From NCBI GenBank assembly GCA_020002185.1, contig CM034542.1, positions 54,591,858 through 54,655,857 on the forward strand: a stretch of 64,000 nucleotides of DNA, written 5' to 3'. Positions 1 to 64,000 of the stretch are shown piece after piece. Position 1 is the first letter of the stretch. The number at the start of each line of letters is the position of its first letter. The notes under the pieces were generated by a model. That model was given only the letters and a program-made list of their open reading frames with translations. It ran no database searches and was not told where the DNA came from. A program made the translations under genes and the position numbers. This stretch comes from Paraescarpia echinospica (lineage: Eukaryota; Annelida; Polychaeta; Sabellida; Siboglinidae).

Positions 1-200
1 TCACGCGCACACATACCTATATATATGTGCACATGCAGGCATGCACAGCAAACGCGCACACTGTTATTACATCAAATAACGAAATGCCCATATGTTGTCA
101 GTGTCATATCAGCCAGTGGCAAAACTATTTAGCTATGGATGCATGGCTACAAACTTTAGTGGTCATACATTTGTATCGTAACAGATCATTGAAGGTAAGT

Positions 201-292
201 TATAGTCTGGTATCCAGTTATCGTCTGGTATCCATTTATCGTCTGGTATCCAGTTATCGTCTGGTATCCAGTTATTGTCTGGTATCCAGTTA
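201..292. repeat. 18-bp minisatellite, about 5 copies
   Basis: A unit reading TATCCAGTTATCGTCTGG repeats about five times with single-base variants (ATTTATC, TTATTGT). It lies downstream of the last BAIAP3-like exon seen here, probably in the next intron. No coding role is likely. Confidence 0.85.
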
Positions 293-294
293 TT

Positions 295-475
295 AGGGCA
301 GTTCTCAAACACTTTACACTTCACCCCTTCATTCGAACACCACCTCGACTTATCTGAGAAGCATTCAGCCACATTGCAAACATTGCATGACGACCATTCA
401 TACACAAATATCCACCTCTGTCTATATTGCCAGATATCCATTCATACAGCCGAGTGAACTGGAGCAATGTGGAGT
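295..475 (-). repeat. SINE-family fragment (body, antisense to +)
   Basis: This shares the body of a dispersed family also seen at 24178, 24530, 25298, 41335 and 42700. The common landmarks are a run like CTCGACTTATCTGAGAAGCATTCAGCC and, later, a ...CCAGATA(C/T)(C/T)CATTCATA segment (given here only as landmarks). The better copies end in a tRNA-like B box, so the family is tRNA-derived. This copy lacks the tRNA head. Confidence 0.6.
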
Positions 476-564
476 AACTCAAATTGCCCAAGCTTTGAAA
501 CAGCAGGAAACCAAGATATGTGTAGGAATATCACCCATTCTCATTCACAATCACTACAGATTAC

Positions 565-678
565 CTCAAAAAGTCTGTTTTTCATGGTTGACATGGAGAG
601 TCCTTTGCCGCTGGCATGGAAGAAGTCCATGAGGATCTCCAAGGCACTGTAGAGACGCTCAAAGAACCACGCCAGCTT
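565..678 (-). CDS. BAIAP3: BAIAP3-like exon 17 of those seen (MHD2, second part)
   Basis: Encodes 38 residues, from [16 protein letters not shown] to STMKNRLFE, phase 0 at both ends. The acceptor reads CCACAG and the donor GTAATC. The segment [17 protein letters not shown] matches the MHD2 helices of the Munc13-4/BAIAP3 branch, where an FFHAGG-like motif is typical. Reading past the donor meets a stop after about ten codons, which supports the splice. The 45-bp minisatellite begins about 30 bases upstream of this acceptor. Confidence 0.85.
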
Positions 679-3600
679 CTGTGGACACAAGACAAAGTGT
701 CTATGTGCAAATGACACATTACCTACACTCCAGAAAAGAATACACAAGTACACAAATGACACATTACCTACACTCCAGAAAAGAATACACAAGTACACAA
801 ATGACACATTACCTACACTCCAGAAAAGAATACACAAGTACACAAATGACACATTACCTACACTCCAGAAAAGAATACACAAGTACACAAATGACACATT
901 ACCTACACTCCAGAAAAGAATACACAAGTACACAAATGACACATTACCTACACTCCAGAAAAGAATACACAAGTACACAAATGACACATTACCTACACTC
1001 CAGAAAAGAATACACAAGTACACAAATGACACATTACCTACACTCCAGAAAAGAATACACAAGTACACAAATGACACATTACCTACACTCCAGAAAAGAA
1101 TACACAAGTACACAAATGACACATTACCTACACTCCAGAAAAGAATACACAAGTACACAAATGACACATTACCTACACTCCAGAAAAGAATACACAAGTA
1201 CACAAATGACACATTACCTACACTCCAGAAAAGAATACACAAGTACACACAAGTGTTCACAATTGTTGAGTTAAATTTGTGGCTTCCTTTCCTCAGAACA
1301 CAACAACTTTTATAATATATCTCATAAAATGGAATACAGGGTGAATTTGGAAACGTTTTGTGCAATTAGCCAATGCTGAAGCTTTATGTATACCTCGACC
1401 ACTGCAATATATTTATCAATATTTAATTTGCCAACACACATGGTCAAAGTGCATTCACATTTCCTTAAAGTTTGCAAATACTTTACACCTAAAATTTCTC
1501 CACGTTACTCAAAGTTGTAAATTTTAGTTCCTTTCCCTATTTTCTGCAGTGCGAATGTACCGGGTATTCACTGTATAAACCTCTGAATATTATCCAATCA
1601 GTCCAGAAATAATGCAGTTGTTATGCTTGAAGTCCTCATGATACAGAACAAACAATGAAAATCTGTTCAATGAAGAGATGGTAGTGTCATAAACTGCATT
1701 ACGTATGGGAAGCCATACAACCATATATACAAAATAGATTTTATTTGTGTATCTCTATCATGGAAATATTCCATGTTGTATTATTCATCCCATATTATTT
1801 TAACAACCTGACTGTTTGTAGTTTAACTGATAAAACACACTGTTTTAATTGTTTCCACTAATGTTTTCATCGACACAAGCTTTGAAATTACACCTCATTT
1901 GTTGAAATATCTTCAGTAGTTTTTTATTTATTACTAATACTGAAGCAAGCTAAAAGACAGATGTTTTGGGATATGAGGTCATGCTATCTCATATCGTCTA
2001 TTTTTTTATATATGGTAGGTAGGTAGGTTTATTTCAGGTTCATAAATGCATGTGTTTGAATAGTTTTGGATTATGTGTCAAGGTAAATAAAATGGACATT
2101 GAAGGTAAGATGGGTATATTTGTATTCCTGCCAAAATCACAACATTAACGGGTCATGACCCAGGTAGCTATTTTTAGCTCACGTGCAGAATAGGCCTGTG
2201 CCTGTGAATTAGCAGCCAGTTCGCTGTGGTGGATCGTATATCTGTATATAACTTGAAGCCTGCGTTACGTCTATCGTCCCAGATACTCACCACCTCCTCC
2301 GTCTCCAAGACTTCTGATATCTCCTCAAGAACCTCGACCCAGATCGAATCGAGGATGCGCTTGAAGTTTGACGACAGCAGGTTTGTGTTGAGAGTAAGCA
2401 AGTTACTGTCCAGGTAGTTCAGTAGGTCACTGATTGCCTGAAACAACAAAAGTATTTATACTGGTGTAACAATCCATAGAACTATTGAGTGAACAGTTCA
2501 TGTGATGATAGTGAAGTTATTTACATACAAGCATCAACATTTAGTTTTAATGTTTAAGTATTTCATAACACGTGCAAATATCTTAGATTATTTATTTAAT
2601 TTTTTTTTTTCTTACAATATTATTATATTTATTTTATTCTTCAATATTGTTAAAAGGTTAATCCATCTGTTTCATGGAATCCTAAGAATAGACATTATAA
2701 TTATATTAATAGCTTTTCGATTACATATAGTTGTTTTTATTTAATTTTAATAAATAAATTAAACATCTGCAAATGTTATTTCTTTACAACTGTATACCTA
2801 TTGCTCTTTCTGCAAGAAAAGGAAATTATCCCTCAGGTGCTTTAGCTATTATCCAAGGGAAAGTAGACCTCTTCCTTTCATGGTTAGTGGAAGAATGAGA
2901 GAAAGAATTATAGATTTATAGTGATACAATAACAAGGACAAGATCATTTGTCTTGGACACTGTATGTGACTCAGCCAGTTGACAAGACAATGGGTGTCTA
3001 AGGTAGTCGTGTAGATTTGAATGACTTACTTCATCAGGAGGCAACTTCTCCGGCGCCCAACATAAATGAAACACATCCTTCTTAATGTCTGGTCGCATCT
3101 GAAAGGACAGAACAATGTTGTGTCACCAAGACGTCATAGTAAGTTTGTGCTCGCAGAGAATGGTCAACAGCTACTAGATGTCAGTTGTCCAGTAATATTT
3201 CTCCTTTCTGATTAAAACAAATATTGGTTAAACAGAAAAGAATATACAAATATGTAGAAGTAAGCACGAAAACACGCTTATTTTGATAAACAAAACAAAA
3301 TTGTGTGGGTATATAATCACAATAATGCAGATTAACACTATTAACAAAATATATAGAAGATAAATGAAATTATAAATCACCTTGCTCCTAAACAATTACT
3401 GTTACACCGCTGAGCGAACAAGTCTCAACATTTCTCCATCTATTTACATTGATATACTAATTGTGGGTATTGTAAGTATATCTCCTCCAGGGCACTGGGG
3501 TTCTTTAGATTCCTTCGACTAGTGGCCTCTGACCTACCAAATGGTGGCATATTAAAAAAATATTTTCATACAAAGTTATGTATTTGCTTTGCCACCTATC

Positions 3601-6600
3601 GAAGACATATGGAAGCTGCAGAGTGGTCAGTGACTCACCAGACGGCACTACTCTAAACAGGTTTAAAATCAAGATAATGTAACGGTGATAAATGATGCCC
3701 TGGTTGTTTGCTCCATGGTTAGACATAAGATACTTTTCTAAATTAGGCCATACCTTGTCAGCGACTCGATCAACGACGTGTTTGATCTTGTGGATCATCT
3801 CATCGTCTGTGGCACTGACAGTGCCTATCAGAGCGAAGCGCGCTGCCTTGCTGCTCTTCTCTCCTTCGAACTTCTCGATGGCGAATATAATGTCCGAGAA
3901 CTTGAGGGCTTCTGGCAGGGGCTTGAGGGAACGGCGCACCTGCTCGATGTCATTGATGGTGATACACAGCTGTAACATACAAAGTGGTGATACACAGCTG
4001 TAACATACAAAGTGGTGATACACAGCTGTAACATATAAAGTGGTGATATAGAGCTGTAACATACAAAGTGGTGATACAGAGCTGTAACATACAAAGTGGT
4101 GATAGAGCTGTAACATACAAAGTGGTGATACACAGCTGTAACATACAAAGTGGTGATACACAGCTGTAACATATAAAGTGGTGATACAGAGCTGTAACTT
4201 ACAAAGTGGTGATACAGAGCTGTAACACACAAAGTGGTGATAGAGCTGTAACACACAAAGTGGTGATACAGAGATGTAACACACAAAGTGGTGATACAGA
4301 GCTGTAACATACAAAGTGGTGATACATAGCTGTAACATACAAAGTGGTGATACAGAGCTGTAACATACAATGTGGTTCAACACTGCGGAAAATGAGTATT
4401 TGCTAAATATAAAGTGAGTATGATAAAGGGTAGTCTCATAAATTCACAAAGTAAGAACCCACCCACTTCTGCCAGTTACCTGGTGTGGGATACAATACTT
4501 TGAGCGAATCATAGGTGGTGCCACTGTAGCGCTTTATTTCCCTGCACAATATGTGATGACCACCAACTATATTTTGGGTACTTTATGAAATGATGCAACA
4601 CACACACCTGTTCAGTGATGTCAAACTGGCCCACTTCATCGTAGTAGCCAGAGGCCTTCAACTTGGCATGAATCAAGTCAGCGTAGTATATAGCCCCCTC
4701 ACAAAGGTCCTGAAAGGTCACAGAAGGCTTGCACTCATTCAAAAGGTGTATTTTTATGACATTTCTTGTCCAAATGTCACCGAGTAAATTATACATTTCC
4801 CAAAAAGGGAAGACCCTTTTCTATTCAATTCCAAAAACATAATAGTCAGATGACATTTTCATTAACATACCGGTCTGCACTTAAGCTATCATCCGACAAG
4901 TTTTGCGTGGTAAACTTATGCTGTTTAATTTGTTTGCATGGTTACAACTTTCAGTTTATTATCATCATTAAACACATACAAATACAAGCAAAATTATAGT
5001 AACAGCAGCCAAACACCTTCCTTTTGTACTGTTTAACCTTACTGGCCAATAGGTAGCAGTGACAAATATTCCCGCTAATGCTTTTATTGGATGTATCAGT
5101 ATCAACATATCGTATTGCTGGTGAATTTGTGTACTGAAAGACACAAACATCGATGAATCGATGTACGTGTCTCTCAGTACACAACTACCCTACTGTTCAC
5201 CAGACAGCTCTCAGAGAGCTGCCCTCTAGTGTCTCACATCAACATACCTTTGTGATTTGGATGACAAACGGAATGGCGCCGATATGGTCCGGCCAATCCA
5301 TGCTCCGCCAGAATTCTATGATCTACAAATCAAGTAACATTAAAATGAACATTGTATGTTTCCTGTTACGTGAACTCAAACATAGTTTCTCCAAGTGTGA
5401 AAACAAAAAAGCACCGATATAATGAGATTTTTTAGCGTTAACATCATGAAGATGGCTATAGCCTTAAAGGAAATAAAAATAAGGCATTTGCTAAAATCCT
5501 TTTTCCATGTGTACACAAAGTTTAACATTGTATGTAACATTTGACAACATTAAACAAATACAGAAAAATACATTTATGTGGGACAGTGTTCCCTGTTAAT
5601 GTAGTGGTGTTACTGACTCAGAATGTGGGACAGTGTTCCCTGTTAATGTAGTGGTGTTACTGACTCAGAATGTGGGACAGGAAGAACTCTGGTCGCTGAG
5701 AGCAAGATCCACCACATATAGTTATTTATGTGGGACAGTGTTCCCTGTTAATGTAGTGGTGTTACTGACTCAGAATCGTAGCTAGTTTGCTGTAAATAAC
5801 AAGGCAGATGTAAGTTTGTACCAGAGCTTTGTATTAAGCCAAACATTAAACCATACAATATAATATGTACATGAAGTGCCTTAGTCTATATAATTATAAT
5901 AAATAATTTACCGCAAAGGTGAGGGGAACCAACCATTTGTAGCATTAATTCGATTTTAAGCCCGTCTGTGAAACGATTCCCGCGGAACATGAAATTTTAA
6001 TGAGCTAGGCGATCACGTGGTATTGTGACGTCACTTATGACACACACTCGCATCAGGCCGACCCTTTCCATGCATTCAGAGCATGTTTACAAGTATAGCT
6101 TTTGGGTCAAAACGAGCGTCAGAATGAGTTATTGTGCAATATTCTGATGTAATACAAACACTAGTCATCATAGAGGAACAAACATTTATCTTACGGTTCA
6201 ACATGAATCAAATTTTATTCAAAACAACGAATGCGAATGGGCCTACAAGTCGACTAGGTTTCGCCGAGCTTAGACTCGTTTTCAGAATAATTATATCGAA
6301 TGCAACCAACGGGAGATAATCTACACCAATAAACATACATAGCAAACATATATTGTATCTAGCTACATGAAGTAACGTGTATAATCTCATAATAGCACTA
6401 GAATATCGATATATGAAGGAGTTGTACAATTTATCATAACAACTTAAATCAGTCAGAGAGTTTCCATTGGTCCCGCTAGCTCAGTGGGTAGGCGCGTTGG
6501 TTACTTGTCATTTATTTTACAATTGGGCGACGCCGGTTCAATCCTGACAGCATGCAAACCTTTGATTTTCTTTACACTTTTTTTGTTTATGTTTTCACGA

Positions 6601-9600
6601 AGTAATATAAAAAAAATCATTTTATACTATAATGCACTGTTTGTAAATATTTTTTTAATTTTTTTTGTAATTATTTATTCGCCACAAAAATGAAAATATG
6701 GTCATTTTATATAACGATGTTTCTAAATTGTATTTATCCAGACAGATCTCAATCTGTTTTCACATATATAATTACACTATATTACCGTACAATATATTTA
6801 CAATTAATAAATTATATATCCATTACATTATATTTGTTTGGATAAATAAAATTTAGAAACATCGTTATATATAATGACCATATTTTCATTTTTGTTTGTG
6901 TTTGTATTACGTCGGAATATTGCACAATAACTCATTCTGATGCTCGTTTCGACCCAAAAGCTATACTTGTAAACATGCTCTGAATGCATGGAAAGGGTCG
7001 GCCTGATGCGAGTTTGAGTCATAAGTGACGTCACATCTCGGCATCTCGAACAGCGCGCCAAAAATATGCATATTCGAAAATGTCCGGATACACACCATAA
7101 AATGTGGAATTTCTAATTCATTGAATTTTTTTGATATTTTTGGCTTGGTGGACGTGGAAATAGATAGCAGGATGTAATATAACAGGAATTCGAGCAATAG
7201 ATGTTTTTATTCCCTTTAATAACACTGCTGGCTTGAGAGAATGGTCAGACATACGGGATTTCCTGGTTGCTCTTTGATGTGGCGTGGGCGGTTTGGTTCC
7301 CAGAACATGACTGATGAAGACAATGACTAAGACAATTGAATCAGCAAACTTCTGTACATTGCTCAGCGTATCTGCCAGAGGCAGTGTAGCCAACAACACA
7401 AGGCTTACAAGGATGACAGACAGCCCTTACACAGGTGTTGTCTCCACCAACCTGTCCGAAGCAACATGCGACGTCTACTGCTGACGTGCTCTGCTTCACC
7501 TGACCTTCGACCTGGCCGACCTGCAGACGTAGAGCAAGAGGTATGGTCAGCATATAGAAGAGACATCAAATAAAACATTGTATGCGCCCCTTTTACATAC
7601 ACCCTCCTATGCAAAGCAACAATGCAAGACAAGTGTGGATTGAAATAGGCCAACTTAATGACATTTACGTTTACTCATGTATATATATTATGTAAACAAC
7701 AACATATATACATCAATACATGTTCACAGCAAGCCGGCCCCAGTGGTATTGCTAACCAATGCCTACAAATCCTAGATGTATATTACCAACCATCACCATG
7801 CAACTATATCACTATAGTATATTTACAACTGACACCGTATCGGTGGGGGTCACTTGGCCACCAGGTCACCACGGACAAAGGGACTTCAAATAAAACGTCT
7901 GTCATTATGAAAGAGAGGATGTCTGTTGCTTGTTTATTTATAATAAATATCATCTAACGATAATCGAGTGGTGTATGTGTTCTCACGCAATCACCTTGTC
8001 TAGTTCGACGGCTGCCTTGATCCTCTTGATAGCCTTGTACTTGGAGATGTTGATCCAGCGTTGGATCGGTACGTTGTACCAGCGGTAGTACTGCGTGATG
8101 GTGAGACCATCTCTCTCACTGCCCAGGCAAGTACACACAACAGTTAAACACACTCACACAGTCCAGGTGCCAACTGTTGCAGTTCAACTGATAGTCTTAT
8201 GGATTAAATGTACTGGTCTTATCTCACTTGTTCCTAAAATAAGTTTATCCTCTACACCCCATGACATGATGACTTCCCCCTGTTGTCTCCCCTTGCTGTC
8301 TCCATCCTACCATCCTCCCCATACCGTTCTCCCCCTACCACCCTACCTCCCTCTGCCATCCTTCCTCTACCACCCTACCTCCCTCTACCATCCTCCCTCT
8401 ACCACCCTACCTCCCTCTACTGTCTTCCCCCTCTGTCCTCCCCCTACCATCCTATCCCAACCGTCCTCCCTGTACCATCCTATCCCAACTGTCCTCCCTG
8501 TACCATCCTATCCCAACCGTCCTCCCTGTACCATCCTATCCCAACTGTCCTCCCTGTACCATCCTATCCCAACCATCCTCCCTGTACCATCCTATGCCAA
8601 CCGTCCTCCCCTACCATCCTCCCCGTACAATCCTATCCCAACCGTCCTCCCCTATCGTCTTCCCCCTACCATCCTCCCCTTACCGTCTTCCCCTGCCATC
8701 CTCCCTCTACCATCTTCCCACTTCTGTCTGCCTTCCTCCTACCACCATAACTCCCTCTACCGTCCTCCCCTACCATCCTTCCATACCATCCTCCCCCTAC
8801 CATCCCCCCTACTGTCTTCCCCCTACCATCCTCCCCCACCATCCTTCTGTACCGTCCTCCCCACCATCCTACCAAAAACCACCCTACCTCACACTATTGT
8901 CCTCCCCCTACAATCCTCCCCCTACCATCCTCCCTATAATGTCTTCCACCTAGCATCCTCCCTCTAACGTCCTCCCACTACCGTCTTTCCCCTACCATCC
9001 TCCCCAAAACCACCCAACCTCACACTATCGTTCTCCCCCTACCATCCATGATCTTGACAGGTTGATCAAATGGTCTGAAAAGTGGCAAATGCTGTTCAAT
9101 TTTGGGAAATGTAAATGCCTCCACACAGGACATGGGAACGAAGAAGTAGAATATACAATGGGGGTACTGTACTAAGTACTACTGTAAAAGAAAAGGACTT
9201 AGGGTTAACCATTACTGCTGATATGAAGGTTTCAGAGCAGTGCGGAATTGCAGCTTCAAAGGGAAATCAAATCCTTGGATTAATTAGGCGAAACATAACG
9301 TATAAGGAAAAAGAGCTAATAATACCGCTGTACAAAACAATAGTTAGGCCTCATTTAGAATATTGTATTCAAGCGTGGAGGCCATATCCAGGAAGGACAT
9401 AGATATGCTAGAAAGAGTGCAGAGGAGAGCAACTAAAATGATACAAAACTGAGGGATCTTAGTTACGAAATACGCCTAAAAAATGCGGTTTAACAACACT
9501 AGAGACCAGGAGATTGAGAGGGAGATCAGATAGAAGTGTTTAAAATATTGAAGGGTTATGAAAATATTGATAGAAATATTTTTTTCTCAGTTAAGAAAGA

Positions 9601-12600
9601 TAGAAGGACTAGAGGACATGAACTTACATTGGCAAAGGAGCAGAGTAGATTGGATATAAGAAAGTTTTCATTTTCACAAAGGACTGTAAATGAATGGAAC
9701 AGATTACCTGCTGATTGTGTGGGTGCTAGTAGCGTGAATATGTTTAAAAATAAAATCGACACATACCTCAGACGGGCAGGATACACATAGATAAAAGGGT
9801 CGGACTCTCGATAAGCCAAAGGGCTTCCTTGTCCACCTGCCACCTAGAGTTAATTCTCTGGGTGGCAATCTTGTTAAATCTTGTTAAATCCTCCCCCTAC
9901 TGTCTTCCCCCTACCATCTTCCCTCTACTGTTTTCCCCCTACCATCCTCCCTCCAACGTCCTCCCACTACCGTCTTTCCCCTACCGTCCTCCCTCTACCA
10001 TCTTCCCCCTACTGTCCTCCCCCACCACTCACCTGGCAGGCAGGTGTTCCTTCAGGTCACAGAACTCATGCAGGGTGAGGTACAGCTCAAACAGGTGCAT
10101 GCCCATCTGCTCCGCACAGACCTGCTCCGCACGGATGTCATCAACCTCAGGCACGGAGAACTTTACGTGCTCCAGCTTCTTTGTCATGTCCTCGCCCAGC
10201 TGCGGGGCACGGTAATATGTCGTCACATACACGCATACACAACCTGCCTTAGTGCACACCTGACCATAAGGAAACCTATCTATAAAGGACGCTTTTGAAA
10301 GTCCTAAATGACCAGTTTGCATTGCCCACTATCTCTCCACAGTGGACACCTGTCCATAATGGACATATTGCAGTCCCGATGATCTCCATTATGGGTAGGT
10401 TTTATATATGTATATATGAAGGGGTTCAGGGCAAAGCGCGATATATCCATTTTCTTCGTTTTGAGAAAAAGTCACTTTTGTGCTTCGATCATCGTCAAAG
10501 TTTAAACAACTTGTAAATTAAGTTGATGTATATTTAAAATCCAAAGTCACAGAGACTGGTGGCAAACTCTGAAATATTTGTTGAACATCTGTTATGCAAA
10601 ATGTGATTTTGAATTTTTTTATCAAAATGCTGTATATTCATAGTGTGCACTGGCGTTTATTGTGTTTTGAAAACAAACGTTCTTTTATGCACTTGGTTTC
10701 AAAGGGATTTCTGGTATTTTTGGATAAATTATATAATATCCTTAAACAAACATTTAGTCCTGGTTTGGGCAAAATTCCAAAAATGGCGTTTATCGTGTTT
10801 TACCCTGAAACCCTTCATATATATGTGAATGATTTCAGGGAAAAATGGTATATATGCGTTTTTAGGTTTCACAAAAACTCACTTCAGTGCTTCGTTCTCA
10901 AATAGTAAATGAAAACTTGTACTGGGTACATGATATTATAATATTTCGGAACATAACATATTCATGACTGATAGCAACGGCGAAAATCGTTTTTGTACAT
11001 TTCAATACCGAAAATATGACCCGCCGCCAGGAAATGAATCTGATTACACCTTTCTTCATTTGCTAGTTTTTGCTAATGTGCACAAGAGGAAAACAAGAGG
11101 CTTCCAATGGAACCAATGATGTGTGGTGCCATCTGAATGCACAGTTATAAAGTTCTAAAATTGATACTCACAGAAAAAGCAGTTCTGAGCAATCATGCTC
11201 TAAAGGCTCGGGAATTAGTGTTTGCTTGAATCTACTTTAGTTCAAACGCATTGAGTAATTGAGTAAAATATATTCAGAGAATAGATAGTTTATGTATTAC
11301 TTTTTAGCAACAGTTAAAATCCCCAAATCAGCCACACAACCCTGACTTCATTTTCAGTCTGTATTTCAAACTGAATGCTGGTGCAAAGGAAGTAATTCAC
11401 AGTGGTGGATCACATTCACAGTGGTGGATCACATTCACAGTGGTGGATCACATTCACGGTGGTGGATCACATTCACGGTGGTGGATCACATTCACGGTGG
11501 TGGATCACATTCACGGTGGTGGATCACATTCACGGTGGTGGATCACATTCACGGTGGTGGATCACATTCACGGTGGTGGATCACATTCACAGTGGTGGAT
11601 CACACTCACGGTGGTGGATCACATTCACGGTGGTGGATCACATTCACAGTGGTGGATCACACTCACGGTGGTGGATCACATTCACGGTGGTGGATCACAT
11701 TCACAGTGGTGGATCACATTCACGGTGGTGGATCACATTCACGGTGGTGGATCACATTCACGGTGGTGGATCACATTCACGGTGGTGGATCACATTCACG
11801 GTGGTGGATCACATTCACGGTGGTGGATCACATTCACGGTGGTGGATCACATTCACAGTGGTGGATCACATTCACGGTGGTGGATCACATTCACGGTGGT
11901 GGATCACATTCACAGTGGTGGATCACATTCACAGTGGTGGATCACATTCACGGTGGTGGATCACATTCACGGTGGTGGATCACATTCACGGTGGTGGATC
12001 ACATTCACGGTGGTGGATCACATTCACGGTGGTGGATCACATTCACAGTGGTGGATCACATTCACAGTGGTGGATCACATTCACAGTGGTGGATCACATT
12101 CACGGTGGTGGATCACATTCACGGTGGTGGATCACATTCACGGTGGTGGATCACATTCACGGTGGTGGATCACATTCACGGTGGTGGATCACATTCACGG
12201 TGGTGGATCACATTCACGGTGGTGGATCACATTCACGGTGGTGGATCACATTCACAGTGGTGGATCACACTCACGGTGGTGGATCACATTCACGGTGGTG
12301 GATCACATTCACAGTGGTGGATCACATTCACGGTGGTGGATCACATTCACAGTGGTGGATCACATTCACGGTGGTGGATCACATTCACGGTGGTGGATCA
12401 CATTCACGGTGGTGGATCACATTCACGGTGGTGGATCACATTCACGGTGGTGGATCACATTCACAGTGGTGGATCACATTCACAGTGGTGGATCACATTC
12501 ACAGTGGTGGATCACATTCACGGTGGTGGATCACATTCACGGTGGTGGATCACATTCACGGTGGTGGATCACATTCACGGTGGTGGATCACATTCACGGT

Positions 12601-15600
12601 GGTGGATCACATTCACGGTGGTGGATCACATTCACGGTGGTGGATCACATTCACAGTGGTGGATCACATTCACAGTGGTGGATCACATTCACGGTGGTGG
12701 ATCACATTCACAGTGGTGGATCACATTCACGGTGGTGGATCACATTCACGGTGGTGGATCACATTCACAGTGGTGGATCACAGTCGATGTTATATATTGT
12801 TTATTAAAACATTAAATTAATATTCCAAACATACTGTATATCATTGTTAACTAACCATTTTAAATGTTGTTACCACATAAGTACATAATAACAAATTAGC
12901 ATTTTGTTGTACTATTTTAGGCCATATCATCATAGAAAACAACATGTTGTTATACAGCGTTTTAAAGGGTCTATTATCAAAATGTTGTGTGTGTGCGTGC
13001 ATGCATGCGTGCATATATGTGTGTATGCATGCATGCATATGTGTGTGTGTGCATGTGTACATGTGCGCATGTGTGTGAAAGTGTGTACATGCATGTGTGC
13101 GTGTATGTGTGTATGCATGCGTGTATGTGTGTATGCGTGCGTGCGTGTGTGTATGCGTGCGTGTATGTGTGTATGCGTGCATGTGTGTATGCGTGCGTGC
13201 GTATGTGTGCGCATGTGTGTGAATGTGTGTACATGCATGCGTGCATTTATATACATATGTATATACATATATATATATATAACGTGTTGATAAGCAAACA
13301 TGGGGTAGAAAAAACAATAAGAAACATATGTGCAGTTACCAATGCTCCTATAGGTGCGTAAACAATTCAAATATCTTGCGTTAACAATGGTGAGTACAAG
13401 TTACAGGCGGTGTTTAAGAAAACAATAAAAAAGCAATGGTGCAGAATAGTCCAAATTTAACTCGATCAATTCTAACTTTCCAATCTAATAATGCTAGAAG
13501 TGGTTGTATTCACCATAAATCAATTGTAACACCAACTATCGGCTTAAATCTTACTAAGGAATAAGCCCAGTCGTCATCTAATATGGCATGCTTTAATCTC
13601 TATGACTAGATCACTGGAAGTTTGTGATATCACAAGTGTATATGCTAAAATGCTACAAGTGTCCATAACTATATAATTATCATCAAATAATTAAGTCAAA
13701 ATTAATTTTTGACTGATTTCTCTGCAAAGGGTTTCTCCTATTACAGTTTAATACAGAATGGAAATCATTACAGAAACAAAATACTTCTCAGAAAACATTC
13801 TAAGTCGGTCATATAAAATAGTAGATAATTTTCAGAATTTGAGCACTGAATAATTCCTAGTACATTTTTATGCTAAACCAAGCCAACAATGACACATTAT
13901 TAAAGATCTTAGTTCTCTAAAGTAATCCATAATTATTGATAGTGGTAATAAAATAATTTATTTTATTGTTCAAGCTTTATGTACACAAAAACGCACATAT
14001 CAAGAAAATTACACAATATAAAATAGTCACTGAAATCTATAAGTTTGTGACACAAATTTGCTTTCGGTAAATGTCTGAGATCAACCAACAGCAAACATAC
14101 TTGCATCAAAAACTATGACTAGAGCTAGTTCCTCTTAGGCATTAACTGGCTGGAAAGATAACAGAAACGAAATGGTGGAAATCTTGAATTCCCAATGTCT
14201 AATTTGTGTTCTACTCTCCGGCTAGTTGCAAAAAGAAAAATGTGAAAATGTGTAGAAAAGGCAAGAAATCTATAAAGCTGTTATATAACCCGACCTCTTC
14301 CTGAAGGTCACTTTTGACATCAGGGGTCAGCTAGAGGTCAAACAACAGATGCGATACAGGATGAAAACATCAATAAAGAAGATTACGAACAAGAGAGCAC
14401 ACATTTACCATCAAAATTATCTTACATCAAACTAATTTTGTTTGAGAAGAACAGATAATGACAAAGTATAAATTCTGTTAGGGCAAACATTCTGTTTTCA
14501 TTTACAACATATTAAACGTCAAGTGCACATAACATTTTAACTGCGCGACAATAAGTTCTTATAAGATAATTTAATATTTCAGCAAAGCATTATTATAAGA
14601 ACTCCACTCTGCTCCAAAACATTCCAGTCCTTGAATTTGTACTGAAATTGATTTTCGGCATCTGTAGGATTACTTCTTGATGCTAACCTAGCACAGTACC
14701 AGTCAATTACATTAAGACATTTACCAATAGAGTGATTACGTAGGCACAAATGTAACTGTTGGCTTACTTACCAATTTATCGAGTTGCTTGTAGGCAATCT
14801 GAAAATAGTCTATCTGAAGAATCCTACAAAACACAATAACCAATTCAAATAAGCTTTTTCAAAGGAGCAGGAACTGATGAATCATGTACCAACTGGTTTG
14901 ACAATTTTGTAGTTTTCGAATAATTCAGATAAACTAAGAGATTCAGAGTATAGACAATTATAGCTACAAGTTTTTTGTTCAACATATTGTTTTTTATGTA
15001 AGTTATTGAGCCGTTCACATGTTCTACATACGTGTCACGTCATGATACTTGTACGTAAGTATGGATAAATGGCGTCCACTAGTGAATACAATACTTTTAG
15101 GTGATTTAAGAACAGACAGCGTTAATTTGTTTTACATTAACAACAAGATCAGTGGCACATTGTGCTTTCCAGCCATGCTGTGGTACATACTTCTGATAGA
15201 GGGGTGTGTAGTATTGCAACCCCTTGTAGAGGTCAGAGTTCAGCATGTTGACAAGACGTATCAAGTTTGCCAGAATATCCTCATCCCTCTGCAAGAAAGA
15301 TACATTTTGGTCAATACTGCCACTTTAATTCATTACAACATGGTCAATGGTTTTAGATACAGGCATTACAACATGGTCAATGGTTTTAGATACAGGCATT
15401 ACAACATGGTCACTGGTTTTAGATACAGGCATTACAACATGGTCAATGGTTTTAGATGCAGGCATTACAACATGGTCAATGGTTTTAGATGCAGGCATTA
15501 CAACATGGTCAATGGTTTTAGATACAGGCATTACAACATGGTCAATGGTTTTATATACAGGCATTACAACATGGTCAATGGTTTTAGATACAGGCATTAC

Positions 15601-18600
15601 AACATTGTCAATGGTTTTAGATACAGGCATTACAACATGGTCAATGGTTTTAGATACAGGCATTACAACATGGTCAATGGTTTTAGATACAGGCATTACA
15701 ACATGGTCAATGGTTTTAGATACAGGCATTACAACATGGTCACTGGTTTTAGATACAGGCATTACAACATGGTCAATGGTTTTAGATACATGCATTACAA
15801 CATGGTCAATGGTTTTAGATACATACATTACAACATGGTCAATGGTTTTAGATACAGGCATTACAACATGGTCAATGGTTTTAGATACAGGCATTACAAC
15901 ATGGTCAATGGTTTTAGATACAGGCATTACAACATGGCCAATGGTTTTAGATACAGGCATTACATCATGGCCAATGGTTTTAGATACAGGCATTACAACA
16001 TGGTCAATGGTTTTAGATACAGGCATTACAACATGGTGAATGGTTTTAGATACAGGCATTACAACATGGTCAATGGTTTTAGATACAGGCATTACAATTG
16101 GTCATGAGATATTCTCTGAATAATAAAGTTTCACAAATGCACTTATGAAATGTTGTGATGCAGCACAAACAATTTTGCATCTGATGCAGACTTCCCCCAA
16201 AGGTAGCTTATTGATATATAGATTTTGCATCTGATTGTGTGCGTGCGTGCATGCTTGTGTGTGAGGGATCGTTTTTGCGTGCATGCGTGTGAGATTGCAT
16301 ATACACGCATGTATGCATGCATGTACATAAGCATATATGTACACTGTTGAAGCTCAGTACTGTGACCTCTCTCTCTCTGGACTGGGCCAAGGTGACCATA
16401 ACAGCGACATGACAGTAGTAGCTGGACTAATTTCCTATAACGTACTATTATGGAAATAATTTGGACTTTAAATGTGAGGTTGCATTATTGAGGTGACAAC
16501 AGAGTGAGGTTTGGCTGTACATACATAGACAATGACTGATTTAGAACTTACTACTTGACGCATTCCATCTGAATCAGAAGTTGGCTTCCAACGTCGCCGC
16601 ACGCGATCATACCATTCCGTCGTACTTTTCTGTAACATGTCAACACATAATTTTCGTACCTACATTTGTATTCATACATTCTATGTGTGGGATGGTACAA
16701 CGTGTTACAAATGACCTTGTGGAACAAACACCACAAACATTGCTTGTGTTTGAATACAATACACATCAGCTAATCACATAGCAATCTATAAAAAAATCAA
16801 CAACAATGAAGAAGCCAAATAGCTTAGGAAGAAATGTTTCTTTTCAAATCACTATATGTTTGACATGCCTAAACATTTACTTGTTACACATTGATAGCCA
16901 CCTTAGCTTTCTGGCATATCCATTCATCTGTTGATAACTTTTATAGTGCGTATTGATTTTGAGATTGACTAACCAGTTGTCTAGATGTGTCTCTAAGCTT
17001 GGTTTCCAATGATTTATGCACAAGAGAAGATATCTTATTATTACTTTGTACGATTGATTATAGTATCCCAGTACCTGTATAAGACACACTTGAAAATACA
17101 ATTATACATCTGAGTTTGATATATAGTGATTTTACAAATTATACTGGTCAAGATCATTTGTATATGAACACCACATTTGGGATATGGAATGTTGTTACAG
17201 AACAACAATGCTTCAAGCAGTTGTGATTTGAATAATCAAAAATCACCAAACACTAATTATTATTAGGCAGGCTGCTACAGAAAAAATTAACTTAAATTCA
17301 CATTTAATGGAGTTGACCCATGTGGGCAAAAATAAAACATGACCACTGGTTAATGAGGATGTAATTTCACAGAATCAGTAACAATAGGTTTATTATTATA
17401 TGTATTAAACCTACCTTCAAGACTCTGGCCACTTCCATATGTAGCTCAGATTGAAAGGGACAACATCGACTGAACACAGCCATTCCGTGGAGCTTGATGA
17501 GACATCTGGTGGCAAGCAACAATACTAATTAAGCATGGCGGACAACTACATGTTTTACACTGCAATATCAGATTATAAAAAGTAATAATGATTTTAAAAT
17601 AGTTATCATGTAGATGAGGATTTTCCAATGATATTATTTCTGTTATTGCACTGGAAATTAGGTGGTCAATTATGATTATTTTTACATACGTAAAAATTGT
17701 ATTTATGCAATGTGAAGCGAAGATGCCTATAAACGTTTTGTTCAATGATAGTCTAACAAAGGTCCGGATTACGTAAACACTTACCCGGACTCAAAACGAG
17801 GCCGAGCTGGGTCCGTTCCCTTTGTGTTGGAATTCGACTGCGTAACACGTCTTTGTTTTTCAACACAAAGGAAGATTAAATTCATCAGAGATTTTGAGGT
17901 TCGTATTGTTCAAAGTTGTGTATATTGTGCTTAGACTTCTATCTACACTATACCTGAGTGATACGCACTGTTTCGCTGATTGCTACTTTGATATTCCTCG
18001 GTTTGAGTGAATTCATGTTTGTCGTTTTGTCACGTAATTTTTTCCTTTGTTCGCCGCCATTTTTTTTTTCTTCTAACGATTGCTATGGATAGCCCCCCCG
18101 GACCTGTTAGTTATAGGCCATAGTTTGTTAAGCGGTTACAGGTGTTATTTCATCCAGGGGATACGACACAGGTTGTTGGGGCGGATTTAGGTGTTTCTGC
18201 ACAATTTGCCAGTGTTTTTTACCACGGAGTGGGTGGCCTTCGAGTGAGCGGTTTGATGACAGAGTTGCCGCTGATTCGTGAGCTTGGGCCCCGAGTGGTT
18301 ATTATAGACATCAGCACTAATGACCTGTCCCGTGTCAGAGTTGATCCCCGTCAACTTGCCTCCCGTATTGTCGACCTCGCCCAGCTGGTGTTGGCAGTCG
18401 ATTCCGTGCGGGAGGTGGTCCTGTGCCAGGTCATGCCACGCGTTGCCGTACGCACGACCGGGTGCCGGCGGTACACTATACGCGCCGATTTTAACGACGT
18501 GCGGTTTGTCGTTAATCGCGCCTTAGATGACTTAACATCGAACCTCCCACATATTCACTATTGGCGACACCGAGGCATGTACACCAACTGGGAGCAATAT

Positions 18601-21600
18601 TTGGACACATTTGGGGTTCACCTCAATGACCTTGGGATGCACAAATATGATACAGAGCACATTGGTGGGTGCGCCGTGATACGGAGCACATTGGTGGGTG
18701 CGCCGTGATACAGAGTAGTTGCCCTGGTGATATGGCCCCATGTTGGTGGGTGTGCTGTGTGATATAGAGTAGTTATATGGCGTTATGGCCCCACGTTGGT
18801 GGATGTGCTGTGAAACAGCGCCGTTACTCTGTTGCTATTGCCCCATATTGGTGGGTATGCTGTTATACAGGGGGCTGCTCTGGTTCTTATGGCCCCACTA
18901 TCTACTGGTATTCTTGTTACATTTTTTGATATTCATGTTCCTATTTTATGATATTCGTATTTATTCTCCCTATATTCTCATGCCTGTTGCATGTGTTATG
19001 ACATTAATTAGCCTTCTTAGCGACGACAGGTCTGCCTGTATTGTTGTTGTTGCGAGTATGTACTTAAACCCAATATGTGCCCTTGTTAATTTGGGGTCAT
19101 TATACGGTGGGGCCAGTTAATTACTTTGCAAACGGATGCCGTTCCTGTCCCTTTGCTTACCTTTTTGCAGTATGCCACCACGCGGACGTCAACCGATACC
19201 AGTGGAGGTCACACTGCGACCGCCATCCCAACGCCGCGCGGCGATGAAACGGGCTGCCGAATCCATACCACCCATGCCAGCACCACCCAACCAACGACGT
19301 CGCCCAGTCCCTGCAGCTGCTGCTGGATGACCAGAGGACTTACTGGCCGCATCTGAAGGGGTCCCTGCGACGTCTAGCGGCACTGCCGAGCTAGTGGCCG
19401 TCGTCACTAGGGAAGTGCTAAAGCAGCTGTGGGAGGACAGGGATGCTATGCCCGCCGCAGGGGCCACGCCTGCTGTGACCACGCCCGCTGTGACCACGCC
19501 CACTGTGACCACGCCCACTGTGACCACGCCCGCTGTGACCACGCCCACTGTGACCACGCCCGTGCTGTTGTTGGATGCCATCCCGGAGGTCGCGTTACCA
19601 CCACCTGGTACCAACGTCACACGTACCACTCTCATGGACTTTGCGGTCGCTGGCGCTATTGGCACCTTGATGCCAAGCGAGAGGGGTGAGCCCGCAACAA
19701 ACACTCCCCCATGGCACTCCACAGCTTTGGGTGCTGACCTTCCTGCCCGAATTAAGGCTAAAATTTGGGCCAACGAATTTGTTGAGTTTTACGAACTCCT
19801 GCATGTGCACCATTCCCAGCCACAAAATATGTGTGTTTCGTCTGGTGATTCTCACCAGATTGTCTCTGTGCTGCCTCAGGCCAGGGGAAGGCAGATTTCC
19901 ACCATTGTTCAGTGGACTTCTGCCTTCTTGGTGTTTGGGGCAGTTTACGCTCAGCGATTCCCGGATGCAGCTCTGGGACTTTTCAAGTACTGTGAGGTTG
20001 TGGGGGATGTTGCCTTGATAGGCCTACCATTGGCCTGGCGGCAATATGACGCGCAATTCCGATCATTCCGGGAGTCGGACCTAGCAGGCTTCCCCTGGGG
20101 TCAACCCAGGTGGGACCTGTTTTTCCGATGCATGTACGCGCAACAGGTCCAGGGGGTGTCAGGTCGCACTCCAGTTCATCCAACAAATCAATCCTTTCGT
20201 CGCCCTCAGTCCTTTCCAGCTGGCTGCTGCTGTTCAGTACCAGCGAGGTGGCAAATGCAACGCTCGCATGTCACCCATCAGCTTCAGCCCATAAGGACGT
20301 AGTCGCAAAGAAACTCTCCAAGGAGCTTTCGTTGGGACGTATTGCTGGCCCATTCTTGTCACCACCGTTTTCTGGCTATCAGTCATCCCCACTCGGGGTA
20401 GTAGCGTCTCATTCACGATCTTTCATACCCACAGGGTCACTCTATTAATGAATATATTCCGAAGGAATTCACCAGTCTCCTATGAAACCCTCAACCATGT
20501 TATAGTTTTGCTCGGTCAGTTTGGTCGAGGTGCATTGTTGGGTAAGACTGATATTGAGGATGCATTCCGTATCATTCCCATCCACCCGTCATGCTACCAT
20601 TTGTTTGGGTTCACCTGGGATGATCACTTTTTCTACGATCGTTGCCTACCAATGGGGTGTGCAGAATCCTGTCGCATTTTTGAACAGTTGACTTGTGCAC
20701 TGCAGTGGGTACTGAAAGCACAGGGGGTCATTGCCGTGTCCCATATATTGGACGACTTTATCTTCATCAGCCCTCCCTATTCAGCTCGATGCCTGCAGGA
20801 TCTCAATCAATTTGTGACACTGGCAAATGAGCTTTCTATCCCGATCAAACGCGAAAAAACTTGCCTTCCGTCGACGCTTATCACTGTACATGGCATTGGA
20901 CTGGATACAGTCACTTGGGAGGCTCGCCTCCCTCTGGATAAAGTCCAGAAGCTCCGAACTTCCATTGCGGCCATGCGGAAGTGTCGTTCCGTGACATTGC
21001 GCCACCTCCAATCGGTCATCGGCTTGTTGGCATTCGCCAGCCGTGTCATTTCACCTGGCCGCAGTTTCATTCGTCGCCTCATAAATATCACAGTAGGCTG
21101 TTCTAGACCTAACTATCACATCCGGTTGACAGCGGAGTCACGTGTTGACTTGGTGGCCTGGCATTGCTTTCTTTCTTCGTTCAATGGGGTCACAATGCTC
21201 ATAGACAGTAATTGGATTAGACGCCTGGTTGTCTCTGCTTTGAAATTTAATATTTACTTTAAATCAAAGCATATTCCTGGAAAGACTAATGTCGTTGCTG
21301 ACAAACTGTCCCGATTTCAGGAGGCCGCAGCTCGACAGATGGCATCTTGGCTTCAACTACGGCCAACAGAGATTCCTGCAACGATTCTTCCCTGGTGGCA
21401 GTGATGTTGCACATGCTTAACGCATCCTTGTCTAAGGGTACAAAACATGCATATAAACGGTATATCGCCTCGTATGCCGCATTCAGTCAGAAACATTTCC
21501 CTACCTGTTCGGTTTTTCCAGCCTCTACAGTGCTTTAGCTACCTTTATAGCAAGCCTCTTTTCCAAGCACTATGCTCCTGCTTCTCTGTTGACATAATAA

Positions 21601-24600
21601 TAATTATATGTCCACTTTGTCATATACCCATAAGTTGTCTGATATGCCTGATCCAACTCAGCATTTTGTTATAAAGAAACTCTTAGCCGCAGCCCAGAGG
21701 CTGGCAGGTAAACCCGACACACGTCTCCCAATTACTCCGACAGTCCTATGCAGGATTGTCTACGCGACACACTTCATGGTCTCATCAGCCTATTTACGCT
21801 ACATGTTACAGAGCATGTTTCTCTTGGCATTCCATGCTTTCTTGCGCATAGGAGAAATAACGGTACATTCTCAATTTAGGAGTGACTCTGTCATACAGTT
21901 GGCAGATATCACCGTTTTCACTTCATGCATAGTTTTAGTCTTGTGTCATTTTAAACACAACACCTCTGGGCGTCCTGTCACCTTGTCTATTTTGCAAACG
22001 AACGTGCAGTATTGTCCCGTGCAAGCACTTTCGCGATTTCTGAAGGTGCGAGGTCCATTCCAGGGCCCACTGTATGCATTTGCTGATGCGACCCCTGTTT
22101 CCCGTAACTACTTTTGTTAATCCTTAACTAAAGCGCTACAATGGGCGGGTCTGGACCCCAGTAAATATAAAGCCCACAGTTTTTGAAGCGGAGCTGCTAC
22201 CACGGCGGCTGACATGGGGATGAGTGAAACACAAATTCAATCTATGGGCAGGTGGAAGTCCTCCGCATTTAAACGTTACATTTGCATCCCTATGCTGAAT
22301 ATGACCAGATTTTGAATATGTCTCGGTTGCAACTGGAGGTAATGGGTGCTTCAGTATGACTGGCATTCATTGTGTGCAGTGATATTCTCGTTGATATAAC
22401 ACTTACAGTGCATTTTAGATAATCTTTCTTTTCTTTTTCTTGTCAACTTGCTGTAGGTGGTGGATGTTGCAGTATGACTGGCATTCATTGCATTCAGCAT
22501 GGCAACAGGGAGCGCGTCTGATATCACCCTGGCACCCAACTTATGCACATTGTACAGATGTTTCAGTATGACTGACATCATTCTTACTTAACAAGCATTG
22601 CTAGTTAGCCTCTATGTCTCGTTTGTTTGATTATTGGTAGTTATAGTATGCTGGTCACTTGTTAGAGTCTTCAACACTGGCAGAGCCCTGGGGTGGGGGG
22701 ATTGGGCCTCTACTGCTGGAGGCCGGTGGGGGGAAATGGCCGCCCCACCTTTGCTAATCTGATTGTCATTTAATAATTGTTTGTGTAGTACCTCGATCCA
22801 CTCTTGTTTAATTTGTATAGCAAACGAGCTTAGGGTTCTGCCATTGAGCATCAGCAGGGTATAAATTATTATTTTTACATATGTAAAAATTGTATTTATG
22901 CAATGTGAGGCGAAGATGCCTATAAACGTTTTGTTCAATGATAGTCTGACAATGGTTCGGATTATGTAAACACTTACCCGGACTCAAAACGAGGCCGAGC
23001 TGGGTCCGTTCCCTTTGTGTTGGAATTCGACTGCGTAACACGTCTTTGTTTTTTAACACAAAGGAAGATTAAATTCACCCCACCTTCCTCCCCTCTCTAC
23101 CACCAATGTGCTAATGTTGTATAACATGTAATCACGGTGTTATACTCGGTTTTCAATGTTAATTTTTGTGGTACGGTCCATGTACCAGTAATTTTTCTGT
23201 GACTCTTTTCCCTGCTCATATATTGTACCCAAGGTTTTGCCTGAAGGCTTTTTCCTCCTTATTGATGACACAGCAGTAAGTGTACGCAGGGTTTTTAGGG
23301 CGGAAAATAAAGTAGGATTGATAAGTAGTCGTTTTAGTCGTCGAAATGTTTGAGAGGCATCTTTAAAGTAGGTTTTGATGTATTACCTACTGTGATTCCA
23401 GTATAGTACTTTATACTGTTGTCCAATTTATAGATTGTACATGGTGGGGGGGAATGGCCGCCCCACCTTTGCTAATCTGATTGTCATTTAATAATTGTTT
23501 GTGTAGTACCTCAATAAGTGTATGATTTGTTCTGCTTTATCTCATCATGTATGTTATTTAATTCCTGTAGTACAATTATTAAATGACCTTTACCAACTAC
23601 ATCCACTCTTGTTTAATTTGTATAGCAAACGAGCTCAGGGTTCTGCCATTGAGCATCAGCAGGGTATAAATGGCAAATTATTTTTTTAGCCATCTGTGTG
23701 TTTGCATGTGGGCGAGTGTTTGTGTGTGTGCATGCGTGCGTGCATGTATGTGTGCGAGTGTTTGTGTGTGCGTGTGTATGTGTGTGTAAAATATGCATGT
23801 CAGTATGTATATCTCTTTGTCTGCGTGTGTGAATGTGTGCGTGAATGTGTGTGCGTGAGTGGGCATATGTGCATGTTTGTGTGCATGTGTTTTGTGTGCA
23901 TGCGGGCATGCACGCTTGTGTGCGTTCATTTTTACCTGTTTATGTGTGCATGTCTGTGAGTCTGTGTGTGAGTGTTCAGATGCATGTGACAACAGTGACA
24001 TTGCCTGTCCCATGATAGTGAGTTAGACAACTAATACAGTGACAGACCTGAGGAGAAAGACGAGCCTGACTTGCGCGGCCTTGTTGGCTGGTGGGTACAC
24101 CTCCCTCTGTCTCCCTATCAGCCCCATCCCGTAGTCTATGAAGGCCTGGAACGACTGACCCAGAGCTTCCTCCTGTAACAGAACACGAATTAGCGAATTC
24201 CAACACAATCTCGACTTCCCTGGAAAGCATTCAGCCACACTGCAATTACTGCGCAAAGACTATTTGTTCACACATCACTATATATAGCCAGGTACTCATT
24301 CGTACAGGAGAGTGAGCCGGATAGGTGTGTTTTACCTCATCCCTAGACAAGTCGGCCTGCTCCCATTTCTCGTCGAGATCCTCAAGTAGTTTAAGAAGCA
24401 GGGTCCAGTCAAAGGGATGCTCCCTGTGCTTGCGACTGTACGCCATCCAGCGACTGGCAACACAACAACACAGCCATTAAACGGAATGAGAATAGAAAAT
24501 AAGAGTCCTCGCACATGTAAGTTGTTATATATAGCGCAGTACTTAGTCTTTATGACTACTCAAAGCGTTTTACACCTCACTCCCTGGCAGACCTGTTCTA

Positions 24601-27600
24601 GACTTCTCTCTTTGGGAGGTATTCAGCCGTGATGCAGTTACTACACAATTATTACAAAGAGCATTGATATAGGTTGAAAAAACAAATAGGTCAGAAGAAT
24701 TGCGGGAGTGAAGAGAATCGACAAGGGAAGAACGGTGGAGCTGAGAGAGGAGGTTGGTGTAAAAGAAAGTGTTAAACAGACGCTGGTGAAGATTCAACTA
24801 AAGTGGGCTGGACACGTGGAGCAAATGGGAATAGAACGGCTGGCCAAGAAAGTAGATGCTTGCACAGTGGAAGGGAAAAGGAGGCGAGGACGACCTAGTC
24901 TGTGATGGGAGGATTATGTAGAGAAAGATTAGGAGGGATTGGGAGTTCCATAATCATCAGGATCAACTCTTAGATGTTTATCACCGAGCGGATGTTTCAC
25001 TTGTATGAAAACTGATAGTTTAATTTGCAAAGAAACTACTGACAAAATAGAAAATGCTGAGGTGTAATAAAGTGTGTTAAGGGGTCGACTCACCAGACTG
25101 ATTGTTGCACTTCTGTGATGTCCCCCTGGATGGCATGCTGATGTAGGACGGTTGTGGCAGCTTTTGAGAGCTCCCCCGTCCACCTAAACACCTCATACTG
25201 CAACCACCAAAGACACCTCTTGCAAATGTTCTACAGATACTTAATGATAGAAAGTAGAAAACAAAGTAAAGGTTAGTTTTAATATATGTTATGGTTCACT
25301 CGCTGGCAGACCAGTTTATTCAACTACAACCTCGACTTCTCTGGAAAGCATTCAGCCATGTTGTAATTACTGCATGAAGATTATCTGTATGCAAATATCC
25401 ACCACTGTCTGCTGCCAGATACTCATTCATATTGTGTCAAGTGAAAAGTTTAAACTGCAGGAAAAGGATTTGAACCCCAAATCTCTCGGTTGACAGCCCG
25501 ATGATCTAACTAGTACGCTCTACAGCTTGACATACAGCCTGACAAGATGGCCACATGAAAGGTACTCCCTCTAAATATCTCTCCACTTTTACAGATGATG
25601 TTAATAATTACTCAATGTCTATGTGTTTCACACTACCTGATCTTTCACCTTACATCCACTATAGTTTCATTCACCTCTTTATGCCACCACCCCACCTTCT
25701 AAGATCAAGATGTGCTTGAGTGAAATAGATGTTCACATTCCTCCACAGCAGTTAACTTCTGAGACGTCACACGTACGTCACACGTACGTCATATTAATGA
25801 AATGTGCTTCAAATCCCGGCCATGGTTGCACAAAATAACCAAGATATGGGCGCACCAAGTTTTTGACATAAGACAGTTCTAAATATATACTAATCAACTT
25901 TAAATATACTAAAGTGTGAAACATAATGCACTGTGCTTGGGTAGGTTCATCTAAAACTGTATGTAAATCTATGTACTCTTTGCTCATTGATATTTAAAAA
26001 AACGCTCATGCAAAAATGTCCAATACAAACCCATATAACAAACATCCCTAGCACATAGCACATAGCACATAGCACATAGCAGCTACAATCACAAACATCC
26101 CTAGCACATAGCAGCTACAATCACAAACATCCCTAGCACATAGCAGCTACAATCACAAACATCCCTAGCACATAGCAGCTACAATCACAAACATCCCTAG
26201 CACATAGCAGCTACAATCACAAACATCCCTAGCACATAGCAGCTACAATCACAAACATCCCTAGCACATAGCAGCTACAATCACAAACATCCCCAGCACA
26301 TAGCACATAGCACATAGCACATAGCAGCTACAATCACAAACATCCCTAGCACATAGCAGCTACAATCACAAACATCCCTAGCACATAGCAGCTACAATCA
26401 CAAACATCCCTAGCACATAGCAGCTACAATCACAAACATCCCTAGCACATAGCAGCTACAATCACAAACATCCCTAGCACATAGCAGCTACAATCACAAA
26501 CATCCCTAGCACATAGCAGCTACAATCACAAACATCCCTAGCACATAGCACATAGCAGCTACAATCACAAACATCCCTAGCACATAGCAGCTACAATCAC
26601 AAACATCCCTAGCACATAGCAGCTACAATCACAAACATCCTAGCATGGCAGCTACAATCACAAACATCCTAGCACATAGCAGCTACAATCACAAACATCC
26701 TAGCACAGCGGCTACAATCACAAATCCTAGCACATAGCAGCTACAATCACAAACATCCCTAGCACATAGCAGCTACAATCACAAACATCCCTAGCACATA
26801 GCAGCTACAATCACAAACATCCCTAGCACATAGCAGCTACAATCACAAACATCCCTAGCACATAGCAGCTACAATCACAAACATCCCTAGCACATAGCAG
26901 CTACAATCACAAACATCCCTAGCACATAGCAGCTACAATCACAAACATCCCTAGCACATAGCAGCTACAATCACAAACATCCCTAGCACATAGCAGCTAC
27001 AATCACAAACATCCCTAGCACATAGCAGCTACAATCACAAACATCGTGACACGTATTACATAATTATCCAGATGACGACGTCAACTCCATCTGTCATCAA
27101 AGTTGTAGATGTTTGCACCCGGCTGTGGTCATGGGCCGCGTTCAGAGTTCATACCGCACTGCACCACAAAGTCACAATACGTTGCCGGAAGTTGAACAGT
27201 TAAATTTTATGTACCGCAACATACGCCACATTCAAACAGTTTGCCACCGATTTTGAATGTGCTATTTTGAACACTTAGGTTTTGTAAAACGCTCAATTTG
27301 TCAAACTTGAGTGTGAAATTAAGCACTGAAAACCACCAACAATAACGTTAAAACAGAATCATCATCGAGTACGAAACTAATAACGGAGGCCATCACTGGA
27401 AACGTGCTGGTGCGACGTGCGGTGTCAGACTGACTTCCTGGACAAAATGCAACGTCACAGTGCGGCGTGGCACGAACTCTGAACACGGCCCAGGACATGT
27501 TCCACCAGACTCACTTTGAACTTGCGCAGTTCATACTCGATGAAGACACAGATGAGGTCTTCGTGCTGTCGAATGTCGTTCCAGTTGTCTTCCTCCGAGT

Positions 27601-27718
27601 AGCCCCTGTCTTCCCTTGTCGCCAGGGCCAGGGAGAGACAGATGGAACCCTCAACGTTGGACCGGGATGACCTGCCCTCCAGGTTGTACCATGCTGTCTC
27701 CCCCGTTGAGGGGATGTC
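565..27718 (-). CDS. BAIAP3: BAIAP3/UNC13D-like (Munc13-4 family) gene, 17 exons seen, both ends missing
   Basis: A minus-strand gene for a Munc13-family vesicle-tethering protein. In animals these proteins bind membranes through C2 domains and act on SNAREs through the MUN domain during dense-core-vesicle, lysosome-related-organelle or endosome fusion and recycling. Seventeen exons join at GT/AG borders with matching phases, giving 1953 coding bases (651 residues). Order N to C: end of a C2 domain (27718-27515); helical MUN/MHD1 region (25197 to 3030), with W/Y-rich segments such as [13 protein letters not shown] and the acidic-aromatic stretch [14 protein letters not shown]; and MHD2 (2437-2291 and 678-565), with [13 protein letters not shown] and [11 protein letters not shown]. 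The first half of the upstream C2 and the C-terminal C2 are outside what I can recognise. The choice between BAIAP3 and UNC13D rests on remembered family resemblance, so the family is firm and the orthologue is less so. The introns carry two retroelements and at least six minisatellites. Confidence 0.85.
708..1247. repeat. 45-bp minisatellite, 12 essentially identical copies
   Basis: Twelve 45-base units run head to tail with no visible differences between internal copies, within the intron just upstream (in gene orientation) of the 565-678 exon. Because 45 is divisible by three and the unit has no stops, long open frames exist on both strands. They are a by-product of the repeat. Perfect identity suggests recent expansion or an assembly-collapsed consensus. 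Confidence 0.97.
1248..2290. other. Intron sequence, no gene seen
   Basis: AT-rich intron of the BAIAP3-like gene between the 2291-2437 and 565-678 exons. The only landmark is a short GGTA run near 2013-2027. A small missing exon is possible, since related proteins can carry a few extra residues here, but both flanking exons are phase 0 and join cleanly. Confidence 0.6.
2291..2437 (-). CDS. BAIAP3: BAIAP3-like exon 16 (MHD2, first part)
   Basis: Encodes 49 residues, [20 protein letters not shown] through SEVLETEEV, phase 0 at both ends. Acceptor GTTTCAG, donor GTGAGT. The pattern [24 protein letters not shown] is the start of MHD2 in Munc13 proteins, where a 'DFLD..L..L...L....F.R.L..LW' helix is conserved. 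Reading through the donor stays open for a while ([12 protein letters not shown]), so the exon end is set by the consensus donor and by family length. Confidence 0.9.
3030..3098 (-). CDS. BAIAP3: BAIAP3-like exon 15
   Basis: Encodes 23 residues, [20 protein letters not shown] and then PDE, phase 0 to phase 0. Acceptor CTTTCAG, donor GTAAGT. A motif of the form 'M(R/K)PD(I/L)KK.V.H..WAP..L....' links MHD1 to MHD2 in BAIAP3/UNC13D. A 69-base exon is too short to find without the splice sites, and both of these are strong. Confidence 0.9.
3754..3969 (-). CDS. BAIAP3: BAIAP3-like exon 14 (MUN region)
   Basis: Encodes 72 residues, [20 protein letters not shown] through [12 protein letters not shown], phase 0 at both ends. 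Acceptor TTACAG, donor GTATGG. The 'C...N.IE.VR..L..LP..L.F' opening followed by a long helix with many K/E residues is characteristic of the MUN domain. Unusually, the first 13 exon bases and the acceptor itself are the first unit of a 28-bp minisatellite that extends upstream into the intron, so the authentic acceptor is followed (in + coordinates) by about 14 near-copies of itself. Confidence 0.92.
3957..4374. repeat. 28-bp minisatellite built from an exon's 3' splice site
   Basis: About 15 units of roughly 28 bases (two of 26) read, on the gene strand, as TTACAG followed by CTGTGTATCACC and then CACTTTGTATG. The unit therefore contains the AG acceptor and the first exon bases of the 3754-3969 exon. 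Variants change CTGTGTATC to CTCTGTATC or CTATGTATC. The gene-strand frame stays open across the array. Confidence 0.95.
4608..4709 (-). CDS. BAIAP3: BAIAP3-like exon 13 (MUN region)
   Basis: Encodes 34 residues, [20 protein letters not shown] to [14 protein letters not shown], phase 0 to 0. Acceptor CTTTCAG. Donor GTGTGT, a weak but usable one inside a short CA/TG run. The pattern 'D.C..A..YA.L...KL' is the conserved MHD1-end helix of Munc13 proteins. The frame ends soon after the donor. Confidence 0.9.
5248..5322 (-). CDS. BAIAP3: BAIAP3-like exon 12 (MUN region)
   Basis: Encodes 25 residues, [20 protein letters not shown] and IQITK, phase 0 to 0. Acceptor TTTGTAG, donor GTATGT. 'FW..L.WPD...A..F...I..D.C' across this exon and the next is a hallmark of the BAIAP3/UNC13D branch. 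Confidence 0.92.
5574..5776. repeat. About 50-bp repeat, three copies, third displaced
   Basis: A unit containing GTGGGACAGTGTTCCCTG and GTGGTGTTACTGACTCAGAA occurs at about 5580, 5632 and 5727. The first two are in tandem. The third follows about 60 bases of unrelated sequence that itself starts with the GTGGGACAG of the next unit. GGGACAGTGTTCCC is a short inverted repeat within the unit. Confidence 0.85.
6024..7035. mobile_element. Foldback (long inverted-repeat) element with an insertion in one arm
   Basis: Bases 6024-6161 and 6898-7035 are inverted repeats of 138 bases with few mismatches, beginning TGTGACGTCACTTATGA. A second inverted pair, 6685-6740 with 6839-6894, lies inside. On the right the two segments are contiguous (6839-7035). 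On the left they are separated by 6162-6684. The simplest reading is a foldback/MITE-like element with arms of about 195 bases and a loop at 6741-6838, whose left arm received an insert of about 520 bases. It lies in the intron between the 7452-7520 and 5248-5322 exons. Confidence 0.85.
6469..6550 (+). repeat. tRNA-like Pol III promoter head (SINE or decayed tRNA)
   Basis: An A box, TAGCTCAGTGGG at 6477-6488, and a B box, GGTTCAATCC at 6535-6544 (one base short of consensus), have the spacing of a tRNA gene. I cannot fold a complete cloverleaf: the acceptor strands do not pair and there is no clear anticodon arm. It lies inside the insert in the foldback element's left arm, so it is more likely a SINE head than a working tRNA gene. 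Confidence 0.6.
7452..7520 (-). CDS. BAIAP3: BAIAP3-like exon 11
   Basis: Encodes 23 residues, [20 protein letters not shown] then FGQ, phase 0 to 0. Acceptor GTCTGCAG, donor GTTGGT. The 'V..STSAVDV..CF.Q' stretch runs into the next exon's IIEFW, as in family members. A second in-frame AG acceptor (GGTCAG) 21 bases into the exon would drop seven residues, so the exact start is slightly uncertain. Confidence 0.85.
7995..8118 (-). CDS. BAIAP3: BAIAP3-like exon 10 (MHD1)
   Basis: Encodes 41 full codons after completing a split serine, with [20 protein letters not shown] in the first half and [16 protein letters not shown] at the end. It enters in phase 2 (one base completes the codon) and leaves in phase 0. 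Acceptor TGGGCAG, donor GTGATT. The 'Y..W...P....W......KA...I..AVE.D' pattern is the MHD1 core. Confidence 0.92.
8265..9047. repeat. C/T-rich degenerate minisatellite (about 28-bp unit)
   Basis: Pyrimidine-rich sequence built from variants of CCCCTACCATCCTCC and TATCCCAACCGTCCTCC. A regular 28-base register is clearest at 8450-8640. It is interrupted by a CR1 insertion at 9048-9889 and resumes to about 10026. Proline/serine-rich open frames here are repeat by-products. In the gene (minus) orientation it is G/A-rich and sits just downstream of an exon's donor site. Confidence 0.9.
9048..9889 (+). mobile_element. 5'-truncated CR1-like LINE, 3' end only
   Basis: Nearly identical to the 3' part of the CR1 at 28.1-32.0 kb, starting in the reverse transcriptase just after the catalytic region (DLDRLIKW) and running through the C-terminal domain, with landmarks [16 protein letters not shown] and ENIDRN. 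Several single-base indels break the frame near 9390-9530. The 3' UTR has an 11-bp hairpin (9839-9849 with 9856-9866, loop TTAATT) followed by two copies of ATCTTGTTAA, the usual kind of short tandem CR1/L2 tail. The insertion is inside the C/T-rich array, so target duplications cannot be recognised. Confidence 0.92.
9890..10026. repeat. C/T-rich minisatellite, continuation
   Basis: Same CCCCTACCATCCTCC-type units as 8265-9047, ending about six bases from the donor of the 10033-10199 exon. On the gene strand the intron therefore starts with a long purine-rich tract. Confidence 0.9.
10033..10199 (-). CDS. BAIAP3: BAIAP3-like exon 9
   Basis: Encodes 55 codons plus two bases (phase 0 in, phase 2 out): [20 protein letters not shown] at the start and [17 protein letters not shown] at the end. 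Acceptor CCCGCAG, donor GTGAGT. The 'LF.LYL.L.EF..L......' helix matches the family. The flanking C/T-rich array begins immediately beyond the donor. Confidence 0.92.
10405..10920. repeat. Degenerate direct and inverted repeats
   Basis: TATATGAAGGGGTTCAGGGC at about 10417 is inverted at about 10795-10818 (GCCCTGAA-like ACCCTGAAACCCTTCATATA). Separately, the about 95 bases from 10425 recur in direct orientation from about 10837 with the shared landmark AGTGCTTCG/TGTGCTTCG. Copies of GGCGTTTAT(T/C)GTGTTTT lie between. This looks like an old non-autonomous element or internally duplicated sequence. No coding content. Confidence 0.5.
11399..12785. repeat. 19-bp minisatellite, 73 copies
   Basis: Seventy-three units of TGGATCACATTCACGGTGG, with one common variant (A for the first G after CAC) and a rarer one (CACTCAC for CATTCAC). 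Since 19 is not divisible by three and no frame has a stop, all three plus frames are open throughout (472, 464 and 455 codons). The order of A and G variants repeats in blocks (see findings). It lies in the 4.6-kb intron between the 14772 and 10199 exon borders. Confidence 0.98.
12977..13280. repeat. TG/CA-rich degenerate microsatellite with ATGC runs
   Basis: Alternating purine-pyrimidine sequence of GTGTGTATGCGTGC-type units ending in an (AT)n run at 13257-13280. Such tracts can adopt Z-DNA. The histidine/threonine-rich and cysteine/valine-rich open frames across it are not genes. Confidence 0.9.
13281..14771. other. Intron sequence, nothing recognised
   Basis: AT-rich intron of the BAIAP3-like gene. 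I see no repeats, RNA genes or convincing exons between the TG-rich tract and the exon at 14772. Confidence 0.6.
14772..14823 (-). CDS. BAIAP3: BAIAP3-like exon 8 (52-base micro-exon)
   Basis: Completes a split lysine and encodes [17 protein letters not shown], leaving in phase 0. Acceptor TTTTGTAG, donor GTAAGT. Its one-base entry matches the two-base exit of the 15191-15288 exon exactly, and the next exon continues [10 protein letters not shown]. Confidence 0.88.
15191..15288 (-). CDS. BAIAP3: BAIAP3-like exon 7
   Basis: Encodes 32 codons plus two bases: [20 protein letters not shown] then [12 protein letters not shown]. Acceptor TTCTTGCAG, donor GTATGT. 'R.ED.L..L..L...L..DL.......Y...F' is the MUN helix preceding MHD1. 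A 33-bp minisatellite begins about 40 bases upstream of its acceptor. Confidence 0.9.
15331..16096. repeat. 33-bp minisatellite, about 23 copies
   Basis: Units contain ATTACAACATGGTCAATGG and TTTTAGATACAGGC with scattered substitutions (CACTGG, GATGCAGG, CCAATGG). Since 33 is divisible by three, frames remain open on both strands. On the gene strand each unit contains TTGAC, a match to the yUnAy branch-point core, and the array ends about 40 bases before a real acceptor. Confidence 0.97.
16228..16336. repeat. Degenerate TG/ATGC-rich tract
   Basis: Short alternating purine-pyrimidine stretch (GTGCGTGCATGC-type) in the intron between the 16552 and 15288 exon borders, resembling the larger one at 12977-13280. 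Confidence 0.6.
16552..16629 (-). CDS. BAIAP3: BAIAP3-like exon 6
   Basis: Encodes 26 residues, [20 protein letters not shown] then DGMRQV, phase 0 to 0. Acceptor GTTACAG, donor GTAAGT. The WYDRV...W motif with the preceding VLK fits the MUN domain. A GTAGTA three bases upstream is a poorer alternative donor. Confidence 0.85.
16630..17414. other. Intron sequence, nothing recognised
   Basis: AT-rich intron between two phase-0 exons. No repeat or RNA gene seen. Confidence 0.6.
17415..17505 (-). CDS. BAIAP3: BAIAP3-like exon 5
   Basis: Completes a split arginine (two bases from the upstream exon) and encodes 30 codons, [20 protein letters not shown] then [10 protein letters not shown], leaving in phase 0. 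Acceptor CCACCAG, donor GTAGGT. It continues VFLLR from the exon at 24048-24172, making the helix [13 protein letters not shown]. The 6.5-kb intron between these two exons is almost filled by the Ngaro element. Confidence 0.88.
17675..17884 (+). repeat. Ngaro repeat A1 (left terminal repeat)
   Basis: Matches 22868-23077 (A2) with only a few differences, from ATTATTTTTACAT to GGAAGATTAAATTCA. It includes CCGGACTCAAAACGAGGCC and AACACAAAGGAAG. It sets the left boundary of the element and presumably carries promoter sequences. Confidence 0.93.
18084..18708 (+). pseudogene. SGNH/GDSL-hydrolase-like ORF of the Ngaro element, broken
   Basis: The long open part starts at about 18142 and contains a block resembling SGNH block II/III ([13 protein letters not shown]) and a C-terminal DxxH-like block ([15 protein letters not shown]). 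The expected first block with the nucleophile serine (GHS) lies just upstream, near 18117, in another frame: a frameshift separates it from the following residues, and another lies near the seven-C run at 18091. The normal role of this protein in Ngaro elements is unknown; esterase activity is inferred from the fold only. Confidence 0.7.
19170..20302 (+). pseudogene. Ngaro Gag-like ORF with a TTPAV repeat, one in-frame stop
   Basis: An ATG at 19170 opens an arginine/proline-rich N-terminus ([20 protein letters not shown]). An in-frame TGA at about 19327 interrupts it, after which the same frame runs to 20302. It has seven copies of a five-residue TTP(A/T)V repeat (19470-19565) and then a conserved segment with [21 protein letters not shown] and WRQYDAQFR, typical of the nucleocapsid-side protein of DIRS/Ngaro elements. 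The C-terminus has a short Cys/His-poor tail, so no zinc knuckle is visible. Confidence 0.75.
20290..21404 (+). pseudogene. Ngaro reverse transcriptase with truncated RNase H
   Basis: Early RT motif ([12 protein letters not shown] and PLGVV) lies in one frame to about 20448. After a frameshift the core continues with [28 protein letters not shown] and the catalytic box HILDDFIFI, so the active-site aspartates are kept. RNase H is represented by its end ([18 protein letters not shown]), but [12 protein letters not shown] runs almost directly into it. The central catalytic part, roughly 70-80 residues in relatives, has been deleted near 21205. Confidence 0.88.
21405..22315 (+). pseudogene. Ngaro tyrosine recombinase, inactivated
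   Basis: The N-terminal SAM-like part ([20 protein letters not shown]) is followed by a frame break near 21530-21610 and the catalytic domain. The first catalytic arginine is present (FHAFLRIGE, about 21850). The HxxR box at about 22180 reads H-S-F-stop because CGA has become TGA, a typical CpG decay change. The final [11 protein letters not shown] box is intact. A TAA at 22118 in the middle of the domain is shared with the second copy at 31966-33519. Confidence 0.88.
22725..22866 (+). repeat. Ngaro repeat B1
   Basis: Shares GGTGGGGGGAAATGGCCGCC and TTCTGCCATTGAGCATCAGC with B2 but lacks about 100 internal bases that B2 and the copy at 33299-33519 retain. It abuts A2 with one base between them. 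Confidence 0.9.
22868..23077 (+). repeat. Ngaro repeat A2
   Basis: Copy of A1 sandwiched between B1 and B2, as expected for split direct repeats that allow a circular intermediate to be completed by templating from the far ends. Confidence 0.92.
23442..23671 (+). repeat. Ngaro repeat B2 (right end)
   Basis: Full-length B repeat ending in CAGCAGGGTATAAAT. It marks the right edge of the element; host intron sequence follows. Confidence 0.9.
23690..23990. repeat. TG-rich degenerate microsatellite
   Basis: GTGTGTGCATGCGTGC-type sequence immediately right of the Ngaro end. No gene. Confidence 0.85.
24048..24172 (-). CDS. BAIAP3: BAIAP3-like exon 4
   Basis: Encodes 41 codons plus two bases: [20 protein letters not shown] and [20 protein letters not shown] then L. 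Acceptor GTTACAG. The donor GTCTGT is weak, but the two-base exit is completed exactly by the next exon (17505 side) to continue FLLRCLIKL. The pattern 'F..YG...I...R..YP....A......L..LL' is family-typical. Confidence 0.88.
24178..24325 (-). repeat. SINE-family fragment
   Basis: Body of the tRNA-derived SINE family (landmarks CTCGACTTCCCTGGAAAGCA and TATATATAGCCAGGTACTC), lying in the short intron between two exons. Confidence 0.6.
24336..24453 (-). CDS. BAIAP3: BAIAP3-like exon 3
   Basis: One base completes a split cysteine, followed by 39 codons: [20 protein letters not shown] then [19 protein letters not shown], leaving in phase 0. Acceptor TTGCCAG, donor GTAAAA. The pattern 'RW..YS......FDW..L..LL..L...W......' is conserved in the family. 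Confidence 0.9.
24530..24665 (-). repeat. SINE-family fragment
   Basis: Contains TATATAGCGCAGTACTTAG and ACTCAAAGCGTTTTACACC, the 3' part of the same SINE family, antisense to the plus strand. Confidence 0.6.
25094..25197 (-). CDS. BAIAP3: BAIAP3-like exon 2
   Basis: Encodes 34 codons plus two bases: [20 protein letters not shown] then [14 protein letters not shown]. Acceptor GGTTGCAG, donor GTGAGT. The 'W.GELS..A..LL.QHA.Q.....' helix follows the C2 domain in BAIAP3/UNC13D. Confidence 0.9.
25298..25545 (-). repeat. tRNA-derived SINE, near complete
   Basis: On the minus strand the tRNA head is at about 25545-25460, with a B box seen on + as GGATTTGAACCC. The body follows (CTCGACTTCTCTGGAAAGCA), ending near GCTGGCAGACC. 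This copy, with those at 41335 (minus) and 42700 (plus), defines the family. Confidence 0.7.
25546..26039. other. Intron sequence, nothing recognised
   Basis: Only a double CACGTACGTCA at 25768-25788 stands out. No exon or RNA gene seen. Confidence 0.5.
26040..27048. repeat. 32-bp minisatellite, about 30 copies
   Basis: Unit: CACATAGCAGCTACAATCAC then AAACATCCCTAG. Two places have an extra run of CACATAG, and a short divergent patch lies at 26635-26740. Spacers are not unique, so this is a minisatellite and not a CRISPR-like array. It is in the first intron seen. Confidence 0.97.
27049..27514. other. Intron sequence, nothing recognised
   Basis: Sequence between the 32-bp array and the donor of the C2 exon. 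It contains several TGC/GCA-rich inverted fragments (GTGCGGCGTGGCACGAACTC versus GGGCCGCGTTCAGAGTTC) that look like a worn-out inverted repeat around 27130-27490. No gene. Confidence 0.4.
27515..27718 (-). CDS. BAIAP3: BAIAP3-like exon 1 of those seen (end of C2 domain)
   Basis: Encodes 68 residues, starting [20 protein letters not shown] and ending [17 protein letters not shown], phase 0 to 0. Acceptor TTCTTGCAG, donor GTGAGT. 'W..L..RSSRS.V.G.I.L.L.L.....' is the last strand region of the first C2 domain in this family. The earlier C2 strands with the calcium-binding loops must lie upstream and are not recognised in this window. A LINE fragment begins within about 10 bases of the acceptor. 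Confidence 0.9.
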
Positions 27719-27726
27719 CTGCAAGA

Positions 27727-28118
27727 AAATTTTCCAAAGTGAGTACAGACAACATCACAGCACCGAGACAGCACTGGTGCGCATTCAGAATGACCATCTC
27801 CATTCCCTTGACAAAAGGAAAGGTGTGCTGGCAGTGCTGCTCGATATGAGTGCGGCGTTTGATACTGTTGACCACTCGATATTAATCAACCAGCTGCGCA
27901 GCATAGGCATTGAAGGCATCGCACTGAAATGGCTGGAGTCATACCTATCGAACCGGACTCAGTCAGTGTGCATTAGTGGCCACAACTCAAATAGAACATT
28001 GCTCGAATCTGGCATCCCACAGGGGTCTGTGCTGGGCCCAATTCTCTTCTCCATATACACTCTGCCATTGGGTGCTATCTTCAGAAGGCACAAGCTGCAA
28101 TCCCATCTTTATTCACAG
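27727..28118 (+). mobile_element. LINE reverse-transcriptase fragment (L2/CR1-like, different from the next element)
   Basis: Plus-frame protein with STETALVRIQNDH, the catalytic-A box LLDMSAAFDTVDH, YLSNRTQSV and the box SGIPQGSVLGPILFSIYT. It stops just before the expected YADDTQ box, where the sequence changes into the start of the CR1 at 28119. A 5'- and 3'-truncated relic. Confidence 0.88.
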
Positions 28119-28189
28119 AGAAGCCTGAAACTGGAGGCATAGATAAAGACAGCAGAAATAAATCGGCAAAGAACAGCCTGGAAAACTGT

Positions 28190-28860
28190 TCTGAATCAGG
28201 ATATAAATGCATTTGTTTAAATGCAAGGAGCATAGTAAACAAAAGAAGTGAACTAAACATTATGGTAGAAGATATTGACCCTCACATAATAGGTATAACC
28301 GAATCGTGGGCCACCACTGATATATCAGATGCCGAATTGGGACTAACAGGATATGTAATGTTTAGGAAAGATAGAATAGGAAGAAAGGGAGGTGGAGTTA
28401 TTTTATATATTAAAGAATCTATCCAGGCTTATGAAATAAAATTAGAAAGAGAAGCAGATTGCGAAGAAGCTGTTTGGTGTAACATAGTTACAGGAAACTC
28501 AACGTTAACAGTTGGTTAGTTTATCGAAGTCCAAACATAAGCATAGAAGAGAATGAAAAAATACAAAACGCTATAAGGGAAGTAAGCAAACGGAACTGTA
28601 TTATTATGGGGGACTTTAACCATGGGCATATACAATGGAAATCTCTACAGAGTATGGGGAGTGAGGACCACAAGTTTTTAGTTTTAGTACAAGATAGTTT
28701 CCTTTCTCAACATGTGCTAGAACCAACCAGGGGAGAGAATGTGTTAGACTTAGTTTTGTCCTCACAGAAAGAATTAGTTGACAATGTCAAGATATGTGAG
28801 CCACTGGGGAGTAGTGATCACAACCAGATACATTTTACCATCAAAGTAAAATCAGAAAGG
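28190..28860 (+). pseudogene. CR1 endonuclease domain, one frameshift
   Basis: Endonuclease/exonuclease/phosphatase-fold domain that nicks target DNA in LINEs. Motifs: GITESW (metal-binding glutamate), GGGVILYIK, MGDFNHGHIQW and SSDHNQIHF (catalytic Asp/His). A one-base loss at about 28517 splits the frame after LTVG. The remainder, to the gap, is open from about 28520. Confidence 0.85.
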
Positions 28861-29634
28861 AATAGTAAAAAGCAGTATAGGAGAAATTTCCACAAAGGAA
28901 GGTATAAGGACATGAGGAAATATTTAGCAAAGATAGACTGGAATAACACACTGAAAAATAAGACGGCAACAGAATGCTGGAATATATTAAAGAGTGAAAT
29001 TAAGTGCATAGTCGATAAATTTGTACCCTTCAAAAAACAAGGAAAACGGTCCAAAAAGAAACACTTATCGAAAGAAGCCATTAGAAAAATTAAGTATAAA
29101 CAAATGATGTGGAAGTCATATAGATGTACTGGAAATGATGAAGACTACAACATTTATAAAGAAGCACTTAATCAAGCTACAGCTGAAATTAGAAATTCAA
29201 AGAGAAGCTATGAAAAAAAATTAGCTAGTAATATAAAACATGACAGTAAGAGTTTTTATGCGTATATTCGAAGCAAACAGAAAGTTCAGGATAAGGTCGG
29301 TCCTCTAGAAGATAGTGCTGGAAATACAATATCAGAGGGATTCTTAATGGCAGAAGACCTGAATGAGTATTTTAGTTCAGTGTTTACCAGGGAAGATATT
29401 AGTTCACTGCCAGTACCAGAGGCTAAGTTCAAGGGGGCAGATTCAGACTATTTAGGACAATTAATTGTAACCCCGGAAATGGTAGCCAAGAAAATAAGGG
29501 CTATGAAGGATAATAAATCACCTGGAGTGGATGGTATTCCACCCAAACTACTATTGGAAATTGTAGAACAAATTAGCATACCGCTTGCAACAGTTTTCAA
29601 CTTGTCATTAGAAGAGGGAGTGGTTCCTTTAGAA

Positions 29635-30634
29635 NNNNNNNNNNNNNNNNNNNNNNNNNNNNNNNNNNNNNNNNNNNNNNNNNNNNNNNNNNNNNNNNNN
29701 NNNNNNNNNNNNNNNNNNNNNNNNNNNNNNNNNNNNNNNNNNNNNNNNNNNNNNNNNNNNNNNNNNNNNNNNNNNNNNNNNNNNNNNNNNNNNNNNNNNN
29801 NNNNNNNNNNNNNNNNNNNNNNNNNNNNNNNNNNNNNNNNNNNNNNNNNNNNNNNNNNNNNNNNNNNNNNNNNNNNNNNNNNNNNNNNNNNNNNNNNNNN
29901 NNNNNNNNNNNNNNNNNNNNNNNNNNNNNNNNNNNNNNNNNNNNNNNNNNNNNNNNNNNNNNNNNNNNNNNNNNNNNNNNNNNNNNNNNNNNNNNNNNNN
30001 NNNNNNNNNNNNNNNNNNNNNNNNNNNNNNNNNNNNNNNNNNNNNNNNNNNNNNNNNNNNNNNNNNNNNNNNNNNNNNNNNNNNNNNNNNNNNNNNNNNN
30101 NNNNNNNNNNNNNNNNNNNNNNNNNNNNNNNNNNNNNNNNNNNNNNNNNNNNNNNNNNNNNNNNNNNNNNNNNNNNNNNNNNNNNNNNNNNNNNNNNNNN
30201 NNNNNNNNNNNNNNNNNNNNNNNNNNNNNNNNNNNNNNNNNNNNNNNNNNNNNNNNNNNNNNNNNNNNNNNNNNNNNNNNNNNNNNNNNNNNNNNNNNNN
30301 NNNNNNNNNNNNNNNNNNNNNNNNNNNNNNNNNNNNNNNNNNNNNNNNNNNNNNNNNNNNNNNNNNNNNNNNNNNNNNNNNNNNNNNNNNNNNNNNNNNN
30401 NNNNNNNNNNNNNNNNNNNNNNNNNNNNNNNNNNNNNNNNNNNNNNNNNNNNNNNNNNNNNNNNNNNNNNNNNNNNNNNNNNNNNNNNNNNNNNNNNNNN
30501 NNNNNNNNNNNNNNNNNNNNNNNNNNNNNNNNNNNNNNNNNNNNNNNNNNNNNNNNNNNNNNNNNNNNNNNNNNNNNNNNNNNNNNNNNNNNNNNNNNNN
30601 NNNNNNNNNNNNNNNNNNNNNNNNNNNNNNNNNN
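29635..30634. other. Assembly gap, exactly 1000 N
   Basis: A placeholder gap inside the CR1 reverse transcriptase. The residues flanking it (VVPLE before, IKDHMV after) suggest that only a short stretch of coding sequence is missing, so the true gap may be far smaller. Confidence 0.99.
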
Positions 30635-31867
30635 AATTAAAGATCACATGGTGGTTTTTCTTGTTAAACATAACTTGATAAACCCATCTCAACATGGGTT
30701 TTTAAAAGCGAGTCATGCTTAACAAATATGTTATGTTTTTTGGAAGACATCACTAGGTGGGTAGATGAGGGATCACCAGTAGATATCATCTATTTAGATT
30801 TTCAAAAAGCTTTCGACAAAGTACCACATCAAAAATTACTCCTTAAGCTAAAGGCCCATGGCATAGGAAATGGTATAATAAACTGGATAGAAAAATGGCT
30901 GAATGACAGAAGACAACGTGTAGTAGTTGATGGGGAGGCTTCAAACTGGAAATCGGTGGTAATTCAGAGAAGTACACAGGGATCAGTAGGACCTATATTA
31001 TTCTTAATATATATCAACTTGATTTGGATGATAGAAATAACAAGCAAGGTGTTGAAATTTGCGGATGATACAAAAGTGTTTAGAAGGATTAAAAGTGATG
31101 GAGATAGACAGCATTTACAAGATGATCTTGACAGGTTGATCAAATGGTCTGAAGAAGTGTGAAATGCTGTTCAATTTTTGGAAATGTAAATGCCTCCACA
31201 GAACCTTGTGGGAACAGAAAGTAGAATATGCAATGGGGGTACTGTACTAAGTACTACTGAAAAAGAAAAGGACTTAGGGTTATCCATTAGTGCTGATATG
31301 AAGGTTTCAGAGCAGTGCGGAATTGCAGCTTCAAAGGGAAATCAAATCCTTGGATTAATTAGGCGAAACATAACGTATAAGGAAAAAGAGCTAATAATAC
31401 CGCTGTACAAAACAATAGTTAGGCCTCATTTAGAATATTGTATTCAAGCGTGGAGGCCATATCGCAGGAAGGACATAGATATGCTAGAAAGAGTGCAGAG
31501 GAGAGCAACTAAAATGATACCAAAACTGAGGGATCTTAGTTACGAAATACGCCTAAAAAAATGCGGTTTAACAACACTAGAGACCAGGAGATCGAGAGGA
31601 GATCAGATAGAAGTGTTTAAAATATTGAAGGGTTATGAAAATATTGATAGAAATTTTTTTTTCTCAGTTAAGAAAGATAGAAGGACTAGAGGACATGAAC
31701 TTACATTGGCAAAGGAGCAGAGTAGATTGGATATAAGAAAGTTTTCTTTTTCACAAAGGACTGTAAATGAATGGAATAGATTACCTGCTGATTGTGTGGG
31801 TGCTAGTAGCGTGAATATGTTTAAAAATAAAATCGACACATACCTCAGACGGGCGGGATACACATAG
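30635..31867 (+). pseudogene. CR1 reverse transcriptase, C-terminal part
   Basis: RT motifs: NLINPSQHGF, WVDEGSPVDIIYLDFQKAFD, QRSTQGSVGPILFLIYIN (a degenerate PQGSVLGP box) and KFADDTKVFRR (catalytic ADD). Then comes the thumb/C-terminal region with [20 protein letters not shown] and a final [13 protein letters not shown]. Two frameshifts (about 30715 and 31160-31200) and the altered PQG box suggest an inactive copy. Confidence 0.88.
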
Positions 31868-31965
31868 ATAAAAGGGTCGGACTCTCTATAAGCCAAAGGG
31901 CTTCCTTGTCCACCTGCCACCTAGAGTTAATTCTCTGGGTGGCAATCTTGTTAAATCTTGTTAAA

Positions 31966-33519
31966 CAGAGATTCCTGCAACGATTCTTCCCTGGCGGCAG
32001 TGATGATGCACATGCTTAGCGCATCCTTGTCTGAGGGTACAACACATGCATATAAACGGTATATCGCCTCGTATGCCGCGTTCAGTCAAACACATTTCCC
32101 TACGTGTTCGGTTTCTCCAGCCTCAACAAGTGCTTTAGCTACCTTTATAGCAAGCCTCTTTTCCAAGCACTGTGCTCCAGCTACTCTGTTGACATATATG
32201 TCCGCTTTGTCATATATCCATAAGTTGTCTGATATGCCTGATCTAACTCAACATTTTGTTATAAAGAAACTCTTAGCCGGAGCCTAGAGGCTGGCAGGTA
32301 AACCCGACACACGTCTCCCAATTACTCCGACAGTCCTATGCAGGATTGTCGACGCGACACACTTTACGATCTCATCAGCCTATTTACCCTACACGTTACA
32401 GAGCATGTTTCTCTTGGCATTCCATGCTTTCTTGAAATAACGGTACATTCTCGATCTAGGAGTGAATCTGTCATACAGTTGGCAGATATCACCGTGTCAT
32501 TTTAAACACAACACCTCTGGGCGTCCTGACACCTTATCTATTTCGCAAACGAACGGGCAGTATTGTCCCGTGCAAGCATTTTCGCGATTTCTGAAGGTGC
32601 GAGGTCCATTCCAGGGCCCACTGTATGCATTTGCTGATGCGACCCCTGTTTCCCGTAACTACGTTTGTTAATCCTTAACTAAAGCGCTACAAAGGGCGGG
32701 TCTGGACCCTAGTAAATATAAATCCCACAGTTTTCGAATCGGGGCTGCTACCACGGCGGCTGACATGGGGATGAGTGAAACACAAATTCAATCTATGGGC
32801 AGGTGGAAGTCCTCCGCATTTAAACCTTACATTCGCATCCCTATGATGAATATGACCAGATTTTGAATATGTCTGGGTTGCGATTGGAGGCAATGGGTGC
32901 TTCAGTATAACTGGCATTCATTGGTTGCAGTGATATTCTCGTTCATATAACACTCTCAGTGCGTTTTAGATAATCTTTCTTTTCTTTTTCTTTTTCTTGT
33001 CAACTTACTTGGCCGCTTGCTGTAGGTGGTGGATGTTGCAGTATGACTGGCATTCATTGCGTTCAGCATGGCACCACGGAGTGCGTCTGATACCACCCTG
33101 GCACCCAACTCATGCACATTGTACAGATGTTTCAGTATGACTGACATCATTCTTACTTAACAGGCATTGCTAGTTAGCCACTATGTCTCGTTTGTTTGAT
33201 TATTGGTAGTTATAGTTTGCTGATCACTCGTTAGATTCTTCAACACTGGCAGAGCCCTGGGGTGGGGGGTTGGGTCCCTACTACTGGAACCGGTGGGGGG
33301 AAATGGCCGCCCCACCTTTGCTAATCTGATTGTCACTTAATAATTGTTTGTGTAGTACCTCGATGAGAGTATGATTTGTTCTGCTTTATGCATCGTGTAT
33401 GTGATTTAATTCCTGTTGGTACAATTATTAAATGACCTTTACCAACTACATCCAATCTTGTTTAATTTGTATAGCATACGAGCTCAGGGTTCTGCCATTG
33501 AGCATTAGCAGGGTATAAA
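31966..33519 (+). mobile_element. Second Ngaro copy, 5'-truncated: tyrosine recombinase plus one B repeat
   Basis: Begins abruptly at CAGAGATTCCTGCAACG directly after the CR1 tail and matches the first copy from 21368 to its B repeat (33299-33519). The recombinase reads [20 protein letters not shown] and, in a later frame, [15 protein letters not shown] and [11 protein letters not shown], so the HxxR box is intact here. About 10 bases that encode the first catalytic arginine are deleted near 32434, with a frameshift, and a stop lies at 32285. There is no A2-B2; the element ends in a single full B. Confidence 0.9.
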
Positions 33520-33534
33520 TGCGTTAATTGTTTT

Positions 33535-36366
33535 CAATCACTTTGACATGGGACATGTTTGTCTCGTGAATATTGGATGAACTACTGCATTAGAGAAGAT
33601 AAAACATCAATTGGGAATGAGTTTTCACACCCATAACGTAGGCCTATTTTCTTGTAACTTACGCGACGGAGATGAAAGGGTAACATACATTCCCCTTTGT
33701 GGTTAATCTAGTTATGTCTGTAGCTTGATATCAGCCTAGCCTTCGTGAAGATTTGTAACATGCAGGACATCTATTTCGGGTAAGACCACATTAAGGACCT
33801 GTCCGCCAAAAGAGTGCAATTGAAAATACCGTTTTGGTGTGATATGCGTGAGTTTATTTCTATCACTTTGAGATGGGACATGTTTGTGTCGTGAATACTG
33901 AATGTTCTACTGCATTAGACAAGATAAAACATCAAATGGGAATGAGTTTTCACACCCACAACTTACGTACTGTTTTCTTGTAACTTACGTGACGGAGATG
34001 AAAGGGTAAGATGCATTCCCGTTTGTGGTTAATCTAGTTATGTGTGTAGCTTGAGATCAGTCTAGCCTTCGTGAAGATTTGTAACATTTGGGACAAGACC
34101 ACATTAAGGATCCGTCCGCCGAAATAGTGCACTTGAAAATACTGTTTTGTGAAGATATGCGATAATTTTTTCAATCACTTTGACATGGGACATGTTTGTC
34201 TCGAGAATACTGAATGTACTACTGCATTAGACAACATAAAACATCAAATGGGAATGAGTTTTCACACCTATAACTTACGTACTATTTTCTTGTAACTTAC
34301 GTGACGGAGATGAAAGGGTAACATGCATTCCCCTTTGTGGTTAATCTAGTTATGTGTGTAGCTAGAGATCAGTCTAGCCTTCGTGAAGATTTGTAACATG
34401 CAGGACATCTATTTGGGGTGAAGACCACATTAAGTATCCGTACGCCGAAATAGTGCACTTGAAAATACTGTTTTGTAAAGATATGCGAGAATTTTTTCGA
34501 TCACTTTGACATGGGACATGTTTGTCTCGAGAATACTGAATGTACTACTTCATTAGACAAGATAAAACATCAAATGGGAATTAGTTTTCACACCTATAAA
34601 TTACGTACTATTTTCTTGTAACTTACGTGACGGAGATGAAATGGTAAGCTGCAATCCCCTTTGTGGTTAATTTAGTTGTGTGTAGCTTGAGATCAGTCTA
34701 GCCTTCGTGAAAATTTGTAACATGCAGGACATCTATTTGTGACAAGACCACATTAAGGATCCGTCCGCCGAAATAGTGCACTTGAAAATACTGTTTTGTG
34801 GTGATATGCGTGAATTTTATCGATCACTTTGACATGGGACATGTTTGTCTCGTGAATAATGAATGTACTACTGCATTAGACAAGAAAAAACATCAAATGG
34901 GAATTAGTTTTCACACCAATAACTTACGTACTATTTTCTTGTAACTTACGTGACGGAGATGAAAGAGTAACATGCAATCCCCTTTGTGATAAATCTAGTT
35001 ATGTGTGTAGCTTGAGATCAGTCTATCCTTCGTGAAGGTTTGTAACATGCAGAATATCTATTTGTGGTGAAGACCACATTAGGGATCCGTCCGCCGAAAT
35101 AGTGCTCTTGAAAATACTGTTTTGTGATGATATGCGCGAATTTTTTTGATCACTTTTACATGGGACATGTTTGTCTCGAGAATACTGAATGTACTGCTGC
35201 ATTAGACAAGATAAAACATCAAATGGGAATGAGTTTTCGCACCCATAAATTACTTACTATTTTCTTGTAACTTACGTGACGGAGATGAAAGGGTAAGTTG
35301 CATTCCAATTTGTGGTTAATCTAGTTATGTGTGTAGCTTGAGATCAGTGTAGCCTTCGTGAAGATTTGTAACATGCAGGACATCTGTTTGGCATAAGATC
35401 ACATTAAGGATCCGTCCGCCGAAACATCCAGGACATCTATGTGGGGTAAGACCCCATTAAGGATCCGTCCGCCAAAAGAGTGCACTTAAAAAATGCCGTG
35501 TTGGTGTGATATGCGTGAATATTTATCGATCACGTTGACAAGGGACATATTTGGCTCGTGATTACTGAATGTACTACAGAATTAGACAAGATAAAACATC
35601 AAATGGGAATGAGTTTTTACACCCATAACGTACATACTATTTTCTTGTAACTTTAGTGGCGGAGATGAAAAGGTAATATACATTCCCCTTTGTGGTTAAT
35701 CTAGTTATGTGTGCAGCGTGATATTAGTCTAGCCTTCGTGAAGAATTGTAACATGCAGGACATCTATTTGGGGTAAGACCATATTAAGGCTCCATCTGCC
35801 AAAAGAGTGCACTTGAAAATACCATTTGGTGTGATTTGCGTGAATTTTTTTCGATCACTTTGACATGGGACATGTTTGTCTCTTGAATACTGAATGTACT
35901 AATGCATTAGACAAAATAAAACATCAAATGGGAATGAGTTTTCACATCCATAACTTACGTACTATTTTCATGTAACTTACGTGACGGAGATGAAAAATTA
36001 GCATACATTCCCCTTTGTGGTTAATCTAGTTGTGTGTGCAACTTGATATTAGTCTAGCCTTCGTGAAGATTTGTCACACGCAAGACATCTTTTAGGGGTA
36101 AAACATCATTAAGGACCCGTCCGCCGAAACAGTGCACTTGAAAATACCGTTTGGTGTGATATGCGTGAATTGTTTTCGATCACTTTGACATGGGACATGT
36201 TTGTCTCGTGAATTCTGAATGTACTACTGCATTAGACAAGATATAAAATCAAACGGGAATGACTTTTCACACCCATAACTTACGTACTATTTTCACGTAA
36301 CTTACGTGCCTCAGATGAAAGGGTAGCATACATTCCCCTTTGTGGTTATTCTAGTTATGTGTGTAA
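33535..36366. repeat. About 323-bp satellite, about 9 copies
   Basis: Head-to-tail copies start (at the landmark TCACTTTGACATGGGACATG) near 33538, 33859, 34175, 34500, 34824, 35150, 35530, 35857 and 36180. The one long interval (about 380) includes a partial duplication at 35400-35470. Other landmarks: CTTACGTGACGGAGATGAAA, CATTCCCCTTTGTGGTTAAT and GGATCCGTCCGCCGAAA. No open frame or RNA gene. It starts directly at the Ngaro B end. Confidence 0.95.
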
Positions 36367-38570
36367 GATCTGCTTCCTCGCCAACTTTTGCGGTACGTCA
36401 ACTCAAGGTCATCCATAGCGAATTGTTGTTCTTGCTTAACCATCCTCTCAACCGAGAGAGTATATCATCTTGCTAAAATGTTGAAGTTAACCGGTGCCAA
36501 TAACCTTGTTACCTGCAAAATTATATTGTTTGGGTTTTGGCCATGCAGTTGTGGCTGATACATGTAATGGTTAAGAAGTAGTAGTTAGTTGAACACACAT
36601 TACCGGTCAGGAGTATGGTTAAACGGATAATTATTTTGGGATTCCCTTCAGTCTTTTATATGGTGTGCAGGCATCTGCACTGTTTTCACTGATGGTACAG
36701 TCGCGGCCACCGGAATAAGTTACTAGAAAAAAGTACAACCGATTTCACTAAATATATTGTTGACAGTTACATTCAAACAAGAAATTAAAAAAATTGGATG
36801 ATAAATCCGTGTAGATATCATTGGCACCGGTTTGAGTGTTGTGTTCGTTCGCTTGCAGTGGTGGAGCAGATCGGTAACACGGCATCTCTGTACAGCCGTA
36901 GCATCCAGAACCATCATCTGTATTTACTAGTCAAGCTGATGGTAAGGGGGTTTATTCTGCCCATCTCTCTCCATTATATTTAGTTGCATTGGCCACTCAG
37001 TGCCAATATTTCAATGTTGTATTTGCTCCTGATAATTATAATTTTACATCGAAGTGTTTTTCATAGTTCATTTTCTGTTGTATATATGTTGTATTCAGAA
37101 TTGTGTTAGTAGTAGGATTTAATGGGGGAGTAAACATGTCAAGTGCTCTAATATAATGCATTTTTCCGTTATTTCAATATATGTTTACATCAGTTACAAA
37201 TTAATTGTGCTGATATCCACTCCTGTAGTTGTGTTTTGTGCACTTATATTTCCAAGTTATCACAAAATTACAATTGATGCTGTTGGTTTAATAACTGACA
37301 TTGGTTTGTGCAATTTCATAAAAACTAACAGAATTGCAGTGACATGTCTTGACAATGTAGATTGGCACTTTCAAACTGTTTTGTTTCAGCCAAACACCTT
37401 GAACTTTGACGGCAAGAGCAGCGACGAATCAATATTGTTGAATGTCGTAGGTGAGATCCGAGGCATCCTCACTACATAGTGACTACGATTGTGTTCACTG
37501 CCGTGCTGCTAAATATTGCCGCTGTCATCAATCAGGTGCTATATGTGGATGCGTATTAAGTTGCACAGACCAAAGACGCAACTGCCTACATCAGGGCTAA
37601 TAGCATAGGGTAAATTACTCTCCATCTGCCTGTAGTTCAAGACAACCTCCAGACGGCCAAAATTGAGCTTTAGCACTGTTAGGAAACCAAGGGTAGAGTG
37701 TTTGCAAGCTCTCTGATCTCTACTCCCTTCCCAATTGTGTCATGTGATCGGTTCGATTGTCCAACAATCAAACTAATCTTGTGGCACGATTGCGATCGGG
37801 GAGTCGAGCAAACAGTATTGAGTTTGTGTGACATACCTTCCAAATCTTCCGATATAGTAGAAATCTGAGTTTTGGTAAATTTGCAAATAATGTGCACCTG
37901 CTTTTGTTGTACTTGATTTTACCTTTTTTTATTTTAAGTTTAAGCTAATGAGTTATTGGTGAAAATAAACTTATAAAACAAAAAACATGAAGTTTTTTAC
38001 TGTGGCAGGACAAGTAGAAATACCAGATTTCTTATGTAATTCAGGAAATAAACATTTTGTAAATGACGCTACCAACAAGAAACTGTCAAATGTTCGAACA
38101 AAACTCCCACTTTCAGGTGCCCCATATGGGGGAGATCTCCCGCTATTGGATTGTCAACTTGGAAGGTCTGGGCTGGTGCCATTGTCCCAGTAAAGAAATA
38201 CCTGGCATTTCCAGTCTTTTACTTCCCCTGGCACAGACACCAGATAGAAGGGTCCTACGGCTTTTAGTGCCTCTTCCGAAAAGCACAGGCAATGGGCATA
38301 CCATGTAATGTGAACACCGCTCCCCTCTATGAACAAATTTCAAAAAATCAAAATAATGTAAGGGAAGGTCGGTCCCACGATAATAAGGAAGCTTTAAGCA
38401 ACTCGTGTAACGTTGTTAATACTTAACCGATGTTTATTATTGTGTCGAGTTCTCTAGAAGCAGGCTTTGATACTTACAACTCCACGGCCATTTGTTTAAT
38501 TACGGACGACTAACGGTGCACAAAATTACGATTGCACACGTTTTAACCGATAATATATTTTCGAGTAGAG
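36367..38570. other. Intergenic or intronic, nothing firm
   Basis: AT-rich. A minus-strand open stretch at 38154-38336 (with HITWYAHCLCFSEEALKAV and DWKCQVFLYWDNG) has protein-like composition but no recognised family and no clear splice sites. It could be a relic of a mobile element or an exon. Confidence 0.4.
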
Positions 38571-38571
38571 C

Positions 38572-38713
<142 letters not shown>

Positions 38714-39433
38714 ATGTTTAGTTGTTTTCTTTATACAACTACCATAAATAATGCAATGTTATTGGCAAGGCAACGGCATATTAACAATAAGGGATATATG
38801 TTCTGTAAATCCCTGAAAGAGATATTGACAGGTATTACTCGATCTAATTTTCGATAACATTCGTTTTATATGTATTAATTAAACTGTTCCTGTAAACATG
38901 GAACGCGCCAACACCTTGTAGGAATATAGAAATGACAATAAACAAGTGGTCTGTGGAGTACCTTACACTCTCCAGAACAACAATGCTTTTATCCTCATCA
39001 GTATCGATACTGTTGGCATCGGCGCGAGGGTTTCACATCAGGGCAGCAGTCTGCGTTTCATATATAGCAAGCATGTAAGCCTAACCCGCTCAGTGGGCAA
39101 CAAATCAATGACTTCGGATATTACCGAACTAAACGATAGCGGGTCATCACTGACCACCTACTTTGCCGTCGGGTCAGTAACTTTTCTGGGTTACTAGTCC
39201 GTGTGACTGCCTACTTTTCAGGGGACACTACACCGTTTTACAGCAGTATACATCAACTTGTCGTCAAAATTGGCCACCAGAAGTGACTGTTTGCATCAAA
39301 AAACCTTTAATAAAAATGCGTTGTTACGCTCAGTATAGCCCAATGTTCTTTGTCGTGGGACGTGACGCACACGACACGTGCACGTTGTAGTTATTGTTAT
39401 AGTCGAATAAGCTCCCGTAACAAACGTACGATA

Positions 39434-39488
39434 ATTTACTCACTATTCAAATAGACTATGGCATAGTCTATTTGGATAGTGAGTAAAT
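39434..39488. repeat. Near-perfect palindrome, 27-bp arms, 1-base spacer
   Basis: The left arm 39434-39460 and right arm 39462-39488 are reverse complements with one mismatch (TTC versus TCC). Arm landmarks: ATTTACTCACTAT and AATAGACTATG. Confidence 0.95.
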
Positions 39489-39704
39489 CACCATACATAC
39501 GCATAGCATGATCTTCGTTTTTATTAGAAAACGCTGTCAATGCCAAAATCTCCCGGGGAAAACTGTTAGAAAAATGTTGAAAACTTTGATAAGCGTCATC
39601 GACATTTCTGTGAGACCTGGCTGCAGAATCCACGAATGGAACAATTCGTATAAGTAGTCGCGAAGACTACACATAACCAGGACCCAGAAGAGTGTGGCTC
39701 CATA

Positions 39705-40068
39705 GGCTCGGGAACAGTGGGGGCGGGGGGCAGCTGCTCCCTCTGGAATTTCTCCGGAGGTGCAGACATGGTTCTGCACCCCGTGAAATGTGAACGTGAA
39801 TGTTTGTTTTTGTGGCGAACGTCAGTATCGGGTGGAAATGTATTAATGTGTATTTTTGTGAAAGGTGTGTGCAATAACTGGAGGGCAGATAAATGGTTTT
39901 GTACCCCCCCCCCCCTAGTAATAGGCAGCGCGGCGACGAAACAATTGTCTTGTCCAAAGCACCCCCTCCGTCTTCGGATGTCATAATTTCAGCCGAGACA
40001 GCGAAGAATTGGAGAAGGGAAATTGACAGCAGCGGCGCGACGGAAAAAGAACATTTTCAACAGCACTG
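39705..40068 (+). repeat. GC-richer dispersed repeat, copy A
   Basis: Matches 44064-44448 in direct orientation and 41045-41235 inverted. Landmarks: GGGCAGCTGCTCCCT, GTGAACGTGAATGTTTG, a C-run, AGTAATAGGC, and GACAGCAGCGGCGC followed by TTTCAACAGCACT. No coding frame spans it. Confidence 0.8.
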
Positions 40069-40944
40069 CCTCCCCCCGTCTTTTTCTTTAAGGCCTATTG
40101 TTTAGCAGGCCGTTTGCGCTCACGCATTGTTCCATTATTAAAATGCGGACCAGTAGCTTTGCTGCCTGACCAGTAAGTTTTTCAAGTTGCTGGTCCGGTT
40201 GATTAGCACCTTTCTGAGGTAAACGACGAACACTGGTTATTACCAATACAGCATGTTGATCATCTACTTGTTTACATTGCAGCAATATGGTGAGGTGATC
40301 ATCACTGAATTCTCTCAGGCATGAGAAAATTCCCCTAGGAAAGCAGAAACTATTGCAAATATGTAAATAAATCACTCTATAAATAACTCTCGTTTTTTAA
40401 TATGTGACCAACTTGCACACGCACCCAACTTCGTTTTCCAAATACATGGTTATAATTTATTACTGTGAGCTCTTCAGTGAAATGTATACATAATTTATAT
40501 ACGTAAATGTAAAGGTGATATATTTTGGGGGTCAGATAAGCATCGTTGTTTTCGAATCCCCTGTAAAACGAATTCCCGATCGAAATGCACGCCTTACTCA
40601 CCAAACAATGATTATTTCACAAGATGCCGAGTCATTGCATGATGTGAGTATAGACCTAGTGTCATTCCTTGGAAAGCGGGCTAATTTTTTTACTGGGAAT
40701 TCTTTTGTTTTTTTGTATCCCTTTTTATGCCCCTGCCCTTCTAAAAAGGTAATATTAAAGGTAAGTTCTTATATAGCGATGTATTCAGTCCTCAGGCATT
40801 GACGAGGGAACGAATTTCAAATTGGGGTGGGTTAACGGAGCTTCAGCACCACTAAAAAAAAATTGCCGCCGCATATCTTCACATCTTCTCCCTCAACTTG
40901 TGTCTTGATTAGCTCGGCTGTGACATCGGAAGACAGGAGGTTGA

Positions 40945-41235
40945 GTTCTGTTGGAATTTTTTCGCCGCTGCTGTAACGTGAGCTTCTCGGCTGTGAACTC
41001 ATGCCATCCGAACAAACACGGGAGGGTTCAGTGCTAGTAAAGACATTATTTTATTTATGTCGCGCCGGTGCTGTCAATTTACCTTCTCCAGCTTCTCTTC
41101 GCTATCTCCGCTGAAATGATGACATCCGAAGAAGGGGGAGGGATGCTTTCAAAAAATGTTCGCCACCACGCCGCCTATTACTGGGGGGCACAAAACAATA
41201 TGTCTACTATCCAATTACACACACCTTTCACAGTC
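40945..41235 (-). repeat. GC-richer dispersed repeat, inverted copy
   Basis: Reverse complement of both halves of the 44064-44543 copy: TTTTTTCGCCGCTGCTGTAA, TCGGCTGTGAACTCATG, GGTGCTGTCAATTTACC, CCGCTGAAATGATGACATC. Confidence 0.8.
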
Positions 41236-41334
41236 AACAAAAATACACATTAATCGTCTCATAAATTTAACAATTCATGAACCATATGTCTGCCCCCCCC
41301 ACAACATTCCCCCTTGTTCCCGCATCTATGTCCT

Positions 41335-41578
41335 CAGGACTGCTCAAAGCGCTTTACATTTTAATCCCTGGCAGACCTCTTCAATCGAACACCATCTCGT
41401 CTTCTCGGTAAAGAATTCAGCCACGCGGCAGTTAATGCGCGAAGACTATTTATACATAAATATCCAACAGGTACTCATTTATAGAAAGTTCGACAGGGAT
41501 CACAGAATTCGATCCCGTTTACTCTCGATTGAGAGTGCGGTGCTCTAGACACTGCGCCACCTCGCTAGAAGACGAACC
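41335..41578 (-). repeat. tRNA-derived SINE, near complete
   Basis: The tRNA-like head runs leftward from about 41578, with a B box seen on + as GAATTCGATCCCG. The body and 3' end contain CTCAAAGCGCTTTACATT. Same family as at 25298 and 42700. Confidence 0.75.
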
Positions 41579-41714
41579 CCTCCCGAACCCCCTATTCGGG
41601 GTTGCTATATTGAGCAACAAACAAAAATTGGTAGAACGTACGCACAAAATAGTTTGTTGGGGGTGAATATAATTTAGTCCCCCAATATAAAGTGAAGGGG
41701 TGTGCATTTATCGG

Positions 41715-41905
41715 TGCAGTTTGAAGTTTTTGTTGAACCTGAAGGTGCTTTTTGACGTACCTTAAGAGGAGTGCAAATCGAAGTTTTTTGGAGAGCCTGG
41801 ATGTGGTTTTATTGGCGATCCTAAAGGGTGGGTACAGGTCGAGGTTTTTTGGTGAGCCTGACGGTGGGTATTTTTGGCGAACCTCAAGGAGGGTACAACT
41901 GGAGG
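41715..41905. repeat. About 59-bp tandem repeat, three copies and a bit
   Basis: Units share CGA(A/G)GTTTTTTGG, GAGCCTG and GGCGA(T/A)CCT, at about 41718, 41775, 41834 and a partial copy at 41895. They are divergent. Confidence 0.75.
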
Positions 41906-42274
41906 TTTGTAGTAAGTTTCAAAATATGTTGAAGGTCGCCAAAAAATATGATCCGACAACGGCGGAGGCTAAATGGTGCTGAAGCTCCGGCTCAGCCCAC
42001 CTACCGTGCCTATGATATTATTATGCAACTTCGTGATATTGTGTTTCCTGTAGCCTACCATAATAAAAATAAGAATTTGTAAGCCTTCATATTGTAGGAC
42101 GCACAAATGTCTTCGCACGTGTTCGAAATCATATGCAGGGACAGTTCTAAACAGTAATGAAATTCAAAAGACGGCAAATGGGGCCAAGATGTTCCACGCA
42201 GGCCGGATGTTATCCCGTAAACATTACGGTCAGACCACAATACATGTTGAAGAAGGTCGACTAATCACAGACCG

Positions 42275-42620
42275 GGTCGAGTTTGGTGCAAGGGTCAGTG
42301 AAAACGCAAAACGCAGTCGCTTGTGATTTTCTCTCGAATCGCATCGAAAGTCGATAAGCTCCTTTCGCCTGATCAAAATGGATTCCATGTTCGAAGTACG
42401 GCTGACGTAGTGTTCGGGTACCGGTGGTTGTGTGCCAAGGCACAGAAATATCGCTTCGCAGTCGAGATTCTTCGCATAGACATGAGCCGATCATATTTGA
42501 TACGATAGAATTTGATATGAAGAATCGGAAATTCGAATGATGAGACTTCTTGCAAACACATCACTCGCACATTGCACGTCAATTCGTGGCACAGAGTGTT
42601 CAAACAAAGTCTAGAGTTAC
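42275..42620 (+). pseudogene. LINE reverse-transcriptase fragment, first part
   Basis: An open segment reads SRIASKVDKLLSPDQNGFHV, then RSTADVVFGYRWL, then the degraded active-site strand EILRIDMSRS. This is the fingers/palm start of a non-LTR-type reverse transcriptase. The frame then breaks, with RMMRLLANTS further on. The protein appears to resume at about 43760. Confidence 0.65.
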
Positions 42621-42699
42621 GTCAATGATCGTCAGTTACATGTGATGTTAATGACTACGTACTACAGCGATTTTACGTCAGTTAAGTTTTTGTGTGGAG

Positions 42700-42945
42700 C
42701 GCAGTGACATTGGAATATCAATCGAGAGAACTCGATCGGTTTCGAATCCTGTGCTGCCGTGTGGAACCTGGGCAAGTTCGTTCACTCAATGTTGCTCCAG
42801 TTCTCTCAGCTGTATGACTGACTATTAACTGCAGAGTGGCTGAATGCTTATTTGTTTAAACAATACTGCCAGAAGTAAAGGATAAAGCGCTTTGATCAGT
42901 CCAAATGACTGGGTACTGCGATATATAAGGACTTACCTTCTTGGG
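42700..42945 (+). repeat. tRNA-derived SINE, plus orientation
   Basis: A B-box-like GGTTTCGAATCC at 42738 and a body ending in AAAGCGCTTTGATCAG and GGGTACTGCGATATATAAGG. It lies inside the DNA that separates the two parts of the reverse transcriptase. Confidence 0.7.
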
Positions 42946-43759
42946 TTATAGAGATTCACATATGTACATGTGTTGGCCTTACACGGAAGGGTTCATTATA
43001 ATTATTATTCGCAATGATAAAATGCATTTCTGTTATGTTACGTATACGGTCAATGCTCATGACAGAAAAATATTCATATGGGAATGCAGATTATAATCAC
43101 GTTATTTGGGAGAGAATACGTAAATTTCCCTCAATTATACTTATTAGCTAGATTCATGTATTTATATGTAGACCTTATATCAAGGGGTCATTATAATTAT
43201 TATACACAATGCTACATATTAAATGTACTTGCGCTATGTTACATGTACGATAGATGCTCATGAGAGTAACATATTTATAATTATGCTGAGCATAATCATG
43301 TTATACAGGACTAATAGGAGACGAATTGAACAAGTAATTACAGAGTTAGTTGTGCATATTTTGATACCAATAAGCATTTCATTTAAAAAATAATGCAATA
43401 TAAAACTATTTTAATGTCTATATATGTTGTTTTGTTCTCTGAATATAATTTGTGCGTATTTACGCACACGCATCTGGATTACTTGAGGTTTACAGAAACA
43501 CTATATTGCTCATTCATTGCCCCGAAATTAAAATCTTTACAAAATCGCAGGTAAAAGCTATTGAGGTAGCCCCAACATAAACTTGCGTAATTCTGACAAT
43601 ATTTCCCAATTTGTTGAGCTGTATACTTTTGATATGTTATCTAGGATATGTGCTTGCTTTTATAGCTGTAAGAATTGCTTCTGTTGCAATTTGCTCCAAC
43701 ATGACCCTATTTTGGTAATAAAAGTCCTAGAATAACAACGCATATCGGTCGGTGAATGT

Positions 43760-43858
43760 CCGTCATTCATGACAACAATAGGCACCCCTCAAGGTGACAG
43801 CCTCAGCCCAGTGCTGTTTATCATCTACCTCGAGGAGCGTACCTTCAAAACACTACTG
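43760..43858 (+). pseudogene. LINE reverse-transcriptase fragment, second part
   Basis: Reads GTPQGDSLSPVLFIIYLEE, the PQG box of a non-LTR reverse transcriptase. The orientation and motif order fit the fragment at 42275-42620, so about 1.1 kb (including a SINE) probably inserted between them. Confidence 0.75.
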
Positions 43859-43989
43859 TTAAGTTCAAAACACGATCCCAACGTACTCTCAAGATACTAC
43901 CCAAAGTCAAAACACTACCGTTATTATATTTTAACAGCCAACTACGCAAGTTACCTATGGTAATCATCCTATACACTAAGGTCGAGTTC

Positions 43990-45130
43990 ATAATCGTTGG
44001 AACCAATTAGGAAACGGGAATAAATAGTTAGTGTGAAATATAATAACATATTAATGCGAAGACGCGGGAACGGGGAGGCAGAGGGGCAGCTGCTCCCTGG
44101 AATTTATCAGGGGGAGGCAGACATATGGTTGTACCCCCATTAAATGTGAACGTGAATGTTTGTTTTTGTGGCGAGCGTCAATGGCGGGTGGAAATGTAAA
44201 TGTTATAATATGAGACAATTAATGTGTGTTTTTGTTGACGGTGAAAGGTGTGTGCAATTGGAGGGCAATCATTGTTTTCTCCCCCCCCCCAGTAATAGGC
44301 ACCGCGGTGGCGAATTTTTTTCCAAAGCACACTCCCCTTCCCGTCTTCAGATGTCATCATTTCAGCGGAGACAGCGGAGAGAAGCGGGAGAAGGTAAATT
44401 GACAGCAGCGGCGCAACGTAAAAAAATACAAATTCTCAACAGCACTGTCCCGTGTTTGTTCGGATGTTATGAGTTCACAGCCGAGACAGCGGAGAAGCGG
44501 AAGTTACAGCGGCGCAGCGGCGAAAATTTTTCAATAGCACCCCTCTTATTATTTTAATTAGGGTTAAGGTTATTATTAGTTATGGTTGGAGTCAGGTGTG
44601 ATTGAAGAAGAAGACGAATTCCCTTTATTTGACCTGTCAGACATGCAAATTATAATTTTAAATTGTACAAGTTATTTACTTATTATTAACAAGGTAAGTA
44701 ATTGCCAAAAAATAGGGGTCAGGAGACTCCTCTAAGACATTACTCCAATATTAAACTAAATCATTGGTCAAAATTAAATTCCTTTCATAAAAAACTTAAA
44801 CTGAATATATTAATAATATCTCTGATTTTATATGTACAGGCGTAGGAAAAGTGCATGTGTGTGTGTGTGCGTGTATGAGTGTGAGCATGTGTGTGGGGTC
44901 ATGTATGATTGCGGTCATGGTAATCGTTGGAACCAATCAGAGGACAGAAATAAATAGTTAGTGTGAAATGTCCTTGTTAAGTAGGTTAAGATTATTATAA
45001 GTTATGATTTTAGTTATTTATGGTTGTAGTTAGGGTAATTATTGGAACTAATCAGACGACGAGAATGAAAAGTTAGTGAATTTGTTATTATTAATTAAAA
45101 AGATTAGGGTTATTATTATAATTAGTTATG
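43990..45130. repeat. Dispersed short repeats, three scattered units
   Basis: TAATCGTTGGAACCAAT with AAATAGTTAGTGTGAAAT occurs at about 43992, 44921 and (altered) 45031. Each is followed some distance later by TTAGGGTTATTATTAGTTATGGTTG-type sequence (about 44570, 44990 and 45110). Probably old tandem units broken up by the GC-rich repeat at 44064. Confidence 0.6.
44064..44545 (+). repeat. GC-richer dispersed repeat, copy B (longest)
   Basis: The longest member of the family at 39705 and 40945. It contains two successive segments built on 'GCGGAGACAGCGGAG' and 'AGCCGAGACAGCGGAG' and ends TTTTTCAATAGCAC. Confidence 0.8.
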
Positions 45131-45295
45131 GTTGACATCAATTATGTTTAGGATTACGATAGTTACACTGTAATGGCTGTGAATGTCGAGATGCGGCGTG
45201 CCCTCAGCCATGTCGAATGACGACGACTGGCGGGGCAAATCGTTGAAATGGCACAAGCGACTCTCACATACATCCGTAGTTTGAAACGCGAACAT

Positions 45296-45680
45296 AATAT
45301 ATGTATGTATGTGTGTGTATATATATATATAATATTATGTTACATACATATTATATATATATATATAATATGTATGTAATATAATATCATATAATATAAT
45401 ATTATATATATATATATATATATATAAGTCTAGATGCTGCATAGGGAGACCAGTGCATACAGGCGAGCGATTGGGAGACCAGGCTTATATTTTTATTTAA
45501 GTGATTTTCCAACTATATCAAATTGGAACATTGTTTGTAACACTAATTAATACCACATACTAAAAGTTTGTTGTAATATTTTAATGAATAACATATATAT
45601 ATAACATGCGGTCTCCTTAAAAACTTTATGCTTAGATGCTGCTACGGGAGACCGGTGTGTAACCGGAAGTTATATATATA
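45296..45680. repeat. AT-rich palindromic tract and duplicated short motif
   Basis: 45296-45426 is (AT)n/(ATGT)n sequence with strong self-complementarity. Right of it, TAGATGCTGCATAGGGAGACC (45429) recurs as TAGATGCTGCTACGGGAGACC-like sequence at about 45634, each beside an AT run. Confidence 0.75.
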
Positions 45681-46249
45681 TGTATGTCATATGTGTTCGA
45701 TGGACATCCAATTCATGCGATAGATAGCTGAGATCATCCTCGCAAGCCAGGGCTTTTTGCCATGCAAAACTAGCCCTGGCTGATTCCCTACGCGAAGTGC
45801 GGAAGTTAGCTGAGTCAAACTAGTAATTGATTTCGCCAGTCGCGACTGCATCACCCATGAGAACAGCGCAAATACCCGCCCCAATTTGAAGACGGATAAA
45901 CGACTTCGTCCATTAGCACGAGCAGGCGGCAAATGGGGCCAAGGTATTGTGTATTCGAATAATTGCTTCTACTTCCTAAACATTGCATGTAACACGAGCC
46001 ACGGTTGGTTAAAATTAGCTTCATTATGACCACCTGACCTGCCGAGATCCACTGATCTAGTGAGCGATTTCATAGGCTGAGCTTAAATTCAGAGTTTCGC
46101 AAAGCGATCAGCCAGGGGGTACTGCTGTCTGGCACTGACGTAATCAGCGGCAGCGACCCCTGGCTTTTTACAATGTTCTCGCCATTTAGTGTTACGTGAA
46201 ACCAATCGATTCTCCTAAAAACGGCTGCCACGGAAATACCATTATCCTT

Positions 46250-46525
46250 ATATCTCAGCTTCTAGGCAACATAACAAAATTTTCTTGATGTCTAACCCAA
46301 CATTTCCAGAATAAAATAATCCATTCCTGCCCATTACAATATCCAAGGATGACGGCCATATTGAAACTCAGGATGGCCGCAATGGTAATTCATTACCCAA
46401 CTATGTCAGCTCTAAGAAACATACCGACACTTTATTTGCGTCTAAACAAACATTTACAGGGCCAAGGAATCCATTTCTGTCATATGCTACATCCTCAGAT
46501 GACAATCATATTGAAATTCAATACG
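46250..46525. repeat. Divergent tandem duplication of about 140 bp
   Basis: The segment from CAGCTTCTAGGCAACATAAC through ATGACGGCCATATTGAAACTC recurs from CAGCTCTAAGAAACATACC through ATGACAATCATATTGAAATTC. No coding function seen. Confidence 0.55.
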
Positions 46526-47697
46526 TTTTACGAACATCTACAGTGGCATTATTTATACATGACCTATCTAGCTGTTTTATAAAATGTACACACAGATCTA
46601 TATATGTTTCGGAGTCGGATATTTTAAATTCCTAGTATGGATTATCGATAGTTTCCGTAATGGCGTAATTGCCGGTCTTTTCTATAATGTTTACGGAAAA
46701 CTGCAATGATAGGCTGCACACCATATTGCAAGATCACGTTCCACCGAACCGTATGTCATGACATGTGTAAACAGCCAGGTCGTTGACGCAACATATGTCG
46801 TCAGGGAAACTTCTCAGTAAACAAAATACTGCTCGTTTATTGGTCGTTTACTCGCGTTACGTGTAAAATGTAAGCCTTCGGGATATCAGAGGTTTCATTA
46901 TCTTTCTCTAACGTGAAAATGTTGATTGTTGTTGCAAATTGTTACTTTTCATTAACTCTTTTAGGTGCGTAACATCATGTTTACTTTAATAGCCAACACA
47001 AATATGCAAAGCTTTGCTGAAACACGTATACAATAAAAGCGGACAGAAATTATACAGACTATGGCTAGGCCCAAGGCACTGAATGAATGGAATCTCAGAC
47101 GACATTTTCAGCTAAAAATTTTATGTAAAAAGGAAATATTTTCACTATTCCTCCCAATGTGTAATGGGTGGTGTTTAGGACACATTGGAATGGTACTATG
47201 TAATGGGTGGTGTTTAGGACACACATTGGAATGGTACTGTGCTGTCGTTGCACCGATCGAACATATTCACATATGTGCCGTGAAATAGATACAAATGTCA
47301 CGAATAAACACCATCAGCTAAGATATATTGCAAGACTGCCCTGATGCTAGCGTATCAATAATAAGTAGTGCATTAGCAAATGTTAATTAATTTTGGCAGG
47401 CATAGTACATTAGTGTATTTACCAAATACGGTATTGAGATCGTAATGAGAAGAATGCATGGAAGTAGTCGACCCAGGCGTCTTAGATGCCACATAGTGTT
47501 AATTTCAGAGACATACCAGTGAATCTAAAACAGACGAGTTGATTCAGATTACAAAGGCAAGAATAGCGAGAGTGATCCAAATATGTCTTTATGTCAGGGG
47601 CCATGGTATCTAGTGTGCGATATAACGCTTACAAATTCAGGAGCCAACCGCGCCTGTAACATGAAGACGTCCTAGGAATAAAAAAACTTAATGTTAT

Positions 47698-47738
47698 ATA
47701 TGTGTGTGCGTGTGTGCGTGCGTGCGTGCGCGCGTGCG

Positions 47739-47794
<56 letters not shown>
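47698..47794. repeat. (TG)n microsatellite
   Basis: Imperfect GTGTGCGTGC-type start becoming pure TG from about 47743. Confidence 0.98.
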
Positions 47795-47795
<1 letters not shown>

Positions 47796-48461
47796 ACATT
47801 TCAGTCACTGTGTAGGCATGCGCTACGAGGGCCCGATGGCATCATGACCAACATAGCTCCGCTGGGTCCTTCTCAGCTTTTGTGATCAACATTTATAGTA
47901 TCATTACTTTGATTTCAGGTTAGGTGCATACCTTATAATGAAAACTATTTCATTAGAGTTCGTGTTCATCCCATGCTAAAGGATGGCCGCTTCGCCTTGC
48001 GTGTACTGCATTAGTGTTTTGAATGTCCAGTGTGTTATGAAACATGCCTTCCTGCTTTGCCACGGATAATGTCTAGTTGTATTCTGTATGATATCTGGGA
48101 AATGGCTAGTGTGACGTCACTGAATGTCGTCACAGAGTGACGTAACGTAGTATCAAAGCACTTTAATTTATTGACTGATTTGGTAGTACCGAGACTAACT
48201 TCTAGTACTCTATATCTAAGAAAAGCATTTGGAACGATAACTATGATTGGGAGAGGACTGCTGTAGTAGAGGGAGTAATAACAGTAGCGGTAGTAATAGC
48301 TGACGAAGAATTTGTAGCAGCAGATATGAGGGCAGCAGCGGAGTTCGTGTTTCATAGAGCATTCAGTTGGAATGCCGAGTGTTGTCGATTATTCACACTT
48401 TGAGATTATATAAGCTGACAACATCTGACCTGGTACAATCTGGAAGCTTTTCATAGTGTTG

Positions 48462-48564
<103 letters not shown>

Positions 48565-48599
48565 ATAATCCACACCGTGGAACATTCACAATACTTATT

Positions 48600-50145
48600 C
48601 TTTGAGTGACGCATACATTTACTGTTGTTAGGCACGCGCACTGTACGTAATTTATGTTATAATTCATGTTCACAACAGTGTTTTTTATTGAATTGATAAT
48701 GTCTTAGACAACTTCTTGGATTGGTATATAGACTCCTTCTCTGGTTTCTTGTTTTGCGGGTTTGCCGTACCCATTACCTGCACCACAATCGTACGCCGTA
48801 CTTATGTGTTTCTTTTTTACTGATATATTTACTTGGGCATGGGTGTGGCAATTAGGATGTTTGATCGGGAGGTTCATAGCAGCTTCTTTCAAGATGTCGA
48901 TGTTTTTCTTAGTTCAGTGTGTTTGCTGGGATAGTCATATACGAATAGTTTGGAATAATGTTTCTTTAGGGTAAGTGCCCATGATGGGTTTAATATGCCC
49001 AGTCGAGGGCTGATCTCAATAAAGTATTTGAACTGTTGCAAGTTGTCGTTCTGTGTCTGGTGTTGCATTGACATTTTATGCTTTGCCACACTAGATGTGG
49101 TAAGTGTCTTCTATTCAATCAGTGCATATGTTCGGATAAAACAGATCCAGCTCAACCTGTTTGCACTCATTCAATATATTAATGCAGCGGTTCTTAACTC
49201 AAAATTGAGTCGTCAGTCCATCTTAAATGGGTCGCCAAAGTCCAATGATTTTCTGAAATTTCCTTTAATGTTCGACTTGCCTGTACTAGATGCACGTGAG
49301 ACAAAAAATGTACTTGCCAAATGGTGCATGAATTTGAAACGTCATGCGATATCATATTACACGGCATTTCTAATTTACGTGACATTTGGTGTAAATTGTT
49401 CGTATTGGGTGCATTTGGTATTGGCAAATGAGCCACGTTATGTTTGATGCTAACGAAAAAGATAAACATCAGTTCCGTTTAGAACAAAATCCATTTCAAA
49501 ATCTGCAAATTAAGCATACTTTCACTGACAAAGTTAGCTTAGGTCAGCATCACAAGTACATTATATCGACTATGGAAATGTTTGCCTCCTTATTACTATA
49601 ACCACTATGGATTAAATTAACTTAATATATTTCAAATATTGTCGAAATCACTTAATAGAAAAGCGAGCTGATTTTACACAAAATTGACGCGTTTGCGAAA
49701 GACATCCATATCGTAGTGCTCTGTCAATTGTATAATTCAAATTGTTAGACAATGTAATTTTATCGAAACACATGCTACTGTGTGCATGAAAAAACAAGCC
49801 TCGCAAAATTACTTCTGCAGCGTCTTTTTTCCAGATGGTCATAATCCAATTAACGACATATATTAACGCAAATCCGTCTATGTATTCACGCTCCATACTG
49901 TTTCTCGTAAACATACAGCGAGTCTATGACATAGTGACTTTAACCATTTACTGCTCACATAGAAAAGGCGGGCACTTGGAATAATTTGCTGGAAAACTGG
50001 ATGCCATCAAATCGGTCGCCAATGCAGGACGCTAGTAGAATAAGCAGACACATACTCGTCGGTAATTGGTTGAATACCGCACCTCAGCCTAATCCGTCTG
50101 ATCAAACAAAACAGGCCGCCTCGCTTGATTACGGTATATCATGAC
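48600..50145. other. AT-rich sequence without a recognised gene
   Basis: Two short minus-strand open stretches at 48704-49089 (with KLFVYDYPSKHTELRKTSTS and HPNCHTHAQVNISVKKKH) look like mobile-element 3' coding or UTR remnants. I cannot name the family. Confidence 0.35.
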
Positions 50146-50147
50146 TA

Positions 50148-50317
50148 TGGCAGCACGATGACGCAGCCGTGTAAACAAACTATCCCGCGTTATGTAAACT
50201 GGGATTGAAATATATAAGAAGCAGTAATCGCTTCCGGTTATCGGGCCCTCACTTCAATCCCATTGTGCATTGCGCGGGATAGTTTGTTTACGCGACTAAC
50301 GTCATCGTGCCGCTACA
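50148..50317. mobile_element. MITE-like inverted repeat, about 170 bp
   Basis: The left arm 50150-50210 and right arm 50253-50315 are inverted copies over about 60 bases, with a perfect 19-base core, GTAAACAAACTATCCCGCG (50170-50189), paired with its complement near 50273-50292. The 42-base loop lies between. No coding capacity. Confidence 0.8.
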
Positions 50318-50414
50318 GACTGCAAAACTGATTCGGATGACCTAATGGATTATACAACTGTGCGTTTGTAGCACAGATATGTATCCTTTGTAAAGCTTAC
50401 GCTACGCAATAGGA

Positions 50415-50422
50415 CTATAAAA
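50415..50422 (+). promoter_or_regulatory. Candidate TATA box
   Basis: TATAAAAG, about 400 bases upstream of a plausible first coding exon (50820-50897) on the same strand. The match is to consensus only; transcription is not shown. Confidence 0.35.
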
Positions 50423-50819
50423 GTTATCGAACTCAGACTTGGTCACTTGCTCTGTCTTGAGGATTTGTAGCTGTACTAATGTAGTCACCGTGGCGTGTTA
50501 TAGGTTTGGCCACTAACAGTGCATCATGTGACGTTTGGTTACACTTAGCGTAAGCTTTGGGGTATAAATCAATTTCTAAAGTTCTTTTGAAGGTAAGATA
50601 TTTGAAGATATAAAATATAAGTCTGACAAGTATTTTTCTTCAGATTGCAAGCATATGCATTGGTTACATTTGCCAAACACAAGGCTGAGCTCCGTCTCAG
50701 CATCATGTAGTAGCGTCGTACCCATGGGCGTGCTTGGGTCCGTCTTGCTGCCCTTGTAATATATATATATTTGTTGTCTTTTATATGCACAGTTTAGTTT
50801 GGTTCTGACAACTAAGACT

Positions 50820-50897
50820 ATGTGGTCTCTGGGACGTTTGGAGCGACAACTAGCAACATGTTTTCTTCTCATTGTGTTCTCCGTGGTTGCGTATTTG
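50820..50897 (+). CDS. Candidate first coding exon of a type II membrane protein
   Basis: An ATG at 50820 opens 26 codons, MWSLGRLERQLATCFLLIVF then SVVAYL, ending exactly at a consensus donor GTAAGT (50898-50903) in phase 0. A short basic N-terminus followed by a hydrophobic segment of about 16 residues is the plan of Golgi type II enzymes (glycosyltransferases, sulfotransferases) or of an uncleaved signal. No later exons are recognised in the window, so the identity is open and the exon could be spurious. Confidence 0.45.
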
Positions 50898-51059
50898 GTA
50901 AGTATCTCAGATGTCGGACCCATAGCCAGCGTTCCACGACAGGGGGTTCACATTTTCCCAATACAAGGGGCGCTACAAGTTCGTGTGGGTTTATGTTTCT
51001 CACAGTGTAGAGGGCGCCTCGTATCACGTGGGGTTCATACTACAGAGGGTTAGGTTTCT

Positions 51060-53080
51060 AGTTGGAAGGACAATGAAGTGGGTGTGAGATTGGTGGACCG
51101 TGTAGTTTCATTTTATATCCCTTTACCCGATACCCAAATATCACATTAGCATCACCAGCAGGCCCGTAGCGAGGTCGTTTAGAGTGTTATTACTGTAACT
51201 TAATTATTTACCCATATCCTTCGCCATGGGTTCAATTGTTTTGAATATATTCATATTAATACAATAAACCAGGCACCAAGAAGAGTATTTGTGTCCACGT
51301 TATTTTTTAGAATAAACACTTCAAATGTTACAATTTTCTGACATTTACAATCTGGTTTCCAGTCAATTAGTAAATTATATTTATATGATGAACAGTACAA
51401 AAGTCCTATAATTTATTTAAAAAAAACAGAATTCAGTTAATTACTTGACAAACCTTTATAAAACATGTACCGTAATTGAAACAAATATAAAACATTAATA
51501 TCCTCCTGTGGAATTTGAATTTAATTCTAGGTGTCAAACAGTTAAGTACCGTAACGTCTGCGCAACACTGACTGCAGGAAACGCAAACTGTATTTAACAA
51601 ATATACAGAACATAAAATGAACGTAATAATTGAGAATAAATTAAGGCTTTCCAAACATTCAGGACTATAGATAACACACAACCGGAAACAGTATGATCTA
51701 TACATCAGCTGAAGATACATCACTTCATATGATCTATATACATATGTGTATATAGATATAGTACTTGAACCTCGAGCGCCAAACTTTCAGGGATTAATCT
51801 ATGACCCCTAGAATAGGACGAGTCCTCTATATCTTCTCAAATTACCCCATATTTGTTATGACACCTTTATGGGGAAATCGGTTTGTTCCGTGTCGGTTTT
51901 TTTTTACTAACTTCAACCCAGCTGTAGTCACACCCCAGCACCTGTGGCAGAGTCACCAGCGATTGCCTATGAAAGCCGCCCTTGTTCGGTTTGAAGTACT
52001 CGTCAATGTGACAAGTTATCCAGGGACGTTCGGTGGTAGGCGTAGTACGTTGCCAAAGAGTAGCCACCGAGCTTTCTGGACCAACCGGCTTAATGGCTGC
52101 ATTGACATTAACGATACACTGACATGTCTACGCATTAAAAAGTTCATGTTACCCAAAGTTGATCTTACCCCCGAATTACACCAAGTTTTAATTGGGTGGA
52201 ACAGTCGTTCACCGTTGGCTGCAATTGCTGCAGTGCTATAACCTATTAAGGTCACCTTCAGGACCCGACAAAAGTGACCTGAATAGCGAGGTGACCGTAT
52301 TAGCGGGACTAATATCTTATACTTTACTATAGTTGGAAATCATTCGGGCCTATCCTATGGTGACCTTAATTTGCGAGGTGGCTGTATTGCCAAGGTGACC
52401 GAGAAAAGGTTCCACTGTATTTGAGCATGTCTACTTACCTTGCAATTCGGTTACTCTCACAAATTGCCTAGACATCGATATCTTCCAGGATATTATGTTA
52501 AATACGCAATTATTCGGATTGTTGTTCACTAAAAGCAGGACTGTCCTATTAATTTTTAATTTTGAAAAATTACGTGAATATGTTTTTGAGACCTAGTGCA
52601 CAAGGTGGCAGCACTAGCGCATACCAAACATAGATATGCCGAGCTATCTGATTTCATGGTTTAAAAGCTCCATCCACTTTCAAACGGCTGCTAAAATGAT
52701 ATACGCGAAGTAGGCGTGACGTCACAATCACATATATCAACCAACCAATGCAACGACGTAAACCATAGCCAACGGTGGCTCCTTACGACGTAAACTCACC
52801 TCGAAATCAGACATGTTAGCTGTGTGTGTGACGTCAACGGTCTGTGTGTGTTTATCTACGTGTGCATGAATATTCATTATACTCGGGCTGCAGAATTAAT
52901 CATCCACGTGGTCGTGGCAACACGCTAAAAATGATTCGCATAAACACAACTGTTTATCGGCTTTTTGCGCAGATAACACCAAAATTATGCATAAACATGC
53001 AAGACATAAGTAGCAGAGAAAGTTCTTATGGGAAATTAATACGTTTTGATACGGTACCCCTCGAATTAGCTTATACAGAA
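51060..53080. other. No gene recognised; one weak repeat region
   Basis: A plus-strand open stretch at 51801-52241 has no recognised domain and no clear codon signature. At 52245-52425 GAGGTGACCG-type motifs recur (52290, 52374, 52396), ending in GGTTCCACTGTA, which resembles a Pogo/Tigger terminal repeat beside a TA. The matching left end is unclear. Confidence 0.35.
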
Positions 53081-53084
53081 TCCC

Positions 53085-53146
53085 TTAAGCCTTAGCCTTA
53101 AGGCTTAGGCTTAGCCTTAGGTTTAGCCTAGGCTTAGGCTTTTTAA
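53085..53146. repeat. Self-complementary CCTTAG/CTTAGG cluster
   Basis: About ten CTTAGG or CCTTAG/GCCTTA words in both orientations make a highly self-complementary 60-base patch, flanked by TTAAG/CTTAA words. Confidence 0.8.
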
Positions 53147-56100
53147 GCAAAATCCAAGAAGAGTGACAAAACGTAGGCATAGCTGCGATTTAGTTGCTAC
53201 ACCTCATTTGTATTTATCAGTTGTACTTGATAGATCTGCTATAAGTTGTTAGCCGTACACAAAATTACTCAGAATATTTCAATACCAGCAATGAACTCTC
53301 GGTTTTTGGAGCGCACATCTGCGAATGGATCGTTAACTGAAGCTGAGGACTTCGCTTCAAAGAATGTCGTTCAAAACCTCGGCTCGACTGTTGTTAATTA
53401 CTGGCTTGGCAGTTCGCGAACATGTCTTTCTAGCGTGTATACAATATAACAGTTCGCTATGTTGTTGGATATTTATATTTTCTATAACCTGGACTGTTAC
53501 GTCTTGTTTTGTTTGACATTTGGAGTGTGGGTAGATTAAAAATTTGTATCATTTTGCGTGTCATAAGTCATAACATCGCGTCCAATGGCAATGCTTAATT
53601 CCGTGACACCTTGTGGCTTTGAGGCTTTGTATTGTGTCGTTTTTTTCTTCCGTCTGACTCCTTCGGTAAATGTCTATGTTGAACTGGCAGCTCCCATTCT
53701 TAATAAACCTGGTTGGCATGTCATCATTCAGTGTAAAAGTGTTATGGAAATATATGTTTTTATTACATGCACTACATCATCGTAATTACATAAATAACAA
53801 GGTGCAACGCAACAGTACACTGAATAGTTACTTTCTGCGCTGCAATTAAACTATTAAATAATATTAAGATACATTTATTTTAAATATGTATTTCTTGACT
53901 GCAACATAGTGTGATAAAGGGATACTTATTTCAATCCAACAACAATTATTATGTCGTATACCTCAGTATGCTCAGATTTTAGTAATACCAACAAATAGAT
54001 AAGGTTATCTGTTTTTATTATACTGATGTATAGTTAGTTTGTATTTCAGTATTGCTATTGCTAACAAATCAACGGATGAGGAAACACTATCGTCTTCAAC
54101 TATTACATGTGAACCCTTTCACATTCTCCATAGAACATAGAACACTGTGCATCAGATAGAGCTGAATACGAATTTGGAGACACTTGCTGTGAGAGAGCAG
54201 TCAAGCATTCATTATTATGTATCAACAAGAAAATGAAATGGAAAATGACAACATGCCTAATAATATTGCATCCTTCATTGGACTGCAATAATTAAAAAAA
54301 GTTTTATTTCTCAATACTGTTGTAGTTTAAGCTCGTTCGTTAGAAACATATCACATTTACTAAACATTATACAATACAACTGACAATCATGAATATATAT
54401 ATACTATAACTATTCTCCCGTGATGATACATATCCTACATCTAATTTTGAAACACATTTACAATAAAAATCAACTGTCAAATAAAAGTAGCAAGTGATGT
54501 TAGTATTTTTATAATTAGCTTTCTGTTAATGCAGGATGTTCACCTTTTTGTTTAAAAAAATGTTTTGTTTAACTAGGAGAATTACTATTTTGTAAAATAC
54601 CTTGTATGTATATATTGTATAGTAAAAAACCTGTTATGTTTACACAATTCTATGAATAATATTGTACTCAAGTAAGTCAACAAACATTTGAAATTACCTC
54701 TAATTCTATTCCATCAAACATTATCATGAAGTATAGCTTGTATGCAAAATCGTGATGTGGGTCTTTTGAGAAATGTTCTTAAACAATTGTAACTGCACTG
54801 ACATCATGTATATTTTGGAATTTTTACGTAAATCAACACATTAATATGTGACATGTAAACAACCTAGCACATTTACGAACCTATTTTGGTAGATAATTAC
54901 GCATATTTCACAAGTGTATTACGGATTATGAACATACACAAATAGCAGTCGGACAAAAGCATTGCCTGCTCCCGAAGCTGTCAGCGGTGAAATGTCGACT
55001 CTAGCGTGTCGGTCCCGCTTGTCAATACACGTTGCATTTCGACTATTGTGATGAATTTAGGTTCCTGTTACCGAACATGGGGTCGCCTTATCATCTCTGG
55101 ATGACATCATCGCAGCAGCCCAACCAAATTATTGAGTGTTTTCAAAAATCGAGCCGCCTTGTCTTCGGAAGTAACTGAAATCTCCGAATCACTCAATGAC
55201 ATTGGCAGCGACAGCGTCAGTGAAATCACTGAATCAGTGAATGGCTGGCTTGCACAATTCTGTCAGTTGCACGCATCATATTAATACTATTACACTGTGA
55301 TACAGTTATACGTATAAATGTTGTATTTGACGTTGAAAATAATCAAATCAGTCAGATAGGCTGATTTTTACACATTTAACTGTGTGTATATATTAACTAA
55401 GGAACCTGTCGGGTGTTACATCTGTCTAAATAGCATCATGTTAATATGTTATTTACGTGGTTAAAATAGAAAATATATGTTCATGTCACCTTTAAAACAA
55501 TTTTGTAACACTTTGTTTGCACTGTGTTAATTAAATAAGCGCTAGTGATTTCGAATACTGATACTTTTCGTAATGGTTTCGTCTGGGATTTTTGTTTCAA
55601 AACGGCATATTCTGTGAACTATTGCCAATTCATATAACACCAGTAGGCCCTACATACATATATAAACAACACAAACACAACGATAGAGTAACAAACTGCA
55701 CTTTACTTTTTTATGAATTGACAGAGCTAATTATTTCGCTACATCAACACAAATCAAACGCGTGACTGTCGTCTTATGAATCACTGCGAAAGACAACAGT
55801 GTAAATGCTAACTAATGTGGATTTATTACGAAACATCATTATAATATTATCATCAATAATATAATAGTTACACGAAATATATTTATAATATTGTACATAT
55901 TACAAATGCGGCAAACAACCAGGTAGACAAGACCCCAGAACGCAGGGCCACAAAACTGACAAATATACGCATGACACAATCGCTTTCTTATACATAACTA
56001 CATCGACGAATAATCAGTGGCCACCAGATAAGTCCACTCCCGACTGACCTACTTTGGACGTTATCCATGGCAACGCCCCAAACGCAGATTGAGTAAACTA
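53147..56100. other. AT-rich sequence, nothing recognised
   Basis: No convincing exon, RNA gene or mobile element. GC content rises abruptly just after 56040. Confidence 0.55.
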
Positions 56101-56105
56101 CTGGC

Positions 56106-56113
56106 TATAAAAG
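56106..56113 (+). promoter_or_regulatory. TATA box at the left edge of the GC-rich block
   Basis: TATAAAAG exactly where the GC-rich block begins. Initiation would be expected near 56135, just before the first hairpin unit (56143). Confidence 0.5.
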
Positions 56114-56142
56114 ATGGGAACAACGCGGAAACTGTTGAGATG

Positions 56143-56210
56143 CAAGACCCAGGTCCGACATGTCACCTGGGAAAGCTTCACCGACAAGAGTGTAACACTC
56201 ATCGGTCTTG
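56143..56210 (+). ncRNA. Hairpin unit 1
   Basis: Inner hairpin arms CCCAGGT (56148-56154) and ACCTGGG (56165-56171), loop CCGACATGTC. A second hairpin follows, 56180-56206 (ACCGA/TCGGT outside, GAGTG/CACTC inside, loop TAA). CAAG (56143-56146) pairs with CTTG (56207-56210) to close a three-way junction. Confidence 0.7.
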
Positions 56211-56247
56211 TGGCGTGCCGGCGACAACCCCGGCCTTCTCTGCGCGA

Positions 56248-56278
56248 CCGGAAGTGGACAGGAGAGCCGGCCGGAAGT
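56248..56278 (+). promoter_or_regulatory. Two ETS-type sites
   Basis: CCGGAAGT occurs at 56248-56255 and again at 56271-56278. It is the consensus of GABP/ETS factors, common in CpG-rich animal promoters. Binding is inferred from the motif alone. Confidence 0.35.
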
Positions 56279-56773
56279 TGCACCGAACCGACCACAAACA
56301 GCTGTCGTGCAGAGGCAACAAGAGCACATTCGTCCATCGACGTCTACAAGTGATTTCTCGGCCGGAGGAGCAAGAGAACAAGAACTGTGTCTGACTTCGC
56401 CATTCCTCACTTCCACGGTGCCACTGTACGTTGCCTTGGGTCCACCCGGCCGCACTCACGGTCGACAATGCGCACCAACTGGTCGCAATGGTCCCCTTGA
56501 GTCAGTCAACCTGTCGTTTCCGTGGCTCAGCCAAGTGTGCGAAAAGAAAGTGGAACAACGCGGGTGATTCCAGACTTAGCAATACCGCTTTGGGATCAAA
56601 TCGCTTTCACCGGAGTAACCCTAACCATGTAACATATCAGAACCGAAAACTGACGAGACCCGACGTCCGTCAGAAGGCTTCCGGCGCCACCCAGGTGGTT
56701 ATCGTGGTAAAAGCGAGGAGACAGATACCCAAAGACTGGCGTACGTGACGGTGTGTGGTTGTCGGGTAGGCTC

Positions 56774-56859
56774 GATGTGCAAGCCCCGGATCCATCGTGT
56801 CACCCGGGGAGGCCGTCACCGACAGCGGAAGCTGAGCAGTGAGGCGACTGGAGCACATC
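56774..56859 (+). ncRNA. Hairpin unit 2
   Basis: Outer stem GATGTGC (56774-56780)/GCACATC (56853-56859). Inner arms CCCCGG (56784-56789)/CCGGGG (56804-56809) with an A-C mismatch and the T-A closing pair, loop CCATCGTGTC. A third helix is possible: CAGC/GCTG with a GGAA loop, flanked by CAC/GTG. Confidence 0.75.
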
Positions 56860-57002
56860 CGGCGCCGCCGACGCAACCACTAGGGCTGTTCTAGAAAGCA
56901 ACTACGCAGCAATGCGGGATAACATCGAAGAAATAACAAGTCCAGTCTGCCGCCGCTGGCGGGTAGACGTGGAAGTGTATAGCAGAGTCGACAGTGGCAG
57001 AC

Positions 57003-57077
57003 GTCGAGGTGCAAGCCTTGGGTCCAGCGTGTCACCCAAGGAGGCCGGACACGCGCCGACTACTGGTGCACCTCGAC
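57003..57077 (+). ncRNA. Hairpin unit 3 (best outer stem)
   Basis: An 11-bp perfect outer stem, GTCGAGGTGCA (57003-57013) with TGCACCTCGAC (57067-57077), encloses inner arms CCTTGGGT (57016-57023) and ACCCAAGG (57034-57041), loop CCAGCGTGTC. The loop bases GCGTGTC are also complementary to GACACGC at 57048-57054, allowing a pseudoknot. Confidence 0.8.
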
Positions 57078-57149
57078 CATCTGTGTCGGCCTCTGTAAGC
57101 CCGGACTGCGGCCATGCGAGGGGTCGAGTGGTGGGGCATGGCTACGGGA

Positions 57150-57212
57150 TCGGTGCAGGCCCAGGGTCCGGCGTGTCACCCTGGGAAGTCTGCAGGACAC
57201 TGATGCGACCGA
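57150..57212 (+). ncRNA. Hairpin unit 4
   Basis: Outer stem TCGGTGCA (57150-57157) with TGCGACCGA (57204-57212, one bulge). Inner arms CCCAGGGT (57160-57167)/ACCCTGGG (57178-57185), loop CCGGCGTGTC. GTGTC in the loop can pair with GACAC at 57196-57200. Confidence 0.78.
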
Positions 57213-57520
57213 GCCTGGGAACCACATCCCCGTGCCGACCCGACCTCCGACACGGCAGCCCCGACACCTCCGGTGGGAGACGTCGGGAGAGGCAAATAAC
57301 CAGGGACACCATTGCACAGAGGAGACATTATTAAGGGTAAAACCCCTCATGCATTATGGTGGACTGCCCTGTTTAAAGACGGTGGTAACACGGAACATAC
57401 AAGAGAAGCCGTCGCGCGTGCTGAACGCACTGTGCAATGACTAGAGAGCATGCACCCGCGTGGCGGCGGGCGATAATAGGGAGACAGAGACGCACGCGGG
57501 GAGTGGCCGCCAATATGCGC

Positions 57521-57580
57521 TGTCCACAGCGTGCAGTCAGCAGGTCCAACATGTCACCTGCGGCCACCGCGGACTGGACA
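57521..57580 (+). ncRNA. Hairpin unit 5
   Basis: Inner arms GCAGGT (57540-57545)/ACCTGC (57556-57561), loop CCAACATGTC. Outer pairing CAGTC (57534-57538)/GACTG (57572-57576), extended imperfectly by TGTCC/GGACA. Confidence 0.72.
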
Positions 57581-57696
57581 ACATCCGGCCGGGCGGCATG
57601 GAAGCACGCTGCCCAGCAACATCTTGGGCGGCTCGTACAGCAGCGTCGCACAGCGGGCTGGCCGGCCAGCGCCGACAAAGTCGCCGACATTGAGCA

Positions 57697-57746
57697 GGTG
57701 CCAGTTCCAGCGTGTCAACTAGCCGGGCGCGTGTCGCGACTGGACC
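57697..57746 (+). ncRNA. Hairpin unit 6 (weak stem)
   Basis: Inner arms are only AGTT (57703-57706)/AACT (57717-57720), but the loop CCAGCGTGTC and closing T-A are kept. Outer GGT.CC (57697-57702) with GG.ACC (57742-57746). Its outer strand overlaps the extended stem of unit 7, so the two cannot form fully together. Confidence 0.55.
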
Positions 57747-57778
57747 GTCCGGCTCCAACGTGTCAGCCGGACGAGTCC
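57742..57778 (+). ncRNA. Hairpin unit 7 (best inner stem)
   Basis: Nine perfect inner pairs, CGTCCGGCT (57746-57754) with AGCCGGACG (57765-57773), extended by GGAC/GTCC after a one-base bulge; loop CCAACGTGTC. Confidence 0.78.
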
Positions 57779-58061
57779 TCGCCACATCATCGCGCATTCG
57801 TGCGTCAATGTCAGTCTTTGTGGGGCCTGGCCGGGCAGCTCTCAGTACGATGTCTGCTCCGGGGCTAGTCTGTCGCGAGGAAGACCTACGTCAACCAACG
57901 TCAACAGAACAGACAGAGTTCAGAAATGTGACACCTACAGTGAGATAACGTTCACCGGGGCACGTAAATATGCGTAGTAGCGTCTCTGACAAGTTCCCTG
58001 CAGACGGTGCGACGCAAGCCGACGGCTCCTTCAGTGAACAACATCTTCAACAAAGTTGTAT

Positions 58062-58067
58062 AATAAA
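58062..58067 (+). terminator. Candidate polyadenylation signal
   Basis: AATAAA at the right edge of the GC-rich block; the sequence becomes AT-rich immediately after. Confidence 0.4.
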
Positions 58068-58089
58068 GAGTGAACGTTTAAAGTGTATA

Positions 58090-60240
58090 CAAAACGCAAG
58101 TTGTAGTGCTTAGCAGCGTAAAAATATACAAGTTCAACAAGTATATGCAAAAGGGGTTTTGCACTTCATAAATCCAACTGTACAACAGGTTTGTATATTT
58201 ATATATAAATCACATTCATTACTTTGTTATCTATATAATCTAATATTTACAAGACACACCACTACGTCTGTTTTACACTTTCTGCGCTTGCTAATCTTTG
58301 TACAAATGTCGAGGGATAACAATGACAGGAAGCTGTCTTGAGCGGGAACTTTGTTAACTTGAGTTATTCCTACCCCAAGAACCACGACAGATGGACATTA
58401 AAATTGTTCGTAAATGGCGACTTAAGCGACATACGCTGGCTGTGAATGGTCCAATAAAACATGGATCAGAAATGATTTTCCATATCTGTTCCAGAAATCT
58501 CACAGGTTTGTGCGTTCTGTGAAGCGTAGCTGTAATGATGCGTGTAGGGTGGCCAAGCAGGCTCCTAATCTCCAGCGATCTACGACTTTGCAGACGATTC
58601 TTCTGTAGCCTCTGCCCAACGTCGGTCCGTCCAATAGTACATGTTGCAAACAGGGGTAAAGTACGACATCAAGTTGGCAGGAAACACCAGATGACTGCTC
58701 ACCCCTACCCACCCTCCCACCCACCCTCCCGCACCCTGAAGAATATAAAAGTGCTATCAAAAATAAGAAACAATACACTTGCATATGTACAAGTCCTCCC
58801 GACTTACCTCGTGATGTATACCAACAATAAATAGGAAATAACAACAGACATCAGATCATAAGAACACGCTTGAGACAAGCGGTGGATACAAGTGAAGCGA
58901 GCTTGGATGTTTGGGTTGCATTACCATGGATACGAGTCTACGGGGGACAGCCAGAGTGGTGTGGGGGCGACACTGGTCTTGAGCACCAGAGAGGACCAAC
59001 ATATGGCAGTAAGCTACAACGGAGATGTCATGTGGTCGAGTCGTACAGTGGCGCCACCTTTTGGTGGGTGTCATGTCTGCCTGGCTGGCGCTGCGCTCAT
59101 TCACTTCAATCATATGACACATCATCATCGTTGCGAAATGAAAATGCTGACAAAACCAGCGCACAACAACACTATAGGTACAGCAAACACAATTAGTCTA
59201 AGCGCACATCGAAACGCCGTACTGGCCAAGGCAGGATTTCGTGTTCTACCGCCGCGGGGTAGATGGCTAGCAGTGACTTGCACGGTCGTTTCGAAACATT
59301 CTGCCATGGTTCGGAGTTAGCATAAGAAAAACGCATGTCTTCCGTCGGTCCGAAAAAAATAAAGCATGCAATTAAGACAGGTGTCGCTACTAGTCACGTC
59401 TACAAATCTCGTTGCGGAGACGATCGAAAGCCGCAGGCAGTAGAACAACGAACTTCCCAGCATTCATAGGGCCAGTGACCACATTGCAAGATTCTAGTGA
59501 ACTACACAGCTAAGATACGTCTATACACATGTATACATGAAGTTTGCAGATCACTGCAGCTATATACAAAGCTATTACTTAACACAACCTCCGATTTTGT
59601 GACGGGGGTAAACACTGATTGACCAGCAGTCAAGCAGTGTTTATTCAGTGATACAACATGACAGCACGCGGCACCACCTGAAACCAAGGAACATACTGAA
59701 ACGCATGACAATTCCCGTCAGTCAAACTGCCAGCAAGATGCATTCACACACGGCTGACAACTGCCATGTCACACAGCTACCAAAACATGTCGCGCACATG
59801 CAGCTGTCGTCCCATAATTAGCACGAAATCATTTTAACAAACTCGATTATCTCGAAACTCACGCAAAAACTCCTGCGACAGGCGGTAACTGTGATGTGAG
59901 GTGTAAAAAGTTATGTTGGACGTTTCTCTTTTAAGCTAATGATATCTCTCACACAGATATGTCTGATCCTCTTCGCCTAGTCCAGAAAAAGCAGAACCAG
60001 GATATTTTATCAACGATCTGAACGAATGCCTTCAAACATTATTCTTCCTCTGGCAGTTTTCAATCAGTCACACCTCTGTAAATAAACAGCCTAAATAATG
60101 ATCACTGTGACAACCAACATCACAAAAGTGCTGCTTTCATTTTGAAAGTCACCTTAAGCACTAAATCAAGTGCACAGCAACCAACAAAATGAAAGCGCCA
60201 CCTTCGTTTTACGTTGCACGTGTACTCAAACAGCCAACTG
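58090..60240. other. No gene recognised (possible 3' UTR of the MYPT gene at its right end)
   Basis: Mixed-composition sequence with no recognised domain in any frame. On the minus strand AATAAA occurs at about 59640, roughly 950 bases after the distal MYPT stop, so 59640-60590 could be that transcript's 3' UTR. Confidence 0.4.
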
Positions 60241-60243
60241 CAC

Positions 60244-60251
60244 TATAAAAG
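60244..60251 (+). promoter_or_regulatory. TATA-like box
   Basis: TATAAAAG, the third such perfect plus-strand match in the window. Only a 60-codon frame (60362-60544) of unknown nature follows it. Weak evidence. Confidence 0.25.
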
Positions 60252-60590
60252 CGACGCTTTCACTTGACAATCGGCGAGACGACGGACCGTAATGACGGGT
60301 GGGACTGACTACAAAGACATAATGTACATATTGCACTGGCTGCGTCGTTGAACTGGCAGCCATGTGCCACCAGGCAGACTCTACAGCCTTCCCAGCAGCA
60401 CTCGAACGAACCTGGCAGTCCGACTCTGTGTGCCTTCACAGGCCACAGATAAAAGGCGTCGGCAGCGAACGGAACAACGCAGATGAACCCGCAGCAAAGA
60501 CGCGTCAAGTGACAGGCATGCGACGACTGGCTAATATCGAGTGATGACGTCGTCCCCGGTCACCGCTGCCACTGTCGGCGAGTCTCAAAA

Positions 60591-60677
60591 CTACTTGGAT
60601 AGTTTGCTGATGACCCGGATTAACGCGCCGTTCTCTTCCTTCAATCTCTGGTTGTCTGTCTTCAGATTCTCCATCGC
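60591..60677 (-). CDS. PPP1R12A: MYPT/PPP1R12 last exon, distal version (leucine zipper, ...SKLSK end)
   Basis: Encodes 28 residues then [23 protein letters not shown] then RVISKLSK. Acceptor GTTTGCAG, entering in phase 0. This is the C-terminal leucine zipper of myosin phosphatase targeting subunits, where NQRLK(E/D)[14 protein letters not shown] is close to invariant. In vertebrates this zipper binds partners such as cGMP-dependent protein kinase and links it to myosin light-chain phosphatase. Upstream exons (ankyrin repeats, PP1-binding motif) must lie beyond 64000. A second version of the exon lies 1.8 kb upstream. Confidence 0.92.
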
Positions 60678-62443
60678 CTGCAAACACAACGTCACGTCGC
60701 TGTCAATGTCTAGCACATTGCTGACACTGGGGACTGTGTCGCAATAACAATACAGGAGAAGTGACAAAAGTGTGTGGATGAATCACAGGTCATAAGATCA
60801 GGTGTAATAAATGTGTACGAGTAATAGTTTTACTTATTTCAGTCGGTTTACCTTTTTTCGGCGACGTTTCAGCAATCTTTATCATATGGCTACCGCAAGA
60901 TGACAACATGGTAGTCATTCTGCACAGACATGTGTGCCTCCTGCGGCAACACCTTTGAAGGGTCTTCAGAAGATCATCATAAAATATGTAAGAGTCTACA
61001 ACGATCTCCTTAACAGCCACGCTTTGAGAAGTCGTATAGAGGGGCACACACCAGAGTGATATATCTGTGCAGAATAACTACTGTGTTGCCATCTAGTGAA
61101 AGCCATCTGAGGAAGATTGTTGATAGCAGTCAAAATTTTGCGATAAAACAGTAAACTAACTGAAATATATAAAAACATTACTCATTCAAACCATCCAGAT
61201 GAACCTCATCACTCTTGTTGCTTATATAATTTATAACAAATACATATACTGAATAGAAATATTTTAAGAAATATGATGGCGGGACTGGTGATGACACGGC
61301 AACACAATGACATGGAGAAACAACGAGAGTAAGTCACAGGAATGATCATAAGGTCACCATGCAAAGGTGATTTGTAATTAATGTCAGATGCTGCACGTGT
61401 AATTTATGAAATAAACATTGACTAGAAACATTTGAACAGATATGATACAGCATGAACTGTTTTAAAGAAATATACAATATTGGTTTGAACAAATTCTTTA
61501 GACAGAAATATTTTATTAAATGTCTAGATTGTCCGATATCTAGTTTCTATTGGCAGTGTTGTCCAAAACGACTATCTATTTCCGCTGTTCTTATAAAACA
61601 AACACGTATACACATAATACACACTCTAAACAAGGCACATCGAAAAACCATGCATCATTGAACACAAGGCGAATTCATGCTGAACGAAGGCAACCATCAG
61701 TGGCAAGACTGCGAGGACAAGAACATATATTATGTACACACCATGCTTTCTGACTACGAGTCAGCAAAGACTGTACGCAAACCGTCCCTACACATTGGAC
61801 ATAAGCCATGTGCAAATGTCTGAAGAACTGGGCAAATAAGAACAGTTTGCCGTAGCTATATATTATTAAACAGTAGTTATCCTTGTAGAGCAGTTTTATG
61901 TTATTCTTCTACTTTATCTGGAACGTGCAGCTCTTATTCTGTAATGACAAAACCAATGCAAAAGCATCTTATACGTACACTATATGGATATTCACAGTTT
62001 ACAAATATATTTTGTTCTGCCCTTCAATGCAGTGATTTCACGTCGTTATTCTAGAAAGTGTGTACAATTTAGACAAAGTTTCTACAGCCGTGCAACATCA
62101 ATTGTAAAGACAGCAAACCAGAGTCAACCATCCAAGTAGCCTTATCGATGTTTTAGCACCGGCCGCACGCATCGCAACAAAATACGCAAACTCCACCAAG
62201 CTTTGGAGACGCGCATGATCAACCTGGATATGGACACACTGGCTGCAAACTTGAGGGAAATGTTCTGGAGCCAAACCAGGATCGCACAGACTCCAGAAGC
62301 TGCCACGTGCACGACAACACAGCACGCATTGAGGGGAACTCCCAAAGGTGTGCTCAGCCATGCAGGACAAGGTCAAGGCCATGTCAGTAGCTCAGAAGGT
62401 CAGATGTCAGTGCATGACAAATAGGCTACAACGTTACGTACGA
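60678..62443. other. Region between the two alternative MYPT last exons
   Basis: No other exon recognised. On the minus strand an AATAAAAT at about 61508-61514 could end transcripts that stop after the proximal exon. Minus- and plus-strand open stretches at 62098-62424 show no recognised domain. Confidence 0.45.
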
Positions 62444-62539
62444 TTAAGTGGTCGGTTTCTTAAGTTTAGCAATCACGCGAGTCAACGCCCTGTTTTCCTC
62501 TTTTAACCTGGCATTGTCTACCTTTACTCTGTCCATAAG
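62444..62539 (-). CDS. PPP1R12A: MYPT/PPP1R12 alternative last exon, proximal version (...KLKKPTT end)
   Basis: Encodes 31 residues then TAA: LMDRVKVDNARLKEENRALT then RVIAKLKKPTT. Acceptor TTGTTTGCAG, phase 0, just like the distal exon. It is plainly a paralogue of that exon (DN.RLKEEN.AL.RVI.KL shared), with a different start and end. It would be met first by the transcript. If used, it gives a protein with a changed zipper and C-terminal tail. Confidence 0.88.
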   Translation of the reverse strand, partial: LMDRVKVDNARLKEENRALTRVIAKLKKPTT

Positions 62540-64000
62540 CTGCAAACAAGAGCAGGTGTATACACGCCGACATATGTTTTGTCAACCCGTAGCCATGTGT
62601 CACATGACATCAACACTGTTGACACCGAGCATGTGACAGACCAACCGCTACACAATTGTTAACCTACTTTCGATGCATGTCTAGAAAGATTCAGAAATAA
62701 ACTGGGTTTTAAAACCAGATTTCAAAACATTACCCGGCATGAAAGCATCTTTTTATTATTATTATTTTAATGAAACCACTAACTCCTATAGTGCAGTCCA
62801 ATAGCCGTGTAAATCTACCACAAAATGTCAATAAATGTTGTCAAAAATTCATTATCTTACCATCAACCAGTTTTAGATTAGAGACGATAAATTGATTTTG
62901 TTACCGACTGTACCCAATTATTACTTCCACGACCAGCATTAAGAAACATGAGACACCGTGGAAGTTGACGTGGGTACTAACTGGGCATATCTCCATCATG
63001 TCGAACATCTGTAAGCATTACGACTGGAACGTCTCACCAATAACATTCATGGTTCTATTATACGGTACTTGACTTTGTTAATTGTGAGTTTTATTTTGTA
63101 TTATGTAAACCTGTTGTTTCACAACAATACACACACAATGTATGCCAAGGTTCTCATTCAATGTCTATTCAGTATTATTCTAATCACAATTAGGATTAAT
63201 CATTAATCTAATCCTACACAGTTAATCCAAACTAATTAATTAATATCAACATGGCTGTTAACATAATCTTACAGGAAGCATTGGAATATAAACTGAATGA
63301 AATTGATGAACAGTTTATAGTAATCATAGACATATAATTGGAATAACTAGAAATGCCAGTGTAACATAAAACTATGTTGTGACACCTGCATATTTTATTT
63401 CTCTACCATTTTGTCAGATTTAGCCTAATTTGACAAGTTTGTAGAAACCAGTATCCTCGGGTGAAAATTACCTGTCAGCTAGCTACCTCAAGTGTTTTTA
63501 ATACTGACCTACATTTGAATATTATCAATGAACATTGCAGCATTTATAAATTGAAACAAATTGCATATCACCACCCCTTCATTTTCTAGCGTAGGAGTGG
63601 CTTAACCGGAGAATGTAACTACGGGACTGAACGTATCTTGCGCCAAATGAGTAAATTAATGTAAAGAACAGGTGCATCCTGGAATAGACAAAAACCGAAA
63701 AAATGACGGCAGAAAACAATGTACATGATGTCGATCTAAAGAGAGCAGTACAACAACTTGAAAGAGTGTGAAAGTGCACAGTTTCACCTCATAAGCAAAA
63801 TATAGATAAGGACAAAACTATTCAAATACCAAGATTTTGTGTATTAAGAAATTCTTAAATGAAAAAATCAAATAAAAAAACACAATTTGTTGAAGTCTGA
63901 TGATACACTGGTCGTGTTTGGTGATAGAATATTGAATTGAGTCTGACTGATACAGAAATGCGACATGAATAGTAATATAAGTGAGTAGAAGCCAGGAGAT
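62540..64000. other. Upstream intron of the MYPT-like gene, nothing recognised
   Basis: AT-rich. Exons immediately before the zipper (coiled-coil region) are expected on the minus strand further right, but none is convincing here. Confidence 0.5.

Follow-up and report, generated by a model that had tools for sequence, protein, structure and literature searches.

The GC-rich block between approximately positions 56136 and 58085 carries seven diverged copies of one hairpin module, in which the loop is fixed while the stem changes between copies and stays complementary. The block lies in the 64,000-nt window (the whole stretch of DNA analyzed, C12:54591858-54655857, from a genome of 1.084 Gb in 3111 contigs). 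We interpret it as a single-copy, probably unspliced RNA polymerase II lncRNA gene of about 1.95 kb, the transcript of which would serve as a seven-module scaffold or sponge, and assign this interpretation a probability of about 0.6. The G+C content is 0.595 in 56100-57950 compared to 0.397 in 1-55900, and with a CpG observed/expected ratio of 0.98 the former interval shows no CpG depletion.

Seven copies of one hairpin with covarying stems

The loop motif together with its closing T-A, TCCNNCRTGTCA, was found seven times, always on the plus strand (starts 56154, 56791, 57023, 57167, 57545, 57706, and 57754), and had no match outside the block on either strand of the whole 64-kb window. The seven hairpins with a shared loop reported in the initial annotation were thus all found at their place and, within the window, in the block only (56154-57765, plus strand). 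A gap-free alignment of the copies has 37 columns, which comprise a leader resembling NTGCARN, an 8-nt arm ending in T, the loop CCNNCRTGTC, an A, and the other arm.

56147-56172, plus strand: copy 1 hairpin, loop 56155-56164, 7/8 pairs (mismatch A.A)
56784-56809, plus strand: copy 2 hairpin, loop 56792-56801, 7/8 pairs (mismatch A.C)
57016-57041, plus strand: copy 3 hairpin, loop 57024-57033, 8/8 pairs, predicted probability only 0.01
57160-57185, plus strand: copy 4 hairpin, loop 57168-57177, 8/8 pairs
57538-57563, plus strand: copy 5 hairpin, loop 57546-57555, 7/8 pairs (mismatch A.G)
57699-57724, plus strand: copy 6 hairpin, loop 57707-57716, 6/8 pairs
57747-57772, plus strand: copy 7 hairpin, loop 57755-57764, 8/8 pairs

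The earlier description of stems that differ and yet remain complementary was borne out, whereas the stem lengths given with it were not; each stem is best read as eight positions. The stem of copy 6 contains more pairs than the AGTT/AACT previously assigned to it, and copy 2 (CCCCGG/CCGGGG) retains the closing T-A, with its mismatch located beside the closing pair.

Six of the eight stem pairs were changed on both sides between copies and the other two were invariant. On the plus strand 51 of 56 stem cells were paired, and the covariation score was 0.643 compared to 0.193 (SD 0.061) for shuffled sequences. Neither the 51 paired cells nor the six pairs with two-sided changes were matched in 500 shuffles, and of five covariation measures four were reached by no shuffle and one, the number of further pair types, by a single shuffle of the 500; since the seven copies are related by duplication, these counts are not strict probabilities and overstate the certainty. 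When the partner column was displaced by 1-3 columns as a register control, 25-50% of the cells were paired. A safer number comes from permuting the arms, which keeps the letters of each copy: when each 5' arm was combined with every 3' arm, the true assignment was the sole best among 5040. The shuffles and the permutation together lend good support to the earlier proposal of selection on structure combined with a sequence-specific loop. Most likely, the stem is needed as a shape and the loop as a sequence.

Inverted repeats arising by chance in a GC-rich or coding block would be compatible with the total of short perfect hairpins (at least 6 Watson-Crick pairs, loop of 3-15 nt), which in 56100-58100 was eight; in 20 shuffles the mean was 6.05 and the maximum 10. 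Six of these eight are however copies of a single module, and it is the shared module, not the total, that is unusual. Loop identity, register, and covariation speak against chance, and the arm permutation contradicts it, making this explanation hardly credible. With respect to coding, the loop starts modulo 3 are 1, 2, 0, 0, 0, 2, and 2 for copies 1-7, so that the module copies occupy all three frames, and a Pfam search with 10 ORFs of the block at E up to 1 gave zero domain matches. On these two grounds the module array appears to be noncoding.

An additional perfect 6-bp hairpin, CTGACG/CGTCAG, is located at 56650-56673 (plus strand) and has a 12-nt loop unrelated to that of the module. Long inverted repeats of the block were also considered and set aside, being near chance by a rough estimate made without a control.

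Downstream GACA and outer helices

In copies 1-5 the tetramer GACA begins 6-13 nt past the stem; its reverse complement, TGTC, forms the invariant 3' end of the loop. Copies 6 and 7 contain none at that distance.

56183-56186, plus strand: GACA of copy 1, complement of loop TGTC
56821-56824, plus strand: GACA of copy 2, complement of loop TGTC
57048-57054, plus strand: GACACGC of copy 3, 7-nt complement of loop GCGTGTC
57196-57200, plus strand: GACAC of copy 4, 5-nt complement of loop GTGTC
57577-57580, plus strand: GACA of copy 5, complement of loop TGTC

GACA within 18 nt of the stem in five of seven copies was seen in 0 of 20000 shuffles, a post hoc figure as the tetramer had been noticed before testing. 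Any tetramer present in at least five copies within 18 nt was obtained in 19 of 1000 shuffles, and GACA anywhere within 60 nt in five copies in 24 of 5000. The longest downstream loop complement, summed over all copies, was not above shuffles (136 of 500), which leaves the identity and position of GACA as the support.

In H-type pseudoknots the 3' end of a loop abuts its stem and pairs with a single strand shortly downstream. Five copies of the module may resemble them, as the 3' end of their loop abuts the stem and GACA follows shortly downstream, and the lengths fit the topology (eight positions in stem 1, 3-6 nt in loop 1, loop 2 absent, and 6-13 nt in loop 3). An H-type pseudoknot formed through UGUC/GACA is therefore possible in five copies. 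Because TGTC and GACA are invariant where present, the pairing carries no covariation, and we infer the pseudoknot from complementarity and spacing. The module is unlike H-type pseudoknots in occurring as tandem diverged copies at one animal locus, with an invariant UGUC/GACA in five of the seven.

The initial annotation had at least four copies enclosed by an outer stem. Helices were indeed found around copies 2, 3, and 5 and around copies 6 and 7 together, with their strands directly outside the conserved ARN, and the 11-bp perfect stem described for copy 3 proved exact.

56774-56780, plus strand: copy 2 outer helix, 5' strand GATGTGC
56853-56859, plus strand: copy 2 outer helix, 3' strand GCACATC
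57003-57013, plus strand: copy 3 outer helix, 5' strand, 11 bp
57067-57077, plus strand: copy 3 outer helix, 3' strand, 11 bp
57527-57534, plus strand: copy 5 outer helix, 5' strand CAGCGTGC
57604-57611, plus strand: copy 5 outer helix, 3' strand GCACGCTG
57686-57695, plus strand: copy 6 outer helix, 5' strand GACATTGAGC
57802-57812, plus strand: copy 6 outer helix, 3' strand GCGTCAATGTC, one bulged G

Compared to shuffled sequences, p was 0.10 for the helix of copy 2, which has 7 bp and was scored as 9 when a bulge was allowed; 0.027 for that of copy 3, of whose 11 bp 10 were tested; 0.018 for that of copy 5 (8 bp); and 0.035 for the bulged 10-bp helix of copy 6, which surrounds copy 7 as well. 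Outer helices of copies 1, 4, and 7 were not above shuffles (p 0.77, 0.28, and 0.30). Predicted pair probabilities were 0.71-0.97 for copy 2, 0.96-1.00 for copy 3, and 0.00 for copy 5. When the outer strands were permuted, those belonging to one copy matched each other better than strands taken from different copies, as only eight of 5040 assignments, the true one included, equaled the true assignment; in this test copies 6 and 7 share part of their downstream windows.

Searches for relatives of the module

At E up to 0.001 the block gave one match in its own 1.08-Gb genome, namely itself. The covariance model R1, built from the seven copies, scores these at 42.9-52.3 bits by construction. With default filters and E up to 10, it found nothing besides them in the whole window; when the filters were disabled, the highest other score in 54-64 kb was 10.6 bits. 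In 60 kb of flanking sequence and four other loci the best score was 17.8 bits.

The extended pattern TGCARN8TCCNNCRTGTCAN7V had nine exact matches genome-wide, five of which were copies 1-5, and the other four pair at no more than 6/8 positions. Allowing one mismatch gave 354 matches (172+182) compared to 158 (81+77) for the control. Among the 100 of these 354 that were listed there were 72 distinct strings; the five belonging to the block pair at 7-8 of 8 positions, and none of the 67 others exceeds 6. One dispersed string occupies 16 of the 100 listed places and accounts for part of the excess over the control. On 26 of the 30-odd loci with the extended pattern at up to one mismatch, the home locus among them, R1 scored at most 14.9 bits outside home. 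Relatives resembling copies 6 and 7 could have escaped this search, since the pattern does not cover those two copies. The bare 12-mer was near background (4820 matches genome-wide compared to 4515 for the reversed pattern); none of 30 genome loci carrying it had more than 5/8 pairs, and R1 gave at most 13 bits on 26 of the 30. The absence of further copies had initially been named as a refutation of the structural reading. None was found in the searches made, and the covariation among the seven local copies stands regardless.

Candidates from other sources were rejected. Viral contigs searched with GTGCAN9TCCNNCRTGTCA gave 95 stretches with a single match each, 94 of them with enough flank, and as none had more than 6/8 pairs they were attributed to chance. 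Prokaryote contigs searched with GTGCARGN7TCCNNCRTGTCACC gave three single hits; these scored 20.7, 15.0, and 13.6 bits and had lost 2, 4, and 7 of the 8 pairs, respectively. The best, from an actinobacterial MAG, has 6/8 pairs and no array, and was taken as chance.

The loop had been described as not matching any familiar structured RNA or ribozyme core. Rfam 15 gave no match at gathering score in the 64 kb. At E up to 10, the region 55900-58200 yielded five weak matches, each of them well short of the gathering score and located away from the module copies. A self-cleaving ribozyme or a riboswitch-like regulatory RNA in several copies would account for a pseudoknot-capable fold and for invariant loop residues. 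However, no ribozyme family was among the five matches, contrary to the self-cleaving option raised initially, and the invariant columns are confined to the loop, the positions next to it, and the TGCA-like leader, with no larger common core recognized. We therefore consider such an RNA very improbable.

It was also suggested that the hairpins are folded single-stranded sites of a mobile element. More broadly, the block could act as DNA, in a mobile element, a replication origin, or an enhancer, either as single strands that fold or as binding sites for proteins. The arms are palindromic as DNA too, and the loops of copies 1 and 5 contain a palindrome of their own, ACATGT. Against this, a double-stranded binding site does not need arms that vary between copies and yet remain complementary, and the block is single-copy, lacks Pfam matches in its 10 ORFs, and had no match by blastn among plasmid and phage records. 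A DNA-level element is thus improbable, and the mobile-element option in particular was not upheld, with the block as its own sole genome match.

Among the listed titles of literature on lncRNAs with repeated stem-loops, H-type pseudoknot repeats, and molluscan hairpin arrays, none concerned this motif, which is not proof of novelty.

Proposed transcription, strand, and role

Words resembling transcript signals are located at both edges of the GC-rich block:

56106-56113, plus strand: TATA box TATAAAAG, left edge; sole TATAAAA on either strand in 55500-58700
58062-58067, plus strand: AATAAA, possible polyadenylation signal, right edge

The copy 1 module begins 34 nt after the start of the TATAAAA, and a further AATAAA is present on the plus strand at 58453. 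Upstream of the TATA box, CCATGGCAAC at 56065-56074 is similar to an RFX X-box half. The word GGAACAACGC occurs on the plus strand at 56117 and 56552, both in the block, and at 60471 near a second TATA box. The latter, another TATAAAAG at 60244-60251 (plus strand), is antisense towards the last exon of the neighboring gene.

This neighbor is on the minus strand. Its last coding stretch, 60594-60713, contains a Pfam PRKG1_interact zipper (E 1.1e-13), and we identify it on this basis as a PPP1R12/MYPT-like gene, convergent with the proposed RNA. PAWR, suggested by a PDB search with the zipper (E 0.11), was superseded by the Pfam match. To the eye, a minus-strand frame 3.3 kb beyond the neighbor's exon (L130:34-270) resembles an earlier part of the same coiled coil. 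The gene provides a synteny handle for locating the block in related animals. At 60793-61077 (minus strand) a weak Pfam Prepro-orexin match (E 0.0011) reaches 19.4 bits, short of the cut-off of 22.6, and is probably due to chance.

Elsewhere in the window, reverse transcriptase stretches are found at 20295-21401 and 27603-28139 (both plus strand). The former, which may be DIRS-like, matched 509 proteins; among the 120 matches listed most were unnamed, and those named came from bivalves (Mizuhopecten, Pinctada, and Argopecten), apart from a single bacterial MAG. Long arrays of minisatellite or satellite repeats are located at 11395-12782 (unit of 19 bp), 15331-16104 (33 bp), 26070-27045 (32 bp), and 33519-36363 (about 325 bp). 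Taken together with the PPP1R12-like neighbor, the reverse transcriptase matches and the minisatellites indicate animal DNA, possibly from a mollusk.

We consider it fairly likely that the functional strand is the plus strand, judging from the promoter and polyadenylation words on it and from its excess of A over T (A 0.239, T 0.171); an A-rich and T-poor composition is common in structured RNAs. Folding predictions favor the minus strand, on which the loop would read GACAYGNNGG. Here 53 of the 56 stem cells are paired compared to 51, as both A.C mismatches of the plus-strand stems become G.U; the plus-strand stems contain no G.U in 56 cells. Using ViennaRNA (span 300), a mean pair probability of at least 0.7 was obtained on the plus strand only for copies 1, 2, and 7, with copies 3-6 at 0.02 or less, whereas on the minus strand six of seven hairpins reached at least 0.68. 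The predicted hairpin probability was higher on the minus strand for five of the seven copies and within 0.01 for the other two. Folding of the block in 120-nt windows on the plus strand was not exceptional (z from -2.42 to 2.19), the lowest z-scores being found on the minus strand (-3.75 at 56600-56719 and -3.15 at 57700, covering copies 6 and 7).

The functional RNA could accordingly be a minus-strand product. It might be a noncoding RNA in its own right or belong to a lengthened 3' UTR of the PPP1R12/MYPT-like gene, which lies on that strand; a minus-strand AATAAA is present at 55827. Against this, a minus-strand AATAAA at 59640-59645 precedes the block, and at the right edge TATA-like words on the minus strand are found only in an AT-rich palindrome near 58203. 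Moreover, with an A-rich and T-poor plus strand the minus strand is U-rich, so that its better folding may reflect wobble pairs. We regard a minus-strand RNA as less likely than a plus-strand one.

According to the plus-strand interpretation, a lncRNA from approximately 56136 to 58085 would carry the seven diverged copies of the module, each consisting of the 8-position stem, in which a U-A pair closes the loop CCNNCRUGUC. The downstream GACA of five copies would pair with the loop UGUC to form an H-type pseudoknot, and several copies would be seated on an outer helix; both structures would serve to present the loop. The array would offer repeated sites to one loop-reading RNA-binding protein and thereby act as a multivalent scaffold or sponge, with the RNA either gathering the protein at a place or titrating it. 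Seven repeats of a covarying stem with a constant loop, in an anatomy like that of roX and NORAD, suggest that one partner binds repeatedly, and this partner is most likely a protein. Among the roles suggested initially, a family of protein-binding hairpins in one transcript thus appears to be the best remaining reading.

More tentatively, and with the odds somewhat against the full proposal, the module may be a hitherto undescribed one, a UGUC-loop hairpin that folds into an H-type pseudoknot on an outer helix and is present seven times in one lncRNA, giving a protein that reads the loop a multivalent platform of its own. If true, this would be an animal lncRNA with a structure deducible from covariation of its own internal repeats; the stems described here were read from one locus without a cross-species alignment. 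The fixed loop provides a direct bait in a search for the partner.

Several copies of one structured motif are present at one locus, as in lncRNAs of the roX/NORAD type. Drosophila roX1 and roX2 likewise have a short motif repeated within stem-loops of a single lncRNA, and rescue by them improves with the number of stem-loops (PMC4719309). The motif there is the 8-nt roXbox, in contrast to a 10-nt hairpin loop with covarying stems here, and nothing in the present analysis connects our locus with dosage compensation. NORAD is similar in logic, as repeated structured sites are presented to a protein (PMC4947167). The NORAD units described there carry the Pumilio element UGURUAUA, which is absent from the module alignment, and the short NORAD stem-loop has a variable loop, unlike the conserved loop of the module. 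According to the same paper, conserved secondary structure is rarely detectable in lncRNAs (PMC4947167); it is against this rarity that the module, for which Rfam 15 has no matching family, is of importance.
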